Shown: piece after piece, positions 1 through 64,000 of the stretch | How the letters are laid out: every line of letters begins with the position of its first letter | Numbering within the stretch: position 1 is the first letter of the stretch | From: a virus | DNA: 64,000 nt | Reading direction: 5' to 3' (one strand) | Virus record (IMG/VR): IMGVR_UViG_3300046313_000683 | Coordinates: 45,811-109,810 of that record | Notes under the pieces: generated by a model | What the model saw: the letters and a program-made list of their open reading frames with translations, nothing else | The model's database searches: none | Told to the model about the DNA's origin: nothing | Made by a program: the position numbers and the translations under genes

Positions 1-185
1 TAGAACGTGTGAGTTCTGATCACGCCTTCAATGTGATCGATACGAGCTTTCAGTTGTTTAATATAGTCATCACGATCATTGCACTGCGTTTGCAAGTCAA
101 GTGCTAGTCGAGCTATGCGATCGTGCTGAGTTTGCAAGGCGGCAATGTCGCGCAGCGGTTTAGTGATCCAAGAAAAGATGGTCAT
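1..185 (-). CDS. Small coiled-coil phage protein (3' end at window edge)
   Basis: Reads from an ATG at 183-185 leftwards for 61 codons without a stop; the window edge falls inside the last visible codon, which begins TA and may be the stop. The peptide starts MTIFSWITKPLRD and is then rich in heptad-like L/I/A positions with many D, Q and R, so a short coiled coil is likely. No family recognised. It is the last gene before the first tRNA-like region, read in the same direction. Confidence 0.6.
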   Translation of the reverse strand, partial: MTIFSWITKPLRDIAALQTQHDRIARLALDLQTQCNDRDDYIKQLKARIDHIEGVIRTHTF

Positions 186-228
186 TTTGTTTGAGTTTTT
201 ATTATATTTATCGGGTGTGTACGTAAAA

Positions 229-250
229 CTGCCGGATCTTTGGTCGTGCA
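229..250. repeat. Solo IS605-type end hairpin
   Basis: Imperfect hairpin CTGCCGGA-TCTTTGG-TCGTGCAG. The block TCTTTRGTCGTGCAGTAGTTGAC is shared with the inner end of the IS605 element near 2.55 kb (inverse orientation), so this is probably a leftover or miniature copy of that end. No transposase lies beside it. Confidence 0.55.
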
Positions 251-477
251 GTAGTTGACGGTCATTTTGAGTATTTTAAAATGATCCGGTTACAAATCCG
301 GAGGCGCCTTATCGGAGCGTCTGCTCATTATCCCGCAGCATCACCACAGCTTGTTAAGCAGTGTAATAACGCCTATTGCTAACGGCAACTACTCGGACGC
401 CTGAGCAGCCTACGCCACCCTACCGTTGACATCAAACGGTCCTAAGGGGGATTCTATCGCGATGCAAAATCAGCTGT
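251..477 (-). other. Structured gap with tRNA-like fragments
   Basis: No protein gene seen. On the minus strand there are two anticodon-arm-like hairpins: one with a TTAACAA loop (about 345-365) and one TCCGG stem with an 8-nt ATTTGTAA loop (about 283-300). AGTAGTTG / CAACTACT arms bracket the stretch. I could not fold a complete canonical tRNA from it; it may hold degenerate tRNAs. Confidence 0.35.
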
Positions 478-563
478 GCTCACCAGGTTGGCTTCGAACC
501 AACAGTGCAATTAAGCGTCTGATTAACAGTCAGGTGAGTTTACCAATTCCTCTACTGGTGAGC
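478..563 (-). tRNA. tRNA-Asn (GTT)
   Basis: Acceptor GCTCACC/GGTGAGC, D arm with GG, anticodon loop CTGTTAA (GTT), T arm GTTGG-TTCGAAG-CCAAC. CCA is not encoded. Complementarity continues about 16 bp beyond the acceptor on both sides with a few mismatches (GATGCAA...TTGCATC), giving a stem of about 23 bp. Confidence 0.85.
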
Positions 564-745
564 GCAGCCATCTTGCATCATATTATTCCACTATCTATCA
601 CTATCACTTTGTACACAACGGGGTAGTTGTTAGCTGCTTGTTTTAACTGGGCAACAACTCCAGTTTGAGATCGTTGGGCAAGCCCATTGACTTCAGCCAT
701 ATTTTAAGGTTGCTGAACCTACCCCTTTTTGTAAGTATGCATAGA
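564..745 (-). other. tRNA-like hairpin region
   Basis: Holds a unit bracketed by GGGGTAG/CTACCCC arms (about 634-722) with further 6-bp internal stems (TTCAGC/GCTGAA, GTTGTT/AACAAC) but no recognisable T arm. No protein gene seen. Confidence 0.35.
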
Positions 746-818
746 TGCGCAGGCTGGATTTGCACCAGCGACCTCCGTGGTTATGAGCCAGGTGGGATAG
801 CTACTTCCCTACTGCGCG
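746..818 (-). tRNA. tRNA-Met or Ile2 (CAT)
   Basis: Acceptor CGCGCAG/CTGCGCA, D stem GGGA/TCCC, anticodon loop CTCATAA (CAT), T arm GCTGG-TGCAAAT-CCAGC. The T loop has G instead of T at position 55, and the D loop lacks the usual GG. Flanks extend the acceptor to 15 bp (TGCATAGA / TCTATGCA). A CAT anticodon cannot by sequence alone be split between Met and lysidine-modified Ile. Confidence 0.8.
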
Positions 819-844
819 TCTATGCACACACATACTATTGTGAT

Positions 845-918
845 TGGAGCAGGCACCCGGTAATGCTCCGGGGACTTAACTTTGGCAAAGTTATGAGTTT
901 CTTTTACACCATGCCTGC
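845..918 (-). tRNA. tRNA-Gly (GCC), CCA encoded
   Basis: Acceptor GCAGGCA/TGCCTGC, anticodon TAACT-TTGCCAA-AGTTA (GCC), T arm CCCGG-AGCATTA-CCGGG, discriminator T then CCA. The T loop is the non-canonical AGCATTA type (A54, T58) seen in several tRNAs of this window. Confidence 0.8.
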
Positions 919-1025
919 ATAAATCTTTCCAACTGTTAGCTTACAGACTCCCCGTTGGCGGTGTCCAGCCAGATTAAAAAAGTTCTGGAAGACTTGATCT
1001 CGATACTACTATATATGCGAGATGG

Positions 1026-1826
1026 TTAAAACAGATCCAAACCAGTGCCACAACTGTTGCAGAATTTTGATCCAACTTTGTTCACCTTACCACAGCTTGT
1101 GCATTTGGGCTTACTTTTCACCGTCACGGGAGTTGGAATAGGTTTGTTGTCGGCGGTCTCACCAAGTATTTTGAGCACAATTGTGTGCTTTTCTATCTCT
1201 GTTGGGAACCAAGACACTGTATCAAACTTCTGCTCGCTTTTGCCACCTGGTACAGTAATACCAACATCATTCACGGATTGTGCGGTTGCAGTGAGCATTG
1301 TCATATTCTGCGCAGATGCACCACCATCTAATGTTGCAACACAATTCGCAGATCCAGCAATGTTGATATTACTCATTCCGCGCACAATAGAACTTTGCGG
1401 TACTTGCGCATTACCGAATGTGATTGGGCAGCCGTATAAGTCAGTATTCCATTGGATACCATCTTGGCGTTGATACACCTTTTCAAACTGGTACTCGATC
1501 CGAATAATACCATCTTCTAACTTTATTCCGCGGTGATTCTCGATATCACTTGTGCGAGAAATGAATTTAAACTTATTTCCTTCGTTGAGATTTCCGTTCT
1601 TGATGCTGCGTTCGAGATCAATCTCCTGACCAGCAGCTAGAACAAGTCCACCTGGAACAACATTATCACCGTCAATATAGATGTTAAAAATTGCTCGGAC
1701 TGAGTTTAGATTTTTGATTAGTAGTGAATACTCACTACCAAAGGGTACGAAAATAGTATCTTTAAATTCGCGGAGAACTTTACCGTTTGCCTTAGCAGCA
1801 ACTACACACTTGTTGTTATACATCAT
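1026..1826 (-). CDS. Unknown protein with C-terminal zinc ribbon
   Basis: About 266 aa from the ATG at 1826, chosen because a weak GGAAA lies 8 nt upstream; longer in-frame starts exist up to 1907. The C-terminal 25 residues hold two CxxC pairs (CTSCG and CNSCG) typical of a treble-clef or zinc-ribbon domain of the DZR kind. The middle is beta-rich with a stretch of small residues. It lies alone between tRNAs and shows no catalytic motif I recognise. Function unknown; the ribbon may bind nucleic acid or protein. Confidence 0.7.
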   Translation of the reverse strand: MMYNNKCVVAAKANGKVLREFKDTIFVPFGSEYSLLIKNLNSVRAIFNIYIDGDNVVPGGLVLAAGQEIDLERSIKNGNLNEGNKFKFISRTSDIENHRGIKLEDGIIRIEYQFEKVYQRQDGIQWNTDLYGCPITFGNAQVPQSSIVRGMSNINIAGSANCVATLDGGASAQNMTMLTATAQSVNDVGITVPGGKSEQKFDTVSWFPTEIEKHTIVLKILGETADNKPIPTPVTVKSKPKCTSCGKVNKVGSKFCNSCGTGLDLF

Positions 1827-1920
1827 TTTATTTCCATTGTACTGGTCACTGCCTAAGACCATTAATTTTAAAGACAGTTTGCATATGAACCACAGGATGT
1901 GGCCCACATAATTCTATATA

Positions 1921-2034
1921 TGGTGGGGAGGGGTGGCCACGATCCACCGACATGCGCATATCTACTAACAGAGCCATAAAGCCGGCCTGTCTCTGCATTC
2001 GATTACGTTGCTCTGCCAACTGAGCTACCTCCCC
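1921..2034 (-). tRNA. tRNA-like RNA, 114 nt, with enlarged anticodon region
   Basis: Acceptor GGGGAGG/CCTCCCC with discriminator A and CCA, a perfect D arm (GCTC-AGTTGGCA-GAGC) and a T arm GGTGG-ATCGTGG-CCACC whose loop has A54 and T58. Between D and T arms there are about 60 nt instead of about 23, containing the hairpin ACAGGCC...GGCTCTGT. I could not assign the anticodon; an insert of roughly 37 nt in the anticodon region is the simplest reading. Confidence 0.6.
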
Positions 2035-2120
2035 ATATTTGAGTGTATTACCCAGCTAAGCTTTGTGGGCCGTTTTCCGGAATACTGTTTGTGCGATAGC
2101 AATACACTCAAATATGGACA

Positions 2121-2199
2121 ATATAAAAGTTAGCTCGACCAATGCGCTATACTGGGATTACGCAGTGTTCTACCTCCAAATGGGAACTAACTTTTATAT
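2121..2199. repeat. Inverted-repeat tRNA-like hairpin
   Basis: Arms ATATAAAAGTTAG / CTAACTTTTATAT (13 bp perfect). Inside on the minus strand is a D-arm-like stem GTTC/GAAC and an ACTG/CAGT stem with an 8-nt loop, but no clear T arm. Confidence 0.6.
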
Positions 2200-2203
2200 G
2201 GAA

Positions 2204-2318
2204 AGTTGGATGGGGCTCGAACCCACACTTTGCCAGCGGTTTACGAGGAAAGGTTTTGGCGTCCTTCTCGAAGATAAATTCCTCTAACCGCTTATGTTTA
2301 CCAATTACATCACCAACT
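2204..2318 (-). tRNA. tRNA with inserted anticodon-loop sequence (possibly Tyr, GTA)
   Basis: Acceptor AGTTGG/CCAACT, D stem ATGT/ACAT with GG in the loop, T arm GTGGG-TTCGAGC-CCCAT. The anticodon stem AGCGG/CCGCT closes a 48-nt loop instead of 7 nt. If about 41 nt (AGAGGAA...TTTCCTC, itself closed by GAGGAA/TTCCTC) were removed the loop would read TTGTAAA, anticodon GTA. The splice points are an inference. Confidence 0.55.
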
Positions 2319-2320
2319 AA

Positions 2321-2454
2321 TCATATAAAAATGTACTACAATCATCGTCCTTTGGCATCGGTGCAACCCGAGTGCATCCATCAGATAGATAACGAGCAGA
2401 TCCTTCCAACCACTGTCTGCCACCCTTTGGGTAGGACAGTACATTTTTATATGA
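2321..2454. repeat. Inverted-repeat hairpin
   Basis: Arms TCATATAAAAATGTAC / GTACATTTTTATATGA, 16 bp perfect, enclosing about 100 nt. No canonical tRNA found inside. Confidence 0.6.
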
Positions 2455-2548
2455 TGACAATAGGTAGTGGGAATTTCTGCCGTCCCAACACTATCCAAAC
2501 TCTATGAGTTCGCCTGGCTGCTTCCGCTTTTGTTCGAACCACTGTCAA

Positions 2549-3823
2549 CTACTGCACGACTAAAGATCGTGCAGCTTGCCCACTCCCATAACCAACTGAC
2601 AAGCATATGCCAGATCTCTCGATTTTACTAGTCATTTTCTGTAGGGCCAATGGAATTTTTAATTCCAAATCGCCTGTTGCTTGCGACTCTATTACCTCTT
2701 CGTAGCAGTCAATCTGACCAACACGAAGTATATTCTTTGCTGCATTTAGATCCCGATCGTGAAAGACTCCACAGTTAGGACAAGTCCATTCTCGGGTTCC
2801 AAGATCGAGCTTTTCAAGTTTGTAATTGCATGAACTACAAGTCTTACTGCTCGGATACCATCTACTAATTCGATGATATGTCCTACCTGCCTGATTTGAT
2901 TTGTATGAAATCATTCCAGTCAGTGTGGCCCATGCTGCCTCGTGAATTGCTCTACTCAACTTCCTGTTTTGTAGCATATTCTTACTCGACAAATCTTCAA
3001 CGTAGATGGAATCATAATTATCGACTAAGTAGTTTGATACTAGATGATAATATTCATTTCGTTGTCTTGTGATCTTTGAGTACAATCTTGCTACTTGGAG
3101 TCGAATTGATTCATGATTTTCACTGCCTTTATCAGTTCTTGCAAACTGCTTTTGTTTTGCCTTCAACAATTGTTTTGTTTTCACAATGTTTAGCAAATCA
3201 TTCGGTCTTTTGAATTTTATCCCATCTGAAGTGATGAGTAAATCTTTTAGACCCACATCGCAACCAACTTCTCTACCAGTCGTTGGCTTTAATGCTACTT
3301 CTGTTTCAACTAAAATCGATGCGTAATATCTTCCATCCGTATTCTTTGATATGGTTGTTGATTTGATTGTCGAATCACCTGGAATTTCTCTATGGATGAC
3401 TGCTTCTACTGCTTTTAGTTTTGGTATTTGTAAAGAACCATTTTCATTGATACGAACCCCACGAGTTCTATACGACTGCCGAGAATTCTTGGTTTTGAAC
3501 TTAGGAGCCGCTATCTTCGGACCCTTTCTCTTACCAGTAGTTGATTTGAAGAAATTGTCATATGCCAACGATAGGTCTTCTGCTGCCATCTGCAATGCAA
3601 TAGAATCTACTTCCCGTAACCAGTCCTTCTCATCCTTCAGTTTAGTAATGTCTCTATTGATGTCATAGTTGCTCAGGTGCTTTTCTTTGTTCTTGAAATT
3701 TGTTTGTTGCACATTTAGGTAATGGTTGAATATTACCCGTTTACAGCCAAAGGTTTTACTCAGAAGGATTTGTTGGTCTTCTGTTGGGTAAATCCTATAT
3801 TTGTAAGCGAGCAGCTGTTTCAT
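2549..3823 (-). CDS. tnpB: IS605-family TnpB, RNA-guided nuclease
   Basis: About 424 aa from ATG 3823 (MKQLLAYKYR, the usual TnpB opening); upstream in-frame codons are not homologous. Contains the N-terminal helix-turn-helix, RuvC-like Asp in GCDVGLKDLL, Glu in YVEDLSSKNM, a CxxC...CPNCG zinc finger and the final Asp in FHDRDLNAAKN, so the DED active site is intact. TnpB of IS200/IS605 elements is an omega-RNA-guided DNA nuclease that helps retain the element at its donor site. It is divergent from tnpA 70 bp away. The coding end overlaps the element-end hairpin at 2552-2574, as expected for omega-RNA. The tail after the finger is longer than average. Confidence 0.92.
   Translation of the reverse strand: MKQLLAYKYRIYPTEDQQILLSKTFGCKRVIFNHYLNVQQTNFKNKEKHLSNYDINRDITKLKDEKDWLREVDSIALQMAAEDLSLAYDNFFKSTTGKRKGPKIAAPKFKTKNSRQSYRTRGVRINENGSLQIPKLKAVEAVIHREIPGDSTIKSTTISKNTDGRYYASILVETEVALKPTTGREVGCDVGLKDLLITSDGIKFKRPNDLLNIVKTKQLLKAKQKQFARTDKGSENHESIRLQVARLYSKITRQRNEYYHLVSNYLVDNYDSIYVEDLSSKNMLQNRKLSRAIHEAAWATLTGMISYKSNQAGRTYHRISRWYPSSKTCSSCNYKLEKLDLGTREWTCPNCGVFHDRDLNAAKNILRVGQIDCYEEVIESQATGDLELKIPLALQKMTSKIERSGICLSVGYGSGQAARSLVVQ
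2552..2574. repeat. IS605-type end hairpin (tnpB side)
   Basis: Perfect hairpin CTGCACGA-CTAAAGA-TCGTGCAG inside the last codons of tnpB. Its loop CTAAAGA is shared with the hairpins at 4288-4310 and 22806-22828. In this family such subterminal hairpins are bound by TnpA, and this end would also form the 3' part of the TnpB guide RNA. Confidence 0.75.
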
Positions 3824-3892
3824 ACTATTATTTATGCAGTTGATTTGATTGACATAAATATATTTATACAAAATTGAAAATATACCATCAAA

Positions 3893-4273
3893 ATGGGGAG
3901 AAAAGCTACACTCAAAAGCCATATTGTGTTCTGCGTCAAGTATAGAAAGAAACTTCTGTCTAAGCCACAACTAATACAGACCATCAAAGATACAATACTA
4001 ACAAATCAAACAGCCGATTTCAAAATACAAGTAATGGAAGTGGACAAAGATCATATCCATTTACTGGTTGATTACTCGCCAAATGTGTCAGTTTCACAAA
4101 TTGTCAGATTATTGAAACAAACGACTACTGCAAAAGTTTGGTTCTTACACAGCTCCGAACTGAGAAAACATTTTTGGAAGAATTGTATATTTTAGTCATC
4201 TGGTTATTTTGTTTGTTCTACTGGGGATGCCTCGACCGAAACAATAGCTAAATATATAGCTGAACAAGGATAA
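3893..4273 (+). pseudogene. tnpA: IS200/IS605 TnpA (Y1 transposase) interrupted by an amber codon
   Basis: ATG at 3893 gives the typical TnpA sequence with the metal-binding HIHLLV motif. An in-frame TAG at 4193-4195 follows FWKNCIF; the same frame then continues with SSGYFVCSTG and the TIAKYI segment that carries the catalytic Tyr, ending at TAA 4271-4273. At the stop position relatives usually have an aromatic residue, so a single TGG to TAG change is the simplest explanation. The truncated product lacks the catalytic tyrosine and should be inactive unless the amber is read through. Confidence 0.85.
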
Positions 4274-4287
4274 TTGCTCGCTTACAT

Positions 4288-4310
4288 CTGCGGGACTAAA
4301 GATCCCACAG
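4288..4310. repeat. IS605-type end hairpin (tnpA side)
   Basis: Hairpin CTGCGGGA-CTAAAGA-TCCCACAG, one mismatch, 15 bp after the tnpA reading frame. Shares its loop with the opposite end at 2552-2574. Together they bound an element of about 1.76 kb. Confidence 0.7.
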
Positions 4311-5617
4311 TTTTACGCTCGGACTATAAATCAAGATCGCCCCGAACTTAATCAAGTTACAAACTCTCGACCCACTATCACCATATAAAAACACTATCAA
4401 TACTGCTTGCGCTGCTGGCACAACACAAGGTTCGCCCCTGCCAGGGAACCGAATAGATGCCCTGCGGTGTATGCAGGGTCTACCCGTCAATAGTATTTTT
4501 ATATGGTGACTGTTTAGTCTGATAACAGTCAAGAGTTGTGGTAGTCCGGCGTACCTTCGATCAAGGCCATTTAAACCTATCAGCAGGGCCTTCACGTTGC
4601 CCGTTATTACAAACACATTCACACCCCTCGACTGCATTGCTACAGTCCCGTACAGCCTTGCGGAGATCCGTACGCCATTGGAGACAGCCCGGAATGTGTT
4701 TTATATGGTCCCAAAGGGGTGGATTCGAACCACCGACCTCTCGTTTAGAGAACGAGCGTTCTACACAGAGAGACTTGCCACATCAGATTCGTCAGCCGCG
4801 TGCTGATTACTAACCAATGCTACTCCACAATCTGCGGGAAGATAACCGTAGTGGGCGTTCCTTACCACTGATTACCAACCATCCACTGAACTACCTCGGG
4901 AAAATTTGTGACTGGCTTCCATCACCAGTCGTGTCACTTGTAATTGGGTTTTATACAACTTTTGCAAGTTGGTGCTCGGGCGTGCTTCACCTTAAACCGA
5001 GAATGGATTATTTGGCGACCCTTTGCAGAGTGAACTGCTATGGGAAACGAGAGCGTTACTAGTGTTCCTTATCGTATGGCCGGTTAGGCCTATTGTCAGG
5101 AGTTTTTAAGCGTTTAGGATTCCACATTACCACCGACCAAGGCGGTCTGTTTGGTCACCAACTACTTCACCTAGCAGAGTCACTGAGAGCTCGCTTACCA
5201 TCCCTAATGGGAGGGTCATAAATCATATCATATTAGCGTCCGGGGCTTGATTCCCAGTCAGCACACCCTAGCAGTGCCCTCCGTCGAGATGTGCGTCCAC
5301 AGTGCTCGCCTACTTACCTCTGAATGCATTCTCAGCACAATCTGGTGGTTTTGCAGTCCGAAGCGAGGTAATTAATCTCTTGGACATCGAGGCTGTATTA
5401 ACTGGTGTGTGAACGCCCCCACTATTGTGATGCTTGTTTCTGTATTGCATCTACGCTGTCCTTCCAGCGTGCCGCTAATATGATATGACTATCTTTAAAA
5501 AATTGGAGGGTAAGTTTTACACCATGTGCCTCCATTGGGTGATTCGACTAACGAATAGTGATTTGAAGCCTGTATGTTGACATTGTAGCCATACAGTGCT
5601 GTGTCCTACTTCAAATT
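4311..5617 (-). other. Protein-free region of tRNA-like hairpins
   Basis: No convincing protein gene. Contains arms TCACCATATAAAAA / TTTTTATATGGTGA (4378-4391, 4496-4509); a canonical T arm GGTGG-TTCGAAT-CCACC with an adjoining CTCG...CGAG anticodon-like arm around 4719-4765 whose 5' half does not pair as an acceptor; a D-arm-like GTTCAGTGGATGG near 4880-4905; and a 15-bp inverted repeat (5223-5237, 5474-5488) enclosing 236 nt. These look like broken, interrupted or highly derived tRNAs. Confidence 0.4.
5223..5488. repeat. Large 15-bp inverted repeat around 236 nt
   Basis: Arms TCATATCATATTAGC / GCTAATATGATATGA are perfect complements. On the minus strand the inside shows ACGCT-GGAAGGAC-AGCGT and GATGC...GCATC hairpins near the 5' arm. 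Size and layout resemble a structured RNA larger than a tRNA; not identified. Confidence 0.6.
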
Positions 5618-5697
5618 TGGTGGAGCACCTCGGATTTGAACCGAGCTGAATATCTACAGTGCAAGTGTAGTGGCCACCCCAAGCAGCCCCGTGCCCC
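5618..5697 (-). tRNA. tRNA-Ala (TGC), CCA encoded
   Basis: Acceptor GGGGCAC/GTGCTCC, D stem GGC/GCC with G-rich loop, anticodon CTACA-CTTGCAC-TGTAG (TGC), T arm CTCGG-TTCAAAT-CCGAG, discriminator A and CCA. AAATTTGG/CCAAATTT extends the acceptor. Confidence 0.88.
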
Positions 5698-5769
5698 AAA
5701 TTTGTGCTAGTTAAATTTGTATAGACGCCCAACTAGAAATGCGCCATTGTTTTGGTTTAATGTTATTTA

Positions 5770-6558
5770 TTACTTTGGCCCTAAAAACTTCTCCAGCTTT
5801 AGTACTTCGTTTTTGCGGCCGAGTTGAATCACCCAACCTATTGCAACTTCATTAGTGGTCAGAGCAATGAACTTTTTAGTTGTGACTCTGTATCCGATTC
5901 CTAATTGATCACAGCTTCCACAAAATAGATCAATAATGTCCTTCGATCTGTTGACGAATGCGTATTTAACCGATTGGTATACTTTATCGCCTTTTTTGTC
6001 CGTGTGAATATATCTACACCCATCAGTATGATACAACCCCCTTACAAAATATTGGGGATACTTTGTAACAATCTGTTGTTGCCAATGGTCGAGGTTGATC
6101 CGTCTTGTGTGTTTTCGTCCTGGACCAACCTGAGGGAACATTGCTGCGATATGTTTTCCGTATGCGTACACTTCAACACAATTATCGCTACCAGTTTTAC
6201 AGCATGCTGCGTTTACAAACCCCAATTGCACTAGTGCTCGCGTAAGTGCGTTTATAACGCCTGGGTACCTCACGTCACATGAAAATCTAATTTTCCAGGT
6301 ATAGCGCTCTTTGTTGATATACCCATCACCAAGATATGCTCCAAGTAAATATGCGTAGTACTCACCAACTGCTTGCAACAATTTAGGTGAAAAGTCAACT
6401 TCGGTTGCTAATTCTGACACTCGAGCTTGTTTGCGACACCAATAATCGACCTGTTTCCACTCCAAACCCAGTTGGTTCGAAATATCCATTCTAGACATCC
6501 CTTGAGTGAACATATCGATAATTTGTTGCTTTGTAGCTGTTGATATTCTATTCTGCAT
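5770..6558 (-). CDS. LAGLIDADG homing endonuclease with N-terminal HTH
   Basis: 262 aa, ATG at 6558. Two LAGLIDADG-type helices are visible: LLGAYLGDGYI near residue 72 and FVRGLYHTDGCRY near 170, each with the catalytic acidic residue after GD/TD. The first 45 residues look like a resolvase or sigma-type helix-turn-helix (QQIIDMFTQGMSRMDISNQLG), a common DNA-reading add-on. It is free-standing between tRNA-Ala and tRNA-Leu genes on the same strand, not inside a protein frame, so it is probably an intergenic homing endonuclease targeting the tRNA region. Confidence 0.85.
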   Translation of the reverse strand: MQNRISTATKQQIIDMFTQGMSRMDISNQLGLEWKQVDYWCRKQARVSELATEVDFSPKLLQAVGEYYAYLLGAYLGDGYINKERYTWKIRFSCDVRYPGVINALTRALVQLGFVNAACCKTGSDNCVEVYAYGKHIAAMFPQVGPGRKHTRRINLDHWQQQIVTKYPQYFVRGLYHTDGCRYIHTDKKGDKVYQSVKYAFVNRSKDIIDLFCGSCDQLGIGYRVTTKKFIALTTNEVAIGWVIQLGRKNEVLKLEKFLGPK

Positions 6559-6595
6559 AACTAAGATGTGATTACCTGTCTTATTTTAAGATTAA

Positions 6596-6678
6596 TGGTG
6601 GGCCGCCCCGGACTCGAACCGGGAAAAACCTCGGTTCTAAGCCGAGTAGCTGTGCCAATTTGCATATGTCAGCGGCCC
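6596..6678 (-). tRNA. tRNA-Leu (TAG), CCA encoded
   Basis: Acceptor GGGCCGC/GCGGCCC, anticodon CTCGG-CTTAGAA-CCGAG (TAG), T arm CCCGG-TTCGAGT-CCGGG, discriminator A and CCA. The D region is 3-4 nt longer than usual and the variable loop is short for Leu. Confidence 0.85.
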
Positions 6679-6743
6679 AAAGTATCGGGTATTGGTGGTA
6701 GAACCAGTTACACACTGTCGTAACTGCACCACTTGCCCAATTT
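6679..6743 (-). other. tRNA 3'-end fragment
   Basis: Minus strand ends GGTTCTACC-A-CCA with a GTTAC/GTAAC stem before it; resembles the 3' end of the Ser acceptor at 41.16 kb without the rest of a tRNA. Probably a remnant. Confidence 0.35.
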
Positions 6744-6914
6744 TTACTGGAAGAGTCGCCAAAACGACTCTTCGTCCATATCTAACTCCTGCACCACTGT
6801 CCCACGCTTCGCTTCTGCAAACGGATCCAGAGGGTTAAAGGTATCACACTCGAATGGCATTACATCCGTAGGTGGGAAGCCATCGTCTTCATCACCAGAC
6901 GTAATATTTACCAT
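6744..6914 (-). CDS. Small acidic hypothetical protein
   Basis: 56 aa from ATG 6914 to TAA 6744-6746 (starts MVNITSGDEDDGFPP, ends EESFWRLFQ). Strongly acidic, no cysteine pair, no membrane helix. Codon use is ordinary and no overlapping minus-strand gene competes. It sits between tRNA-Leu and tRNA-Gly genes in the same direction. Function unknown. Confidence 0.55.
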   Translation of the reverse strand: MVNITSGDEDDGFPPTDVMPFECDTFNPLDPFAEAKRGTVVQELDMDEESFWRLFQ

Positions 6915-7111
6915 CACTGCACAAAGTACTGATGATAATATTTACTCTATTACACTTGTACTTTGTGCTCAAATTCTGATTGCTCTACTTTCAGACTTTT
7001 ACTGCAGTTTTTCTCAACCTTGCGGGCTGACGCGGTGGATCACCGCAAAGATCGCCGAGCAACCATGGCGCATCTACTGTTTACTTTTCGGTTAGCTACT
7101 CCGACTAATTC

Positions 7112-7186
7112 TGGAGCATTCGCCCGGTATCGCGCCGGGAACTCTTCGGTGGAAGCGAAGAATGTATCTATTAACACCTCGAATGC
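7112..7186 (-). tRNA. tRNA-Gly (TCC), CCA encoded
   Basis: Acceptor GCATTCG/CGAATGC, anticodon CTTCG-CTTCCAC-CGAAG (TCC), T arm CCCGG-CGCGATA-CCGGG, discriminator T and CCA. T loop CGCGATA is non-canonical at 54-55. Confidence 0.75.
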
Positions 7187-7246
7187 TAAATGCGTTACTT
7201 GAGATTATTTTTTAATTCACTCATCACTGCCAGTGGCACACCATAT

Positions 7247-7756
7247 TTAATCAACACTACTACCTTGTTGTTCTAGTTTTTTAATCAAATCGAGAGGAAG
7301 GTCGTGGTTAATCATAATAACAACTTTGTTTTCTCCGTATGCAACAGTTCTAGCATGCATCTGCCGACTACGTGCAAATCGTTCAGCTATCATTAGATAA
7401 AGCGAAGCTCGCTTATCAACGTTGTCTTTGGCTGCAAGACACAAAAAGTCGAAGTTAAAATCAGTCAATTTCTCATTGAATCCATTAACAACAGCACCAA
7501 TAATTTTAGATGCACTTTGCCCAAATTCGTTTCGGAACACCTCAACAGGTTCACCATCTTTATCAGTAGCAAATGCTAGATTACAACCATTGTACCCACT
7601 GTACACTAGGGACGATATCGTTAGTGTTATTATTACACCATCAATGACACCAGTGCCAGTAATAGTAGCTGGGGTAGATTGTTCCCATGTGATAGGAACT
7701 CGGGTCGTTAGCGCCTCCACGATGTGGACACTGCATAAAATGTCAGACAACTTCAT
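7247..7756 (-). CDS. Hypothetical phage protein with possible capsid-targeting N-terminus
   Basis: 169 aa, ATG 7756, starting MKLSDILCSVHIVEA. Mixed alpha/beta, no catalytic motif recognised. The first 15 residues match the M-K-L-x-x-hydrophobic pattern ending in IVE-A that recurs in other proteins here (see findings) and that resembles T4 internal head proteins cleaved by the prohead protease. By that analogy it could be packaged in the head; otherwise unknown. It lies between tRNA genes on the same strand. Confidence 0.6.
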   Translation of the reverse strand: MKLSDILCSVHIVEALTTRVPITWEQSTPATITGTGVIDGVIITLTISSLVYSGYNGCNLAFATDKDGEPVEVFRNEFGQSASKIIGAVVNGFNEKLTDFNFDFLCLAAKDNVDKRASLYLMIAERFARSRQMHARTVAYGENKVVIMINHDLPLDLIKKLEQQGSSVD

Positions 7757-7960
7757 TCGCTTATCCTCTACGTATACTGTTGGATATTTTTACAAGAGCA
7801 AATCATTGTAATGGCTCCCCAACAGTTTCGCTGAAATTGCATCAGCTCATCAGTACGTTTAAATATGGCTTACGGGGTTTTACCGTACTTGAAACTTGTT
7901 CCACCACTCTAGTCAAAGAGATTTATGTGGCGCTCCCGTGCATTCTCATTACACTATACC

Positions 7961-8034
7961 ATATTGAAACACACTGTTACACTTGTGCACCAAATAACGA
8001 CCCTCATACGAGAATCGCCAGTGTGTTTCAATAT
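7961..8034. repeat. 16-bp inverted-repeat hairpin
   Basis: Arms ATATTGAAACACACTG / CAGTGTGTTTCAATAT, perfect, around a 42-nt loop with no canonical tRNA fold. Directly abuts the tRNA-like unit at 8038. Confidence 0.65.
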
Positions 8035-8037
8035 AGC

Positions 8038-8139
8038 GCGCTTGGTGGGATTCGAACCCACGTCCAACAGAGCCAGTGCTTTTACGGCGTATCGTGCCAT
8101 CATAGCTGGGTGACCTTCTAACCACTGAATTACAAGCGC
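8038..8139 (-). tRNA. tRNA-like RNA, 102 nt, anticodon unclear
   Basis: Acceptor GCGCTTG/CAAGCGC, TA, D arm with GTGG, and a perfect T arm GTGGG-TTCGAAT-CCCAC. The central region is about 53 nt; the best hairpin is ATGGC-ACGATAC-GCCGT (would read GAT, but position 33 is C). Either an insert or a long variable arm is present. Confidence 0.55.
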
Positions 8140-10009
8140 ATTTATCTGGTGTTGGGCCTAAGGGGTCTTTTCCCAACGGTGCAGAACTATCTAACTACCC
8201 TGCGAGCTTTTGTTCCGTGAAATGGAGAGGCTGCGCGTCTGCATCGCAAAATTGGACCGGACTGCTTGCACCGGAAAGGAACATCATTCTCATGCTCTGA
8301 GGCGTGCAGCGCGACTGCATCATGCTCTTGGCTCCCTTGCGTCAGGCTATAGGGGGAATATTGGTACGGCTGAGAGGATTTGCACCCCGACTCGTGATTT
8401 ATTGTACATTCAATCACAAGTTAGACTATTAACAGCTAAGATACCTCGTTACTTCTCATCCGGAGTTGAAATAATTTAGTTAGCCATCAACCGCGTTAAA
8501 TTATAAATTTGCTGGCCCTGCTTTGGAGGATAGAGATTTTTATTGACAACCAGAATAAATTTCTAAATTCTGTAAAATCACTTTTACGACGTATTCTTAC
8601 CAGCAAAACCTTATTTATCAGTGGACACTCAAAGCATGCCGATGGGGTCCAGACCATCTATTTACAGCTTAGGCAGAGGTGTTTTCTATAATGGCGAACG
8701 ACATTTCCATTTTCATCCCCGCAATTTATAGCATAGTTGAATACATTGGTGTTCTTCAATAAACTACAACTTGACTGGGCTTGACTGGGCTTGACCAATT
8801 CTTTCAATGTATTCAACTATACAACCGAAGGACGACTCCGGCGCGGATATCCTCCAGTCAGTGGTATAGTGGTTCAGCATTGGAAGTCGTTTAAACTTCA
8901 CCAAAGTGTGCCTTGATGAGTTTTACTCGAGTTTGCTCATCTTCCGTTATGATAACTTTCGAACATTATCATATTCAAGTTCTATCTGCTGGGAGTCTCG
9001 AATTTTGCGAGCCATACAAAATAAAACTTGAATATGATAAGTCTACCCTGTTTTTACCTAGCACTCCGCTTCAACAGTCGGTAACCCGAGGTATCTAGGG
9101 ATTTGCACCCTCTAAGAACGGATATTTTGAGTACCCATATTTAGAATAGACTATTTATCATATTTTTGTTAGTTAGCTTGCTATTACGCCAAAGAGAACG
9201 TCAGCCTTACCATTTCTGGGGTGCCTCTGTACTTAACCAAGTGGCTCACGCGAAACTCGCACTCAGGGAAGCTATCCCATTGCTTTAGTAACTAGCGAAG
9301 TTACCGTACTGTGATTTTTGGGTCAGCAAACCTTTTGAGTTTGTTATCTAACATTACCAAAAATCCTATTGTGCTTTCATCTGGATTGCTGCCCTACACC
9401 AGATTACAATGTTTCAACGTGCCTTCGTCTCACTTATTAAAGGGTGGCTGCTCCTAAGCCTACCTACTGACTAACAAATTAAAGTGTACTTAAACCACTT
9501 AGAGTAACTTTGAAATTATCGACCGTCGCCCTTTAGGAATCGAACCTATAAAATACACTTTAATTTGTAATCAATCACTAAAGAGAGTAATTCTATCCGC
9601 CAGCATCGCGGCGCGGGTATCACTACCTAATGCAAGTCCTGCAGAACTCAGAATTACTCTCTTTACTGACAAATTTGCGACCCTATTTGCAGGTGGCTTC
9701 GAACCACCCTCTCCTGCGTCTTAGCCATTAGACGACTACGAACAGAGTTCATAGGTTGGAATCGAACCAACATTTCTTACGTTTTGCCGAATAAACTATG
9801 CAAGGGTCATCGAGTTAATTACTCTCGATTGTAATTTTGGTTAATTAGACCAATTTCACATGTAGTAATTATAACATAACTTTTACTACATGTGAAAACT
9901 ATTTCTAGTAATACATGATGTGGAGCGTACTCACCACCCGTTGGATAGTCTCTACTATCGCCATTGCACATGACATTAAGAACTTTGCTGTTCACGTTGC
10001 GTCATAACT
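8140..10009 (-). other. Protein-free array of inverted-repeat hairpins and tRNA fragments
   Basis: No convincing protein gene over 1.9 kb. Perfect long inverted repeats: 8733-8748/8805-8820 (16 bp, loop contains CTTGACTGGG tandem repeats), 8966-8981/9025-9040 (16 bp), 9474-9488/9554-9568 (15 bp), 9579-9594/9650-9665 (16 bp). tRNA pieces include T arms TAGG-TTCGATT-CCTA (about 9536), AGGG-TGCAAAT-CCCT (about 9097) and GGTGG-TTCGAAG-CCACC (about 9694) next to a D arm GTCT-AATGGCTA-AGAC with no anticodon arm between. Confidence 0.5.
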
Positions 10010-10092
10010 TGGTGGAGAAGTGAGGTTCCGACCCTCTCCCCGAAGGACGAGTTTTACAGACTCGGTGCTGAAGCCATCAGCTTTCCTTCTCC
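10010..10092 (-). tRNA. tRNA-Tyr (GTA), CCA encoded
   Basis: Acceptor GGAGAAG/CTTCTCC, D arm, anticodon CGAGT-CTGTAAA-ACTCG (GTA), class II variable arm, CCA. The T loop is unusual (GTCGGAA with a 4-bp stem). A second Tyr-type tRNA lies at 16908. Confidence 0.8.
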
Positions 10093-10212
10093 AAAGTATC
10101 ATATTCATCCACCCTGTTAATTCAAGCTATACCTCCTTACCAGAGGTCAACGCTGCAACACGTTTAGGGTTAATTCCCCTGTTGTAATCCCCGTTGCAAG
10201 AGACTTGTGGAT

Positions 10213-11106
10213 GAATATGATTCTATGCTATTGTCGAAGACCCCGAAGCGCCCTAGTCACTATCGTCGCATAGATAATCATATTCAAATACCGTTCAGAT
10301 CAGGGAAGTTCACCGTAACCAGCGTACTATCATCACCTACGATATTTGAATATGCCAAGTCATCCATAACTCCGAATCGAACGGAAGGGGCTGTATTACT
10401 GCCTGCGACCTCGCTAGAATGTTGCAACATCCTTTGCTATGAATTGTTGTTTGTATCTGAGATTCCGAGTCCCAGTATCTACCTTTGGAGTAGCAGCCCC
10501 GGTTGAGAATCTTCAGAAGGTCGCTAAACCAACTTACTGCAATTCTCTATGACCCACAAACAACCGACTTACCATATTTAAGTACTACAAACTTCCCCTG
10601 CTTGAACTACCAATGCACGATCCTATAAGGAGTACTTAAATATGAAGCCCGTCTTTCCGAGATGTCATACGATGATTACTTGCCCTGTGAGTAACATCAC
10701 GGCTACTCGAACACTCATCGATCATATCAAAGAATAAGAAGGATTCGAACCTCCGACTACAGCGCCAGAATTAACTGGATGGCCTACCAACTTGCCATTA
10801 CCTGCGATTATCCTTTGATATGATTCCATGCTATCGTTGCGCGCTATTGTCACATGGATTCATATTGAACAAAAGTTGTTGGAATTGAACCAACTCAGCA
10901 TGCCGCGTTCTTATGGCAGTGACATACCTAACCCATTCACCTTTATCATATTCAAATACCGCGTCCGGCTCGGCTATGCAGTGGCCGTCTTCAGTTGGGT
11001 TGCACTCCTCGCTTACTCGATATTTGAATATGATTCTATGCTATTGTCGAAGACCCCGAAGCGCCCTAGTCACTATCGTCGCATAGATAATCATATTCAA
11101 ATACCG
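10213..11106. repeat. 81-bp direct repeat (two copies)
   Basis: The block from GAATATGATTCTATGC to CAAATACCG is identical at 10213-10293 and 11026-11106. Each copy links the right arm of one hairpin to the left arm of the next. Confidence 0.8.
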
Positions 11107-11178
11107 CGTCCGGCTCGGCTATGCAGTGGCCGTCTTCAGTTGGGTTGCACTCCTCGCTTACTCGATATTTGAATATGA
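10946..11178. repeat. Tandemly duplicated 88-bp hairpin unit
   Basis: Identical 88-bp hairpins at 10946-11033 and 11091-11178 (arms TCATATTCAAATA/TATTTGAATATGA), separated by the 57-bp spacer TTCTATGC...AGATAA. Exact identity implies a recent duplication or strong conservation. Confidence 0.85.
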
Positions 11179-11576
11179 CTCCTCCAACCGGGCGGTTAAA
11201 CCACCAGCTGTCTCCCGACATTGGACTGTGAAGTCGATGTAGAGGAATATCACTCGGTAAATTATTAAAGAACAAAATCTATTAGTTACGAATGTGTTAT
11301 TACACTAAAGGCTTCAAACGGTCCCAGTATCTCTCCCACATTGCTGCGGTCGCTCAGGTCTTTAGACCTCCTGCATTTACAAGTATCTGGACTGACTTAC
11401 ACTTCCCGTATGGCTTCCCGTATTCACTTCCCCTGGCAATTACTGCGCGGGTGGTGCACTTCGAACCATTTGCCACTCATTATCAGATGGACACTACTAA
11501 TCCTACTGTTTCGTAACTTTAGATTTTTAATGAACTTTGCAGTTTACTGTGATCAGTCTTAACTGCCTTAGGGTCT

Positions 11577-11605
11577 ATTATCACACACTTTTCAGTATGT
11601 GTCAA
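11577..11605 (-). promoter_or_regulatory. Sigma70-type promoter, array copy 1
   Basis: Minus strand -35 TTGACA, 17-nt spacer, -10 GATAAT. Reads leftwards into the tRNA region. Confidence 0.75.
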
Positions 11606-11771
11606 CAGAATCTTTTAAAAAGTTTTGTGATACGCTTGGTATGATCCAAGTCATCCCACTGTTCGTTCTTTTTTGGCGCTACCCAGCATCTCAGCTGGCG
11701 TCACTATGAACAGCGGTTTCACTAACTTTTTAAAGAACTCTATCAAGCAGCTCGATCACTGCTTAGTCTCC

Positions 11772-11799
11772 ATTATACCCCAATTTTGGCTAGGGTCAA
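11772..11799 (-). promoter_or_regulatory. Sigma70-type promoter, array copy 2
   Basis: Minus strand TTGACC, 16-nt spacer, perfect -10 TATAAT. Confidence 0.75.
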
Positions 11800-11968
11800 C
11801 AGAATCTTTTAAAAAGTTTCGTTTGTTAAAGTTATTTCTGCTATCAAACGGATCTGATAACTTTCTTATTACCTTCTCCCCACAAGACAGTGGGTGGACC
11901 TTTCAGCACAACAAACTAACTTTTTAAAGAACTCTATTATTAGTAGTGCGATCACTATCTGTACGTCT

Positions 11969-11996
11969 ATTATCCCCTAAAATCTTTTAAGGTCAA
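11969..11996 (-). promoter_or_regulatory. Sigma70-type promoter, array copy 3
   Basis: Minus strand TTGACC, 16-nt spacer, GATAAT. Confidence 0.7.
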
Positions 11997-12023
11997 CAGA
12001 ATCTTTTAAAAAGTTGCTTATTA

Positions 12024-12115
12024 GCGTCGTGGAGGAGTCGAACCTCATCTATTGTGGCTGGCGACCACTACCTCACACTCTTACCAGGCGAGCATGGTAT
12101 CCCAGATTACGACGC
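12024..12115 (-). tRNA. tRNA-Gly-like (GCC) with extra sequence before the D arm
   Basis: Acceptor GCGTCGT/ACGACGC, D arm GCTC-GCCTGGTAA-GAGT, anticodon arm GTGG-TCGCCAG-CCAC (GCC, but C at position 33), T arm TGAGG-TTCGACT-CCTCC. About 14 nt instead of 2 separate acceptor and D arm. Flanks extend the acceptor to about 23 bp with one bulge (AAAAAGTTGCTT...AAGCAACTTTTT). Confidence 0.55.
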
Positions 12116-12172
12116 TAACAAGCAACTTTTTAAAGAACTCTGTTTAGCAGCTCGATCACTGCATTAGGGTCT

Positions 12173-12200
12173 ATTATATACCGTTTTCTATTAAAGTCAA
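12173..12200 (-). promoter_or_regulatory. Sigma70-type promoter, array copy 4
   Basis: Minus strand TTGACT, 16-nt spacer, TATAAT. Confidence 0.75.
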
Positions 12201-12263
12201 CAGATATTTGAAAATATTTACAAGTCTTTTATTTACCAGCGATATTTCCCAGACACAGGGAGC

Positions 12264-12292
12264 ATTATATCGCCAGTTTGAGTTTAGGTCAA
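12264..12292 (-). promoter_or_regulatory. Sigma70-type promoter, array copy 5
   Basis: Minus strand TTGACC, 17-nt spacer, TATAAT. Lies at the end of the 12289-12492 gene, so it starts a new transcript for the tRNA region. Confidence 0.75.
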
Positions 12293-12492
12293 CAGGTTAG
12301 TTGGCGTTTTAATGCTCGCTTACCATCAACGATAGGAGAGTCGTAGAAAATCTGGATCTGCAGCGGGAGCCTTTTGTATAGATCTGCTGGGCAGGATAGC
12401 GGAAGACGGAAGCCCCGAGGGAAAGCTTTCATCCACCCGTAGTTCTTCACTGGACAAAAGCCTAGTGCAGCAAGTTCAGGATAAGTTAGCAC
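12289..12492 (-). CDS. Small hypothetical protein
   Basis: 67 aa with a GTG start at 12492 that overlaps the TAG of the upstream gene (TAGTG), a typical coupled start. The protein is basic near its C-terminus, with a WMKAFPRGFRLPL segment; no family recognised. It is the last gene of the small operon 14331-12289. Confidence 0.5.
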   Translation of the reverse strand: MLTYPELAALGFCPVKNYGWMKAFPRGFRLPLSCPADLYKRLPLQIQIFYDSPIVDGKRALKRQLTC

Positions 12493-13826
12493 TACAGAAC
12501 AAACCCCATACGTTCACCGCCTTTGAATCCACGACCCTTGTGCCGGATTCCAACTTTAGAAGCAGTCATTGAACCAGGTTGGGTTACCGCGATTTTATCC
12601 AATGCACCAGTGCGTGGATTAATTTGCATTTTTACTACGCCCACATCCATTAATGCTTCATTGACGTATTTGTCAAAATTTATAGAACCTTGAGCGACAC
12701 ACTGGTTAACGAACTTCTCAATAGTAGTCATCTGCATGTTGTAGTTATCTTCAATTGACCAGTCAGATTTTGCTGGAAGCCATGTGGATCGCTTGTTTTT
12801 GAACACTCGTTCGCTAGCAAATTGAGCAATTTCCGAAGCGAACTTACTACTATTAAATAAGTTTGTCAGTTCGGCTGGTGCTTGCTTTACAGTAGCAGTT
12901 GCAAGAGTTGACATGAGTTGATATGAAAATTCCATCTGATTGAGTTTTTGTCCTCCAAGTGCTTTAATCACATCACCACACTTTAGTGTATTTGCTACTG
13001 TGGCTGCACGCTTTGAAGAAAAACCTACCCCACCAACTTTAAAATCAATCATAGCCTCATTGTCGCGTAATGGAATTTCTACCTTTCCACTCTTTCCAAC
13101 TACAAATGGGCCAATCATCTCCAAGAAATCATTGTTTAGCGCATTGTATGATGGCACGCTATTCGAAATTCCTGTTTGGTCATACGTTGGTTGAACAGCA
13201 CTTGCATTCCTTCCATCGATCACCAATGTCGTTAAATATGCTTTAACTTCCTTAGACAGATCAGAACACTGTTCAATTCCAGCGATCAACTCTGTCTTAT
13301 ACGCAGTCAATGTAGGGAACACAGCGAATCCGTTTTCAACTTTACCTCGGCCTGCTAAAACTTTCTGAGGCTTTAGTGACACAAACAACTTCTTTTGAAG
13401 TGGCTTAGCAATATCACTAACGCTTACAAGATACACGCTTTGGTGACCATCATCGTACACTGCAATTTTAGTGCGAGTACTGTATTCAACGTCAACGAAA
13501 CTTGGGTCATTACCTGGAGTGCTGCGCTGTTGGTATGCTTTTGACGCAGCATTTGCTGGATCAGTAGCTCCAACACGCAAATCATACCGCGAACCAGGTG
13601 CCATATCTGCTGGAGACGGTGTTGGTAGCAATGGATACTCACCAATAACTAGCACTTCGTGTCCACCGCTCAGTTTTTTTCCTGGGATTGCTTTATTGGT
13701 ATTAGCGTCATATAACTGTGCCCCCTTCGGTTTGATAGTCGTCATTACCCGACGACCCTTGTAGTACTTGTCCCACATATCCACGCCGGAAGACGCTTCA
13801 ATTAAATAGTCAATAAATCTCATCAT
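12492..13826 (-). CDS. Large hypothetical phage protein with capsid-targeting-like N-terminus
   Basis: About 444 aa; ATG at 13826 (or 13823), giving MMRFIDYLIEASS. The ORF extends upstream but that part overlaps the preceding gene. N-terminus YLIE-A fits the LxE cleavage pattern of T4-type prohead proteases. The rest is mixed alpha/beta with a Ser/Lys-rich basic C-terminus (KGRGFKGGERM). No enzymatic motif recognised. Downstream of a P-loop ATPase gene in one operon. A virion-internal protein is the best guess. Confidence 0.6.
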   Translation of the reverse strand: MMRFIDYLIEASSGVDMWDKYYKGRRVMTTIKPKGAQLYDANTNKAIPGKKLSGGHEVLVIGEYPLLPTPSPADMAPGSRYDLRVGATDPANAASKAYQQRSTPGNDPSFVDVEYSTRTKIAVYDDGHQSVYLVSVSDIAKPLQKKLFVSLKPQKVLAGRGKVENGFAVFPTLTAYKTELIAGIEQCSDLSKEVKAYLTTLVIDGRNASAVQPTYDQTGISNSVPSYNALNNDFLEMIGPFVVGKSGKVEIPLRDNEAMIDFKVGGVGFSSKRAATVANTLKCGDVIKALGGQKLNQMEFSYQLMSTLATATVKQAPAELTNLFNSSKFASEIAQFASERVFKNKRSTWLPAKSDWSIEDNYNMQMTTIEKFVNQCVAQGSINFDKYVNEALMDVGVVKMQINPRTGALDKIAVTQPGSMTASKVGIRHKGRGFKGGERMGFVL

Positions 13827-13854
13827 ATAAAACAGTTGTACGAATATTAAGTAT

Positions 13855-14331
13855 TTAGCAAAAAGGTGGAGTGCCAACCTTCAGAATGAACACATCGTCC
13901 GCCAATCCGCCACGATGCTGTAGCATCTCTATAGCATTCATTACCTGTTCCGCTTGGTGAGTAGGTATGTAATCAAATTCATCCATAAAGATCTGAGTTA
14001 GTTTGGGTGAATTACTCGACGTGTGATACGACGATGCATACTCTACAAAACTACCAGGATCGTAGAGACCAACTGATACAGAGAGGCGGCTACGTTTAAC
14101 ATAAGCCAACATCAAGGGTGTCGGGAAGATGATAGCAGTAGACTCATTTGACACCGCCAGCAGTGCTGTTGTTTTTCCAACTTGTCGAGGTAGTCCAATT
14201 GAAAATGTGCGGTACTCTTTCAACCATGCCATAAATGATAAGTGGGGACGTGCTTCTGCAGCCGCAGAGCTAACGACAGTAAATTGCTGCACTGCAGTAT
14301 GGTTGATATAATCTGTGGCAATAAATGACAT
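13855..14331 (-). CDS. P-loop ATPase-like protein
   Basis: 158 aa, ATG 14331. Walker A GLPRQVGKTT near residues 48-57 and Walker B FMDEFDYI near 113-120, an arrangement like the ATPase half of large terminases or phage helicase-like proteins, but the protein is only one domain and has no nuclease domain. Its role could be DNA handling in packaging or recombination. Stop overlaps the long form of the next gene. Confidence 0.65.
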   Translation of the reverse strand: MSFIATDYINHTAVQQFTVVSSAAAEARPHLSFMAWLKEYRTFSIGLPRQVGKTTALLAVSNESTAIIFPTPLMLAYVKRSRLSVSVGLYDPGSFVEYASSYHTSSNSPKLTQIFMDEFDYIPTHQAEQVMNAIEMLQHRGGLADDVFILKVGTPPFC

Positions 14332-14724
14332 ATGAGTAGGTTATGAAAGTATATTGCGTATACCGCACTTTAACATTCAGCAGGGTAGTGCTTACACAAC
14401 TTGGTATATCACCTAGTGCCCTGCTGAATGTTCTCTGTCCCGCAACAGAGACATTCAATCTTATGTCCTCACAGACCTTAATCCCAAGTAGTTTCCACCA
14501 GATAGGAAGTCAGTGATGTAGTCGGACGACGGTCCGTGTCGCTTGAATACCTGCCGCATTGAATGTCTACCCGCGATCAGAAGTAGATGTGGTTGATATG
14601 AATAGGGTAAAGCCCTAAACACATCTTCTCAGTTTGAGCAATACCGGCAATTCGGGTAACCGGTTGAAGCTTGAGAGGTGCATTAATATCAAGTATATAG
14701 TGAAAACTGATGTGTCGTCAAGTC
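14332..14724. other. Hairpin-rich noncoding gap
   Basis: No protein gene. Three stem structures in series: AACATTCAGCAGGG/CCCTGCTGAATGTT (14372-14385, 14419-14432, 14 bp perfect), AGACATTCAAT/ATTGAATGTCT (14449-14459, 14558-14568), and AGAAG...ATGTG/CACAT-CTTCT (14579-14629). Also CTCTGT-CCCGCA-ACAGAG between. Same style as the tRNA-region hairpins; may be small RNAs or derived tRNAs. Confidence 0.55.
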
Positions 14725-15342
14725 CTATATCAAGTCAGTAGTGTAGGTTGAGAAAAACTCAAGCACAATGTCTCGACTATATCCTCCTGGGAGAATATCA
14801 CAATGAGTTAGTTTCCAATGGAGTTGTTCTAGTAATACTGCTATCGTATCGTCATATACTAAATCCATATCAGTATATTGTTTAACTTCACCTGTGCGTT
14901 TATTAATCGTTTTAACTCGAGGCATCGTGTCTGGTCGAGCGATAATTGCTTTTAGTAGTGATTGTCCACCGGAAAATATTGGATTATCTATCAACACGGG
15001 GCGATTGAGTATCAGCCGCATCGCGTTTATCAGCACAACAATTGCTGCAGTGTTACGATACTTTGGTAGAATCTGGATGTTTTTTAGAGGATATGCAGAT
15101 ATTCCATATTCAGTTTTCTCAGCATCAAGCAAAACCCACCCCAACAATGCTTCATCTCTAGCACGAAACAATGCGAAAGCGAATTCTTTTTGCAGGACTT
15201 TGAATTTACCGCCTTCGACAGGATGAGCAACGCTACCATCTTGTATCCATTTTGCAAATCCATCCACTTGCTCCTGAGGAAACTCAGGATGTTGTGTAGT
15301 GGTTTTGTACGCCATTTCATCAAGAATATGTTGGAGTTTCAT
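14725..15342 (-). CDS. GNAT-like phage protein
   Basis: 205 aa, ATG 15342, starting MKLQHILDEMA. The centre (GWVLLDAEKTEYGISAYPL...ILPKYRNTAAIVVLINAMRLIL) has the strand-turn-helix look of a GNAT acetyltransferase, with the helix that would hold the acetyl-CoA pyrophosphate, but the classic Q/RxxGxG/A is degenerate. The N-terminus ILDE-M fits the LxE pattern shared with several proteins here. Two other GNAT-like genes are at 43.5 and 51.1 kb. Substrate unknown. Confidence 0.5.
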   Translation of the reverse strand: MKLQHILDEMAYKTTTQHPEFPQEQVDGFAKWIQDGSVAHPVEGGKFKVLQKEFAFALFRARDEALLGWVLLDAEKTEYGISAYPLKNIQILPKYRNTAAIVVLINAMRLILNRPVLIDNPIFSGGQSLLKAIIARPDTMPRVKTINKRTGEVKQYTDMDLVYDDTIAVLLEQLHWKLTHCDILPGGYSRDIVLEFFSTYTTDLI

Positions 15343-15373
15343 CGTACTTTATTAACAGTTTGTTATTTATAAA

Positions 15374-15450
15374 TGGTGAAGAAGTGGAGATTCGAACTCC
15401 CAGCCACTAAATTTTAAGTCCAGTCGCACTACCTCTTAGCGTACGGGGGC
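15374..15450 (-). tRNA. tRNA-Leu-like (TAA) with unpaired acceptor
   Basis: Anticodon CTGGA-CTTAAAA-TTTAG (TAA), T arm with TTCGAAT loop, CCA at the 3' end, D stem GC/GC. The 5' strand GCCCCCG and the 3' strand CTTCTTC do not pair, so it is a chimera, a pseudogene or has an edited acceptor. Confidence 0.5.
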
Positions 15451-15468
15451 ATATAAAAACTTTATTGA

Positions 15469-15551
15469 GTAGGCGGTCAGATTTGAACTGACGTGTCCTT
15501 TAAGGATCGGGGATTGCAATCCCGCGCATTCGACCGCTCTGCCACGCCTAC
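15469..15551 (-). tRNA. tRNA-Cys (GCA)
   Basis: Acceptor GTAGGCG/CGCCTAC, anticodon loop TTGCAAT (GCA), long variable arm ATCCTTAAAGGA, T arm GTCAG-TTCAAAT-CTGAC. Flanks ACTTTATTGA/TCAATAAAGT extend the acceptor to 17 perfect bp. The long variable arm is unusual for Cys. Confidence 0.75.
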
Positions 15552-15573
15552 TCAATAAAGTCTAAAAATGTGT

Positions 15574-15655
15574 GCGAGTGGAGGGACTCGAACCCTCAAT
15601 CCCTTACGGGCGACTGCGTTTAAGACAGTAGTGTATCCCGTTCCACCACACTCGC
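15574..15655 (-). tRNA. tRNA-Leu (TAA)
   Basis: Acceptor GCGAGTG/CACTCGC, anticodon ACTGT-CTTAAAC-GCAGT (TAA), class II variable arm CGCCCGTAAGGGA, T arm GAGGG-TTCGAGT-CCCTC. CCA not encoded. Confidence 0.9.
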
Positions 15656-15882
15656 AAAATTATAACTATTTTATGTCGACTGCACCATTACACAACACAG
15701 TGTCTCCGTTCACCCAAGAACAGCGATTTAAGCATACGAAGATTGATTCTGCTGGCTTTGTGGCCACTCCACTAGCTTCAAACAACTCGTTGCGCCCTCC
15801 AGTCCACATTTGTACGGATGCTTTCCAGGTTCCACTAATCTACGACATAAAATAGTGCCATCATTATGATGGCATCGCACTC

Positions 15883-16053
15883 TCACTTCAGGTTGCTGAC
15901 ATCTTTACGCAGATCGGCAATCTTGCGAAGACAGCCAGGTACATCAAATGCCACCTTACCAGACAACTTCCTTTGAAGTGACATCTTCATTTCTGCTTCC
16001 AACTCTGCAATACGTGATTCTAGTACTGCGATCTTTTTTGCGTTTTTGCTCAT
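15883..16053 (-). CDS. Small coiled-coil protein
   Basis: 56 aa from ATG 16053, chosen for the strong AAGGAG 8 nt upstream. Sequence MSKNAKKIAVLESRIAELEAE is a clear heptad repeat, followed by a basic stretch. Function unknown; encoded between tRNA-Leu genes. Confidence 0.7.
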   Translation of the reverse strand: MSKNAKKIAVLESRIAELEAEMKMSLQRKLSGKVAFDVPGCLRKIADLRKDVSNLK

Positions 16054-16074
16054 ATTGCGATCTCCTTGTAAACT

Positions 16075-16154
16075 TGGTGCCCCCGACAGGCTTCGAACCT
16101 GCAAAATATTTCTTTTTCTAAAAAAGACGACTTTTCCAATTTGTCAACAGGGGC
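16075..16154 (-). tRNA. tRNA-Leu (TAG), CCA encoded
   Basis: Acceptor GCCCCTG/CGGGGGC, D stem GAC/GTC with GG, anticodon TCTTT-TTTAGAA-AAAGA (TAG), T arm GCAGG-TTCGAAG-CCTGT, A then CCA. The variable loop is short for Leu, so identity is tentative. Confidence 0.7.
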
Positions 16155-16164
16155 GCAATCTCTA

Positions 16165-16308
16165 TCAATTCTCACCATCTTGCAATATTACAGTCTTGCG
16201 ACCGTGTTTGCGACTCTTGACACCAGTGGTGAAGAGGATCTTTTTACCACGTCCTGCACGATAAACTCGGCAGTCGTGGTATGCTCGTTTAGAACCAAAT
16301 GCTTTCAC
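16165..16308 (-). CDS. Small basic protein, GTG start
   Basis: 47 aa starting at GTG 16308, preceded by AGGAG 6 nt upstream. MKAFGSKRAYHDCRVYRAGR continues with many Lys and Arg, including GRGKK and KSRKHGRK, so it is probably nucleic-acid binding. The reading frame is open further upstream but the ribosome-binding site fixes this start. Overlaps the end of the small ORF at 16289-16393 in another frame. Confidence 0.65.
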   Translation of the reverse strand: MKAFGSKRAYHDCRVYRAGRGKKILFTTGVKSRKHGRKTVILQDGEN

Positions 16309-16393
16309 AGTATCTCCTATAAGTTGGAACGCGATGAAGGTACTGCCCCTTCTTTGGTACTGCGTCAAAGGCAGTTGTCTCACTTTTCGACAT
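16289..16393 (-). CDS. Possible small ORF upstream of the basic protein
   Basis: 34 aa from ATG 16393 (MSKSETTAFDAVPKKGQ). No clear ribosome-binding site. Its last codons contain the AGGAG and GTG of the next gene, so it could serve translational coupling. Weakly supported. Confidence 0.3.
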   Translation of the reverse strand: MSKSETTAFDAVPKKGQYLHRVPTYRRYCESIWF

Positions 16394-16534
16394 ATCGCGC
16401 ATAAATTCTTTAGCATTACAACTTAGCCGTACCTTTATCGTAGATACTGAAAACCCTGCGTGTGCAGAGTCGATTAACACGCCACCGACCTATTCAGTGG
16501 ATTGAGAGATAGCAAGGTGCTATCCGAAAATGTG

Positions 16535-16607
16535 TGGAGGCCGGGGAAATCGAATCCCACTAGACATTCTACTTGCAAGGCAGAACCGCAGCCCACTGCT
16601 GCCCCCA
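16535..16607 (-). tRNA. tRNA-Ala-like (TGC) with poorly paired acceptor
   Basis: Anticodon TCTGC-CTTGCAA-GTAGA (TGC), T arm GGGA-TTCGATT-TCCC, D arm AGCAGTGGGCTGC. The 5' TGGGGGC and 3' CCGGCCTCC do not pair well. The following 16.62-16.80 kb has further D-arm and anticodon-like pieces (CTCAG-TCTGGAC-CTGAG) without a complete tRNA. Confidence 0.45.
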
Positions 16608-16815
16608 TAAAACTTGGTCTCGGTAGAAGTGCTCGAAACTTCCCCTCATGTTCCCAAAACACGTGCGACGCCATCAACGCTTTACCGAGAAAAATACTGA
16701 CTTCGTTAGTAGCATTCAAACCTATGTATACGACTTATGTGCGTCTCTCAGGTCCAGACTGAGCGCTCTACCAACCGAGCTATATGCCAGCAATGCTTTA
16801 TTAAGTAATCTGTGC

Positions 16816-16889
16816 TGTGGTACGTGTGAACGATACACGCTAATCGGAATTAACAGTTCCGCGGTTGTCACCAAGACGCCTCTACCACA
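16816..16889 (-). tRNA. tRNA-Asn (GTT), second copy
   Basis: Acceptor TGTGGTA/TACCACA, anticodon CGGAA-CTGTTAA-TTCCG (GTT), T arm CGTGT-ATCGTTC-ACACG. The T loop has A54 and T58. Flanks give a 19-bp perfect stem (16804-16822 with 16883-16901). Confidence 0.85.
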
Positions 16890-16907
16890 GCACAGATTAC
16901 TAATTTT

Positions 16908-16992
16908 TGGTGGGGTGTGATGGTAATGCTCCATCTGAGCTTAAAGCGCCGGGTTTACAATCCGGACCGTCTCTTTAACGGTATAACACCCC
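16908..16992 (-). tRNA. tRNA-Tyr (GTA), second copy, CCA encoded
   Basis: Acceptor GGGGTGT/ACACCCC, D arm ACCGT/ACGGT, anticodon loop TTGTAAA (GTA), class II variable arm GCTTTAAGC, T arm GATGG-AGCATTA-CCATC, A then CCA. Confidence 0.8.
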
Positions 16993-17009
16993 ATATTAAT
17001 TTTCTTTGT

Positions 17010-17092
17010 CCGTGTAGCTGGATTCGAACCAGCGATGTATTACTACTCTCGCCCCCAAAACGAGTGACTTGACCAGGCTAGCCTATACACGG
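17010..17092 (-). tRNA. tRNA-Pro (TGG)
   Basis: Acceptor CCGTGTA/TACACGG, anticodon CTCGT-TTTGGGG-GCGAG (TGG), T arm GCTGG-TTCGAAT-CCAGC. Flanks TTTCTTTGT/ACAAAGAAA extend the stem to 16 perfect bp (17001-17016 with 17086-17101). Confidence 0.85.
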
Positions 17093-17128
17093 ACAAAGAA
17101 AACTATTTCTTCGCAAATATTGCAGTGC

Positions 17129-17200
17129 AGAGCGCTTCAGATTCGAACTGAAATCAGCAGAATTTGGAATTCTGTATGTTGCCAATTACACCAACACTCT
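17129..17200 (-). tRNA. tRNA-Trp (CCA)
   Basis: Acceptor AGAGTGT/GCGCTCT (with G-U pairs), anticodon CAGAA-TTCCAAA-TTCTG (CCA), T arm TTCAG-TTCGAAT-CTGAA. Flanks ATATTGCAGTGC/GCACTACAATAT extend the stem by 12 bp with one mismatch. Confidence 0.85.
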
Positions 17201-17259
17201 GCACTACAATATTCTTTAATTTTTAATGAACATCACTTTATTGTGCACGATCGCTCAAT

Positions 17260-17290
17260 AAAAAAGGGCTCCTTGTAGGGAGCCCTTGTG
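17260..17290 (-). terminator. Rho-independent terminator ahead of the tRNA array
   Basis: Minus strand AAGGGCTCC-CTACA-GGAGCCCTT followed by TTTTATT. It lies between the promoters/leader ORF and the tRNA genes 17.2-15.4 kb, so it should limit entry of transcripts into the array. Confidence 0.8.
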
Positions 17291-17315
17291 AAATTTGTTT
17301 TTGCTTTTTATTCTA

Positions 17316-17423
17316 TTAGAGAGTCTCTACAGAACTAGCGGAAAACGAATGCACAAAGGCTTGCTGCAACCAATAATTCGGTTGCGCACAGAGCGGTTGT
17401 TGATTCAGTAATACGGCGTTCAT
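17316..17423 (-). CDS. 35-aa leader-like ORF
   Basis: ATG 17423 to TAA 17316-17318, starting MNAVLLNQQPLCAQPNYW, with AAAGAGAAAC just upstream as a plausible ribosome-binding site. It is the only ORF between three promoters and a terminator in front of a tRNA array. The array at 41-46 kb has the same arrangement with a different 34-aa peptide. Could be a leader peptide or an independent small protein. Confidence 0.45.
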   Translation of the reverse strand: MNAVLLNQQPLCAQPNYWLQQAFVHSFSASSVETL

Positions 17424-17462
17424 TTTAGTTTCTCTTTAAGTTAAATTAATCAGTCTTTTAAG

Positions 17463-17490
17463 TATATATGCAAACTCTTCTTGTGGTCAA
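17463..17490 (-). promoter_or_regulatory. Sigma70-type promoter
   Basis: Minus strand TTGACC, 16-nt spacer, TATATA. Confidence 0.6.
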
Positions 17491-17540
17491 CGATTTTTCA
17501 TGGTTTAGGAGAAAAATCTTTTTTATCAACCGATTTGTCT

Positions 17541-17569
17541 AATGTAACACATTTTCGAAATCTGGTCAA
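17541..17569 (-). promoter_or_regulatory. Sigma70-type promoter with conserved surroundings
   Basis: Minus strand TTGACC, 17 nt, TACATT. The block around it (ACCGATTTGTCTAATGTAACACA on the plus strand) recurs at 17.61, 46.37 and 46.44 kb, so these form one promoter family. Confidence 0.75.
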
Positions 17570-17610
17570 CAGGTTAGTTCAAACTTTCATTCTTGCGAAC
17601 CGATAAGTTA

Positions 17611-17639
17611 AATGTAACACATTTTGAAAAGTGGGTCAA
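17611..17639 (-). promoter_or_regulatory. Sigma70-type promoter of the same family
   Basis: Minus strand TTGACC, 17 nt, TACATT; 70 bp upstream of the previous copy. Confidence 0.75.
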
Positions 17640-17649
17640 CAGTTATTTT

Positions 17650-18042
17650 TCAAAACCCAAACTCATCCATATCATCGTACCACGGTTTCACAGGCACGGT
17701 TGACAGATTGATCACGTGAACGCGTAACTTCATACGTTCCGCTCGTCTGATCATATCCGCAGTTCCAGTACTTACTCCGTCCCATATTGCGATGAGTCCA
17801 TCACTGTACTCAGCCATTTCTTGGTTGCGAATAGGACCAGCTGCTCGACCGTGTGTGGCCCAAGCAGCTGGAAATACTTTCACAGGGATGGCGAATGCGG
17901 CAGCCGCTTGTTCGCCAAGTGTATCAACACCTCTAGCACCACCAGACACCACTTCAGTAATTACCCAAGGCGATTCGTATATCGCCTTGTGGACTATATT
18001 ATAGTCAGTAATTCCACGTGAGCCTGCTATGATTGTTTTCAA
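17650..18042 (-). CDS. SLOG-domain (YspA/DprA-like) nucleotide-binding protein
   Basis: 130 aa. Motifs of the YspA-type SLOG fold: AGSRGITDY at the start, SGGARGVD near residues 33-40, GRAAGPIRNQEM near 65-76 and AIWDGVSTGTADMI. SLOG proteins bind nucleotides or NAD/ADP-ribose derivatives; relatives are linked to DNA uptake (DprA), cytokinin hydrolases and anti-phage signalling. The nominal start is a TTG, but AAGGAG lies 7 nt before an in-frame ATC at 18057, so the true start may be a non-standard ATC. Stands between the tail-fibre gene and tRNA promoters. Confidence 0.8.
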   Translation of the reverse strand: MKTIIAGSRGITDYNIVHKAIYESPWVITEVVSGGARGVDTLGEQAAAAFAIPVKVFPAAWATHGRAAGPIRNQEMAEYSDGLIAIWDGVSTGTADMIRRAERMKLRVHVINLSTVPVKPWYDDMDEFGF

Positions 18043-18075
18043 GCCAGAGGTATTGATTTTTACACTCCTTATAGT

Positions 18076-20640
18076 TTACACCGATACGATGTTAGCACTG
18101 TTGACAATTGCTAGTCGATCAGACGCTGCAACTTGTGTCAATGTAATACCTTGTACAGTATTAGCATCTGACAATGGCAAGTACGCAATGCAACCACCTT
18201 TAGGGTAACGACCTCTGTATGCTTCTTTAACTTGATCAGGTGTTAGTGCAGACTTCCATGCACCAAATTTAGAGATCTCATAACCAACAGCGTTGACACC
18301 AGCATTGTCTGGACGACCCAACAGAGAGAATGAGTATGGATTTTGTCCTACGAAGTTAGTATTAGCGGAACCGATTAGCACGCCGTCAATGTATAAACTA
18401 GCTACGTCAACAGATTGACCTGCTTGGTATTCGTAAGTTATAACAACGTGGTGAGGAAGCAAATCTGCTGCACTAACTGCGGAAGCTACGATTGTGCCAC
18501 CAGTTGCTAGTTCATACAACTCACTACCAGTTGCTTGACGGAGGCGCAATGGAGCACCAGTGGTACCGTTGTTGTTTGCAGCAAAAAAGGCGAGTCCATT
18601 CGCAGCTCCACTACGCTTCTTAATCCAGAACGCAACTGAATAGCATCCAATTGGCTCAACAGACAATGAACTAATTGTATAACCGTTATTGACGTTATCT
18701 AGTGGAATATTGATAGGGGATGCAACGTTGTCATTAGTACTCAAATATACGCCACTGCTTGGATAGTCAACATCCCAGTACTGGAATCCGTTTGGTATTC
18801 TATCAAACATCGATAGCGGTATTGCACGATACATTGCTTCGTGACCAAGATTATTTGGGTGGACGCCGTCAGGTGTCATGAATGTTTTGTAATTACCTGT
18901 GCCGTCATCAACAGTTCCCATCAACAAGATATAAGGGATATTTGATGTTTGTAGCTCTTTGTCAACAAATTTTGCAAATGCGTAGTCGTTACCGTTATAT
19001 TCGTTACGAGAAAATTGACCTGCAATTATTGCTTTTGCACCAATCTGCCTGCACATATCAACCAACTTGTATATGTTTTTAAGGTATGTTTGCACTCCAA
19101 CAAATTTACCATTATTGAAGTTGACGTTACCCGAAATACCTTCGTTTGCAATTGTCAATCCGATCATTACAACATCAGGTTTGAAAGGAGCAATATCAGT
19201 ATAGAATCTATCGATCACATTTTGCGACGCATTTCCTGAAATGCCTGTATTCGCAACAGTCCAACCACGTGCAGTCATTGCAGTTGTTAGTTTACCGGCG
19301 TAAGAGTTGGCGTACGATGATGCACCAGTACCAGCTATCGTGGATGAGCCAGTAAGCATCAAGCGCTTCGAGTATGCAGTAGGAGTAGCTGCAGCACTAG
19401 CAATACTACTAATAACGCCACTGCCGTCAATTGCAATTGTGGTACCATCAACTTTAACACCACCTGATATTGTCGTAGAAGCTGTTGGCAGGGTGTACGA
19501 AGTAGATGGGGTAGTCCACACAAATCCACCAGCACTGGAATTTGCAGCAGTGCTCCATGCTAGTACTTTTCCGTCGTGGTTTGCCTGGGCGTCAGCTTTG
19601 GAAATATCCAAGCCAATGCCAGGTATTCTGAATCTATTGACGGAGGTAGTAGTACCTAGTGTTACTTCACCACTTACAGTGGCGCTGGAAGGTTCTGCAT
19701 TAGTACCGATAATAATGTTATCGTATCCTGAAGTCAAGGTTGTACCACTCCATGCACCGATTGCAATATTGAAATGCTGATTGTATGTACTACCATCATT
19801 ACGCAGTGCTTTTAGTGAATCTTGACCAATAGCGATGTTTTGGCTGCCGTCGCGCAACTGATCGAGTGCTAATACGCCAACCGCGATGTTACCATAGCCT
19901 CCTGTAATATTTGCACCAGATTGAGCACCAAAACCGACGTTTCGATTTCCAGTGGTCAATGCTTTTAGCGAGTACGCGCCAAAACCGGAGTTTTGATTGC
20001 CCGATATCAAACCACGTAAGCTATTGTGACCAAGACCAGCATTATCATTACCGGATGTTATTGAATACAGTGAATATACACCAACAGATGTGTTGCGATC
20101 GCCTGTTAGTGTGGTAGAAACAGTAGCTTGAGCGAATTTGCCGATTCCAGTATTTTCCAAGTTGTCTACAGATCCGTACACAGCACCGCGTGCTGTAGGA
20201 GTTGCAGCACTACCACCTATTACGCTAATAACCCCACTACCATTAATGTCGATAGTCGAACCGTCTACTTTCACACCACCTAGCACCAATGTGGAAGAAG
20301 TTGGTAGAGTGTACACATCAGGAATCGTTGGCGCACCAGTTAAATCAGCATATGCACCAGATGTTGCTACAGTAGCTAGAGACGGTGCACCAGTTAAATC
20401 AGCATATGCACCAGATGTTGCTACAGTAGCTAGAGACGGTGTTGGGCTGAACGGGGACCAGACGGCTGGAGAAGTGCTTGTTAAAATGTAAAATGTGTTA
20501 TCGGCGGTGACCCGGCAAACCTTACCGATATCACCTGCTGCCACCGATAGCGCGTCACGAGCTGACGTAGATGTTGCTGTAAACGCTACTACGCTATGAA
20601 CGTCTGCGCCCGTTATCGAACTGTGTTGAAAAGTTGCCAT
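18076..20640 (-). CDS. Tail fibre/spike with SGNH esterase and LamG-like domains
   Basis: About 854 aa from ATG 20640 (AAAGGG upstream); longer starts are unlikely. The first part has tandem repeats SLATVATSGAYADLTGAP and two copies of a TLPT..T..GGVKVDGTTI block, typical of collagen-like or beta-helical fibre stalks. The middle (about 425-625) is an SGNH/GDSL hydrolase: GSST block, NTGISGN, GLTIANEG and DGVHPNNLGH. The end is LamG/concanavalin-like (IDGVLIGS). The esterase probably deacetylates surface polysaccharide during adsorption. Confidence 0.85.
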   Translation of the reverse strand: MATFQHSSITGADVHSVVAFTATSTSARDALSVAAGDIGKVCRVTADNTFYILTSTSPAVWSPFSPTPSLATVATSGAYADLTGAPSLATVATSGAYADLTGAPTIPDVYTLPTSSTLVLGGVKVDGSTIDINGSGVISVIGGSAATPTARGAVYGSVDNLENTGIGKFAQATVSTTLTGDRNTSVGVYSLYSITSGNDNAGLGHNSLRGLISGNQNSGFGAYSLKALTTGNRNVGFGAQSGANITGGYGNIAVGVLALDQLRDGSQNIAIGQDSLKALRNDGSTYNQHFNIAIGAWSGTTLTSGYDNIIIGTNAEPSSATVSGEVTLGTTTSVNRFRIPGIGLDISKADAQANHDGKVLAWSTAANSSAGGFVWTTPSTSYTLPTASTTISGGVKVDGTTIAIDGSGVISSIASAAATPTAYSKRLMLTGSSTIAGTGASSYANSYAGKLTTAMTARGWTVANTGISGNASQNVIDRFYTDIAPFKPDVVMIGLTIANEGISGNVNFNNGKFVGVQTYLKNIYKLVDMCRQIGAKAIIAGQFSRNEYNGNDYAFAKFVDKELQTSNIPYILLMGTVDDGTGNYKTFMTPDGVHPNNLGHEAMYRAIPLSMFDRIPNGFQYWDVDYPSSGVYLSTNDNVASPINIPLDNVNNGYTISSLSVEPIGCYSVAFWIKKRSGAANGLAFFAANNNGTTGAPLRLRQATGSELYELATGGTIVASAVSAADLLPHHVVITYEYQAGQSVDVASLYIDGVLIGSANTNFVGQNPYSFSLLGRPDNAGVNAVGYEISKFGAWKSALTPDQVKEAYRGRYPKGGCIAYLPLSDANTVQGITLTQVAASDRLAIVNSANIVSV

Positions 20641-20753
20641 ATTAAAATACCCTTTATTGTTACCACTGTATTTAGTAGCAATTAGGTCCACGTCATGTCA
20701 ATTTTGTGCGCTTGCATGTATTTTACTATCAACTCAGATCAAAGTTATGCTTC

Positions 20754-21344
20754 TCATTCTGCGAATTTCAAGATGCTACATATATGCTGGACTTCCAGGC
20801 GAGTTAATTCAGGAGTAAACCGAATACACATTAGTAGCCGCCCAGGTCTAGTTGATACCCCCATGTGGGGCGTGTTAGCATTAATGAACATAGGTGTAGA
20901 ACACTCCACCCTATCTATCTCGTGCTCAACCATTCCAGGTGGAGCAATTAAATTTCTACCTGAAGGTGATAGTACAAGCGGTGAATCAGCTGCATAAAAA
21001 GCTGTGTAGGTACCATTACAATCACTTAGGGGAAGGTTGAACGAATACTTTATTGAATTATTTGGGGAATCGATGTGAAGTATATTTGATACAGTGATAT
21101 TTGGAGTACTATTGATACTCTTCATAAAGCGGTTGAGTAGCCCAATAGATTTCAAGAACGAGTACAACAATGGAGACAGTGGCAACATCTCATGAGCATA
21201 TAAGGTAATATACAATTGGGTGCGCTGGACACTAGTGTAACTGCGTGTCAATACATCAAAGGTTGATTTGAGTTCCGCAGCTAGTGCTTCATAGTTTGGA
21301 ATCGTTACTCGTTGGTATAGCCAGGTCACACAATGCCCAATCAA
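20754..21344 (-). CDS. 2OG-Fe(II) oxygenase-like protein
   Basis: About 196 aa; the far start is a TTG, a GTG at 21329 is equally possible. Contains an HxD (LHIDSP) followed about 80 residues later by NTPHMGVSTRPGRLLMCIRF, where His and Arg sit as in 2-oxoglutarate/Fe(II) dioxygenase double-stranded beta-helix folds found in phages. The C-terminus is one gene away from a GNAT and a PP-loop gene. Substrate unknown; it may act with its neighbours on a small molecule, peptide or lipid. Confidence 0.45.
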   Translation of the reverse strand: MIGHCVTWLYQRVTIPNYEALAAELKSTFDVLTRSYTSVQRTQLYITLYAHEMLPLSPLLYSFLKSIGLLNRFMKSINSTPNITVSNILHIDSPNNSIKYSFNLPLSDCNGTYTAFYAADSPLVLSPSGRNLIAPPGMVEHEIDRVECSTPMFINANTPHMGVSTRPGRLLMCIRFTPELTRLEVQHICSILKFAE

Positions 21345-21381
21345 AGCAAATATAACAATATTTACTGGGCCGGCACTAACA

Positions 21382-21840
21382 TTACCCTACGCGCAACTTT
21401 CCCACTAGAGTATCTTCGTTTTTATACCCCATTCTATGTAGAATAGGTTTAAAATCATTAGCGTCTTTCACGTGCCACACAATCTTATCGACATGATGTA
21501 ATTCAGCGTCACAAAACTTCAGAAATTTAATCCCAAGCATCCCCTGCCGATAGTCCTTACGAATGAACAACACATCATTATTAGCAACGACCAAATCTTT
21601 ATAGTGTAGGTGTGTATCAACTATAAAAAAACTGTACCCAACTAACACACCCGAGTGGCGAACTGTGAAAATAATCAACTTGTTTTCTTGTTCTAATTGA
21701 TCATACTTAACCCAGTCAGGATTGAGTTTAATAACGTGCTTGTTGAGCGTGAGCTCATCGTAGTTAAAGTCTAACAATCCGTCGATATGTGGCCGGATCG
21801 CATTCAATCTTTCTCGCTTGAACTCAATATTTGTATTCAT
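21382..21840 (-). CDS. GNAT-family N-acetyltransferase
   Basis: 152 aa, ATG 21840 overlapping the TGA of the PP-loop gene (ATGA). GNAT core: GVLVGYSFF strand, VLFIRKDYRQGMLGIKFLKFCDAEL (V-x-xxxR-Q/R-G-xG-x type acetyl-CoA loop), and a C-terminal strand FKPILHRMGYKNEDT. Tight coupling to the PP-loop ATPase suggests a shared pathway. Confidence 0.7.
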   Translation of the reverse strand: MNTNIEFKRERLNAIRPHIDGLLDFNYDELTLNKHVIKLNPDWVKYDQLEQENKLIIFTVRHSGVLVGYSFFIVDTHLHYKDLVVANNDVLFIRKDYRQGMLGIKFLKFCDAELHHVDKIVWHVKDANDFKPILHRMGYKNEDTLVGKLRVG

Positions 21841-22784
21841 GCTGCATATCCTCGTTTCCAGTCAGTTGTAATATAAATTGGAATTTTTTTCCATTGCTCT
21901 GGTGTTCGATACCGCCGCCATGAAAAAACTTTACATTTATTATCACGATATTGACTATCGTGTGTAAACTCAAATATGTGTTGTTTCAAAGGCCATTTGT
22001 AGTGTTTTTGCTGGTATCCTGGCCACTTCTCCTCCATGGGAGCTGATACAGCATAATCATTCCAATCCGGGCTGGTGCAAAAATTAAACATATTAGATTC
22101 GAGACGCAACTTTTCACTCAATAGCAACCAAACCATTTCTCCACTTTGCCAGTTGAGCGCATAGCTCTGCCACCAACTTATATCTTTGAGAGTCTCTAAC
22201 GGACGAGGACACGCAGCAAACAGGGTGGAATACATCTCTCTGCTTGTCGCATTGACAGAATTTAGAAAAGATGCTGTGGACATTTTTAAATCTTCTTCTG
22301 TTAGCGCATGGAACAAGGAATCCCCCATTACCCTATCGAACAAAATACCAGTGACAATAACACAATCGTCAATGTACGTATCCATAAAATTGTCGGAGTA
22401 TAAATCAAACAAGCGCTGTTCTATTTTACCATCGATGTATCGAGTGTAGAAGTCCGGATACTCGCGAATGGAAAAGTCGTTCAACAATACCATCAGCTGA
22501 TCATTCGGTACGAGTTTTAAAAATTCAACAAGAATAGATGTAGAGTCAATTCCTCCACTCCAAGCTACAGCAATTTTACGGCCAGCTGCTATTGTGATAA
22601 TCTCCGATGCACGAGTGTGAAATAACTCAGCAACTGATTTTGGCGTTATTAACTTGCCAATAGGTGTGTATACTGCTATTGAGCTGTTAGGTAGTATCGT
22701 CTGCGTTCGATCGATTATGTTGACAGCATGGTCTGGAGATGTCATAGTGGGACATAACCCACCTCTGTGGTAATAGTATTTCAT
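21837..22784 (-). CDS. PP-loop ATPase, asparagine-synthetase-like
   Basis: 315 aa, ATG 22784. The PP-loop motif AVAWSGGIDSTSIL (SGGIDST about residues 76-82) is intact, indicating adenylation chemistry as in asparagine synthetase C-domains, QueC, TilS or amide-forming enzymes. No glutaminase domain precedes it, and no zinc cysteines of QueC are seen. Downstream of the desaturase and coupled to a GNAT. Probably activates a carboxylate for amide or thioester formation; the actual substrate cannot be read from sequence. Confidence 0.65.
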   Translation of the reverse strand: MKYYYHRGGLCPTMTSPDHAVNIIDRTQTILPNSSIAVYTPIGKLITPKSVAELFHTRASEIITIAAGRKIAVAWSGGIDSTSILVEFLKLVPNDQLMVLLNDFSIREYPDFYTRYIDGKIEQRLFDLYSDNFMDTYIDDCVIVTGILFDRVMGDSLFHALTEEDLKMSTASFLNSVNATSREMYSTLFAACPRPLETLKDISWWQSYALNWQSGEMVWLLLSEKLRLESNMFNFCTSPDWNDYAVSAPMEEKWPGYQQKHYKWPLKQHIFEFTHDSQYRDNKCKVFSWRRYRTPEQWKKIPIYITTDWKRGYAA

Positions 22785-22805
22785 ATATGTGTGAGCGGCG
22801 TGAAA

Positions 22806-22828
22806 CTGCCGAACTAAAGATTCGGCAG
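22806..22828. repeat. Solo IS605-type end hairpin
   Basis: CTGCCGAA-CTAAAGA-TTCGGCAG, 8-bp stem with the same CTAAAGA loop as both ends of the element at 2.55-4.31 kb. No transposase nearby; may be a miniature or decayed insertion between the PP-loop and 22833 genes. Could alternatively act as a terminator-like hairpin. Confidence 0.6.
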
Positions 22829-22832
22829 TAGT

Positions 22833-23027
22833 TTACGGCTGCAATTTCGTTAACAATGCTGCTATATTATCAGCAGAGTACAGCAATGGTGGTGTAGTAA
22901 ACGATAAGTCCCAGGTTGTTGGACGCTTGGCAATCATTGATGTTTTATATTGCACATCAAGTGCGTGAAGTTCCGGAATGTCGTTTATCGGTTCTAATGA
23001 GGTTGATGATGGTGTATCCGATGTCAT
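22833..23027 (-). CDS. Small hypothetical protein coupled to the desaturase
   Basis: 64 aa, ATG 23027, overlapping the desaturase 3' end by 71 nt. Starts MTSDTPSSTSLEPIND. No motif. Overlap suggests translational coupling; function unknown. Confidence 0.5.
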   Translation of the reverse strand: MTSDTPSSTSLEPINDIPELHALDVQYKTSMIAKRPTTWDLSFTTPPLLYSADNIAALLTKLQP

Positions 23028-23697
23028 AGTGAAATTGTTCCGTCTTAAAGTTTTCTAACCAAGGCTTCTGGTGATGAGTTTGATGCAACCATTCTCCACC
23101 CATCGGGACAATGAACTCCATCCACCATATGTTACGCGGACCACTGTCCTTATGAGCATTTAGTGTGTGCACACCTACGCCCATTATATACAGTCCGACA
23201 GGAATGAAGTATAGAAATGCCAATCCCATCCAACCAAATAAAAAATACGCGCTTGTTGCATATAGTAAGCTGATCGTGAAAGAGTGATCAACGAAAAACA
23301 CATGGAGTGGTTGTCGTGCTAACCTAATATCATTTCTGAAAACTTTGAGTGACCTGTCTTTCAGACGGAAGAAAAACCTCCAAGACGAGTCGTATGGGTC
23401 GCTTACCGTATCCGAGTACTTGTGGTGACCTGAGTGTACCACAGACCAGTGAAATGGACTTGAATTAAGTCCAATGCATCCGATTATACCAAATAACCAG
23501 TGCCACCGTTGCTTGCATTTAAATGTGTTGTGGTTGAAGAGACGGTGGTACCCGACTGTAGAGGCAATTGCGATTGCATAATATATCAAGTACGAAACTG
23601 CGAATAGATACCAGGGTGCACTAACCCACAACTGTTGTATGCACACTGCAGTACCGACCAGTGATACTACAGTGCGGTGCCAAGTGTGCGTTTGCAT
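22957..23697 (-). CDS. Membrane fatty-acid (acyl-CoA/acyl-lipid) desaturase
   Basis: 246 aa, ATG 23697. All three histidine boxes of the delta-9 desaturase family are present: HRLFNH at 51-56, HSGHH at 88-92 and HQTHH at 205-209, with two hydrophobic hairpins between (residues about 28-48, 66-80, 140-175). The family uses a di-iron centre in the membrane to introduce a cis double bond in acyl chains. Length is short but complete for bacterial forms. A lipid desaturase is unusual in a phage; it may alter host membrane fluidity or a lipid modified by the neighbouring genes. Confidence 0.88.
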   Translation of the reverse strand: MQTHTWHRTVVSLVGTAVCIQQLWVSAPWYLFAVSYLIYYAIAIASTVGYHRLFNHNTFKCKQRWHWLFGIIGCIGLNSSPFHWSVVHSGHHKYSDTVSDPYDSSWRFFFRLKDRSLKVFRNDIRLARQPLHVFFVDHSFTISLLYATSAYFLFGWMGLAFLYFIPVGLYIMGVGVHTLNAHKDSGPRNIWWMEFIVPMGGEWLHQTHHQKPWLENFKTEQFHYDIGYTIINLIRTDKRHSGTSRT

Positions 23698-23698
23698 G

Positions 23699-24196
23699 TC
23701 AGAACTTCAGTAAATGTGATGGTTCAGTGGGAGTGTACTGCACATCTCCCGATCGAACACGAATTTGAGCAGGACCAACAAACACCCTACCGGCAACAGT
23801 TACGCTGCCTTTCACCAAAAACAAGTCCGAACCTTGTGCGAATGTTCCGGTGTCGCTAGAAGATAGAGTGAGGCTGGTTAGACTAGGGGGAAGCGATACG
23901 TTGTGTGTTAGTGGGATGCACACCCAAGACGTATCACCCACAGCAGTAATCGAGACGGTACCAGGAGCTGTTGTACCTGCATCAGAATGTTCTTTATTCA
24001 ACCAACCTATCGTTCGATCTGGCAAGTCAGTATTAGTATCAACTGAATGAAACTTCGCGAGACCTTCATAGTAGTAGTAATACCCATTAGTATACGCACC
24101 ATCTTGTGATGTGATATTAACCGTATGTACCTCACCATCCACTAGTGATGCTAAGAATACAACATAGCCAAATGCTGCTACTGGTTTACATATCAT
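23699..24196 (-). CDS. Hypothetical protein, beta-rich
   Basis: 165 aa, ATG 24196 overlapping the upstream TGA (ATGA). Rich in G, S, T and V with alternating hydrophobic pattern, suggesting an all-beta virion or jelly-roll protein (KGSVTVAGRVFVGPAQIRVRSGD). No catalytic motif seen. Follows the fibre region in order, so a tail accessory role is possible. Confidence 0.55.
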   Translation of the reverse strand: MICKPVAAFGYVVFLASLVDGEVHTVNITSQDGAYTNGYYYYYEGLAKFHSVDTNTDLPDRTIGWLNKEHSDAGTTAPGTVSITAVGDTSWVCIPLTHNVSLPPSLTSLTLSSSDTGTFAQGSDLFLVKGSVTVAGRVFVGPAQIRVRSGDVQYTPTEPSHLLKF

Positions 24197-24576
24197 ACAA
24201 CACTCCCTGCCATATCAGCTAGCACATGCTGAATTTGTGCACGCAATTCCACAACAGCACGCTCATCTGGTGTTATTACTGGTGAGATGACTGATTGCTG
24301 AGTAGTTGGTAGTTGCTGAGGTGATGCATTCAGGGTACCAACCTCACCAACAGGCACATCAACAGTCACCTGCTTCGCTCGGGTCCAGTGATGAGTAGGA
24401 GCGTAAGCTTTAATGATATCTACGTAGTTTTGTCCCTCAACTGGAAGTGGCATTCCTGCAACAACTGTTTCACAATCAACTGCACTAAACTCAACCTCCA
24501 TGACGTTGAATTCCTTACTAGACCGTAAAATTTTATATGTATAATCCATAGAAGTGTAAAAGTTTGCTGTAGTCAT
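24193..24576 (-). CDS. Hypothetical protein, possible fibre accessory
   Basis: 127 aa, ATG 24576. Beta-rich N-terminal half (DYTYKILRSSKEFNVMEVEF) and a Pro/Gln linker, then a C-terminal helix (ELRAQIQHVLADM). Resembles in outline small tail-tip or fibre-assembly proteins but no specific match. Coupled to the following gene by ATGA. Confidence 0.5.
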   Translation of the reverse strand: MTTANFYTSMDYTYKILRSSKEFNVMEVEFSAVDCETVVAGMPLPVEGQNYVDIIKAYAPTHHWTRAKQVTVDVPVGEVGTLNASPQQLPTTQQSVISPVITPDERAVVELRAQIQHVLADMAGSVV

Positions 24577-24650
24577 CAGTATTTACTCATCTCAAATAGT
24601 ACACTTTATCACAATAGGGGGCTATAGTGGATTGTAAATCTGCAACGGGA

Positions 24651-24675
24651 AAAGCACCCAGTATAGGTGCTTTAT
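24651..24675 (-). terminator. Rho-independent terminator
   Basis: Minus strand AAAGCACC-TATACT-GGGTGCTTTT, downstream of the 38-aa gene at 24692-24808. Confidence 0.7.
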
Positions 24676-24691
24676 CAAGAGTCGCAATTTG

Positions 24692-24808
24692 CTAATTGCT
24701 GATGATGATTGTGTGACCTTCGGCAGTTACAACATCTGTATCAATACCATTGATTGTAACGATAACCTGGTGGAATGCATATTTTGCGATGCGGAATAAA
24801 AGCGCCAT
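24692..24808 (-). CDS. 38-aa hypothetical protein
   Basis: ATG 24808 with AGGAG 8 nt upstream and TAG at 24692-24694. MALLFRIAKYAFHQVIVTIN followed by a short beta-like tail. Good ribosome-binding site, own upstream and downstream terminators. Unknown function. Confidence 0.6.
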   Translation of the reverse strand: MALLFRIAKYAFHQVIVTINGIDTDVVTAEGHTIIISN

Positions 24809-24871
24809 TCGATATCTCCTATGACTATTTTAGGGGCAATTCTATTTATATGGGTACAACCAACATCAGCA

Positions 24872-24903
24872 AAAAGTACAGGCTCATCAATGAGCCTGTA
24901 CTT
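24872..24903 (-). terminator. Strong rho-independent terminator
   Basis: Minus strand AAGTACAGGCTCA-TTGA-TGAGCCTGTACTTTTT: 13-bp stem and T run, just after the stop of the 24926 gene. Confidence 0.85.
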
Positions 24904-24925
24904 GTAACAATATCTAACTTTTCTG

Positions 24926-26290
24926 TTAGTTATTTTCAGATTTCCAAATCACACACGCTTGTTTAACCTCTTCTGAGGATATGTTTTTAAATGTAGAGCG
25001 TAATTCCTTACTTAATTCAAATGCCGATGTCGCACTTGATGTGTGGACAGCATGTTGGATTTGCTTGGATAGCTTTTTATTGGCGTTGTTTAATTGATCT
25101 GGCTTGATAGACGTATCGACAATTTTCTTTGGAGCATCTTTCGCAGCAGAGTCAGCTTTTTTTGCATCAGCGTCATCTTCGCCATCATCATTTTCCATTG
25201 ATTTAGCAAGTGCTTTGGAAGATACTTTTTTCTTATCGTCATCTTCGTCACTATCATCAACTTTTTTAGCAGCAGGTTTAGAAATAGCTGTAGTTTTTGC
25301 TGGACGGCCGCGCTTACCAGGAACTTTTTCTTCCTTCGGAGGATTTTTACGAGGACGGCCACGAGTTGCTTCTTCCAACTCCTCACTGTCGTCACTAGGA
25401 ATCGCACTAAATTCACAATCTGCATATGCGTCGTTATTGCGATTTTGTTTAATCCATGCGTTGCACTCACTGCGAGTACCAGTGAAATAGGTATCACTAC
25501 GAGGAGCATTCTCGTCTGTCACGTCATATTGATCTGAAGCACTTTCCTGGACAGATTCAAATGGAGATTGACCAGCACCTTCACCGTAGGTCATTTCAAT
25601 ATCCTCATAGACATTGAGCATGATTTGCTCTACGTCGTCGTCACCATGTAAGCCAGTGCCTTCTGCATGGCTGTCGTACATGCGTTGAATAATCTTTGCA
25701 GCTTGACGTTGCATTGGACCTTGCGGACGAGTCATCACGTCATACGCATCAATATCATCTGCAAGGATTAGGTGAAACACCGTCTCAACAGATTGCTCTT
25801 GGCCAGGAGTACCAAGTACAGATTGATCGCCGATGGCCTCTTCGAGTTCTTCACCACCATCTTCCGTCACACCGTCACTCTCCGAAACCTTCTTGCGCAT
25901 TTCAGCTTTGGTACACTTGTACTTTTTCTTAAACTCTGAACCACTCAACTCGTCAAAATCAAGATCAAGTTCAGCCAATTTACCTTCAGTCAGCTCGACA
26001 TCTGCGCTTTCACCTAAATGAGAACGAAGTTGACCAACAACTGCCATTGTAACTTGCTCGAGATCGCCCCTATTCAACCGAGTCTCGAGAGTAGCATCAA
26101 GATACGAACGAGCTTGCTGAGTGATCATCGCCATTGGAGTATCGAGCAAATCGTCGCCAAATGTTTTCTTAAGGTGTTGTGCAGCCATACTAGAGATAAA
26201 GTCCAGTTTCTCCTGATCACGCAAAATGGCTTGTGCAGCCATTTTCGATTTTGAAGCAACAGCCTCAACAAGTGTTTGTAATAATTTCAT
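24926..26290 (-). CDS. Large acidic protein with AT-hook-like motifs and capsid-targeting-like start
   Basis: 454 aa, ATG 26290 (AAAGGA upstream). N-terminus MKLLQTLVEAVASK, then helical, then long acidic low-complexity linkers (EELEEA, DDSDEDDDKKK) with two AT-hook-type RGRPRKN and KRGRPAK motifs, and a helical C-terminal domain. AT-hooks bind minor grooves of AT-rich DNA. The TLVE-A site suggests packaging in the head with proteolytic trimming, as for T4 internal proteins. A DNA-condensing or ejected head protein is the best inference. Confidence 0.6.
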   Translation of the reverse strand: MKLLQTLVEAVASKSKMAAQAILRDQEKLDFISSMAAQHLKKTFGDDLLDTPMAMITQQARSYLDATLETRLNRGDLEQVTMAVVGQLRSHLGESADVELTEGKLAELDLDFDELSGSEFKKKYKCTKAEMRKKVSESDGVTEDGGEELEEAIGDQSVLGTPGQEQSVETVFHLILADDIDAYDVMTRPQGPMQRQAAKIIQRMYDSHAEGTGLHGDDDVEQIMLNVYEDIEMTYGEGAGQSPFESVQESASDQYDVTDENAPRSDTYFTGTRSECNAWIKQNRNNDAYADCEFSAIPSDDSEELEEATRGRPRKNPPKEEKVPGKRGRPAKTTAISKPAAKKVDDSDEDDDKKKVSSKALAKSMENDDGEDDADAKKADSAAKDAPKKIVDTSIKPDQLNNANKKLSKQIQHAVHTSSATSAFELSKELRSTFKNISSEEVKQACVIWKSENN

Positions 26291-26329
26291 AAAAGTCCTT
26301 TAAAATACGAGGTATTTCGATATTTATGA

Positions 26330-26785
26330 CTACGCGAGCTCGGTGAAGTATTTCTCTACCATTTGATTGTGTAAACTATCTACCACAGACCTATGCAACT
26401 CGCGACCAGTATCCATAAATTGATCGTGGGTCAACCACAGTGTGGATGCAGTTTCGCTGGAGAAATCGATAAAGTTTGATTTATCCCTTACCTTAAATGC
26501 ATAGATGTGGGTGCGACCTAATACCACCCCGCCTTCAATGATCGTTTCAATGTTTGCTTCGACCAAACCTAATTCTTCAATGCACTCCCTGATAGCTGCT
26601 GGGAGTGGATTTTCAAACCGCTCGATGCGACCTTTTGCGATCTGCGGCATTGTCAATTCAGGAATATCTTTGTTGTAGTCAGTACTAGCTGGTACCATGA
26701 ACAACATCTCAATTTCACCTGTGTCAGGGTCAACTGCGTACGGAACAGCGCCTGCTCGCCATACTTGAGGACGATCGTAACTCAT
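26330..26785 (-). CDS. Nudix hydrolase
   Basis: 151 aa from ATG 26785, which overlaps the upstream TGA (ATGA); an ATG at 26797 is also possible. Complete Nudix box GRIERFENPLPAAIRECIEELG (GX5EX7REUXEEXGU). Nudix enzymes hydrolyse nucleoside diphosphates linked to X, such as NADH, ADP-ribose, mRNA caps or oxidised dNTPs. In this phage the ADP-ribose-related neighbours at 17.7, 30.9 and 33.4 kb make an ADP-ribose-type substrate attractive but unproven. Confidence 0.85.
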   Translation of the reverse strand: MSYDRPQVWRAGAVPYAVDPDTGEIEMLFMVPASTDYNKDIPELTMPQIAKGRIERFENPLPAAIRECIEELGLVEANIETIIEGGVVLGRTHIYAFKVRDKSNFIDFSSETASTLWLTHDQFMDTGRELHRSVVDSLHNQMVEKYFTELA

Positions 26786-27144
26786 GTACCCACCCATTCG
26801 ACGATTCCATCCGATTCGCCGTCTTCCGATACGACAATTTCGTAGTAACGGTGGTCACCATACGTTGGAATCAGGTGATTTTGCAAAATGTTAGTCGCTA
26901 TCATTTCACAAGACATATGGTTTTGGTTACCTGCTTGGATAAACTCCTGCAATGCCCATTTAGTTAAAAAAAATTCCAACTCACGATCTTGGTGGGTGAC
27001 GGAGATTTTGACCTCTACCTTGAACATGTGTCTATGCTCTTTTTCGAGAAATGTGATTCGAGGGTCAATTTTACCAGCACCAGGATAAAAGTGAAATCCT
27101 TCGAACTCTGTACGAACTTTAATATATGTTTTTGCTACTGTCAT
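26782..27144 (-). CDS. QueD / 6-pyruvoyl-tetrahydropterin synthase-like protein
   Basis: 120 aa, ATG 27144. Layout of a short QueD-type T-fold: FEGFHFYPG near the start, EHRHMFKVEV with the paired histidines that would bind zinc, and a C-terminal YEIVVSEDGESDGIVEW with the acidic residue. The family converts 7,8-dihydroneopterin triphosphate to carboxytetrahydropterin (queuosine or 7-deazaguanine path) or pterins. No QueC, QueE or FolE is recognised in this window, so the pathway is incomplete here. Confidence 0.65.
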   Translation of the reverse strand: MTVAKTYIKVRTEFEGFHFYPGAGKIDPRITFLEKEHRHMFKVEVKISVTHQDRELEFFLTKWALQEFIQAGNQNHMSCEMIATNILQNHLIPTYGDHRYYEIVVSEDGESDGIVEWVGT

Positions 27145-27152
27145 AGTTTTCC

Positions 27153-27596
27153 TTAAAATGTGTCTTCATATGCTACACCACCCCATTCACCAACTTCAAT
27201 ATCCGTCTCATCACCATCTGGGATATCCGCAGACTCTGCCACAGCAAACATTACCATCTGCTTTTGTGCTTCACTACACAATCGAATACGTCCGTCTGAG
27301 TTATTCATTATCCACGATAACCACATTGGGTCTGTCTTGATAATGTGTCGGAGGGTCTTGTCCTTATACTTTCCAAATGGAAACTTGTCTGATAGTGCCA
27401 TTGCCGTAGCATCTTTGAAATCACTCATGTTGTGCATGTTTGGCTTCAACTGCGTCTTATTCGCTTTCTTCGTTAATGTGCGCTTTAGTGCAATTAATTT
27501 AGAAGGGCGTGCGGGCTTCGCAAGCTCTTTTTGCAGCTTAGAAAGGATTGGATTCTTCTTTTGCGCCATGCCAGAATTGCTTCCCTGTTTTTTCAT
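27153..27596 (-). CDS. Small protein with exonuclease-X-C-terminal-like domain
   Basis: About 147 aa from ATG 27596; ATG 27569 with GGGAAG upstream is the alternative. A lysine-rich N-terminus is followed by FPFGKYKDKTLRHIIKTDPMWLSWIMNN, the hallmark of the small DUF3820/exodeoxyribonuclease-X C-terminal-like module found fused to or beside DEDD nucleases. Acidic C-terminus. Likely a nucleic-acid-associated accessory protein. Confidence 0.6.
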   Translation of the reverse strand: MKKQGSNSGMAQKKNPILSKLQKELAKPARPSKLIALKRTLTKKANKTQLKPNMHNMSDFKDATAMALSDKFPFGKYKDKTLRHIIKTDPMWLSWIMNNSDGRIRLCSEAQKQMVMFAVAESADIPDGDETDIEVGEWGGVAYEDTF

Positions 27597-27894
27597 TTTT
27601 TGTAGCACAGTGTACACAAATCAATGCGTTTGGATTTGCTTTCCAGATTTGTTTCTCACCGACTTGGACTGTGCACATCAATGCTTTAACTCGATCAGCG
27701 GGCACATCATCCCCACACTGCTGGCACTCAATCCCGTCTACTGGAACGTCTTCAGGTTTAGAAATCCCATCAAGAGCAATTAGGTTTGCGTTTACTTTTG
27801 CTACTGCTTTTTCTCGAAACATCATCTCAAGTAATTGAGCTTGCTCTTCTGTTTCAATTGGAATTTCAATCGGGTCGCGGTTATCGTATGTCAT
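27538..27894 (-). CDS. DksA/TraR-type C4 zinc-finger protein
   Basis: 118 aa, ATG 27894. C-terminal finger ECQQCGDDVPADRVKAL...ICVHC matches the DksA/TraR C4 motif; the N-terminal helix is acidic and could reach the RNA polymerase secondary channel as TraR does. Such phage proteins alter host transcription without ppGpp. A second family member is at 63475-63729. The finger has a larger insert than usual. Confidence 0.7.
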   Translation of the reverse strand: MTYDNRDPIEIPIETEEQAQLLEMMFREKAVAKVNANLIALDGISKPEDVPVDGIECQQCGDDVPADRVKALMCTVQVGEKQIWKANPNALICVHCATKNEKTGKQFWHGAKEESNPF

Positions 27895-27921
27895 TTGTGA
27901 TTATTTTGGTAAAAGATTAGT

Positions 27922-28104
27922 TTACTTATTAGTAGTTGATGAAAGTCGGTCGTTGATCGAAACCAGAGACACTATAACACTTCCCAGTAGTGTGTACAAG
28001 TGATTTAGATTTGCTGGATCGTCACGGCACGCAGCCCACAATGCTGGCATCTGCTCAACTGCTTTATTCAATTGTTGTAGTGAGTGGTCGCTGTTTAATT
28101 CCAT
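27922..28104 (-). CDS. Small helical protein
   Basis: 60 aa, ATG 28104, overlapping the exonuclease 3' end by 41 nt. Helical, with Leu/Val-rich C-terminal half (LGSVIVSLVSIND). Unknown function. Confidence 0.5.
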   Translation of the reverse strand: MELNSDHSLQQLNKAVEQMPALWAACRDDPANLNHLYTLLGSVIVSLVSINDRLSSTTNK

Positions 28105-29098
28105 GTCCGCCTATTAAGAGTGGTCTGAATGTTTGAAGGTCCTGGGAGATCTTCTTTAATTTTGTTCTTGTGCAGAACGCAGAGAACTTCCAAAAGTCAA
28201 ACTTCTTGATTGCATCACGGTTGGTAGTAACAACCTTCTCCATTAGTGTGCGAATCGCGGGAGGTTGCTTACTCAAATCGATCAACATTTGATTTTCTTC
28301 GAGGATTTCTTTGACCTTGACTACTCGTGGTTGATCGTCTTCTGTATCTGGAAGAGGGTATGCAACTGGATTGTGCCACTGCTCTTCAAGAATGTTGACG
28401 AGTTCGATTTTGTCTGTGTACGCTTTTTTCAACCTCGTAGAGCGAATGCCAGGGTACGCACTTGCGACGTTGTCGGAGGCCATATCACCACGGAAACACT
28501 TCTCGAAAATATAAAACTCTGGATCATCCATTTTGACCAGCTCAGCGGTTTTGTAATCACACACGTGAGTAGTATTAGTAATCAATTGGTGCATATCACT
28601 ATCCCCGGTGAGAATGACATTCACCTCATCAGGATATTGTTGCACCCAACCTGCGATGCAGTCATCTGCTTCCAATAGTGGAGCCGCCAATACAATGATC
28701 CCAGTCATTGTCGTTAGTATTTCTTGAAATTCATTAATGTGATCAAGAAATTTATAATAAGCAGCTAGTTGCGTAGGAGTGAAATCCTTACGGCGCTGTC
28801 CCTTGTATTTCAAGCGGGAGACTGATAGACCACTCTCCATGTATTTCTTGCGCCAGTTACCAGGCGTATCGAAACAAGCAACTACACGTTTTGGTTGAAA
28901 CTGCTTGTACGATTTATTCATCGACTGTAGAGCGGAGTGTAGAGCCATTCCACCAATATCTGGTAGTTCTTCACCACCATCATCGTCATCATCCAAAATC
29001 TGCTTACGCACGTTTGTACGACCTTGTGTAGCTTGTAGTGCATTGTACGTGCGGTACAGCATACCTGAAACGTCAAACAATAAGTTATCAACCTTCAT
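28064..29098 (-). CDS. rnh: 5'-3' exonuclease, T4 RNase H type (FEN family)
   Basis: 344 aa, ATG 29098. FEN/PIN-type acidic residues: DVSGMLYRTY at the start, VVACFDTPGNWRK, LEADDCIAGW, LTGDSDMHQL, and FRGDMASDN in the H3TH region. T4 RNase H removes RNA primers and 5' flaps on the lagging strand. Contains an acidic insert (about residues 36-48). Next to the sliding clamp gene, in keeping with lagging-strand processing. Confidence 0.9.
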   Translation of the reverse strand: MKVDNLLFDVSGMLYRTYNALQATQGRTNVRKQILDDDDDGGEELPDIGGMALHSALQSMNKSYKQFQPKRVVACFDTPGNWRKKYMESGLSVSRLKYKGQRRKDFTPTQLAAYYKFLDHINEFQEILTTMTGIIVLAAPLLEADDCIAGWVQQYPDEVNVILTGDSDMHQLITNTTHVCDYKTAELVKMDDPEFYIFEKCFRGDMASDNVASAYPGIRSTRLKKAYTDKIELVNILEEQWHNPVAYPLPDTEDDQPRVVKVKEILEENQMLIDLSKQPPAIRTLMEKVVTTNRDAIKKFDFWKFSAFCTRTKLKKISQDLQTFRPLLIGGHGIKQRPLTTTIE

Positions 29099-29484
29099 AC
29101 TTTGTCACCCTGTTCAAACTGTTCTGCGAGTTGTTTATGAGTTGCTACCAACCACTTGTTGACGATGTCACGCTCGGAGCGACCACGATACCCTTTGCCT
29201 TTGAGTTCCTTGATGAACGCCGCATTCCAATCAAGCTGCATCTGCACCCCAAGTTCTGGATCATATCCAGACGATATCACCTCAACAAAAGGCGCATCAC
29301 TGGCATGTCGTTCATCTGCTGCTCGTTGAACACGAACTTCCTTGCTGAGTTCATGCGCCTCAATAGCTTGCTTGATTGCAGTTGGAATTGTTGCCTCCAG
29401 CTCGTCAATGCGGACATTGAGATTATGAACAATGGTCAGCAACCTCTCATTGAGGTCATCAGCAATTTTCGTTGTATAGAACAT
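29095..29484 (-). CDS. Hypothetical helical protein
   Basis: 129 aa, ATG 29484, ATGA-coupled to the exonuclease. First 60 residues form a coiled coil (IADDLNERLLTIVHNLNVRIDELE); second half contains LGVQMQLDWNAAFI. No family recognised. Position between clamp and exonuclease suggests a replication-linked role. Confidence 0.6.
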   Translation of the reverse strand: MFYTTKIADDLNERLLTIVHNLNVRIDELEATIPTAIKQAIEAHELSKEVRVQRAADERHASDAPFVEVISSGYDPELGVQMQLDWNAAFIKELKGKGYRGRSERDIVNKWLVATHKQLAEQFEQGDKV

Positions 29485-29485
29485 A

Positions 29486-30193
29486 TTAGCGATTCTTCAC
29501 GTCAAGTAAAAATACCGAAGCAGCAACCTGCTTCAACTCTGTTGGCAATTGGACCCGCATGTGGCCTTTAGCTGTAATATCAAACAGGACTGTATTGATG
29601 GTTTTTGGTAGCACTTTATCAACAGCAGCCAAATATTCTGTTGTATAGTTATATTGGAATTTGGAGTTCGTTTTAACGTCACTAAGCACTGCAGTATACG
29701 TCTCACTCTCACTTAGTGCTGAGAGTGATAGATGTTTGTCACCCGAGAATGTAATTAGTTTAGCACCAATTGAACTAGCTGCATTAATTGCTGCAGTTAA
29801 GTCATCTCGAGTTAGCTCAAGCTCTTGAGCAAATGAACCAGTGAACTTTGCTGGAATCCGATCATTCGACCGGTCGTTTGCAAGACGGAAATCGAATGTA
29901 GATTTACCAGATTTAATTTGAAGGGATTTCGGTTTGTCCTCAGCACCGCCAGTTACAACAGTCACCGTCGCTCCATCAAGTGTAAGGCGTTGAGATAAAT
30001 CACGGATCCTATTAATCAGCAAATCAGGGCCAGCATACGACACACCATCGAACATGATGAACAGAGACGGTACATCATCAATGGCAGCAGCTGATGTAGA
30101 TGTAAGTTTTATAACATCTACAGAAAACTGTTTGCAAAACTTAACAACCGCTGTAACAGTTGCAATGGATGGGGGAGTTAGTTGGATTGACAT
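29486..30193 (-). CDS. Sliding clamp, T4 gp45-like
   Basis: 235 aa, ATG 30193, the size of gp45. Two-domain beta-alpha pattern of a trimeric clamp, with a central linker and the acidic C-terminal strand ending PTELKQVAASVFLLDVKNR. Gp45 encircles DNA and tethers the polymerase; in T4 it is also a late-transcription activator. Assigned from size, fold pattern and position beside the RNase H gene; primary similarity is modest. Confidence 0.7.
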   Translation of the reverse strand: MSIQLTPPSIATVTAVVKFCKQFSVDVIKLTSTSAAAIDDVPSLFIMFDGVSYAGPDLLINRIRDLSQRLTLDGATVTVVTGGAEDKPKSLQIKSGKSTFDFRLANDRSNDRIPAKFTGSFAQELELTRDDLTAAINAASSIGAKLITFSGDKHLSLSALSESETYTAVLSDVKTNSKFQYNYTTEYLAAVDKVLPKTINTVLFDITAKGHMRVQLPTELKQVAASVFLLDVKNR

Positions 30194-30268
30194 AGTGCGT
30201 GTATTGCAACACGATATTTAAAAGAGATTAGGAATCGTCTAGTAGATGCTGTTGTGTATACAACAGAT

Positions 30269-30514
30269 TTAATCTTCGTAAGCGTGATGAGCTTGACGCT
30301 TTTGAAATTTTGCGTCGTATGCCATCGAGATCTGAACCTCAGCCCAAGCTGCGAGCGACTCGTATTCAATACCTTCAATATCATCATATAGAGTACCGTC
30401 GGTGTAATACTCAATACCGTGCAACGAGAAAGCTTCGTCGTCCGTCAGGAGGGATACTTCTTCAACTAGTTTTGCAACTTCGTGAGGGCGAGAAGATTTG
30501 GGGTTTACTGTCAT
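30269..30514 (-). CDS. Small acidic hypothetical protein
   Basis: 81 aa, ATG 30514. Acidic, with YYTDGTLYDDIEGIEYESLAAW and a His-rich end. No recognised family. Lies between SmpB and clamp genes. Confidence 0.55.
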   Translation of the reverse strand: MTVNPKSSRPHEVAKLVEEVSLLTDDEAFSLHGIEYYTDGTLYDDIEGIEYESLAAWAEVQISMAYDAKFQKRQAHHAYED

Positions 30515-30540
30515 TACCTAATGAGATTAGTTCGCTGTAT

Positions 30541-30963
30541 TTATTCGAAAATTTGCTGGGATTTTACAACCCTACGCAACCGTTTATCAATATCCACATT
30601 CTTAGAATCTTCACGTTTATCAAACTTCGTTTTACCTTTACAAGCAGCGAGTACAACTTTGAATTTTCCACGAATGTGAGCAACTGATTCTACCATTACC
30701 GTCAATCCACGTTGTGTTATCAACCCAGATAGCCGATCAATTTCTTTTTTATGCAACAGTGCCTTGACAGATTCGGTAGTGCTACGAAACTGTAAACCAA
30801 GTACACAGAAGCCGTCAGGCGTATTACCAGCACGAGCACCACGGATATCGTATTCATTTTCTGCAATCGCTTTAGTCTGTTCACCAGTGAGTTTTAGACC
30901 AGCTGTAATTCGCTCGAGAATCTCGAAATCAAGCCCGATTGGGTTAGAACGAAGTTGTGTCAT
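30541..30963 (-). CDS. smpB: SmpB-like tmRNA-binding protein
   Basis: 140 aa from ATG 30963 (a TTG at 30993 is less likely). Follows SmpB in order: FEILERITAGLKLTGEQTKAIAENEYDIRGARAG (beta-barrel start), ALLHKKEIDRLSGLITQRGLTVM, GKFKVVLAACKGKTKFDKRE and the RRVVKSQ tail. SmpB carries tmRNA to stalled ribosomes and its basic tail reads the empty mRNA channel. Bacterial SmpB is about 155-160 aa; this one is shorter in the barrel and tail. No tmRNA was found here, so it may use host tmRNA or interfere with trans-translation. Confidence 0.9.
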   Translation of the reverse strand: MTQLRSNPIGLDFEILERITAGLKLTGEQTKAIAENEYDIRGARAGNTPDGFCVLGLQFRSTTESVKALLHKKEIDRLSGLITQRGLTVMVESVAHIRGKFKVVLAACKGKTKFDKREDSKNVDIDKRLRRVVKSQQIFE

Positions 30964-31366
30964 TTTCAAGGTATGGTTGCCACTGCTCTGCAAAGTTGCA
31001 GTTGATGGGAGCGTTGACGAACATAGGAGCGATCTGCGAATCTACGTAATTAGCAAGTCCACAGGCGATCCTGGTAACAAAAAATATAAGGTCGGGGTGG
31101 TTAGTTGCAAATTTCAAAAAATCATCGACGTGAGATTTGATTACATTAAGTGGCAGTGTCTGTATGGATTTGTCTTTCGTAGGCAGTGCATAAGACTGCC
31201 CCACTAATCCAACCCCCACTCCATACACTGCACCATACTGCAACGCAGCTTTTGCAGCACCTGCACCGTGCCGGCCAGCAGCGTTACTACCAAAAACCCA
31301 TATCTCTCCGTTTCTTGGCAGCGTCGCATCCCGATGGTATGAGTATTTTTTAGGCTTTTTTTCCAT
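30944..31366 (-). CDS. Macro-like phage protein (A1S_2505-type)
   Basis: 140 aa, ATG 31366. Contains WVFGSNAAGRHGAGAAKAAL, GVGLVGQSYALPTKD and VTRIACGLANY, the conserved blocks of a phage protein family that looks like a small macro (ADP-ribose-binding) fold: a G-rich loop, a second G-x-x-G-x-SYA-I/L-PTKD loop and a C-terminal strand. Macro domains bind or hydrolyse ADP-ribose derivatives. The A1S_2505 family name is from memory; activity is inferred. Overlaps the smpB start. Confidence 0.65.
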   Translation of the reverse strand: MEKKPKKYSYHRDATLPRNGEIWVFGSNAAGRHGAGAAKAALQYGAVYGVGVGLVGQSYALPTKDKSIQTLPLNVIKSHVDDFLKFATNHPDLIFFVTRIACGLANYVDSQIAPMFVNAPINCNFAEQWQPYLENDTTSF

Positions 31367-32054
31367 AACTTAACCGAATCTGGTCCTCTATAAATTTAGA
31401 AAGTTCAGCACGGTGCTGCAATACTTTTTTATCGTAATTTGCACCAGGGATACCAACAGACCCATTGTACATCAGTAGAGCTTTGTTCACATCTCCGTTT
31501 GACGCATTTAAGTATTCACGCAAGATTTTGGTACCAGCTTTAATGTTAGCTGTTGGGTTATACACCTCAACTGCACTGATTTTATCCTTGTGCCAAAATG
31601 GGATAACTTGCATCAATCCCTTTGCTCCTGCTGGACTAGTGGCCATGTAGTTGAATCGACTCTCTGCAGTAATAACAGCAAGTGTCAATAACGGATCCAC
31701 TTGGCGATCGCCACTCTCCTGAAAAGCAGTAACCACAATTTGTTGAATCATCTCTGGATTAACATTTGGCACGCCTGATGCACGAGTTTTAATCCATTTA
31801 ACGAGCGCGTTTGTGAGAACTGGATCAGTAGTATCAATATCTGCAACTTGCTTTTTGAGATAGATTTCAGTGTTCCACCACACAATCGCTTGTTGATACG
31901 CATAACCAACACCAGCTAGTGAAATCACAAGTGCGGCAAGTGTTAACCACCAATACCGAAGCAAAAAGCCTCGACGATTAATTGGTGATGCGTTAAACAC
32001 ATTTCTCGAAATGACGAACGATGATACCGACGGTAGTCGCGTGAGTGTTAGCAT
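31350..32054 (-). CDS. Membrane-anchored lytic transglycosylase (SLT family)
   Basis: 234 aa from ATG 32054, with AGGAG 6 nt upstream. One membrane helix near residues 32-52 (WWLTLAALVISLAGVGYAY), then an SLT domain: LTLAVITAESRFNYMATSPAGAKGLMQVIPFW with catalytic Glu in ITAESRF, and ALLMYNG near the end. Cleaves peptidoglycan glycan strands. Could serve in lysis with the spanins at 57.5-58.2 kb, or in the tail during infection; the anchor favours lysis from the inner membrane. Confidence 0.88.
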   Translation of the reverse strand: MLTLTRLPSVSSFVISRNVFNASPINRRGFLLRYWWLTLAALVISLAGVGYAYQQAIVWWNTEIYLKKQVADIDTTDPVLTNALVKWIKTRASGVPNVNPEMIQQIVVTAFQESGDRQVDPLLTLAVITAESRFNYMATSPAGAKGLMQVIPFWHKDKISAVEVYNPTANIKAGTKILREYLNASNGDVNKALLMYNGSVGIPGANYDKKVLQHRAELSKFIEDQIRLSYGKKA

Positions 32055-32093
32055 AGTTTCTCCTGTTAAAACGTTGATACCAAATTGGATCAA

Positions 32094-32215
32094 CTATATG
32101 TGATAGACAGGGTGAATATGGAGCTGGTGTTTTGAATTGTTAACTGAGCATTGCACTCACAATTCACACTCATCATGTGCTCCAAGTAGTCTATCAACGG
32201 CGGTGGATTGCGTAC
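32094..32215. other. Structured intergenic element
   Basis: TGATAGAC/GTCTATCA (32101-32108, 32189-32196) brackets an inner TGGAGC/GCTCCA and a GAATTGT...ACAATTC hairpin containing GAGTGCAATGCTC. Resembles the hairpin units of the tRNA regions but stands alone among protein genes; possibly a derived tRNA or small RNA. Confidence 0.5.
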
Positions 32216-32461
32216 TTATTTATGTAGGTCAGTGTCCTGGGTTAAATAATAGTCCAATAGACGCGTTTGACACAGTGCTGGCACCGATACAAACGGCCAC
32301 TCCAACTTGAAAGGACAACCAGTGGTCCACTTACCAGTTTTAAGGAATGCTTGGTATGCAGCGCGGTGCGAAACTTGAGATGGAGTAAACGATGTACGAG
32401 GAGAACGAGAGTCCACATACGCTGCGATAACTCGGCTCGGCATCGTAGAAATAGCTGTCAT
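32216..32461 (-). CDS. Small hypothetical protein
   Basis: 81 aa from ATG 32461 (a TTG at 32473 is less likely). Basic N-terminal half with RSPRTSFTPSQVSHRAAYQAFLKTGKW. No family recognised. Confidence 0.5.
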   Translation of the reverse strand: MTAISTMPSRVIAAYVDSRSPRTSFTPSQVSHRAAYQAFLKTGKWTTGCPFKLEWPFVSVPALCQTRLLDYYLTQDTDLHK

Positions 32462-32530
32462 TGATGTTTCCAAATAGTTAAACTTGGGTCAAGTATCCCT
32501 GATTTGGATCGTGTAGGCAACTATTAATTT

Positions 32531-33406
32531 TTACAGATTTTTAAGTGCGAGTGGATACGGAATATTAGACTGATCCAATTGAGCTGCTGCATCGAGTCCA
32601 ATAACCTCACGTAACTTAGGGTCTGCTATTTTTGTACGAACAACTGCGATCAAATCTTCGACTGTCATAACATCTGTTGGTGTGATATTTTCACCAAATA
32701 GTGTTTTAACAAGTGTTGTGGGATCGTTAACCAAATCTTCACGATCGATAAACTTAGCGTCAGGATAACGAGCGCGGATTTCAGCTGGAGTTGCAGTACC
32801 CAGTGACTTATTTGGCGCGCCTGTGCGTTTATTGATTGATACCATCTTGAAAATACGGCGCATTCCCTTGTTGGGATCGATGGAGCGGCTAGCACGGGCC
32901 ACAATGTCTCCTGCCTCGTTTTTGATGATCATATCACCTGGGTGAATCATGTGACGCACGCACGCCATCAATAATTGATTGCGGACAACACCTTTAAACT
33001 TGCTGTTGCGTCCTTCGTCGCTATGGTACATGAATTTTGCCCATGTAACACTATCGAAATACATAAAGTCGACTTGAATCTTTTTATTGTTGCCGACAGG
33101 ACACGCGTACGAGCCAGTACGGAGGCCTGATGCGAGTGTACCTTCGCCACTCACAGCAGCAAGAACTTTATTATGTATCTCAGCCATGTCATACTCGTTG
33201 AGGTCAATAGCGATATCGACATCACCACTGTCGGGACGGAATCCAAGCAAAGTTAGCTCTGTACTACCAAGCAACCCAGCGCGCAGTTCCTCAACAGGAA
33301 TACCAGATGCTTTAGACATAAACTGCAAGGCAGCTTGCATATCCGCTTGATTAGCACGTGTAGTACCCCATTGTTCGGTTGCGTGGCCACCCTCTTGTAT
33401 TATCAT
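32531..33406 (-). CDS. Nucleotidyltransferase-fold protein
   Basis: 291 aa, ATG 33406. LLGSTELTLLGFRPDSGDVDIAIDL matches the pol-beta-type nucleotidyltransferase signature GS...DxD, with a third acid in KIQVDFMYFD. Such enzymes transfer nucleotides to proteins, RNA or small molecules (MNT, CCA-adding, AMPylating toxins). With a huge tRNA set nearby, a tRNA 3'-end activity is conceivable, but the protein lacks the classic CCA-enzyme motifs and more closely suggests a stand-alone NTase. Substrate unknown. Confidence 0.6.
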   Translation of the reverse strand: MIIQEGGHATEQWGTTRANQADMQAALQFMSKASGIPVEELRAGLLGSTELTLLGFRPDSGDVDIAIDLNEYDMAEIHNKVLAAVSGEGTLASGLRTGSYACPVGNNKKIQVDFMYFDSVTWAKFMYHSDEGRNSKFKGVVRNQLLMACVRHMIHPGDMIIKNEAGDIVARASRSIDPNKGMRRIFKMVSINKRTGAPNKSLGTATPAEIRARYPDAKFIDREDLVNDPTTLVKTLFGENITPTDVMTVEDLIAVVRTKIADPKLREVIGLDAAAQLDQSNIPYPLALKNL

Positions 33407-33433
33407 GTCAGTGCATATTGATGTTATGCGTAT

Positions 33434-33976
33434 TTACACAGACTTACGACACTGCTCGAGGATCTGTCCTAATTTATTCTGACCCAACCAGAACTGTGGG
33501 TATAGAATATTATCATCAAGCATATTAAGACCACAGCCGAAATAAATGTCGTGTTTAGAGGCGTATACTAATCGTTTAGAGCCTGTCATCTTCAGTGCTT
33601 CTCTGACAACCTTATTTTGTTTGATTTTCACACTAGTAACGAGTTGCATCGATTGGTGTTCATATCTGCGCCACGCATTGTTATTAAATCGAGCAATCTG
33701 CACCGCGCGAGCAGACTTTGCAGATGGTGCATGAGCAATTTGTGCCATTGCTCCACGATCTTGAAAGGCCATTGCGCGCAGATACTGAAGTGCATGATCA
33801 GCAGACGAGAATGTAATTCCTTCCAACTCAACACAACATGAGTATCCAATACTTAATGGGTTGAGGTGGTCGTCAAATACAATCACACTATCAGTCATAC
33901 GGATCCCATTTTGCCGATCTTCGACGATTTTCTGCATATTTTGAAATACGTTTGCGAAATTTTGATTTACCGTCAT
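33434..33976 (-). CDS. NADAR-domain N-glycosidase
   Basis: 180 aa, ATG 33976 with GGAGG 10 nt upstream. Shows the YbiA/NADAR order: NPLSIGYSCCVELEGITFSSADHALQYLRAMAF, SAKSARAVQIARF, MQLVTSVKIKQNKVVREALKMTGSKRLVYAS and QFWLGQNKLGQILEQCR. NADAR proteins act on ADP-ribosylated or riboflavin-precursor N-glycosidic bonds; phage and TA-linked forms reverse guanine ADP-ribosylation of DNA. A counter-defence role is plausible next to the macro-like and Nudix genes. The first 25 residues are extra. Confidence 0.8.
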   Translation of the reverse strand: MTVNQNFANVFQNMQKIVEDRQNGIRMTDSVIVFDDHLNPLSIGYSCCVELEGITFSSADHALQYLRAMAFQDRGAMAQIAHAPSAKSARAVQIARFNNNAWRRYEHQSMQLVTSVKIKQNKVVREALKMTGSKRLVYASKHDIYFGCGLNMLDDNILYPQFWLGQNKLGQILEQCRKSV

Positions 33977-33978
33977 TG

Positions 33979-34560
33979 TTATACCCCTCCTCGCGGGTGT
34001 GTTCTTAAATGTTTTGATTTACTCATCAATAACTCCATCTGGTCTGACAAGATGTTGCGATTGGACAGTAGCAACATTTCCCATCTTGAAGGCACAAAAG
34101 GTAAGTATCGTAGAGGCATGTCTGCCTGTTCTGGGGTGCGGTTGCCTTTAACGTCGTTACAGTGGTAGCAAGCAGTCACCAAGTTAGTCCAGGTAGACTT
34201 GCCACCTTGTGCACGTGGGATGACGTGTTCTTGCTCCAACTGACGTTCGTCATATTTTACTCCACAGTACGCACACGTGCATTGATCACGGGAAAACAAC
34301 ATACGACGAGAGAGTACCGGGGTGCGCTCCTTGCCAACTAAGTGCTCCGTACCTTTGATTGCGACAATGCTACGAACAGTAATCTCACTCTGCAGACCAG
34401 AGGTTCGTTGAATTCCACCACGCATGGTGTAAGTAAAGTCACCAATGTCCCACGCAATCTTATCTTTCGCATAGTATTCAACTACCTTTTCAAGGTCTTC
34501 CCATCGTCGAGGTACCCCAGCCATATCCAGGGTCAGGATTTTTGTATTAATGTTCATCAT
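33979..34560 (-). CDS. HNH endonuclease
   Basis: About 193 aa from ATG 34560 (in-frame sequence further upstream overlaps the deaminase gene). HNH motif: [59 protein letters not shown], with both CxxC pairs and the EHVIPR His. T4-type phages carry such enzymes as homing endonucleases or packaging-linked nickases. Free-standing between deaminase and NADAR genes. Confidence 0.88.
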
Positions 34561-34570
34561 ATAAAAGTAA

Positions 34571-34589
34571 AGGGTGCTTTTGGCACCCT
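34571..34589 (-). terminator. Hairpin between deaminase and HNH genes
   Basis: AGGGTGC-CAAAA-GCACCCT on the minus strand, followed by TTACTTTTAT; a probable weak terminator that also lies in the HNH leader. Confidence 0.55.
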
Positions 34590-34630
34590 GTAGTATTGCG
34601 TATTCGCTTGAAACTATACAGCACCAGGTG

Positions 34631-35062
34631 CTACTGTATTCGCTCGTGGGCGTACCCACATTCTGTTGTGTAAAAAATATCAGTGATTCCAACAGCAACA
34701 GCAGCACCCATGCACGCTGCACAAGGTCTACACATTCCGTAAGAAGACTCTTTGCCACCCACTCGTGCAACATACAACGATGCACCTGTTAGGTCAATAC
34801 GCTTATTTATGGCTAACTTAATTGCTGCCATTTCTGCGTGTAGAGTGTGGGTGATTCCGTCATGGATGTGCATGTCAAATCGCCGCTTGTTGTGGTGATA
34901 TTGGAGTGGGTTGGATTTTTTACTGTTACACCCATCGTAAGTATTTCCACGTTTGTCAACAACAGTAGCCCCAATCTTGATGTTTTTGACACCATATGTG
35001 CTAGTATGAGCAAGGCCCAACGCACGATTGAAGTACTTTAGGTCTCGTTTGCGAAATTGCAT
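34631..35062 (-). CDS. Cytidine/dCMP deaminase-family protein
   Basis: 143 aa from ATG 35062, 1 nt after the upstream TGA; the ORF extends upstream but that part lies in the previous gene. Zinc motif HAEMAAIK (His and catalytic Glu) and [12 protein letters not shown] (two Cys) are intact. Length and the long basic stretch before HAE suggest a phage deoxycytidylate or free-nucleoside deaminase; an RNA/tRNA substrate cannot be excluded. Confidence 0.8.
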
Positions 35063-35063
35063 T

Positions 35064-36092
35064 TCAGTGAACCGTTTCACCCCAGAACGCACGATCCGGA
35101 TCGTTGAATGTATTAGTTGTAGTGAAGATTTCTTCACTAGAAATGTTCGACTGCCGCTTTTTATCAAAAATACACGACACGGCAAATGCTTTCAATTTAT
35201 TCGATGGTGTGTTATCACTGTGGTGGGTGGATAGTTCGGTTGCAATGTTCATTGCATCATATACCGACATAGGTACTGGAATACGTTTCACATCATTAGT
35301 AGTGAGTGATTTGGGCAATTGAACTTCTTTGATAAACGACATTTTATCCATCAAGTTTGACAAGAACTTGGCACTGGCTGCTGTCAGTTTTTCATCATCT
35401 GTAAGACGTCGAGAAATTTCTGCTTCCAAAAAGCGAGCATCTGCTAGCGATGCGCGTTCTTCTGGCATATCATTCAACCGACCTGTTACTGTAGTGCGGA
35501 AGATGTGTTTCAGAACGTCGTTGCTGATAGCCATATTGGCTTGCCAATCTGAAATCAACGGAATGCTACGGGACATTACTGTACCTTTACCAAAAATCAT
35601 CTGATTAGCGCACAGTGCTCGCATCATCTCGAAATGAGAATCAATCTCTGGTGAGAAGGCACTCCAACGGAAACCGACGTCAACATCAAATACTCCACCC
35701 TTCGCAAATGCTTCGTGTTCAAATTGGGCAGTGCGGTTACGTGGAACAAGGACATTACCTTGTTTCAAAAAACCAATACGAGCTGTTAACTCAGCTAGGG
35801 CGGCTGGGTTGTGGACAAATCCCACATACGAGTTGGGACGGTAGTCAACTACTTGATCATCAGCCATGTGAAAGAGACCATTCTCATACTGCTTTAGTAC
35901 TTGAACTGGATCAACTCCAATTGCTACCTGACGAGCTTCACTTGACGAGGAAGCGAATGGTACATCGAAAGACTTATCAACTTTCATTCCGATCAATCCC
36001 TTATCGTTCATGATGGGAGAAATTAACTTGCTGCGGACGATACGAGATTCGCTAACAGGAGCAGAAACCAGGTGAGGGGTACGAACGATCAT
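35064..36092 (-). CDS. Conserved phage protein, DUF932-like
   Basis: 342 aa from ATG 36092, with AGGAG upstream. The central FRWSAFSPEIDSHFEMMRALCANQMIFGKG and the following basic helical part resemble DUF932 phage/plasmid proteins (RxxCxNG-type block). DUF932 proteins are often near recombination genes; function unknown. Ends one base before the deaminase start, so the two are coupled. Confidence 0.5.
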   Translation of the reverse strand: MIVRTPHLVSAPVSESRIVRSKLISPIMNDKGLIGMKVDKSFDVPFASSSSEARQVAIGVDPVQVLKQYENGLFHMADDQVVDYRPNSYVGFVHNPAALAELTARIGFLKQGNVLVPRNRTAQFEHEAFAKGGVFDVDVGFRWSAFSPEIDSHFEMMRALCANQMIFGKGTVMSRSIPLISDWQANMAISNDVLKHIFRTTVTGRLNDMPEERASLADARFLEAEISRRLTDDEKLTAASAKFLSNLMDKMSFIKEVQLPKSLTTNDVKRIPVPMSVYDAMNIATELSTHHSDNTPSNKLKAFAVSCIFDKKRQSNISSEEIFTTTNTFNDPDRAFWGETVH

Positions 36093-36155
36093 TTTGAGAA
36101 CTCCTAAAAGATTGATCAATTATATGGATTTTGAAAAAGGGGGCAACACACGTAG

Positions 36156-37187
36156 TTATACGAACTGAACTACCGCCATACCGTTGAACTGTTTGCGAGC
36201 AGAATACACAACCTCATTCTTCGATAGATCTACAGCACCGTCAGCTAGTTCCTCACCCTCCCCAATTACCGCAGCGCTGCGGGTGCAACCTTTAGACAAT
36301 AGCATTCTAATTGCTTCTTTCAATGTAATGAACTGATCGAGCGTAGTCACACGTTGGTGCAATCCAATTAACCAAGCCAGTGTTTGTGAGAATGTCAATG
36401 GCGCAGGACAAGTCATCTGCACTGTTGGAGTTAATTCCCCGAGATTGAATGTACCGTGCTCAATCATCAGTAACGGCAGACCTAGCGGCTCAATTGCCTC
36501 AAAGTCGAACGCATCAGCTAATCGACCTGCTGCGTAATTAACAAAGCGTAGATTGACAAAGCGAATTGCATCAATCATAGCCATTGAGTCAAATACAGCA
36601 GCTGTACTAGCACTGACATCATCTACCACTAACTGCAAAAAACTACCAGCAGCTGATGTACAAGGGGCAGTAGCGACCCAATTGTGTCCGTTCTTGTAAG
36701 CAAAGCAAGCACGTGCTGGATTTGTCCATGCGATATCATTTAAGTGGTACAAATCAAAACAAGCGCTTAACTTAACCACACCGTAGTTACGATCAAATAC
36801 TTCTGGCCCAGCATCTAGCGCGTAGACGTATTGACCATCGAAGTAAGCATCTGTTGGGGGTTTAAATGCTGTGACATTAATTTCGATCAGACTCTTCCAC
36901 TGGTTCTTGCGAGCAGATAGTAGAGCGTTTTTATCAGGACACTCAGCACATACAATGCGAGCACCCACCCAAGCTACGCAGATTGGGTGAGGAGTGGCAA
37001 ACCTCGCCACTTTGCCGATTGATTTACGCAGACGATACGAAATGCTAGATGGTAGTGGGTACTTCACTGCTTCACCATCACGAACCAAAGTAATAGTACA
37101 GTCTATGTTAGCCTGTGAAATGTGAGTTACATGGGCGTACTCAAATTTAACTAAGTCGAGGATAGGGAAGTGTTTGTTTGAAATCAT
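36156..37187 (-). CDS. Conserved hypothetical phage protein
   Basis: 343 aa, ATG 37187. Mixed alpha/beta with several Cys and a long hydrophobic centre, no catalytic motif recognised. It lies between the SF2 helicase and the DUF932-like gene in one direction. Function unknown. Confidence 0.6.
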   Translation of the reverse strand: MISNKHFPILDLVKFEYAHVTHISQANIDCTITLVRDGEAVKYPLPSSISYRLRKSIGKVARFATPHPICVAWVGARIVCAECPDKNALLSARKNQWKSLIEINVTAFKPPTDAYFDGQYVYALDAGPEVFDRNYGVVKLSACFDLYHLNDIAWTNPARACFAYKNGHNWVATAPCTSAAGSFLQLVVDDVSASTAAVFDSMAMIDAIRFVNLRFVNYAAGRLADAFDFEAIEPLGLPLLMIEHGTFNLGELTPTVQMTCPAPLTFSQTLAWLIGLHQRVTTLDQFITLKEAIRMLLSKGCTRSAAVIGEGEELADGAVDLSKNEVVYSARKQFNGMAVVQFV

Positions 37188-37218
37188 GCGAGTACTATAT
37201 TAGAAATGTTGGTTGGGG

Positions 37219-39363
37219 TCAAACAACAGTGTGGTGACGCCACTGTTGGCGAACTTTGTACCAGATTTCATGCAGCTGCGGCTTCAGTATATCACTAGCT
37301 GTAATGTTGCTGTTGGATAGTGGGTTAATAATCTCATAGATGTGAGATTCGCAATCATTCCGTGCCGAGCGTCCAATAACTTGCGATAGCAGTGGCAAGC
37401 TTTGTGTAGTACGCCCAATAATCACACTCTCACAACCCTTGACATCTGTACCTTCACCAATTTTATTGCATGACACTACAAACTGCACTGCACCTTTTTC
37501 GAAATTAGCCAGTTCTTCGTTCAGTGTTTTTTCCTTGATATTGACAAGAGCAACTGCTGTCAGTCCCAGCTTTTCGAGACGAGAGGTGACGTCAATCGCT
37601 TCCTGCTTTGTGCGGACGAATACCATCGTCTGACCGAGCACACTTTGTTTGAGGTTGATGATATCCATCACCATGTCAACGTGCTCACGGGCTGGGGAGT
37701 CAATGAATGAATATAGGTGACTATCCGCAAGGTAACCAGCTGCGACAGCGTCTTCACGAGAGATCGTTTCGACGAATTTCGAGAATTTGCACAATACTCC
37801 ATCCGCTCTCAACGGAGTTGCTGTAAGACCAATGATCGGTTTGGCGCTAATTTGCTCTAGCTTATATTGAAATGTCAGGCAACTCTCGTGATGACACTCA
37901 TCCAAAATGGCAATATCCCAACAGAGATCCTTTGGTACGTCACTGAACGTAGATAGTGTATTAAACACGACAACACTGTCGCAAGTACCTGTGAACCCCA
38001 CTTGAAATGGCGTATTTTTGTGGTCTTTGATCACGGTAATGCCTGCAGCGCTGTATGAGTCTTCAGCTTGCTTCAGTAAACGATGCCTATGAGCAATCAT
38101 TAGGACGCGGAGAGGTTGACCAACTGGAATACCAAGAATGGTACGTAATTCGGATGCGACCATGATAATACCAGCGGTAAGTGTTTTACCGCTATTGTGG
38201 GTTACGAAAAAATTTCCCATAACATAGAGATTATCCCCATCAACAGTAAACCCATAATATTGTTCAATACCTACAGGCACGACCTCAAAACTCGTTTTAA
38301 GAACATCCTTACGCTGTGCTCGTGCAGTTAATTGTTTCCTCGCTAATCGAGTGGGGATGAGTTCTTGACCCGCACCTGATATATGCATTGTGTAGCATAT
38401 GTAATTATTCTTACGAGCATATACTTTAATATTGCACCGAAAGCCCAAACTACGAGCCACAAATTGCACATCTTGCGCTAGTTGTTTGCTAACTGTTGTA
38501 TACTCTACTGTGTTTTTTGAGACAGAACCGTCTGTATCAATCAGTCCAGCAAGCAACTGCAAGCGCTGTTCTACACTACCAATTTTGTAAACAGGTGGAA
38601 TGAATTTATGATGAGAAGTGACCCCAAATAAGCTTAACTGTTTAAGCTCATTCCTCCAAAGATTATCTCCCACACGACCTGTACCAGCAGGGAAATACAC
38701 AGACGCTTTATTTGGAGTATGCATTTCACGTTTTATCGTGCGGAGTTTGTGTAGATCATTAAATGTTGTCAACTCTGTTGCAATTTCAGCATCCATGGTA
38801 GTAATGCTAACACCCGAGCGACTACTTCCATCCCCGAGGTATACTCCCATTAAATATGCTGGGATTTTATGATTTTGTTCAGTAAATTCTAATTTGTTAG
38901 CTAGATATGCTTTATGCAATCGTTTTTTGTCAGTAGACCACCTCAAATAATCAGTAACAGTAACATTAACAACTTCAGTTCCTGTTAAAAAACAAGGGCT
39001 TTGTCGCCATTTACTCGTACCTTCATTAACGGTTTTTAGCGAAAGTACGTGACCACCATTGACTCTAAACACGTCACCAGACTTAGGTACGATATCATAC
39101 ATCTGCTCAGTACCTCGAGCCAACTGCAATACATTACGAGGCTGATTGTCAGGGCCCATCAATCTATCACCCACTACAACATCCTGCACAGCTTTGATTG
39201 ACCCGTCATACATTAAAATTTTCGTATCAACTGCATGGCAACCTGTCGGTAACACAACACAGATTCGACTGTGACCATCTTTGAGTGCTTGCAATACCTC
39301 ATTGCGAGCTAGTACCTGATATACACGCGCGTCACGACCACCAAATTGGACTGGGGTTGTCAT
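37219..39363 (-). CDS. SF2 helicase (UvsW/RAD-like) interrupted by an intein
   Basis: 714-codon precursor, ATG 39363 with AAGGA upstream. The N-extein is the first 41 residues, ending VVLPTG; the C-extein starts SGKTLTAG, so splicing rebuilds the Walker A LPTGSGKT. The mature helicase (about 365 aa) has Walker B ILDECHHES (DECH box), LTATP motif III, and C-terminal motif VI QVIGRSARN. UvsW-type helicases handle recombination and origin R-loops in T4. The precursor cannot bind ATP properly until the intein is removed. Confidence 0.9.
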   Translation of the reverse strand: MTTPVQFGGRDARVYQVLARNEVLQALKDGHSRICVVLPTGCHAVDTKILMYDGSIKAVQDVVVGDRLMGPDNQPRNVLQLARGTEQMYDIVPKSGDVFRVNGGHVLSLKTVNEGTSKWRQSPCFLTGTEVVNVTVTDYLRWSTDKKRLHKAYLANKLEFTEQNHKIPAYLMGVYLGDGSSRSGVSITTMDAEIATELTTFNDLHKLRTIKREMHTPNKASVYFPAGTGRVGDNLWRNELKQLSLFGVTSHHKFIPPVYKIGSVEQRLQLLAGLIDTDGSVSKNTVEYTTVSKQLAQDVQFVARSLGFRCNIKVYARKNNYICYTMHISGAGQELIPTRLARKQLTARAQRKDVLKTSFEVVPVGIEQYYGFTVDGDNLYVMGNFFVTHNSGKTLTAGIIMVASELRTILGIPVGQPLRVLMIAHRHRLLKQAEDSYSAAGITVIKDHKNTPFQVGFTGTCDSVVVFNTLSTFSDVPKDLCWDIAILDECHHESCLTFQYKLEQISAKPIIGLTATPLRADGVLCKFSKFVETISREDAVAAGYLADSHLYSFIDSPAREHVDMVMDIINLKQSVLGQTMVFVRTKQEAIDVTSRLEKLGLTAVALVNIKEKTLNEELANFEKGAVQFVVSCNKIGEGTDVKGCESVIIGRTTQSLPLLSQVIGRSARNDCESHIYEIINPLSNSNITASDILKPQLHEIWYKVRQQWRHHTVV
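38194..39240 (-). other. Intein with LAGLIDADG homing endonuclease
   Basis: 349 residues (42-390 of the precursor). First residue Cys, ends VTHN with the next extein residue Ser: a standard class 1 intein. Block B-like GHVLSL and two LAGLIDADG helices (LMGVYLGDG near residue 171, LAGLIDTDG near 271) indicate an active-type endonuclease. Insertion exactly in the P-loop is typical for inteins in ATPases. Confidence 0.92.
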
Positions 39364-39390
39364 ATAATCCTTTTAAGTAAGGATAGTAGT

Positions 39391-39573
39391 TTAGTTGAAT
39401 ACCTGGTTGTGGACAACAGGGTCCAAATCACGTTCTTTCACATCATAGTAATCATACAGAGCACCAAATGCTTCCGCTGTCTCATAGGATGAAAATACTT
39501 CAACTGCGTTAGGAGCGTCCTCATTGAGATCGCTGACGATATTCCCTGCAACAACGATGAAAAGTTTGGTCAC
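39391..39573 (-). CDS. Small hypothetical protein, start uncertain
   Basis: About 60 aa from GTG 39573 (TTG 39585 also possible). Starts MTKLFIVVAG; acidic C-terminal half with many Tyr. Overlaps the end of the upstream membrane-protein gene if the TTG is used. Confidence 0.45.
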   Translation of the reverse strand: MTKLFIVVAGNIVSDLNEDAPNAVEVFSSYETAEAFGALYDYYDVKERDLDPVVHNQVFN

Positions 39574-39578
39574 TAAAA

Positions 39579-39773
39579 TTACCAAAGGATACCGATTGAA
39601 ATAGCAGCAAGTGTGATGATTAGGATTGTGTTGATTAGCACAATAGTTGCCACCCCAAAGCGGGCAAGCAATCGCCCTCTACGAAGTACTCGTCGCATTT
39701 GCTGCAAAAGGAATATTGTATTCAACCCACATTGAACAGCACAGTACAACAAGACACTTGATATTAGAATCAT
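39579..39773 (-). CDS. Small membrane protein
   Basis: 64 aa from ATG 39773. Two hydrophobic helices (MILISSVLLYCAVQCGLNTIF and VATIVLINTILIITLAAISIGIL, shown in part) with a basic loop RRVLRRGRLLARFG between. A two-helix inner-membrane protein; could be a holin-like candidate but nothing specific supports that. Confidence 0.55.
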   Translation of the reverse strand: MILISSVLLYCAVQCGLNTIFLLQQMRRVLRRGRLLARFGVATIVLINTILIITLAAISIGILW

Positions 39774-39837
39774 ATCGATCAAAAGTTTAATTCACTACGA
39801 TTACCATATAGTTCTTTTTAAAAGGTCGATACATTAA

Positions 39838-39858
39838 AAAACCCGCCTAAGCGGGTCA
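39838..39858 (-). terminator. Rho-independent terminator
   Basis: Minus strand ACCCGC-TTAG-GCGGGT followed by TTTTTT, directly after the stop of the 39861-40988 gene. Confidence 0.85.
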
Positions 39859-39860
39859 TT

Positions 39861-40988
39861 TTAACGGGCGATGCCAACAGGGCCTGCCTGTTGGTGGTCA
39901 GCAGATGTTCGACCCTGCGGTACTGGAAGACCGCCAGACTGCGGCTGCTGTTCAGCAGGCGTTGCTTGAGCAGTAGCTTGTGTTTTGCCAAGATTGTACG
40001 CAGCTAGTAGTGCACTTTTTACACCACCTACAGAAACTTCTTTGAAGTCGAGGCTGTCACTATTGCGTGTGTCTAATGTTTTGAAGCCAAGATGGCGAGC
40101 GATTTCAGCAAGACCTTGTGGTAACGGACCTTCTGGAACATCTTCATCTTCGTCATCATAGTTAGCATCCTCCACGATTGCAGAAGAGTGAATCCAACCT
40201 TCACCAGATTCTTTGTTAAAACGCCCGTATACTTCACCGTCTCTCTTAGCTGTGTATTTACCATCGGCTGCACCTTGTGAATAAACTTCGAGACCTGCTT
40301 TAGCTGCTGCAGCTTTCCAGTCAGCTAAATCACCATATGGTGTGTTGCTACCAGTAGCTTCTTTTACACTTTTTTTAGCAGCTTCTAGCTTCTTTTCAGC
40401 AGCGGCTTTCTCTTTTGCTCGTTGGATGATTTTCTGGCCGTAGCGTTGCATAGTGTTAGTTGCTTCTTTAACAGAAGGCTTGGCGTATACACGGTACGTG
40501 TGGTCGCCTTCACCATCAATGCTGTGGTGACCGATTTGTTTACCAGCTTTGTCGTAATATGGAGTATTGCCAGATGAGTTGCGATCACCCTTGGCGATTG
40601 GTCCGTGGATTTCTTCAGCCTTGGATTTAAACCTGTCGTGTGAAGTTCTTCCGAAAAAGTAGTGATCTTCAGCTTCATTAATCTCCGTACTCTCATTCGC
40701 CCGGAGATTATCATAATCAGACACGTAACTAACTGCAAATCCGTTTGCATCGCCGCCAAGTTCTCTCGCTTTCACTCTAGCTTTAAGTTCACTCATTGGA
40801 CCAGCAACTTCTTTGTCATTTGCATTAGTTACGTACCAACCAACTTCATTAGCAGCTTCACTAAGCTTTTTAGCTGTATATTTACCATCAGCTGAGTCCA
40901 AAGTACTCGACTCGGGTTTTGGCAGCAGTTGAGCTTCGGTGAGAGTGACACCAGCCATTAGAGAAAGACGTTGAAGTAGTGAGGACAT
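39861..40988 (-). CDS. Repetitive virion-internal-type protein
   Basis: 375 aa, ATG 40988. N-terminus MSSLLQRLSLMAGVTLTEAQ ends in LTE-A, the prohead-protease-like site. The body holds repeats DGKYTAKKLSEAANEVGWYV and DGKYTAKRDGEVYGRF, a Lys/Ala-rich helix and a Pro/Gln-rich tail. Composition resembles T4 internal or core proteins. Own terminator follows. Function inferred only. Confidence 0.55.
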   Translation of the reverse strand: MSSLLQRLSLMAGVTLTEAQLLPKPESSTLDSADGKYTAKKLSEAANEVGWYVTNANDKEVAGPMSELKARVKARELGGDANGFAVSYVSDYDNLRANESTEINEAEDHYFFGRTSHDRFKSKAEEIHGPIAKGDRNSSGNTPYYDKAGKQIGHHSIDGEGDHTYRVYAKPSVKEATNTMQRYGQKIIQRAKEKAAAEKKLEAAKKSVKEATGSNTPYGDLADWKAAAAKAGLEVYSQGAADGKYTAKRDGEVYGRFNKESGEGWIHSSAIVEDANYDDEDEDVPEGPLPQGLAEIARHLGFKTLDTRNSDSLDFKEVSVGGVKSALLAAYNLGKTQATAQATPAEQQPQSGGLPVPQGRTSADHQQAGPVGIAR

Positions 40989-41067
40989 ATTAGTGGGAGA
41001 GTTGTTTAGACTATTTAGTAGTAAGTAAGCATACCCACTGCCAATAGTGTTGGCAAGTGATACGAAA

Positions 41068-41147
41068 TGGACCGCCGGACAGGATTCGAACCTGCATGTT
41101 ATCCAGTTAGCTTTCTCCTATTTCGAGGACAGGCGGCGTACCGGCGG
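41068..41147 (-). tRNA. tRNA-like RNA, anticodon unclear, CCA encoded
   Basis: Acceptor CCGCCGG/CCGGCGG, T arm GCAGG-TTCGAAT-CCTGT, discriminator T and CCA. The middle has a TCCT-CGAAAT-AGGA hairpin (6-nt loop) and AGCTAACTGGATAAC, which looks like a D arm but lies next to the T arm. The D arm is not where expected. Confidence 0.5.
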
Positions 41148-41154
41148 ATATGAA

Positions 41155-41246
41155 TGGTGGTAGAAGAGGGATTCGAACCCTCGTGCCCCCTTCGGAGCGC
41201 AGTTCTTAGCAGGAACGCACAATAAGCCTAACTCTGTCATTCCACC
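41155..41246 (-). tRNA. tRNA-Ser (GCT), CCA encoded
   Basis: Acceptor GGTGGAA/TTCTACC, anticodon GTTC-CTGCTAA-GAAC (GCT), long variable arm, T arm GAGGG-TTCGAAT-CCCTC, A and CCA. Confidence 0.9.
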
Positions 41247-41277
41247 ATATTCTGTAAATTTGCGTGTGTTTATTTAT

Positions 41278-41354
41278 TGGTACGACCGAGAGGATTTGAA
41301 CCTCCATACTCAGCACTCGCAATGCTGGTCATTATCCAGTTATGATACAGTCGT
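41278..41354 (-). tRNA. tRNA-Arg (GCG), CCA encoded
   Basis: Acceptor ACGACTG/CGGTCGT, D stem TCAT/ATGA with GG, anticodon CAGCA-TTGCGAG-TGCTG (GCG), T arm GGAGG-TTCAAAT-CCTCT, A and CCA. Confidence 0.88.
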
Positions 41355-41363
41355 GTAAATGTG

Positions 41364-41437
41364 TGGTGCTCTGTGGGAGAATCGGACTCCCGTCTATTCC
41401 TTACCAAAGAATTATTCTACCACTGAAATAACTGAGC
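41364..41437 (-). tRNA. tRNA-Thr (GGT), CCA encoded
   Basis: Acceptor GCTCAGT/ACAGAGC (one mismatch), anticodon ATTCT-TTGGTAA-GGAAT (GGT), T arm GGGAG-TCCGATT-CTCCC, CCA. Confidence 0.82.
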
Positions 41438-41444
41438 TTGAATT

Positions 41445-41518
41445 TGGTAGATCCTGACGGTACCGCCCCGCCGCAACCACCGTGTAAGGATGGAGTTCTT
41501 CTTTTAAACTAAGGATCT
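41445..41518 (-). tRNA. tRNA-Val (TAC), CCA encoded
   Basis: Acceptor AGATCCT/AGGATCT, anticodon CCATC-CTTACAC-GGTGG (TAC), T arm GGCGG-GGCGGTA-CCGTC, A and CCA. T loop has G54 and G58. Confidence 0.82.
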
Positions 41519-41528
41519 AGTGTGATGT

Positions 41529-41600
41529 GCCACCTGCCCGGCTCGAACGGGCCACCTCTGGATTACAAAACCAGTACTCTACCAGATGAGCTAAGGTGGC
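41529..41600 (-). tRNA. tRNA-Thr (TGT)
   Basis: Acceptor GCCACCT/AGGTGGC, D arm GCTC-ATCTGGTA-GAGT, anticodon loop TTTGTAA (TGT), T arm GCCCG-TTCGAGC-CGGGC. CCA not encoded. Confidence 0.9.
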
Positions 41601-41612
41601 TAAATTTTGTGT

Positions 41613-41757
41613 GCCCTGAGTCCGATTCGAACGGACGGTCTCTCGCTTACCTTTTGGAGTTATCCTCCTGGACAGGAGACTCGTGAGAATCTCCTGTGGA
41701 GAGAGGTCTGTATCCTCTCAGAAAAGGCGAGTGCATTATCCTCTTTGCTATCAGGGC
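41613..41757 (-). tRNA. tRNA with 73-nt insertion in the anticodon loop (possibly Lys, TTT)
   Basis: Acceptor GCCCTGA/TCAGGGC, T arm GTCCG-TTCGAAT-CGGAC and anticodon stem CTCGC/GCGAG are perfect, but the stem closes an 80-nt loop. Removing 41649-41721 would leave CTTTTAA, the usual Lys(TTT) loop; GGT (Thr) is an alternative. The insert itself folds: CCTTTT/AAAAGG closing stem, then GAGAGG/CCTCTC, CAGGAGA/TCTCCTG and GGAG/CTCC hairpins, a clover-leaf-like set. Far too small for a group I or II intron. Confidence 0.65.
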
Positions 41758-41830
41758 GTATAATCTTATATAGTCAAACTATTTCAGACCATTTAAAAGA
41801 ATTATCGCAGGGGACGAAAACTCTTATAGA

Positions 41831-41905
41831 TGGTGCCATTGTGGTGACCTGCCCACCACTCTCTTGATTACGAAACAAGTGTGTCGCTTTCTACACTTCA
41901 ATGGC
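41831..41905 (-). tRNA. tRNA-Thr (CGT), CCA encoded
   Basis: Acceptor GCCATTG/CAATGGC, D stem GTGT/ACAC, anticodon loop TTCGTAA (CGT), T arm TGGTG-GGCAGGT-CACCA (G54, G58), A and CCA. Confidence 0.8.
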
Positions 41906-41916
41906 ATTAACTGTGA

Positions 41917-42030
41917 AGCTGCTAGAGGATTCGAACCTCTCCGTCCCGTGTGGATTTACGCGTACAGTACGTACAACTGAATCGAACAGCTACTACCCTG
42001 TTCAGGACTCCCAACCCAGCAGGAGCAGCT
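41917..42030 (-). tRNA. tRNA-like RNA, 114 nt, anticodon unclear
   Basis: Acceptor AGCTGCT/AGCAGCT and T arm AGAGG-TTCGAAT-CCTCT are perfect; the middle is about 70 nt and contains several short hairpins (CAACTGAATCG region, TACGTACTGTACGCGTA). Probably another tRNA with inserted sequence. Confidence 0.5.
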
Positions 42031-42037
42031 ACATTTT

Positions 42038-42128
42038 TGGAGGAGTGTAGTGAAATCGAATCACAACCAACTTACGTCAGTTAACTGTTTTCCAAACAGC
42101 TGCCGAACCCTGTCGGTCTATACACTCC
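42038..42128 (-). tRNA. tRNA-Ser (GGA), CCA encoded
   Basis: Acceptor GGAGTGT/ACACTCC, anticodon GCTGT-TTGGAAA-ACAGT (GGA), variable arm AACT...AGTT, T arm GTGA-TTCGATT-TCAC, T and CCA. Confidence 0.85.
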
Positions 42129-42132
42129 AAAT

Positions 42133-42220
42133 TGGTGGATAAAGTAGGATTCGAACCCACGGAACCTTTCGATTCGCTGCGTTTCAAGCGCAGTGCTATA
42201 GACCACTCAGCCATTTATCC
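42133..42220 (-). tRNA. tRNA-Ser (TGA), CCA encoded
   Basis: Acceptor GGATAAA/TTTATCC, anticodon CTGCG-CTTGAAA-CGCAG (TGA), long variable arm, T arm GTGGG-TTCGAAT-CCTAC, A and CCA. Confidence 0.9.
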
Positions 42221-42479
42221 CAAATTCTTCTTGCGTTGGTACTCACGGTCGTATTTACGACCTCTACCTCTATTCTTACTCTTAAAAGTGGGCAACAATG
42301 CATCACACTAGTCTAAAGTTACTTATTTGATTGTTAGCGCCATCACCATCGATATGGTCACAGACTAACGGGACAGGTTGGTACATCCATTCAGCAATTC
42401 CACATTTTGGGCATTGTTTCATTCAAACTCTCAACTACAATGATCTATGTAAGACCTACGGTGCACACTTCCAATATTC

Positions 42480-42737
42480 TTACATTACTATACCAGTAGA
42501 ATTAGTTTCAATCGATACACTATCTAACAGCGACTTGACTGCGGCGTTGAGCTCATCCCATTCAGCTGGATCAAACTTGACAACACCATTTTCTGAAGTA
42601 TCATCACTTTGTTGCAATTCAATGAAGTACCCACCAGCTTCGTCATTCAAACGAACGTGTGTAACACCTTCACCAAAGATAGGATTAACCCCCTCTGCGT
42701 GGACTGAGATTGCAATTATCGTTTGTTTGTATTTCAT
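42480..42737 (-). CDS. Small hypothetical protein
   Basis: 85 aa from ATG 42737, 1 nt beyond the upstream stop. Beta-rich (MKYKQTIIAISVHAEGVNPI, GYFIELQQSD), acidic C-terminal helix. Last gene of a three-gene block 43094-42480. Unknown function. The 260 bp to its left (42221-42479) hold no gene that I can support. Confidence 0.55.
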   Translation of the reverse strand: MKYKQTIIAISVHAEGVNPIFGEGVTHVRLNDEAGGYFIELQQSDDTSENGVVKFDPAEWDELNAAVKSLLDSVSIETNSTGIVM

Positions 42738-42738
42738 G

Positions 42739-42915
42739 TTAATCTTTAAAGTGAAAGTTTTCAAATTCTTCAAGTGTTACTGAAGCAATCAAGTGCTTGG
42801 TGAAGTAATACGCATCTTTTTGACCGTTATTATCAGTTAGCGCCCACAACCGTAGGCTGCGGTCATACCACAGTGTGAAGTCGTATTTTGCGACAAGAGC
42901 TTTGTATTTGTTCAT
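42739..42915 (-). CDS. Small hypothetical protein
   Basis: 58 aa from ATG 42915, overlapping the TAA of the preceding frame-shifted gene (TAATATG). Starts MNKYKALVAKYDFTLWYDRSLR; looks like a short PepSY/YcfA-type alpha-beta unit but not recognised. Confidence 0.55.
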   Translation of the reverse strand: MNKYKALVAKYDFTLWYDRSLRLWALTDNNGQKDAYYFTKHLIASVTLEEFENFHFKD

Positions 42916-42916
42916 A

Positions 42917-43094
42917 TTAAGCAATCAGAGTTTCCCCGATGATGAACTCAATGCGACGAACTTTTGGTGTAGCACCGATCAATTGACCTTTGTAGAAAAT
43001 GCTCCAGCACTTCCCAAACAGTTTAGCGGTATATGCCCACGGTGATGTGGCGGAAACCTTTGTAAGCACAAGTGTGAATAGTGATTTTTGTCAT
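42917..43094 (-). pseudogene. Small gene split by a +1 frameshift
   Basis: ATG 43094 gives MTKITIHTCAYKGFRHIT and then stops within 6 codons; shifting forward one base at about 43040 (ACC-G-TGG) continues as WAYTAKLFGKCWSIFYKGQL and ends at TAA 42917-42919, right where the next gene starts. Promoter and gene order are intact. Either a +1 programmed frameshift or a recent single-base insertion. Confidence 0.6.
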
Positions 43095-43108
43095 ATGCGT
43101 CTATTATC

Positions 43109-43136
43109 TACCCTATTTTACAAAAAGTCAACAACT
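43109..43136 (-). promoter_or_regulatory. Sigma70-type promoter for the 43094-42480 genes
   Basis: Minus strand TTGACT, about 17 nt, GATAAT, just upstream of the ATG at 43094. Confidence 0.6.
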
Positions 43137-43139
43137 ATA

Positions 43140-43367
43140 TTATACAGAGCGATTGCGGAAATTACTTTGCAATGCTCGTTTGCAGTCAGCAAGCGTACGA
43201 ATAAACATTCCACCTTTTCGTACGCAATCGCTGTACACTTTATTACCAGCGTCATCGGTAACTACCATCAACACAGCATCAATTGCGGCATTACTACCTT
43301 GTGACCACTTAGCATACTGATCACCACAAGTCTTAATGTAATTAACTGATGTGAAGGTTGTTTTCAT
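43140..43367 (-). CDS. Small hypothetical protein
   Basis: 75 aa from ATG 43367 with AAAGGA 8 nt upstream. MKTTFTSVNYIKTCGDQYAK; basic C-terminus LADCKRALQSNFRNRSV. Own promoter upstream. Unknown. Confidence 0.55.
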   Translation of the reverse strand: MKTTFTSVNYIKTCGDQYAKWSQGSNAAIDAVLMVVTDDAGNKVYSDCVRKGGMFIRTLADCKRALQSNFRNRSV

Positions 43368-43395
43368 TTCGTGTCCTTTGTTCGTCAATATGGTT

Positions 43396-43423
43396 ATTTT
43401 ACCCTATTTTTCACAAAAGTCAA
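43396..43423 (-). promoter_or_regulatory. Sigma70-type promoter
   Basis: Minus strand TTGACT, 16-nt spacer, TAAAAT, ahead of the gene at 43140-43367. Confidence 0.6.
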
Positions 43424-43431
43424 CAAATACT

Positions 43432-43505
43432 TGGTGGTCAGTGCAAGAATCGAACTTGCGACAGTGGCGTATGAAACCGCAGTTATACCATTTAACTAAC
43501 TGACC
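43432..43505 (-). tRNA. tRNA-Met or Ile2 (CAT), CCA encoded
   Basis: Acceptor GGTCAGT/ACTGACC, D stem GTTA/TAAC-like with GG, anticodon loop TTCATAC (CAT), T arm GCAAG-TTCGATT-CTTGC, A and CCA. Overlaps the 3' end of the GNAT-like gene by a few bases. Confidence 0.82.
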
Positions 43506-44131
43506 ATGTGTTTGTACCGAATCGATAGTGGCACCGAGGATATCACGAGACGGCGAGCCTGGTGTTTGTTATCATTGCCCCAAATTTCTTTACTTGATGC
43601 AAGCGCTTGATACTCCCGGTCGTTATTGATTTTGGTAATTTCACGAGGAGGAATGAGACTAATGTAATACACATTCAACCCCATTCGAAGTGCTTCGAGA
43701 ATTCGCTTGTCCCAAAATCGCTGACCATCTTCCGTCTGCATCGAATCAGTGATCATCACTTTATAGTGTTGCAACAAACTATTGAAAAAGATTTCTTTCG
43801 CTAGTCCCTCTGTTTCAAACACTTTGGTGTTGCGCCACACCATCACTTGTTGAGCACACTGGTGGCCAATAAACGTATTGTTCTGGAGTGTAAATCGTAC
43901 AGCGTACACAACTTGCTTTGTGTCATTATCAATCAATGCGTAGGCGCGAGGAGCTTCGTACAGTGTGTAATCGCCATACTGCTTAATAGCTACAGCTTTT
44001 TTCGTCGCAAAAAACTGATCAACAAAATGTTTATTTTTTGTAGGAGTTGTTAGATCAAATTCCGTTGGATATACATTTTGCGGCATTTCAAACAGCTCTT
44101 GTACTTCTGGAAACATTTCAGAAAATTTCAT
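43496..44131 (-). CDS. GNAT-like phage protein with capsid-targeting-like start
   Basis: 211 aa from ATG 44131 (MKFSEMFPEVQELFEMP; LFE-M fits the LxE site). The centre (YALIDNDTKQVVYAVRF, QVMVWRNTKVFETEGLAKEIFFNSL) follows the GNAT strand-loop-helix order found in phage head- or tail-associated acetyltransferase-like proteins. Substrate unknown. Its stop lies at the edge of tRNA-Met. Confidence 0.55.
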   Translation of the reverse strand: MKFSEMFPEVQELFEMPQNVYPTEFDLTTPTKNKHFVDQFFATKKAVAIKQYGDYTLYEAPRAYALIDNDTKQVVYAVRFTLQNNTFIGHQCAQQVMVWRNTKVFETEGLAKEIFFNSLLQHYKVMITDSMQTEDGQRFWDKRILEALRMGLNVYYISLIPPREITKINNDREYQALASSKEIWGNDNKHQARRLVISSVPLSIRYKHMVS

Positions 44132-44181
44132 AGTGAAATCAATTATAGCGATATTTACATTTGTGTACAAATGTAATAATT

Positions 44182-44255
44182 TGGGTTGAACCGGGGAATC
44201 TAACCCTCTCTACCTGTTTCACAGACAGGTGTGCGGACACTACACTAGGAACAAC
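44182..44255 (-). tRNA. tRNA-His (GTG), CCA encoded
   Basis: Anticodon CCTGT-CTGTGAA-ACAGG (GTG); D stem GTG/CAC; C73 before CCA as expected for His. T loop TTAGATT has A at position 56 and the acceptor has mismatches, so it may be poorly functional. Confidence 0.75.
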
Positions 44256-44263
44256 ATGACTAT

Positions 44264-44351
44264 TGGCGGAAGAATGAGGTAATGCTCCCCAAGCCCTTAC
44301 AGACTCCAACTGATTTCGAAACAGTGCTACACCTTGTGTAGATATTCTTCC
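44264..44351 (-). tRNA. tRNA-Ser (CGA), CCA encoded
   Basis: Acceptor GGAAGAA/TTCTTCC, D stem CTACA/TGTAG, anticodon loop TTCGAAA (CGA), variable arm AGTC/GGCT, T arm TGGGG-AGCATTA-CCTCA (A54/T58), G and CCA. Confidence 0.8.
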
Positions 44352-44366
44352 TTAAATTAAAAAACG

Positions 44367-44442
44367 TGGTAGAGCCAGTTGGTAACGCTCCAACCTGCAC
44401 TGTTTTTCAAACAGCCGCCATCACTTGATTGGCCTTGGCTCC
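44367..44442 (-). tRNA. tRNA-Phe (GAA), CCA encoded
   Basis: Acceptor GGAGCCA/TGGCTCT, D stem GCCA/TGGC, anticodon GCTGT-TTGAAAA-ACAGT (GAA), T arm GTTGG-AGCGTTA-CCAAC (A54/T58), A and CCA. Confidence 0.85.
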
Positions 44443-44516
44443 ACAAATTAAACAGGATACACTTTAGGTTTGAAGAAAAGTCAAATTGTTTGGATTTGCT
44501 GTTAGTATCCTTAATT

Positions 44517-44592
44517 TGGCGGACCATACCGGCTCTGCCCCGGCTACCTCTTGTTCGACAGACAAGCGCTCTACTAATTGAGCTAATGATCC
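44517..44592 (-). tRNA. tRNA-Asp (GTC), CCA encoded
   Basis: Acceptor GGATCAT/ATGGTCC, D arm GCTC-AATTAGTA-GAGC, anticodon CTTGT-CTGTCGA-ACAAG (GTC), T arm GCCGG-GGCAGAG-CCGGT (G54/G58), G and CCA. Confidence 0.85.
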
Positions 44593-44654
44593 TAATTTGG
44601 CGGGGTCGTTCGTTGACGAACCCATAAATACATTATAACTTCTTGATATTACGT

Positions 44655-45587
44655 ATGATTACCTGCCCAATTTGCACTAGACAATTTAACCAGCTTACAA
44701 ATTCTCACTTGAAAACTCACTCCCATACTACAGATACTTTCAAAATTGCTTTTCCGGATGTTTCACTAGTGTCCGAAGAAGTTAAACTCAAAAATATCAC
44801 AAATGGCGCAAGAGGACGAGATAAGTCTACAGCTACTCACAAGCGTAATGTTAGCATTCGACGTAGTGAGTACACTAATGATCCTACAATATGCAAGCAA
44901 TGTTCTACTCCACTATCATATAATAATAGGCATAATACATTTTGCAGTCACACCTGTGCAGGAATCGCCACTAATGCTACAAGGGATTATGTTCATTCAG
45001 TTGAAACTAAGCAAAAAATTCGCGCAGGAGTAATGAAAAATCCAGGTGGAATATATAAACTACATCTAGAAGGTATCTGGGTCTGTCACTCTCGTAACCC
45101 GAAAAATGGTAAAGCAGCGGTACGTACAATACTAGGACCATATTCAAAAGTAAGACAATGTCAAGTGTGCAATAAAACGTTTGCTACTACGACACGAAAT
45201 ACTTGCTCGAATGAATGTTATCTATTAACTCGAAGAGGTGGAGGATTTCAACCAAATTCTACGATTGTGCATCGCTCAACATATAAAGACCAACAAATGG
45301 ACTCAGGCGCTGAACTTGCATTTGCAAAATTACTGGATTCACACAATATTGAATGGCTGAAAAATTCTACAACATACTTTACTTTCACTTATCCAACTGG
45401 AAAGCCAGGAAAGTATTATCCAGACTTCTATCTTCCGAAATATAACGCATGGATTGAAATTAAAGGTAAAAAGTACTACCGGAGTGATGACCCAATTCGG
45501 TGGGCAGTAGTACCAAACCACGAATGCATATTTTCTCATCAACTAAGGTTGCCTGCAGTCTGTACGGGTAATGCTCCCGTTCTTTAG
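44655..45587 (+). CDS. Homing endonuclease-like protein, zinc fingers plus PD-(D/E)XK fold
   Basis: About 310 aa from ATG 44655; no clear ribosome-binding site. One of the few plus-strand genes. N-terminal MITCPICTRQFNQLTNSHLKTH zinc finger, two more Cys4/treble-clef units (CKQC...FCSHTC; CQVCNKTF...CSNEC), then SGAELAFAKLLDSHNIEW and KYYPDFYLPKYNAWIEIKGKKY, a Vsr/PD-(D/E)XK nuclease core. Same architecture type as the enzyme splitting DNA polymerase. Its 3' end overlaps tRNA-Asp on the other strand. Probably an invader of the tRNA array. Confidence 0.75.
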   Translation: MITCPICTRQFNQLTNSHLKTHSHTTDTFKIAFPDVSLVSEEVKLKNITNGARGRDKSTATHKRNVSIRRSEYTNDPTICKQCSTPLSYNNRHNTFCSHTCAGIATNATRDYVHSVETKQKIRAGVMKNPGGIYKLHLEGIWVCHSRNPKNGKAAVRTILGPYSKVRQCQVCNKTFATTTRNTCSNECYLLTRRGGGFQPNSTIVHRSTYKDQQMDSGAELAFAKLLDSHNIEWLKNSTTYFTFTYPTGKPGKYYPDFYLPKYNAWIEIKGKKYYRSDDPIRWAVVPNHECIFSHQLRLPAVCTGNAPVL

Positions 45588-45627
45588 CAGTGACAGTGCT
45601 ATGTGCGTCTATGAACACTTACAGACT
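45557..45627 (-). tRNA. tRNA-Asp (GTC), second copy
   Basis: Acceptor AGTCTGT/ACAGACT, D stem GTG/CAC, anticodon TAGCA-CTGTCAC-TGCTA (GTC), T arm ACGGG-AGCATTA-CCCGT (A54/T58). Flanks TTGCCTGC/GCAGGCAA make a 15-bp perfect stem (45549-45563 with 45621-45635). Confidence 0.85.
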
Positions 45628-45635
45628 GCAGGCAA

Positions 45636-45762
45636 CCCTACAAATTCTTACTGACTATTTGGTAAACCTCGGTCAGTAAGCGAGGTGTGCTACCCATCCA
45701 CTTTGCAGTAGGGTAGGGCAGAGGGAAGCCGATCCTTCACAGGATGAGCGAGAAAAGTGGTT
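45636..45762. other. Hairpin-rich spacer
   Basis: CTGAC...GTCAG, CCTCG...CGAGG and CCACTTT...AAAAGTGG stems; a tRNA-like unit without recognisable T arm. No protein gene. Confidence 0.35.
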
Positions 45763-45838
45763 TGAGTAGGGGGAGTTGAACCCCTGCTTACGCGTTTCCG
45801 TGAAAGGGAAATGACCGATACCGACAGTCGACTACTCA
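45763..45838 (-). tRNA. tRNA-Glu (TTC)
   Basis: Acceptor TGAGTAG/CTACTCA, anticodon TTTCC-CTTTCAC-GGAAA (TTC), T arm GGGG-TTCAACT-CCCC. CCA not encoded. Confidence 0.85.
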
Positions 45839-45848
45839 AATATTATGG

Positions 45849-45922
45849 TGGTAGGATCGGACGGTTACGCTCCGTCGAAGCCGCGTTATCAGCACGGTAT
45901 TTTTCTATTAAATTACGATCCC
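45849..45922 (-). tRNA. tRNA-Ile (GAT), CCA encoded
   Basis: Acceptor GGGATCG/CGATCCT, D stem ATTT/AAAT, anticodon CCGTG-CTGATAA-CGCGG (GAT), T arm GACGG-AGCGTAA-CCGTC (A54/T58), A and CCA. Confidence 0.85.
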
Positions 45923-45966
45923 ATAAATCCATGTCGAAACACACTCACACTGAATGCGCTTTGAAA

Positions 45967-46041
45967 TGGAGGGGCCGGAGGGACTCGAACCCTCGTGGAC
46001 CGGGTAAAAACCGGATATTCTAGCCGCTAAATTACGGCCCC
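45967..46041 (-). tRNA. tRNA-Lys (TTT), CCA encoded
   Basis: Acceptor GGGGCCG/CGGCCCC, D stem TT/AA-type with GG, anticodon CCGG-TTTTTAC-CCGG (TTT), T arm GAGGG-TTCGAGT-CCCTC, T and CCA. Confidence 0.85.
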
Positions 46042-46096
46042 ATAAAACACACGCAAATTTTTAATGATCTTTTGCACCAACCTCGATCGATTAGGC

Positions 46097-46126
46097 AATA
46101 AAAAAGGCTCCTATTTGGAGCCCTTG
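46097..46126 (-). terminator. Rho-independent terminator ahead of the tRNA array
   Basis: Minus strand AAGGGCTCC-AAATA-GGAGCC followed by TTTTTTATT. Nearly the same hairpin as at 17260-17290, in the same position relative to its promoters, small ORF and tRNA array. Confidence 0.8.
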
Positions 46127-46153
46127 TTTCTACATTCTGGAGAAGTTCTTTGT

Positions 46154-46258
46154 TTAGAATTCTACTCCGACGTGAACAAGGGCGCACATATCATCTGAAC
46201 GATCGCTAAAGCGTTCGCTCATTGTATGTTTGCTAATAATCACGGAAGAGGAAAACAT
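46154..46258 (-). CDS. 34-aa leader-like ORF
   Basis: ATG 46258 to TAA 46154-46156; begins MFSSSVIISKHTMSERF. Weak ribosome-binding site. Lies between promoters and terminator, the same place as the 35-aa ORF at 17316-17423, but unrelated in sequence. Confidence 0.4.
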   Translation of the reverse strand: MFSSSVIISKHTMSERFSDRSDDMCALVHVGVEF

Positions 46259-46309
46259 TTGGAAAAACTTTCTTTGTTAATGTATATATGGCTCAATGCC
46301 AAAAGGCTA

Positions 46310-46338
46310 ACTATATTTGGTAAACTATTTGTGCTCAA
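46310..46338 (-). promoter_or_regulatory. Sigma70-type promoter
   Basis: Minus strand TTGAGC, 17 nt, TATAGT. Confidence 0.65.
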
Positions 46339-46374
46339 CAGTCAGTTTTTAACTTTTTGTGAACCGATTTGTCT

Positions 46375-46403
46375 AATGTAACACACTTTTCAAATCTGGT
46401 CAA
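46375..46403 (-). promoter_or_regulatory. Sigma70-type promoter, repeated family
   Basis: Minus strand TTGACC, 17 nt, TACATT, with the same flanks as the promoters at 17541 and 17611. Confidence 0.75.
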
Positions 46404-46441
46404 CAGGCTTTTTAAAAACTTTTTATTGAACCGATTTGTCT

Positions 46442-46470
46442 AATGTAGTTGATTTCAAGTTTGTGCTCAA
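46442..46470 (-). promoter_or_regulatory. Sigma70-type promoter, repeated family
   Basis: Minus strand TTGAGC, 17 nt, TACATT; overlaps the end of the 46467 gene. Confidence 0.7.
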
Positions 46471-47075
46471 CCTGGAACATAGAAACCAAGTCTACCAATG
46501 TGAGTCACTTGATCTTGGATGCGTACCCACTTACCTGATGACGGTGGCGGTTGATCATCTCGCCAAATTGGCCAAAACTCGTCATACTGGACTGGATCGC
46601 TATTTGGACGGAGATGCACTTCGATTATGTTCCCACCTATTAGTTCGAGATTGATGTGATCGCTCTCGACACCCCGAAGCGCAGATGGCAAGGGGAACGG
46701 ATAATCCACGCGCTTCCAATGACTAAATCGGATTAGGTCATCCTGTGTGTTGAACCCTTGGAACGTATGGGATTGTACCCAACCTTCACCAGACCTAATG
46801 TAGTCAATCGTGATGTGCCGCCCTGTGAAGACCTCGCACCAGAAAAAGTTTGGTGGGATTGGATCACCCGATCTGTGCCAACCAATCGTAGCATCCAATC
46901 CTTGTCCAGCCAGATTCGTGATTGGTCTAACAATCCACTCACCATCCTCACGAATTGTACCAGACCCGCAGTTGTATCCAAAATAACGAGCAACGTAGAG
47001 CTTGCCATACCACTTGCGATCTTGTGGAGCGCATTGATCAAAAGCGGTGAAATCGTCAACAATAGGTGCAACCAT
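46467..47075 (-). CDS. Conserved hypothetical phage protein
   Basis: 202 aa from ATG 47075 (GTG 47087 also possible). Contains GYNCGSGTIREDGEWIVRPI and HITIDYIRSGEGWVQ, then a Trp/Pro-rich part. Reminiscent of an ATP-grasp-like or ligase fragment but no diagnostic motif. Divergent from the plus-strand PAAR operon 90 bp away. Confidence 0.55.
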   Translation of the reverse strand: MVAPIVDDFTAFDQCAPQDRKWYGKLYVARYFGYNCGSGTIREDGEWIVRPITNLAGQGLDATIGWHRSGDPIPPNFFWCEVFTGRHITIDYIRSGEGWVQSHTFQGFNTQDDLIRFSHWKRVDYPFPLPSALRGVESDHINLELIGGNIIEVHLRPNSDPVQYDEFWPIWRDDQPPPSSGKWVRIQDQVTHIGRLGFYVPG

Positions 47076-47164
47076 ACTACAACCCACAAAGGTTTTGTTT
47101 ATTTACATGGCGTGGGCAGTGCCGTGCAATCGATAAATAATATCAATTAAGCGATGGAGGTAAG

Positions 47165-47452
47165 ATGCCAGCAATAGTTAGGGTCGGTGATCAATGCACA
47201 GGTGATGGTTGTTTACCACCCCGTCCGAATATTGGAGGAAGTTCCAATGTATTCATCAATGGTATTGGTGTCCACAGAGTGTCCGATGGTTGGGCAACCC
47301 ACTCTTGTGGGAACACAGTCCACTCAGGTGCAGTACAAGCATCTGGTAGTGGAACAGTATTTGCTAACGATCTTGGGGTGGCAAGGATCGGTGACAGTAT
47401 TAGTTGCGGGGCTGCTGATGCTCAGGGTAGTTCTAATGTGTTTGCAGGATAA
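47165..47452 (+). CDS. PAAR-domain spike-tip protein
   Basis: 95 aa, ATG 47165 with GGAGG 7 nt upstream. Three PAAR repeats of the pattern RVGDQCTG, GVHRVSDGWATHSCG and GVARIGDSISCG with the metal-binding His/Cys. PAAR proteins form the sharp cone at the end of the central tail spike that pierces the outer membrane. Read on the plus strand, unlike most neighbours. Confidence 0.9.
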   Translation: MPAIVRVGDQCTGDGCLPPRPNIGGSSNVFINGIGVHRVSDGWATHSCGNTVHSGAVQASGSGTVFANDLGVARIGDSISCGAADAQGSSNVFAG

Positions 47453-47454
47453 TT

Positions 47455-47952
47455 ATGGCTACTAGTACAGCACCAACATATACACTAAACCCAACTACAA
47501 CAGAGTTGGGGCATTCAGAAGGTTCTGAATCAGTTTATACATTCAGTGTTTCTGTAACAGGAATTGGTACAGTTGCACCACCAATCACTCATATTGAGTT
47601 ATCTCCAACGCTTCAAGCAGTAGCTACGTCGTCTATCAACACCAACGGGACTGGGACGGTAATAATTGGTACGAGCTCGGTGTACCCGTGGACATTGTCA
47701 TTTAAAAAGATTGATGATAACACAATAATTACCGAGAACGATAATTGGGTTGCACCGCCAAATGGGGCTGTATTTAATTACACAAAACACTTAACCCCAC
47801 CTAGTTTAACAATCGATGTATATGCAGGTATACCTGATATAGAAACTGGTACTACTACGACTATCCACCAACAGTATTCGGTAACAGCAACGCCCAACTT
47901 CTCAGCTGGGCGTGACCAATTGGTAGCACTAGCTCACGCTAGTCCGGTTTAA
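47455..47952 (+). CDS. Beta-rich protein linked to the PAAR gene
   Basis: 165 aa, ATG 47455, 2 nt after the PAAR stop. Thr/Ser/Gly-rich, repeated beta-strand pattern (GSESVYTFSVSVTGIG), no catalytic motif. Operon with PAAR and convergent with the 47949 gene suggests a tail-spike or baseplate accessory. Confidence 0.6.
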   Translation: MATSTAPTYTLNPTTTELGHSEGSESVYTFSVSVTGIGTVAPPITHIELSPTLQAVATSSINTNGTGTVIIGTSSVYPWTLSFKKIDDNTIITENDNWVAPPNGAVFNYTKHLTPPSLTIDVYAGIPDIETGTTTTIHQQYSVTATPNFSAGRDQLVALAHASPV

Positions 47953-48545
47953 TCTGTAGTGATTCGGTAAGGGTCACGCAATACGAGTGCAGCAGAAGCA
48001 TCAGAATGTGGACTGACTTGCCACAGCATAGTCTGACCACTGTCAGCAGCAGTTCGTGCAACCTCATTGACAAATAAATCCACGTCGTTGAAATCAATCT
48101 CAGTGTACACAGCACCCGCTTTAAATGCAACCTGAACATTACTGACTCGTTCGACGAGTTGACTGACTACCGATGTAGATAACCAGTAAGCACTATGTTT
48201 ACCATCAGCAGCCAATTGAGCATCAATCAGCGATAATACACCTCCACTAATATACCCAACAAGTGTTAGTGTAATACTAGAAGGTACATTACCGTGCGCA
48301 GCAATTAGATTTGACACAACCAATGAAAGTGCACCAGCGTTTGCATCGACCCACTTTTGCACAATCTTTGAACTAACACCAATCGCAGTACCTGCGTTAT
48401 CAAGCTCAATAACAACTTTTGATCCAGCCGGTTCTGTAAACCCAATATAAGGAATGGTTGGTAATTTATCTGCTTCTTTTTCTGTGCTAGCTTTGACTGC
48501 TTTAAGTACGTGCTTTAAAGATTTGTATTTTGGAAAGGAAATCAT
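47949..48545 (-). CDS. Hypothetical protein
   Basis: 198 aa from ATG 48545; the ORF continues upstream into the primase gene. Starts MISFPKYKSLKHVLKAVKAS, then Val/Ala-rich mixed fold. No family recognised; last four bases overlap the convergent 47455 gene. Confidence 0.55.
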   Translation of the reverse strand: MISFPKYKSLKHVLKAVKASTEKEADKLPTIPYIGFTEPAGSKVVIELDNAGTAIGVSSKIVQKWVDANAGALSLVVSNLIAAHGNVPSSITLTLVGYISGGVLSLIDAQLAADGKHSAYWLSTSVVSQLVERVSNVQVAFKAGAVYTEIDFNDVDLFVNEVARTAADSGQTMLWQVSPHSDASAALVLRDPYRITTD

Positions 48546-48570
48546 ATGGGTTATTTCTATAAGGTTAAAA

Positions 48571-49575
48571 TTAATTCGAACACCACAATCCGAGTTTAAG
48601 TTGTGCTTCGTATTTAGATGTCGTTGCTTTGGATACAATTTGTCGCTCAGTGTACAACCGCCCATACTGAATGACAGCGTCATTTATATCCTGTGCTCCA
48701 CCTATATCTGGGAAGCTGAGAGAATACCCGTGCTCTAGTGCTTGCATTGCCATAGCATAGCCGCGCTTATCACGCTGTGGAACAACTATCTTTTGTTTGT
48801 GTGTACCATTCAGTGCTCTAACGTGAAATGATGTAAACTCACTGCCAAGGATTGCCACACCGTCTATACACATCGCATCAAATGTTCCTTCGCACACAAT
48901 CACATAGTCCTTAGAGTGGTCGTCTATGTTGTGATAGCCGAATAGGACATTTGTTTTAGGAGCGGATGGAGACTCCCACCTACGCTCCGCACCAGTGAAA
49001 GATCGACCTTGGTAAAATATTACTTGGTTAGAACGGTTGTAGATCGGAATAATCACACGGCCGTGCCAGATGTCACGTGGTTTTGTTGTAGTGGAAATCA
49101 TCAAACCATACTTTGCAAAATCCACAAATCGATCGCTAACATATTTAATAGCGTTAGCGTGGTTTGGGTTGGCGGTATTCAGAAACTCAAACTCATCTGG
49201 TAACTCGAGCGCTACAGGTTGTTGAACCGATAAGCGGTACTCGCGTTCATCATCTGTTTCCGAAGCCTCAGATCCCTGCGACTGAAAACTAGCGAACAGT
49301 GTTTTACGAGCTGCTGTGATATCAATACCAAACGCAGTGAGTACTTGATACATCCCCTTTGAGAACTTTTGTGAAGATTGGGAGTGCCCAGCTACATGAG
49401 AACAATTGAAGCAATGGAATGCAACAGTATTATTTTCAAATAGAAAACCACCACGATTTTTATAGTCGTTACAGATTCTACACTTAATTGTGTACCATCC
49501 AGAAGCAGAGGGAGACCTTGTTCCCAAGATCCCACTCTGTTTAATCACATTTTCAAGTGTTTCAGTTTCGAACAT
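48571..49575 (-). CDS. DnaG-type DNA primase
   Basis: 334 aa, ATG 49575. N-terminal zinc ribbon CRICNDYKNRGG...CFNCSHVAGH, then a TOPRIM domain with Glu in VCEGTFDAMCIDG and the DxD-like VPQRDKRGYA. Similar size to T4 gp61. It makes RNA primers on the lagging strand. Directly upstream of the ClpP-like gene with no gap to the next stop. Confidence 0.85.
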   Translation of the reverse strand: MFETETLENVIKQSGILGTRSPSASGWYTIKCRICNDYKNRGGFLFENNTVAFHCFNCSHVAGHSQSSQKFSKGMYQVLTAFGIDITAARKTLFASFQSQGSEASETDDEREYRLSVQQPVALELPDEFEFLNTANPNHANAIKYVSDRFVDFAKYGLMISTTTKPRDIWHGRVIIPIYNRSNQVIFYQGRSFTGAERRWESPSAPKTNVLFGYHNIDDHSKDYVIVCEGTFDAMCIDGVAILGSEFTSFHVRALNGTHKQKIVVPQRDKRGYAMAMQALEHGYSLSFPDIGGAQDINDAVIQYGRLYTERQIVSKATTSKYEAQLKLGLWCSN

Positions 49576-50256
49576 TTATTCAGCAATTAGCGTGTCCGGT
49601 ATCGGTGTCACACCTTTTTTTAGTTTACGAGGAGACTTGCTACCAGCCTCCTCGATTTGCTCTTTGTGGAGAACTCTGAGACGTTTACCAATTAGATCAG
49701 ATGCGAACCACAATTCTTCACCATTATCAATCCGTTTGATTTCATCAGCAGTTAAAAACTTCGAGCATGTTTTTTTAACAAGCATCGCGTACTGGCGTTT
49801 GTATGCTTGTACTTGTTTATCTACGTCAGAACTCTTGCCGATAAATCCACCATTGAATGTATGGAACATCATCATTGCACAGTCATGGACAATGTACTGA
49901 TGCCCAGCTAGGAAAAGAATTGCACCCATGGAACAGGCTAAACTATCGAGTACTGTAGTAACAGTACCTTGACACTCAGCGATTGCAGATACAATCGCAA
50001 TGCCAGTATCTAGGTGGCCACCACCAGTATTGAGATGTAGATAGATCTGATCATGAACATCAGCGGTGCGAATGGTTTGAATCAAATCAATGTAGTTCTC
50101 TGGGGGACCAATATCCGAGTAAATGTAGAAGTTGTGTTGTTTTACCGGGATAACACGAGTAAACCCGAATTTAGGACGTTTTGGACCACTAAAATCATCG
50201 TCAAGCATGTCATCGCCAGAATCACTTTTCGTGGTAGCAGTTGTGAATTTTTGCAT
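49576..50256 (-). CDS. ClpP-like serine protease
   Basis: 226 aa, ATG 50256. ClpP fold with Gly-rich LHLNTGGGHLDTGIAI, nucleophile Ser109 in SLACSMGAILFLAG and His132 in MFHTFNGG. A 40-residue acidic extension precedes the core. Phage ClpP-like proteins often act as prohead or scaffold proteases; here it may be the enzyme for the LxE sites, although T4 uses a different fold (gp21). Confidence 0.85.
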   Translation of the reverse strand: MQKFTTATTKSDSGDDMLDDDFSGPKRPKFGFTRVIPVKQHNFYIYSDIGPPENYIDLIQTIRTADVHDQIYLHLNTGGGHLDTGIAIVSAIAECQGTVTTVLDSLACSMGAILFLAGHQYIVHDCAMMMFHTFNGGFIGKSSDVDKQVQAYKRQYAMLVKKTCSKFLTADEIKRIDNGEELWFASDLIGKRLRVLHKEQIEEAGSKSPRKLKKGVTPIPDTLIAE

Positions 50257-50338
50257 TGGATCGTCCCTTTATAAAATGCGTAACTAACGCACTATTTACG
50301 CCTGTAGAATCCAGGCAGTCTGCAGGGTAAGGGTCTAG

Positions 50339-50635
50339 TTATCCTACAATCGGACGAGTTAGTCCACACGTGTTACAACAAATCATCTGAACAATAACTT
50401 CTTTATTATAGAAATCTACACCTGAGCGAGATTCAGTGAATCGTGTTGTATCAAAATGATCGCACCGCAACTGCAGCTCTCGTTCCATCTCAACTAATTC
50501 AACTTGGTGAGTGGCGATTTGAGAACGCTTTTTTTCAACATTGTATCGAAGGCGAGAAAACGGGAGTCGGTCCACAGCATCGTCGTCAACCTCAACGACA
50601 GGTACTTGTTGCTTTACGGTTTTTTTAGTTGCCAT
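50339..50635 (-). CDS. Small zinc-ribbon-like protein
   Basis: 98 aa from ATG 50635. Charged helix (EKKRSQIATHQVELVEMEREL) followed by a Cys pair region LRCDHF...MICCNTCGLTRP. Possibly a metal-binding adaptor; unknown. Confidence 0.55.
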   Translation of the reverse strand: MATKKTVKQQVPVVEVDDDAVDRLPFSRLRYNVEKKRSQIATHQVELVEMERELQLRCDHFDTTRFTESRSGVDFYNKEVIVQMICCNTCGLTRPIVG

Positions 50636-50636
50636 A

Positions 50637-51125
50637 TTAGTGAAGGGGTTCGTAGTATTCACTACTTAGTGTCAGTTTTGGTAAGGTATCGAGGTCTAGT
50701 TGATCGAGATCACCTTCGTGGTCCTGAGCAAGTGTGATGTGTGGCAAGTAATCGTCAAAATCATAACTCGCACCTTGGTCCATGTAATGCTGCCAACGAT
50801 TATTGCATTGAGTACTCTTGACTTTTAGTACAAGGAATCGCTTATCTTTATGCTGACCAAATACCGCAAACCCTATCGGCTTGACAACCCAATCGGAAAT
50901 ATCATCAATCACATCATCTTGTTTGATTGGAAACAGTTTTGATGAGTAGCACAAGGTGATGTGCAAGTTATCGAAAAAGTCTTTTGATACAGCCACCTTA
51001 TTTGCTTTGCACCACGTCCTGAGCTCAGCAGTCGTCTCCTTAGAAACTTTTGCAGCTACGTAGTGACCCGACTTGTGGCGGGTGTCTTCGATTTTTTCAA
51101 GAAGTGTGCGAAAGAAATTGAACAT
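50637..51125 (-). CDS. acb1: Acb1-like anti-CBASS 2H phosphodiesterase
   Basis: 162 aa from ATG 51125; the ORF is open further upstream but that overlaps the next gene. Two HxT motifs, H55-I-T57 in NLHITLCYS and H129-I-T131 in YLPHITLAQD, plus GHYVAAKVSKET and GASYDFDDY, the order seen in T4 Acb1 (gene 57B). Acb1 cleaves cyclic di- and trinucleotides made by CBASS defence, blocking abortive infection. The first 12 residues MFNFFRTLLEKI are identical to the start of the neighbouring gene and look like a capsid-targeting peptide. Confidence 0.85.
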   Translation of the reverse strand: MFNFFRTLLEKIEDTRHKSGHYVAAKVSKETTAELRTWCKANKVAVSKDFFDNLHITLCYSSKLFPIKQDDVIDDISDWVVKPIGFAVFGQHKDKRFLVLKVKSTQCNNRWQHYMDQGASYDFDDYLPHITLAQDHEGDLDQLDLDTLPKLTLSSEYYEPLH

Positions 51126-51129
51126 ATTG

Positions 51130-51795
51130 TTAGAGTGGATCTGACCAAAACATAATCTTACCTTCAAATACAATTGGAGTTGGGTCACACCAAATATCTT
51201 TATGGTACCAGGTTTTCATATTATGAGATTCGAAATATTTAGGCTGTGCTTGCCAATACTTGACCTCATCAGATGTACTTTCTAGTACAACTTTCCATCC
51301 TGTGCTGTGTTCTCCGTAGAAATCCATCACCTTCAACGGATCGTACAGTACTTGTTGATCACCTTTCTGCCAATACACACGTCTAAATTGCCGATACACT
51401 TTTTTTAACAATTCTTTCATTTTTTCACTATGGTCATCTCCGATTATAACTTGCTGCATCCCCTGATTGCGTAGGAGAAACATAAAGAACATTACAGTAA
51501 GGTTTTGTCCACGAAGTACCGGATTAACATACGCACTAACTACTTCTGTATCACGCAATTGATAATATGCAAATATTTTTTGACGATCGGGCGTCAATAC
51601 AAAGAAAGTGGTGCCAAGTGCATCAAATTTATATACAGCAATCCGTTCAATATCTCCACAGTGTTCTGCTTTTGGTAAAGCTGCGTCTACCATAGGTAAA
51701 AAAATTGATAACGACTCGTGTGAAGGTGATAGTTTAGTTTCTTCTACTTTGATTTTTTCAAGAAGTGTGCGAAAGAAATTGAACATTGCAAACAT
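51130..51795 (-). CDS. GNAT-like protein with the same N-terminus as Acb1
   Basis: 221 aa, ATG 51795 (or 51786). Residues MFNFFRTLLEKI duplicate the Acb1 start. The core IAVYKFDALGTTFFVL, VVSAYVNPVLRGQNLTVMFFMFLLRNQGM fits the acetyl-CoA loop of GNAT-like phage proteins. C-terminal 90 residues are extra. The two adjacent genes may have gained the leader by local duplication. Confidence 0.6.
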   Translation of the reverse strand: MFAMFNFFRTLLEKIKVEETKLSPSHESLSIFLPMVDAALPKAEHCGDIERIAVYKFDALGTTFFVLTPDRQKIFAYYQLRDTEVVSAYVNPVLRGQNLTVMFFMFLLRNQGMQQVIIGDDHSEKMKELLKKVYRQFRRVYWQKGDQQVLYDPLKVMDFYGEHSTGWKVVLESTSDEVKYWQAQPKYFESHNMKTWYHKDIWCDPTPIVFEGKIMFWSDPL

Positions 51796-52391
51796 TATGC
51801 TAGTTGGGTATTTAGCGCAGTTTTATACAGATTTCTGACCAATCGAACTGCCTTCAATGAAGCTCGAGCATCTTCCAAAGCATTGTGAGTATCGCGATCA
51901 ATGCCAACTTGTTCAAACAACTCATTTGAATTATTTGCATCTAGTAGCACCTTACCTAGCGTATAGCTATCAACACAATGACCAGACAATTGAATAGCTG
52001 CTTCGTTGTGTTCGAAGAACTTGATTAAGAAGTGGCGATCAAACGTGGATACATTATGTCCACCAAGTGTAATTGCACGAGATGGATCAAAGTGCTTCAC
52101 TAGAAACTCTGTAAATTGGACGAAACCCTCGGAATACTCAACACCATGTTCATCCAAGTGAGCTTTTGATAGACCGTGAATGCGCTCGGCACTGTCACTC
52201 CAAGCACAACCATCAATATATTTGAACTCAGTATAGAAAGAATCAAGCTCTTTGAGTGTAGTCGCATTAACGACAATCGCACCAAGCGATGTCATTTGAA
52301 ATTTCCCATTTCCCGAGCGATCCATCATGTTATTTTGGTCGTAACCAGATGTCTCTACATCGACAAAAAGGATTTTAGTTTTATTTGTCAT
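51795..52391 (-). CDS. DEDD 3'-5' exonuclease (DnaQ/RNase T type)
   Basis: 198 aa, ATG 52391. ExoI FVDVETSG, ExoII GHNVSTFDRHFL and ExoIII HNALEDARASL are intact (DEDDh). Could be a stand-alone proofreading, DexA-like or RNA exonuclease. Proofreading is already present in the polymerase N-part, so a repair or RNA-processing role is likely; tRNA 3' trimming is possible but only inferred. Confidence 0.88.
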   Translation of the reverse strand: MTNKTKILFVDVETSGYDQNNMMDRSGNGKFQMTSLGAIVVNATTLKELDSFYTEFKYIDGCAWSDSAERIHGLSKAHLDEHGVEYSEGFVQFTEFLVKHFDPSRAITLGGHNVSTFDRHFLIKFFEHNEAAIQLSGHCVDSYTLGKVLLDANNSNELFEQVGIDRDTHNALEDARASLKAVRLVRNLYKTALNTQLA

Positions 52392-52393
52392 AA

Positions 52394-52930
52394 TCAGGAT
52401 TTCGAAGTTTCTGTCCAGTGAGTGTCAGCTGTGCTGTTATAGCCACCCTTGTACGCACCAACAGAATTGGATTCGATGAACATAATTTGCCCGATTCGAG
52501 TGCCAGGTTTAACTTTAAGTTGACCCGAGTGGTTAATTAGAGTAAATCCAATATTACCACTAAACGAATCATCATACAATCCACTAGACATGCGACACCC
52601 CACTCGATTAAATGTTGAACGAATAATGAGTTGGGCGGCGTGTTGCTTCGGAACGCTTACGAAGAATGCAGACATCCCATCGTATACAACATTGGGTTCC
52701 AGCGTCCAATATCCATCTGAATCGACAGCAACTTCAGTAACCTTGCGCATTTTTTTCTCAGTTTCGGATAGTACCGCTACTGTAGTGTTATCGACTGCAA
52801 ATAATTTGTCAATTGTAAAGTCAATTGCATTCGGACTGATGAAGTTGCGATCAACCCATTCTGAATACTGCTTGCAATCAGGATGAGTCACCCAATTATC
52901 ATCAACTGCTTGTTTTGGTGAAGCTAACAT
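52394..52930 (-). CDS. dCTP deaminase / dUTPase family protein
   Basis: 178 aa, ATG 52930. RSTFNRVGCRMSSGLYDDSFSGNIGFTLINH followed by VKPGTRIGQIMF is the dCTP deaminase signature (RSS-xxR-G and D-xG-xxG). The enzyme makes dUTP from dCTP for the dTMP pool. The C-terminus is complete. Confidence 0.85.
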   Translation of the reverse strand: MLASPKQAVDDNWVTHPDCKQYSEWVDRNFISPNAIDFTIDKLFAVDNTTVAVLSETEKKMRKVTEVAVDSDGYWTLEPNVVYDGMSAFFVSVPKQHAAQLIIRSTFNRVGCRMSSGLYDDSFSGNIGFTLINHSGQLKVKPGTRIGQIMFIESNSVGAYKGGYNSTADTHWTETSKS

Positions 52931-52971
52931 AGTTATATTCCTATTTTGATTAGATGCGTTTAATATACTGT

Positions 52972-53790
52972 TTACAGTTTAAACATGTTGGACACCACTT
53001 CAACATTATAATTGATGATATTTGTTACACGAGGGTGAATAGGTTCATCGAATTCAACATCTCTCAGATACTGCTTCGCAATTGGTAGATAACTGTCAGA
53101 CACAATATCATATCTAAATCCATTGATCCCTGCCCAAATTGGATTACTTGAGTCGCAAGTATCCAACGCCTTCATTGCAATCAACGGAGGAACTTCCAAA
53201 GACACGTTTTGCAACCCAAGGTAGTGATGATGCTTATTGAAATTAAACAACCCTCGATCTATCAGCATTTGCGTCAGTACAACACGAGCATACGATTTCG
53301 GAATGTGTGGAATCGCGTTTGGCATTCCTAAGATACTTTGTCCGATGATTTCAATATCAGGATTATTTGCAGCCCACTCGTAGGCTGCGAGCCAGTCATC
53401 CAAATCACCAATTTTACTCTGCGGAACAAAAAACGGTGCTAATCCAGCCTCCTTAAATTTAGGAATCCACTCAACTGCAGCATTGATTGTTTTTTGCGCG
53501 GGTTGGTTAGGATAATCAGGTAGTACGAGTGATTTTGCTCCAACCGATAGTGCTGCGTCAATTAATGTGGATGGGTCTACACTTCCAGAAAACTCGAACG
53601 CTGAATTGTCACATAACACGAGGTCCCCTGCAGCAGATCGTGCCTTATAAAAGTCGACGTAGGCTTGGTCTCGATGTTGACCTATGATTAGATGAGCAAG
53701 TACAAGATGTGTGTTCGATGCTTTTGTGAAATCCAAGTATTTTGTAGGAGCGATATAACAAAAACTGGGGGTTGATGTGAATTTAGACAT
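52972..53790 (-). CDS. TGT-like (tRNA/DNA guanine transglycosylase) TIM-barrel protein
   Basis: 272 aa, ATG 53790. LVLCDNSAFEFSG, SLVLPDYPNQ, APFFVPQSK, HHYLGLQN and GINGFRYDIVSD follow the order of the phage DpdA/TGT-like family, in which the Asp in DNSA would be the nucleophile. Such enzymes swap guanine for a 7-deazaguanine in tRNA or phage DNA. Zinc cysteines of bacterial TGT are missing. With the QueD-like gene at 26.8 kb a 7-deazaguanine pathway is possible but several enzymes are not in this window. Confidence 0.5.
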   Translation of the reverse strand: MSKFTSTPSFCYIAPTKYLDFTKASNTHLVLAHLIIGQHRDQAYVDFYKARSAAGDLVLCDNSAFEFSGSVDPSTLIDAALSVGAKSLVLPDYPNQPAQKTINAAVEWIPKFKEAGLAPFFVPQSKIGDLDDWLAAYEWAANNPDIEIIGQSILGMPNAIPHIPKSYARVVLTQMLIDRGLFNFNKHHHYLGLQNVSLEVPPLIAMKALDTCDSSNPIWAGINGFRYDIVSDSYLPIAKQYLRDVEFDEPIHPRVTNIINYNVEVVSNMFKL

Positions 53791-54016
53791 TGGTAGTGAG
53801 TTCCTTTTCGTATAGTTTTTTCAGCTTCTTTTTAGCTTTGGCAATAGCCTCTGAATCAAACATTCCAGGATACACTATTATGTTGTCAACAAATACACAG
53901 TTTACCGGCTTCATTGATTTGGTGTGTTGGATGTAAATATCAACATCAATATCAGCAAGTTCAAATGTAGTGATGACGAGACTAGGCGCTACGAGCGCGA
54001 TACGACGAGTTTGCAT
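53783..54016 (-). CDS. Small hypothetical protein
   Basis: 77 aa, ATG 54016, overlapping the TGT-like start by 8 nt. Beta-strand N-terminal half and a Lys-rich C-terminal helix (AKAKKKLKKLYEKEL). Unknown; coupled to the next gene. Confidence 0.55.
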   Translation of the reverse strand: MQTRRIALVAPSLVITTFELADIDVDIYIQHTKSMKPVNCVFVDNIIVYPGMFDSEAIAKAKKKLKKLYEKELTTNV

Positions 54017-54033
54017 ATTTCCCAGTTGTAAGA

Positions 54034-54255
54034 TTAATTAAACAGATCAGGACAGTACATCTTGATTTCTGCAACATATCTAATTTTTGAAATGTTGTCA
54101 ATTGCTGTATTGCGAGGATCGATCAGATCAGCCAATATGAGTCGAGCGAGTTGTTGTTTTTGGGCTTGCTTCACTATAGATAATTTATCACCAAGAGCTG
54201 CTAAACCACGAAGTAGGTGAAAGTTTAACTGAAATTGGTCACCAGAGCAAAACAT
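54034..54255 (-). CDS. Small hypothetical protein
   Basis: 73 aa, ATG 54255, two bases from the next stop. Helical, with LLRGLAALGDKLSIVKQAQKQQLARL. No family recognised. Confidence 0.55.
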   Translation of the reverse strand: MFCSGDQFQLNFHLLRGLAALGDKLSIVKQAQKQQLARLILADLIDPRNTAIDNISKIRYVAEIKMYCPDLFN

Positions 54256-54257
54256 AA

Positions 54258-54692
54258 TTAGCTCGTCAAACCTTTAATGTTGACAAACACTAATGTATTC
54301 TTGGGGTCGCCAACTTCCCAACGCTCCACTGTTTGAGAACCGTCACCTGATGAAGTCGATCCTTTAGGAATGTCTGTACCAGCTAAGATTGCATCATATG
54401 TTTTCATTGTCCAAGTATCGTGCTGGTTGAGTTTGAAGATCCACAACTCATCATACAGATTGTTTTCATTTTTACGCTTGTACACGAGATGTGCTTCTGG
54501 CACAGTGCGAATGTCCCCTTGACGGTCTGGGTCACCCTGTTCCTGCTCTTCGTCGCCAAACTCAGGGTCTCTATCTGACGGCCGATGGTCAGCAAACTCG
54601 TCACCAAGTTGTTGGTCAGCAGCTACGGTTTGATCGTCGGTGTCGCGAGTGTAGTTGACGAATCCTGCTTCAAAAATGGCGCTGAGTTTCAT
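54258..54692 (-). CDS. Acidic protein with capsid-targeting-like start
   Basis: 144 aa from ATG 54692, giving MKLSAIFEAGFVNYTRD; IFE-A fits the prohead protease site. Acidic linker DPEFGDEEQEQGDPD, then a beta-rich domain (HLVYKRKNENNLYDELWIF). Possibly head-internal. An in-frame start at 54749 is less likely. Confidence 0.6.
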   Translation of the reverse strand: MKLSAIFEAGFVNYTRDTDDQTVAADQQLGDEFADHRPSDRDPEFGDEEQEQGDPDRQGDIRTVPEAHLVYKRKNENNLYDELWIFKLNQHDTWTMKTYDAILAGTDIPKGSTSSGDGSQTVERWEVGDPKNTLVFVNIKGLTS

Positions 54693-54769
54693 TGGAAATA
54701 TGTTAACTTTTTTATATTTATCGCTTGTGTCATAAGTATGAGGGTACACAAACCTTGGTGCTGGGAAAT

Positions 54770-55108
54770 ATGACGGTTAATATAGCAAAATGTCAAATGA
54801 TTGTCCGCAACGGTAAGACGTTTTGGTTTTTTCCAGACGTCACTGTTGATGATCTAACAAAAGGGTTCTTGGTTGATATTGGATCACCGATTGTAGTAGA
54901 GATGCAGATGATGTGGGACGCATACTGTAAGACAGCTAGGACTTCATATTTCAGTGTATATGTAAACATCCAAATTGAAGATATGAAATCTCACCAGATG
55001 GTGTATTCCATGTACAAGTCACTCCCATCCTCACAAGTTGAAGTGATTGGAATGACAGTTCCAAAACAATCGGTTATTATCAAGAAGAGGCGAGTAACAT
55101 CGCTCTAA
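54770..55108 (+). CDS. Hypothetical protein, plus strand
   Basis: 112 aa from ATG 54770. Mixed alpha/beta; WFFPDVTVDDLTKGFLVDIG and KSLPSSQVEVIG. Opposite strand to nearly all neighbours; its last 29 bases overlap the convergent 55080 gene. Codon use looks coding. Unknown. Confidence 0.55.
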   Translation: MTVNIAKCQMIVRNGKTFWFFPDVTVDDLTKGFLVDIGSPIVVEMQMMWDAYCKTARTSYFSVYVNIQIEDMKSHQMVYSMYKSLPSSQVEVIGMTVPKQSVIIKKRRVTSL

Positions 55109-55391
55109 AGAATCGATAAGTTTCTTCAACAACACTGTTAGATAGCTCCTCACCATAGTCAGTGAGGTTTCCACTATCATCAGTCACACCATTGCGATAA
55201 GCCTCAACGAAGAATGCTGGCAACAAGTCGACAGTATCATCACGTAATTTCACCAAATTGTGCTTCTCAAACAATTGTCCAAACGATCGAGTTTTTGCAT
55301 TCGAGCTAATTAGCCCAAAACACTCTGCTGGTTGCTGCTGCTTTTTTACAAGCTGAGCAACCAGCACTTGTTGCTCATTCGATAGCATCAT
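55080..55391 (-). CDS. Small hypothetical protein
   Basis: 103 aa, ATG 55391. Helical start MMLSNEQQVLVAQLVKKQQQ, then FGLISSNAKTRSFGQLFEKHNL that resembles a winged-helix half. Four bases from the next stop. Unknown. Confidence 0.55.
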   Translation of the reverse strand: MMLSNEQQVLVAQLVKKQQQPAECFGLISSNAKTRSFGQLFEKHNLVKLRDDTVDLLPAFFVEAYRNGVTDDSGNLTDYGEELSNSVVEETYRFFRAMLLASS

Positions 55392-55394
55392 ATA

Positions 55395-57209
55395 TTAACG
55401 CTTTGGTACCACTGTTGAAGTGTTGGTAACTTTCACAGCAGATGTTTTTGCATCTTGCTCGATACTGAAATGTTTTTCAGCATCTGCTGCTTTTTGCTTT
55501 TTTGCTTTGAATAAAGTTGCAATAGTCGGAGCAACAGTGCGGTCAACTTTCTTTTCCATTGCAGCCAAGAATGCACCAAATGTTTCTACACCTTCACACA
55601 CTGATCCGCTTGTAGCGCTTTTTTTCTGCTTAGAGTACCACGATCTATATTGAGCGCTTGTATCGAAAGTTTTGCCAGCCTTTTTAGCTGCTGCTTTTGC
55701 TTTTGCGGTGATCCTTGCTGTTTCAGTAGCATCAGCTGATCTACCTTTACCTGCGCCACCGTACTCACGGCCATCGTTGTAACCTTCTCTGACATGATAG
55801 TGACCACCTGCATCGTAATTACCAGTTGGATTTACATTACCACGATTATCGTACCATTCATCAGAGTCAACCGCTGATTCGTTCTGTTGTTTGCTTGGTG
55901 GGACAGAAGGTTTATTTGCCTTCGCATCCATAAATCCACGATTGTATGCAGAACCTTGTGGGGTGTTGATGTTTTGCTGCTGAGCCTGACCACCTCGCTT
56001 TGCAGTATTGTAACCATTTATATAAGCACTATCAAACTGAGCTGGGTTCTGCGTAGGAGCTTGCTGTTGTTGAGTGCCTTGAGTCGGTTGTGTACCTTGT
56101 GGTTGTTGCATATCCTCTTCCAGATCCTCATCGTCATCAAAGCTAACCTCATCGTCAAATGCGCCAGACACGTCATCACCGTATGGGTCAATGTCAGAGT
56201 GAGGCGCATAGTCATCTTGCGAACCTTGTGATAGCCCATCAATTAGTTCTTCACGACCAATTTGTCCAGCAATAAACTGAGCAATGAGCTGCTCATCCGC
56301 ATCACTAACGTGAGATTCCACAGTATCAAAATCTTGTTCCAATTCATCAGAATCATCAACTATGCTACCACGACCATGTGGATCCATGGTGTCATACGCA
56401 TCTTCTGGCAAATTGGGGCGAGTGTGAGTACCTAGGGAACGACGGATCGAGGCTTTCACATCACCTGGATAGCGGGCACGGTCTTCATCAGAGAAGCGGC
56501 GGTTACTGTCTGGACGATTGCCCGCTGGGATATTACGTAAGTCTGTTTGTCCCGCACGTGGGTGTCTATTAACCATCGAGCGGCCGGTGCGAGAAATCAA
56601 CTCATCCGCTTCACCGAGCTCTAAATCAGCAGCGATATCATCATTACCCTGTTCATCCGATAGGTCAGACATTCCATCTTCCATTGAATCTGCATCATCA
56701 CCAAATTCACTATCATCAAATTCATCACCTCGGTCTTGTTCACCACCTGTGATCTCATCAAAGTGCTCACTAGTCAATACGTCATCTGATTGGTTGCCAA
56801 GGTCTGCCATTTTATCAGCAAGTGTCTGCAACTCGTCACTGTCAATTTGATTTTGAGCAATATATTCAAACACACGAACAGCAAGTTCAGTATTCATACA
56901 GATGACATCAGTAGTGTCATCATCGCCTTCGACATCATCCATAGACGCACCGTCCTGTGGCTGGTCATCAGTTGCAAACTCAACATCATCGCGATCAATC
57001 GAACCGGTGTCATCTGCACCCATTTCGAAATCACCATCAAGCGCCTCACCAACCAGACCTGTGCTGCCAGCCATTTTTGATGTTAGTGGAAAGCGTTTAA
57101 CGATAGAACCAGGGCTCTTCATTTTAGCTTGATCAGCTACGTTAGGGTCAGTAGTAACAATGTTAATCGCGCCGTTGGTCATAACAATGTATGCGTTGAG
57201 TTTTTCCAT
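55395..57209 (-). CDS. Large acidic, repetitive phage protein
   Basis: 604 aa from ATG 57209 (TTG 57215 less likely). Long Asp/Glu-rich, low-complexity N-terminal half, then Q-rich part with Y-x-x-G-Y/F-x-x-A/D repeats (AYINGYNTAKRGGQ, AYNRGFMDAK), Lys/Ala-rich segment and a basic helical C-terminus. Resembles in composition head core or DNA-condensing virion proteins. No catalytic motif. Confidence 0.55.
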   Translation of the reverse strand: MEKLNAYIVMTNGAINIVTTDPNVADQAKMKSPGSIVKRFPLTSKMAGSTGLVGEALDGDFEMGADDTGSIDRDDVEFATDDQPQDGASMDDVEGDDDTTDVICMNTELAVRVFEYIAQNQIDSDELQTLADKMADLGNQSDDVLTSEHFDEITGGEQDRGDEFDDSEFGDDADSMEDGMSDLSDEQGNDDIAADLELGEADELISRTGRSMVNRHPRAGQTDLRNIPAGNRPDSNRRFSDEDRARYPGDVKASIRRSLGTHTRPNLPEDAYDTMDPHGRGSIVDDSDELEQDFDTVESHVSDADEQLIAQFIAGQIGREELIDGLSQGSQDDYAPHSDIDPYGDDVSGAFDDEVSFDDDEDLEEDMQQPQGTQPTQGTQQQQAPTQNPAQFDSAYINGYNTAKRGGQAQQQNINTPQGSAYNRGFMDAKANKPSVPPSKQQNESAVDSDEWYDNRGNVNPTGNYDAGGHYHVREGYNDGREYGGAGKGRSADATETARITAKAKAAAKKAGKTFDTSAQYRSWYSKQKKSATSGSVCEGVETFGAFLAAMEKKVDRTVAPTIATLFKAKKQKAADAEKHFSIEQDAKTSAVKVTNTSTVVPKR

Positions 57210-57232
57210 ATTCAATCCTATTTCAGTAATAT

Positions 57233-57553
57233 CTATTTAGCGGAGAGTGTCCACTTGCGACCATAGGTACCCACAGTCTCCATTTTATCGAGCTTGTACG
57301 ACATTTTATCGATCAAGTGCTTGACGTTTTTCTGTTGAGCGGTGAGTTCGGCTTGCGTAGTAGCTGTGAGTACAACTTTATTACGATGAGCTGGAGCAAG
57401 TTTCACCAGGTTTGCATAGTTGGCTGCTGTGACGATTAATGCAAGAGCGCTACCAAAAGAGGTGGTTGGCATCATCAATCCGGTTACAAAGCCAGCAGCG
57501 AGTTCGAAGAAACCTTCATCAAGGTGTTGCAAGACTTGCTTGACGCGCATCAT
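57233..57553 (-). CDS. Putative membrane protein next to the spanins
   Basis: 106 aa, ATG 57553 (AAAGGAG upstream). One or two hydrophobic segments (AAGFVTGLMMPTTSFGSALALIV) and a charged C-terminal part. Its gene overlaps the outer spanin gene; a holin or other lysis protein is possible, but not shown by sequence. Confidence 0.5.
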   Translation of the reverse strand: MMRVKQVLQHLDEGFFELAAGFVTGLMMPTTSFGSALALIVTAANYANLVKLAPAHRNKVVLTATTQAELTAQQKNVKHLIDKMSYKLDKMETVGTYGRKWTLSAK

Positions 57554-57815
57554 TAACTCCTTTGATTAGTGTTTCAAGCTGCTGAGCATACTCGAGCAGT
57601 TGCTGAACAGCGATTTTATACGATTGTGCAACAACACCAGGTGATGTAGCATCAGTAAGTTTCGATAGTTCAAGAGTAGGGCGAGAGATTGAAGCGATTG
57701 GTGGGTACGGCTGTACCACTGGAACTTTCACCTCAACTGTTTCGATTTTAACCAACGGGGCTGGTGAAGAACAAGCTGCTAATACAAACACGGACACTAA
57801 TAGCACATACTTCAT
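57519..57815 (-). CDS. Outer-membrane spanin (o-spanin)-like lipoprotein
   Basis: 98 aa, ATG 57815. Signal peptide MKYVLLVSVFVLAAC with lipobox LAAC-S, then Pro-rich region PVVQPYPP and a helical tail. Overlaps the i-spanin-like gene by 4 nt, as in Rz/Rz1-type pairs. The pair fuses inner and outer membranes at the end of lysis, implying a Gram-negative host. Confidence 0.78.
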   Translation of the reverse strand: MKYVLLVSVFVLAACSSPAPLVKIETVEVKVPVVQPYPPIASISRPTLELSKLTDATSPGVVAQSYKIAVQQLLEYAQQLETLIKGVNDARQASLATP

Positions 57816-58234
57816 TTCGCAACTCCTTTGTTTAGTAGTGTAGCATAATCTATCAACGACTGAATAGACTGCTCACAAGTTAAGTTAGCAACAGGCTGCT
57901 TGCGAAGCTCTGCAAGATGTTGATCAGCAGCTACTCGCATGTCATTGACATTGTTCTGCACCTTACTCATCACAACAACTTGTTGATCACCAGCACGACG
58001 AATGCTATCGACAGCAGTATTTTGCTTCTCGATAACAGTAGCCAGGTGAGTGATTTGTTGATTGTGAATAGAGACAAACAACTCATTGTCTCGCTTCTGA
58101 ATTGCCAACAGCTCGTGGAGTCCAATATTTTTGTTATACAAATAGTACGCAGCACCGCCTGAAATCGCTGACACCATCACGAGGATTGCGATTATCAGGT
58201 TAGTAGGTTTTAGTAAGAGTGACCAAGGGTCCAT
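57812..58234 (-). CDS. Inner-membrane spanin (i-spanin)-like protein
   Basis: 140 aa from ATG 58234 (upstream TTG at 58243). One N-terminal membrane helix (LIIAILVMVSAISGGAAYYL, about 14-33) and a long periplasmic coiled coil, ending with a Cys-containing helix (ANLTCEQSIQ). Layout of Rz-type inner spanins. Confidence 0.75.
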   Translation of the reverse strand: MDPWSLLLKPTNLIIAILVMVSAISGGAAYYLYNKNIGLHELLAIQKRDNELFVSIHNQQITHLATVIEKQNTAVDSIRRAGDQQVVVMSKVQNNVNDMRVAADQHLAELRKQPVANLTCEQSIQSLIDYATLLNKGVAK

Positions 58235-58267
58235 GGGATGCAAAGCCAGTAGTTTCGCATATTTATG

Positions 58268-58498
58268 TTATTTTTTACTAACTGGGAAAAACGAGCGAAT
58301 ATCAAAGTGGGAAACTGTCTTCATGGCATCGATGTTTTTCATCATCTTCAATTTTTCAACATTCTTACGAAGTTGCTTGAGTGTAGCTCGGTCGATCTTG
58401 GTCACATCGACATCAGTCTGCGATACGTCAGCGCTGTGTACGGTTGGAATGGGCGTGGTCACGTCATTTAGGTTAATCTGGCTGGGGTTAATATTCAT
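58268..58498 (-). CDS. Small hypothetical protein
   Basis: 76 aa from ATG 58498 with AAAAGGA 10 nt upstream. Starts MNINPSQINLNDVTTPIPT; helical Lys-rich C-terminus (LKQLRKNVEKLKMM). Unknown. Confidence 0.6.
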   Translation of the reverse strand: MNINPSQINLNDVTTPIPTVHSADVSQTDVDVTKIDRATLKQLRKNVEKLKMMKNIDAMKTVSHFDIRSFFPVSKK

Positions 58499-58514
58499 AG
58501 TACAGTCCTTTTGG

Positions 58515-59687
58515 TTAAAATTCAAATTCTTCTTCAATCGCTTGCATGTGCCTAGTTGGTACGTGCCGTGGGATCGAATCAAACATATTGTGCAGCATAT
58601 TATCTACAAGTTTCTTCGAGTGGGTGATACGATCAATTAGTGGTACAAAGTCATCAGCAAACCATTGTGGAATCTCTTCCGTATCAGTTGGGAGTGCAAT
58701 TGACTTGAACATTCGTCCGTCGTGCTCAAACTCATACTTAAAATTGAACACTTTAATCTTCATACCACTGCTGATTTGCAACGATTGATTATCCTTGTAG
58801 CGTTCTCTAAACTCATTGTACAGCAATGCTGCTGAAGTATGTCCAGGAATGCGGGTGCGTGGGTTATTGCGAAATTCTTCAGTGTATAATTCAATCTTCT
58901 TAATCCCCTTTGGAAGACCGATCTCCATTAGTGGCACATCATCAATGATCTTATCGCGGTATGCTACAATGTATTCATCAAGCTCTTTGGCTGGTACACC
59001 TTTGAGTACATCCATTACACACTTCTTTAAAAAAGCTTTGATTGGACGAGGGGTAGTAGTCTTCTTTGCATCAAGACCCATTAACTTCAAATCATCTTTG
59101 GGAATTCCCTCCTTATCAACTACGTGCATTGCGTATCGTTTTTTCGATACGAAGAATGCAGCAGACGCAAACAACTCTCTACCAGTTTTGATCTTATCCG
59201 AGAACTCAGGCTGTAGCAGAAATTGCTCCATCATAAATTTCGGAAAACTTTTATTAACAAGCAGTGCTATGTTGTCTGCAATTTTTATTTTTTCTTGCAA
59301 CGTCTCACGTCCAGTTAAAACATGCTTTAACGTAAGTATGGAACTATCCGTATCTCCATAAATAATTGATGGGCTTGCCGCTTCCCCGCGGATAGCTCGC
59401 GGATCTTCATCATCGACAATTGGGTCAATGTTATAGTCACCATCCAATACTTCACAACACTTGCGAATTTGATGTTGCAATACGTGTCTCCCCGTACCAG
59501 TTGTACTCTCTCCAGCAACCTTTGCATAGAATTTAAAATTTTGGTTTAATTGAGCTCCGTAAAACGAGTTTTGCAAAATTTTAAATGCATATGATTGTGA
59601 TTCACAATAATCAATCTCTGCTGTAAGTGCAGTATATCTGTCATATTCAACATCTGTCAACTCCACTCCCTTCACTATATGCGTCAT
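58515..59687 (-). CDS. DNA polymerase B, C-terminal part (split gene)
   Basis: 390 aa from ATG 59687, which forms ATGA with the end of the homing endonuclease gene. Contains motif B QSYAFKILQNSFYGAQ, motif C IYGDTDSS with the catalytic Asp pair, and the thumb. Lacks exonuclease and motif A, which lie on the gene at 60936-62843. Both chains must associate to form the enzyme, as known for split gene 43 of some T4-type Aeromonas phages. Confidence 0.92.
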   Translation of the reverse strand: MTHIVKGVELTDVEYDRYTALTAEIDYCESQSYAFKILQNSFYGAQLNQNFKFYAKVAGESTTGTGRHVLQHQIRKCCEVLDGDYNIDPIVDDEDPRAIRGEAASPSIIYGDTDSSILTLKHVLTGRETLQEKIKIADNIALLVNKSFPKFMMEQFLLQPEFSDKIKTGRELFASAAFFVSKKRYAMHVVDKEGIPKDDLKLMGLDAKKTTTPRPIKAFLKKCVMDVLKGVPAKELDEYIVAYRDKIIDDVPLMEIGLPKGIKKIELYTEEFRNNPRTRIPGHTSAALLYNEFRERYKDNQSLQISSGMKIKVFNFKYEFEHDGRMFKSIALPTDTEEIPQWFADDFVPLIDRITHSKKLVDNMLHNMFDSIPRHVPTRHMQAIEEEFEF

Positions 59688-61012
59688 ATTGCTGTCCCAC
59701 AATCGTATAATTCTAACACAACCCTATCATCTCTACCCACTACAGCAATATCTCGCGTTTGTATTATTTTAGGCGGAAGTATTTTCGCAACAGTTGAGTG
59801 TGAACTATGGTAGTATCGCAAATTCCCCTTGTTCGTATCAACATTTTCTTTATTAATAGCAATCATAATTTGCTTTTTACACTGATCAAGTGTATCTGTT
59901 GCGTCAAATAGTGTCAACAATGTGAATCCGTTATTTGCACAACTTTTCCACTTATTTAAATGGTAGGTAGGTGTCATTCGTCTTAAATGTGGTAAATCTC
60001 CTACACTGTGAAAGTAGTAACTACCATACTCAATTGCAATGTTATATGTGGGTAGAACTATGTCCAACTCCCGCGGTTTAATTACTTGCCTATTATTAAC
60101 AAGCACTTCTACTCCTTGCTGCTCTAACCACTCTACCAATATTCGCTGCTGTGAACTCAACGCATATCGTTGGTTCTGTATACCGTGTTTTTTTGCCCAA
60201 TATGACATTGTATACGCAACTGCAATATTATTCTCTGCGCGCATTTGTTGGAACGATTTTTGTTGTGTGATGTGCTGATCGTAAAACCAATCTTTATTAG
60301 ACAGACAATCTCGCATTGCTTTTGTCATAGTTTTTGATTTTTTCTCACTTTGTATCCACGACGAACTGGAGCAACTTGGACCACAGTATGTACAGTATTG
60401 TGTAGTTCTTGGATCCCACTTTGTTGGTTTACCACACTCCACGCACGATGGCAGCTCTACATCAGGGTGCATAACGTGCCATACGCGCTGCAGTATCGTC
60501 ACCCCAAGTTTATCATTGCTTTTGTTAGTTGGCACACAACAATTAGTCGCAGCTACAAGCGCCCCATACAACTGTGGATTGCGAAGTGGTAAAGTGCGGA
60601 GTTGTTGTGGAGACCAATCTTTTATTTCTTCCCTAATTTCATTTACCGATAGCACTACTTCAGTGGGACAATATTTATTGCGACAAGCAGTGTTGCAAAA
60701 CTCATTAAACCTATTGATCTGCCCACTGGCTGAACCTGCTTTGGTAAATGTAGTTATTTTCCCACAAGTTTTACAAGTTGGTAGCGTAGTACGGTTTTCA
60801 ACAATCGCAAGTAATTTTTCACGATACGGATATGTAGCAAATACAGGCGATACTAACACATCGATTTGATTTCTTATATCTTCTCGCAACGTTGTAGTGT
60901 TAACTCGCTGATTAGTTCTTATTAATTCAATATAGTCAGCTAGCGTTCTTGTAGCTCTGTTGTGTGCCGACAGTTGTCTTTGTTGTTTTATTTTTTCGTA
61001 ATTTTGCTGCAT
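59684..61012 (-). CDS. Homing endonuclease splitting the DNA polymerase gene
   Basis: 442 aa, ATG 61012. Two or three Cys4 units (CKTCGK...CNTAC; CVECGK...CTYCGPSC) are followed by helical DNA-binding parts and a Vsr/EDxHD-type core: ELDIVLPTYNIAIEYGSYYFHS with the acidic metal ligands. Similar layout to the plus-strand enzyme at 44.7 kb. It overlaps polymerase N by 77 nt and polymerase C by 4 nt, so it replaced the junction rather than inserting as a self-splicing element; no intron or intein features are seen. Confidence 0.85.
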   Translation of the reverse strand: MQQNYEKIKQQRQLSAHNRATRTLADYIELIRTNQRVNTTTLREDIRNQIDVLVSPVFATYPYREKLLAIVENRTTLPTCKTCGKITTFTKAGSASGQINRFNEFCNTACRNKYCPTEVVLSVNEIREEIKDWSPQQLRTLPLRNPQLYGALVAATNCCVPTNKSNDKLGVTILQRVWHVMHPDVELPSCVECGKPTKWDPRTTQYCTYCGPSCSSSSWIQSEKKSKTMTKAMRDCLSNKDWFYDQHITQQKSFQQMRAENNIAVAYTMSYWAKKHGIQNQRYALSSQQRILVEWLEQQGVEVLVNNRQVIKPRELDIVLPTYNIAIEYGSYYFHSVGDLPHLRRMTPTYHLNKWKSCANNGFTLLTLFDATDTLDQCKKQIMIAINKENVDTNKGNLRYYHSSHSTVAKILPPKIIQTRDIAVVGRDDRVVLELYDCGTAI

Positions 61013-62843
61013 TTAGTAATTCCTCAAGTTCCTTCTTCGCAATTTTTGAACGAGCTTGTGCAGATTTGCGCTGTGTAAACCACGTTTCCAAAATAGTTGG
61101 AACAATTCCAGGTGCATCTTGGTTGTAGACCGTACCGTATCCGGATATAGCATATTTATGCATCCTTAGCCAAGTGTTCCAATCTTTTGCCATTTTAGTA
61201 ATTTTTTCACCTGAGGCGAGTGTGATTGTTAAATAACTATCTGTATTAGCAATGATCTCTACCCGATCTCGATTATCATTAATAAACTGCCCAATGTATT
61301 TTTCCGGCGAAATGTTTATCGCCTTCATGCAAGATGGATACAATCCTGTTACGTCAATCAGAAATAGGTCTTTATGTATACCTTTTTGTGGAACTAATAC
61401 GTACGCTCCCTGAGCTTGTCCTTGCTCGTCTAGTACCACAGTATCCGGAACTCGTACATTCAATTCGTGCCAACAAAAGTTAGCTACAGCCATCTCCGCT
61501 TTTCGTACGGTACCCATGACATGCTTCATTTGGCAAGTACTGTAGTGCATCATCCAATTACCAAGTTCAATAAACTTGTACTTTTTATCGAGCTCGCACA
61601 AAATCTCCGTATCTCTGCAATTGTAACGAATGAACTTACAAAAGTTCTCGTGATACAAACTATGCAGAGTACCTTCGTAGTCCAGCTTTTTGAACTTGTC
61701 CCCGAGGTGGTCTTGCGCAACAGACTCTAGGTTCCAACTATCACGATCTTCAACGGTGAACTTTTTAAACAGTTCCAAGTAGTCAATTGTGATACGACCA
61801 TCGAACTGAACCTGCTTTTGCATACGGAAGAATATTTCACGCTCAGTGTAATACGGCTTCTTACCTTTTGGAAACGACAGCATCTGGAACCACTCTTCAC
61901 CCAGCACGATTTGAACACGTTGTGCAAAGTATGGGTCATCAAACATAGACGAGTTATAACCTGATAGTACGTCAGTATTTTGAATCTCCTCGACGGAGTA
62001 CGCGAGTAGTTCAGCTTCATTACGGCAGAATACGATTTTGTACTCACTATGAACGTCTTCAAATAGAGACCAGTTGAAGTTCTTTTCACAATCTTCAAAC
62101 TGCCAGGTCTTTGGCGGGACGCAGTAACAGACATAACGATCTTCCCACGCGTGATAAAATGCAATAGAGTTGATTGGAGCTTCTGCTTCATTCGTCGAAC
62201 TATAATGGTCAAACTCATCGTACAACAGTGGCGAATTAGTCAGTGGACGAAATGGTTGAGTTGGTTTCTCCTTGTACTCGTACTCATGGTGGTCTTGGGA
62301 ATCGATTTTTCGCAGGAGACGCAGTGGCATATCGGTAATTGCACCATCGTACAAACTGCGGACAGATATTAACTGGTCTGGATTGCGAGAGCGAGTGATA
62401 GCCTCAACCTCAATATCGTAGAATGTAACATTTAGGACCGGAAGTTCTGCTTGGTAGTAATTATTGGATAGGACTTTCAATTCTGCAGGAATATCACTCT
62501 CATACAGACGGACGAATAGTGGGACACTGCCAGTAAAGTTACGGAACTCTTTTGATTTTGAGAATTTGAGCTTGTATAGCGGCTCATTGTACATTGACAG
62601 GTATGTTTCTGTCGTGTCAATTGCAGGAGCACCTGCGCCGAGAAACTGCTTGAGAACAGTTATCTCATCCATATCACCACTATCTACAGCTTCTTTTAAT
62701 TTGGTGCGGCATAATTTCCAATCGAGCACACGGACGTAGCACTCATTAGGTGCATTGTAGGTTTTGATGTTGAGATCACCGCGATTGGTACGTTGCTCCC
62801 ACACAATAACTTTATCGAACTGTTTGCTTGCAGATATGTACAT
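60936..62843 (-). CDS. DNA polymerase B, N-terminal part (split gene)
   Basis: 635 aa, ATG 62843. 3'-5' exonuclease motifs FYDIEVEA, LSGYNSSMFDDPYF and YNCRDTEILCEL, and polymerase motif A LIDVTGLYPSCM. It ends in the fingers with AKLRKNKTTK, where the C-terminal ORF takes over with motif B after the endonuclease gene. T4 gp43-like, acting with the clamp at 29.5 kb. Confidence 0.92.
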   Translation of the reverse strand: MYISASKQFDKVIVWEQRTNRGDLNIKTYNAPNECYVRVLDWKLCRTKLKEAVDSGDMDEITVLKQFLGAGAPAIDTTETYLSMYNEPLYKLKFSKSKEFRNFTGSVPLFVRLYESDIPAELKVLSNNYYQAELPVLNVTFYDIEVEAITRSRNPDQLISVRSLYDGAITDMPLRLLRKIDSQDHHEYEYKEKPTQPFRPLTNSPLLYDEFDHYSSTNEAEAPINSIAFYHAWEDRYVCYCVPPKTWQFEDCEKNFNWSLFEDVHSEYKIVFCRNEAELLAYSVEEIQNTDVLSGYNSSMFDDPYFAQRVQIVLGEEWFQMLSFPKGKKPYYTEREIFFRMQKQVQFDGRITIDYLELFKKFTVEDRDSWNLESVAQDHLGDKFKKLDYEGTLHSLYHENFCKFIRYNCRDTEILCELDKKYKFIELGNWMMHYSTCQMKHVMGTVRKAEMAVANFCWHELNVRVPDTVVLDEQGQAQGAYVLVPQKGIHKDLFLIDVTGLYPSCMKAINISPEKYIGQFINDNRDRVEIIANTDSYLTITLASGEKITKMAKDWNTWLRMHKYAISGYGTVYNQDAPGIVPTILETWFTQRKSAQARSKIAKKELEELLNAAKLRKNKTTKTTVGTQQSYKNAS

Positions 62844-62857
62844 TTGGAAAATGAAAA

Positions 62858-62882
62858 AGAGGACACTGAGGTCCTCTTATTA
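62858..62882 (-). terminator. Rho-independent terminator
   Basis: Minus strand AAGAGGAC-CTCAGT-GTCCTC followed by TTTTT, upstream of the polymerase gene, closing the transcript of the 62903 gene. Confidence 0.8.
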
Positions 62883-62902
62883 TGTATGAAAGTAAAAATG
62901 TG

Positions 62903-63445
62903 TTAAACGTCGAGAGTTTGTTGATCAGGTTCTGCTGCAACCTGTGCATTTTGACCAGATAGTTCTGCACATAGTTGACGATATTCTGGACTGCCGAAAA
63001 TATCCAGTAGCGCATCGTTGATATGGTCTTTAATCATACCTTCCATAGCTCGCGGATCAAACCCACCAATCTCACTCATCTCGCCAGCAACATCTGGATC
63101 AGTAGCCGTTGATTTGTGTATTTCAAGCACATCTGCCACCGCTTGGCCGAGAGCGCCATATTGCTGCTCCAGTGATTGAGCTGCATCCTCTTTTACGGTG
63201 GTCCGTTTCGCTTCAGTCAATACTAAATGGGACATGCCAGCGAGTTCAAGCATGCGAGTGCGATCGGCAACACTCAGTGTAGACTCGTTCGTAACTCGTT
63301 TGCCAGTTGGACCGTAGTCAGCTTTGTAATATTTGTCATAATCAGTAGTGAACTGTTTTTCCGAAGCCCAACCACGTTGGCGACCTTGCTTTTGTTTAGC
63401 TACGTATTTTTTATATGCAGCGGCGATTTCAGTAGATGTGGTCAT
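62903..63445 (-). CDS. Hypothetical phage protein
   Basis: 180 aa, ATG 63445. Basic N-terminal 55 residues (AYKKYVAKQKQGRQRG), then helical with LELAGMSHLVLTEAKRT and an acidic middle. Its internal LTE-A resembles a protease site. Function unknown, possibly head-associated. Confidence 0.55.
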   Translation of the reverse strand: MTTSTEIAAAYKKYVAKQKQGRQRGWASEKQFTTDYDKYYKADYGPTGKRVTNESTLSVADRTRMLELAGMSHLVLTEAKRTTVKEDAAQSLEQQYGALGQAVADVLEIHKSTATDPDVAGEMSEIGGFDPRAMEGMIKDHINDALLDIFGSPEYRQLCAELSGQNAQVAAEPDQQTLDV

Positions 63446-63474
63446 TTTTAAAAGTATTTCTGTTGCAGAAGTAT

Positions 63475-63729
63475 TTATAGTATTCTATCAAGCATCTTGA
63501 TTTTTTGCTTGGGAGTAAATTTTTCGAACAGAGAACGGCATTGAATGCATTGATATACACCTGGCATAGCTTTACGACGAGCTTCCGGGATGGTATCACC
63601 ACAATCAACACATTCAGTAGCAGATATTGTGGAACTATACATAACTCGTCGAACTGCGTGTAGTGCATTCTCCGCAACCACCATCGAATGTTCAGTCCCA
63701 GCATCTCCACCAAGGTATCCAGCAGACAT
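63475..63729 (-). CDS. DksA/TraR-type C4 zinc-finger protein
   Basis: 84 aa, ATG 63729. Finger ECVDCGDTIPEARRKAM...YQCIQC fits TraR/DksA; short N-terminal helix with D/E as in TraR. Likely binds the RNA polymerase secondary channel. Second member in this window. Confidence 0.75.
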   Translation of the reverse strand: MSAGYLGGDAGTEHSMVVAENALHAVRRVMYSSTISATECVDCGDTIPEARRKAMPGVYQCIQCRSLFEKFTPKQKIKMLDRIL

Positions 63730-63784
63730 ATCAAACCCACTTGATTAACAATAAGGTATTATACCAATTGTTACGCAAAAGGTC

Positions 63785-63810
63785 AACAAAAAAGTCCCCC
63801 GTAGGAGACT
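63785..63810. terminator. Terminator hairpin
   Basis: AAAAGTC-x-GACTTTT type hairpin (AAAAAGTCCCCCGTAGGAGACTTTT) downstream of the gene running off the right edge. Confidence 0.65.
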
Positions 63811-63833
63811 TTTCAGAATAGTTTAAATGCTAA

Positions 63834-64000
63834 TTATTGAGCAGCAGGTGCAGCTTCTTCAGCAGGGGGTTTGATTGCTTTTGCAAGTTCAACTGACAGT
63901 GCATTTACTGCGTACTGCAATTGTACAACTTTTTGCTCAGCTTCTGCTTTGTCAGCATTCCACTTGTTCAGCAATCCAATTGCATTTTGAATCTGTGGAG
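63834..64000 (-). CDS. Partial coiled-coil protein (5' part outside window)
   Basis: Open frame entering from the right edge and ending at TAA 63834-63836: ...IGLLNKWNADKAEAEQKVV..., with Pro/Ala/Glu-rich C-terminus PPAEEAAPAAQ. At least 54 aa. Looks like a small helical virion or accessory protein; identity not determinable from this part. Confidence 0.6.
   Translation of the reverse strand, partial: PQIQNAIGLLNKWNADKAEAEQKVVQLQYAVNALSVELAKAIKPPAEEAAPAAQ

Follow-up and report, generated by a model that had tools for sequence, protein, structure and literature searches.

The window analysed here, a 64,000-nucleotide stretch of a phage record, encodes a homologue of the anti-CBASS protein Acb1, and this enzyme is perhaps injected together with the phage DNA, because its N-terminus resembles a T4-type head-loading tag. 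The first 12 codons of the gene are repeated exactly at the start of an orphan gene lying directly upstream. A T4-type capsid-targeting sequence is the best explanation of this leader, and we consider it probable from the comparisons presented below; packaging of the window Acb1 in virions is likely on the same grounds. We infer that the protein would be targeted, cleaved and injected, and that it would benefit the phage early in infection. The features discussed are listed in Table 1.

Table 1. Features of the acb1 region (coordinates of the window)
Feature	Position	Strand	Remarks
acb1 homologue	50637..51125	-	162 aa, ATG start; Pfam Acb1 and AlphaFold model
Second HxT motif, H129-I130-T131	50733..50741	-	H129 invariant in alignment A2; H129 and T131 invariant in alignment A1
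First HxT motif, H55-I56-T57	50955..50963	-	Invariant in alignments A1 and A2
Acb1 leader, codons 1-12, MFNFFRTLLEKI, putative capsid-targeting sequence	51090..51125	-	36-bp exact repeat
Predicted prohead-protease site L8-L9-E10 / K11 (codons 8-10)	51096..51104	-	[IL]xE as in T4 IPIII FIAE/A; putative
Orphan gene with the same leader, 221 aa	51130..51795	-	No significant family or homologue
Second leader copy, codons 1-12 of the orphan gene	51751..51786	-	36/36 bp identical
Exonuclease gene, directly upstream of the orphan gene	51795..52391	-	Pfam RNase_T 3.5e-8; 82% identical in G001

Sequence and predicted structure of the Acb1 homologue

The profile search placed the ORF above the cut-off of Pfam PF23474 (E=4.6e-25; 88.5 bits vs 27), and it also matched PHROG 755 (E=7e-29). 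Its identity with the Acb1 proteins of T4, ZZ1, Ahp1 and RAS14 is 29-33%. In the alignment, H55/T57 and H129/T131 of the window protein line up with H44/T46 and H113/T115 of T4 Acb1, in which H44/T46 have been described as HxT residues (PMC9117128), and G20, Y22, H55, T57, S61 and H129 are invariant across 38 relatives. An AlphaFold model built from the alignment of the relatives had a mean pLDDT of 88.6. Its best PDB matches in Foldseek were the FBB1 Acb1 structures 7t27 and 7t26 (E about 1e-9, prob 1.00), whose 2H phosphoesterase fold was found in the model as well.

Judged by sequence and by the model, the ORF 51125-50637 is a genuine Acb1, and the protein should be a 2H phosphodiesterase, predicted to cleave cyclic oligonucleotide alarm signals, with 3'3'-cGAMP, cUA and cAAA as candidate substrates. 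It shares the family, both HxT motifs and the predicted fold with T4 Acb1 (gp57B) and FBB1 Acb1 (7t26/7t27). The claim of an earlier note that the window encodes an Acb1 homologue with both HxT motifs matching those of T4 was confirmed, as Pfam, the alignment and the model all agree. Single-sequence searches with Acb1 gave no match in viral contigs or bacterial genome contigs; the relatives in viral contigs were recovered only by an alignment-based search.

Resemblance of the leader to a capsid-targeting sequence

The first 10 residues of the T4 internal protein IPIII suffice for packaging, with residues 4 and 7 acting in targeting and residues 8 and 10 in processing, and the two functions are separable (PMC9026906). 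The leaders of T4 IPII and IPIII read MKTYQEFIAE/A (a slash marks the known or presumed cleavage position). The window leader, MFNFFRTLLE/K, agrees with IPIII at positions 4 (F), 8 (L) and 10 (E), whereas its residue 7 is T instead of the aromatic F of IPIII. The processing residues L8 and E10 are kept in G001, the closest relative of the window phage (an 82-kb contig with an Acb1 73% identical to that of the window). The residue after the predicted site is K11, in contrast to A, S or T in T4 IPII/IPIII, gp24 and the major capsid proteins (MCPs) of the relatives. Nineteen residues precede the start of the domain at G20-H-Y, with a pLDDT of about 50 in the leader and about 95 in the domain, and in the model the leader is a low-confidence helix (residues 4-13) lying apart from the domain.

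G001 has genes for a gp21-type prohead protease, which matches PF03420 (7e-22) and the PHROG for head maturation protease (4e-50), and for a gp23 capsid protein (PF07068, 5e-90) with LNE/S at the maturation position. At that capsid position, 8/8 relatives with a readable site have [IL]xE with S or T as the next residue, and PF03420 was present in 9/11 Acb1 contigs tested. The window itself belongs to a 109.8-kb IMG/VR fragment, the DNA polymerase of which is nearest to those of the jumbo phages XacN1 and RAS14 (37-38% identity). As neither head genes among the ORFs nor a match to PF03420 were found in this 109.8-kb record, a prohead protease of the window phage's own can only be inferred.

The earlier note had likened the leader to a capsid-targeting peptide. 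This likeness stands with respect to the IPIII residues 4, 8 and 10, the gp21 and gp23 of G001 with their [IL]xE site and the enrichment across the Acb1 family described below, and it does not extend to residue 7. We propose that once Acb1 is made, the leader, as an amphipathic helix, would direct the enzyme into the prohead core, where cleavage behind LLE10 by a prohead protease of the gp21 type may leave an intact domain starting at G20-H-Y. Packed alongside the genome, Acb1 would then enter the cell as infection begins and could degrade CBASS messengers ahead of any build-up of newly made phage proteins.

Leaders across the Acb1 family

The family was sampled from 80 IMG/VR loci and isolates; with similarity, measured as a sequence-matching ratio, kept below 80%, the sample comprised 44 free-standing Acb1s. 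An [IL]xE site ending at residues 8-10 was present in 19/44 of these non-redundant proteins and absent from the other 25/44. The same site was found in 29/382 neighbouring genes when the first ATG was taken as the start and in 41/382 when any ATG up to codon 40 was allowed (7.6-10.7%), with p=5e-9 and 4e-7, respectively, values that overstate independence because Acb1 leaders are related by descent. The 8-10 interval, motivated by E10 of IPIII, was set after a first scan had placed all matches there; when it was widened to residues 7-18, the comparison of Acb1 with its neighbours weakened to p=1.4e-4 to 1.5e-2. Among 2010 genes of eight related records, [IL]xE at residues 8-10 occurred in 102 (first ATG) and 155 (any ATG).

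The ranking of the 22 protein families with at least eight distinct members by the share of [IL]xE leaders put gp2 first (5/8) and Acb1 second (18/40). Only these two families exceeded 25%, 18 others stayed at or below 12%, and the MCP had 2/9. The gp2 protein, identified by comparison with T4 gp2, is the DNA end protector, a DNA-end protein of the virion. Leaders of gp2, such as MAIFEIINEAS and MSIFQIDEAE, carry [IL]xE or a similar site (loci L063, L064, L065, L074, L112 and L115; T4 gene 2).

The strict IPIII register was seen in 6/44 Acb1s vs 14/2010 other genes, and MTPFKTFIEEA, MRSFKEFLIEY and MKLFSEFLVEE are perfect IPIII-register leaders on other Acb1s. A tighter leader pattern (20/44 vs 58/1639, p about 1e-16) was set aside, since it had been written after the Acb1 leaders were seen. 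By these sequence counts, many related phages appear to share the Acb1-leader pattern.

The counts bear on the possibility that Acb1 is an ordinary intracellular enzyme, the uncut leader helix of which binds a membrane, a partner protein or the replication compartment. Such a role would fit the late onset of T4 Acb1 activity, at about 15 min of infection (PMC9117128), the F/L-rich composition of the leader, which could bind a membrane, the mismatch with IPIII at residue 7, and the start of a short ORF elsewhere in the record (genome 44306-44530), which reads MFLLAYLIEKIKKS. We nevertheless regard it as unlikely, because it predicts neither that [IL]xE is fixed at residues 8-10 and enriched over the neighbouring genes nor that other Acb1s carry leaders in the exact IPIII register.

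Duplication of the leader in an upstream orphan gene

The identity of the first 12 residues of Acb1 with those of the neighbouring protein, already pointed out in the earlier note, proved to be an exact DNA repeat of 36 bp, for which 100 shuffles gave an expected number of copies of 0. In both copies the first base of the repeat is that of the ATG, the flanks are dissimilar and the ribosome-binding region lies outside. The N-terminal pair of Acb1 and the orphan protein scores 57 genome-wide and the next best pair 30, and the two proteins are unrelated after residue 12 (score -36). The exact leader had no match in other viral contigs.

The orphan protein has 218 aa if begun at the ATG at 51786; its start could lie three codons further up (MFA-MFNFF...), where it would overlap the stop of the exonuclease gene. 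No significant relative of it was found in Pfam, PHROG, NCBIfam, phages (tblastn) or IMG/VR, and its fold prediction was uninformative (pLDDT 40). The description of this gene as GNAT-like was therefore dropped, as none of the three profile libraries, the phage tblastn search, the IMG/VR scan and the fold prediction supported it.

In G001, the exonuclease gene is followed directly by acb1 in the same gene order, the leader reads MFTFFRTLLETL and the orphan gene is absent. The DNA between the exonuclease gene and the leader in G001 resembles the DNA preceding the orphan gene in the window. Since G001 lacks the orphan gene, the presence of this gene in the window seems to result from an insertion exactly at the leader/cargo junction, and the simplest history suggested by the two sequences seems to be that the leader was originally that of acb1 and that a cargo gene was inserted together with a second leader copy. 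Having gained the same leader, the orphan protein would travel like Acb1.

Between the window and G001, codons 2-15 differ by six synonymous and four non-synonymous changes (pN/pS 0.18, a small sample); pN/pS is 0.29 for leader codons 2-12 and 0.24 for the Acb1 domain. As far as the few changes compared allow, the Acb1 leader is evolving as a peptide. It is very unlikely that the 36 bp have no peptide function and were copied with the orphan insertion as a scar of recombination or as a translation-start element: the leader is already on the Acb1 of G001, which has no orphan gene, its changes are mostly synonymous, with the lower pN/pS for codons 2-15 than for the domain, and the repeat starts at the ATG without including the ribosome-binding region, even though its exactness, its confinement to codons 1-12 and the lack of the orphan gene in G001 would suit such an origin.

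Comparison with known systems

T4 Acb1 begins MMEFKDFSTGLY (MMEFKDFSTG), with F at positions 4 and 7. It has no predicted gp21 site, as I/L8 and E10 are missing, and by its sequence it might be packaged uncut, or its leader might be a relic. The start of T4 gene 57B (L013:453-911), MMEFKDF, has F4 and F7 as does that of IPI (MKTFKEF). We consider it least probable of all that the window leader targets the head while remaining uncleaved, or that Acb1 acts while heads are assembled or late in infection and not upon injection; targeting by residues 4 and 7 of IPIII is indeed separable from processing by residues 8 and 10 (PMC9026906), and K11 is unlike the residues that follow the other sites (A, S or T), but [IL]xE is kept in both the window phage and G001 and recurs through the Acb1 family.

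The capsid-targeting reading makes the window leader comparable to those of T4 IPI, IPII and IPIII, with an N-terminal propeptide of 10-19 residues, a gp21-type [IL]xE site and varied cargo behind one leader; IPI has an anti-defence role (PMC9026906). The window protein differs from these T4 proteins in that the cargo is a nucleotide-degrading enzyme, the leader is without F7 and packaging is a prediction. T4 Alt is an enzyme that is packaged in the head, trimmed by gp21 and injected (PMC9026906), but it is an ADP-ribosyltransferase, the domain of which is unrelated to Acb1. An injected anti-CBASS protein has already been described, namely Tad1 of the jumbo phage phiKZ, an anti-CBASS/Thoeris protein (PMC13282480). 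Tad1 sequesters the messenger, whereas Acb1 hydrolyses it, and phiKZ belongs to a different phage group.

A wider reading, which we put forward tentatively as a somewhat doubtful one, is that many T4-type and jumbo phages package Acb1 in the head as an internal protein, have it released by the protease and inject it with the genome to clear CBASS messengers at once, and that the leader is a plug-in site for new injected anti-defence proteins; the orphan gene at the leader/cargo junction would be an instance of such a site. If the capsid-targeting reading is true, an enzymatic CBASS inhibitor arrives with the DNA and need not first be produced in the infected cell, which shifts signal removal in time relative to signal synthesis, and the leader with [IL]xE becomes a sequence rule for finding other injected anti-defence proteins among jumbo-phage orphan genes. 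A partial literature search found no paper on the leader of Acb1 or on Acb1 in virions.

Internal-protein genes, portal fusions and further leader-like starts

Genes beginning MKTYQEFIAES or MKSFKEFINEA directly follow acb1 in the loci L074 and L112, and the former (L074) is the exact T4 leader. In T4, ipI adjoins 57B, an adjacency remarked on by the discoverers of Acb1 (PMC9117128).

The Acb1 match lay inside a longer ORF (281-735 aa) in 15/80 loci. The four longer ORFs tested were all portal proteins (Phage_portal_3) with a C-terminal Acb1 domain. These fusions of a portal (PF06381) with a C-terminal Acb1 (PF23474) occur in L067, L069, L101 and L117. They may represent an independent route of the enzyme into the virion; the Acb1 domain is tied to the virion there by its fusion to the portal, in place of a leader, and the phages are different ones. 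The label "portal vertex of the head" given to the Acb1 of ESCO10 was disregarded, because the surrounding labels look displaced (the names terminase, tail sheath and tail tube are given to genes around 57B).

In two proteins of the record, the leader is better conserved against G001 than the rest of the protein: MKLLQTLVEA (11/12 vs 51% overall) and MKLSAIFEAG (11/12 vs 66%). Leader-like starts were seen at eight ORFs of the record, at window positions 24926-26290, 54258-54692, 12492-13823, 14725-15342, 43496-44131 and 7247-7756 and genome positions 20382-21008 and 42507-43007, with the peptides MKLLQTLVEA, MKLSAIFEA, MRFIDYLIEA, MKLQHILDEM, MKFSEMFPE, MKLSDIL, MKLAQLLEM and MKITQILES. The ORF at 43496-44131 has a weak match (1e-4) to a PHROG with the annotation virion structural protein. 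On the basis of these starts, the ORFs are candidate internal head proteins. The virion proteins named in the paper on XacN1 include a chitinase, a lipase and an M23 peptidase.

Other features of the window

The DNA polymerase gene (58515-62843) consists of two ORFs around a 442-aa ORF (59684-61012), while in G001 it is intact (993 aa); the arrangement suggests the insertion of an intron or a homing endonuclease. The Walker A region of a helicase-like 714-aa ORF at 37219-39363 (CHAVDTKILMYDG ... VTHNSGKT) seems to contain an intein, and the G001 counterpart of this ORF has 376 aa. As judged by translations alone, an IS200/IS605-like pair is formed by a TnpB-like ORF and a short transposase-like ORF (2549-3970 and 3893-4195).
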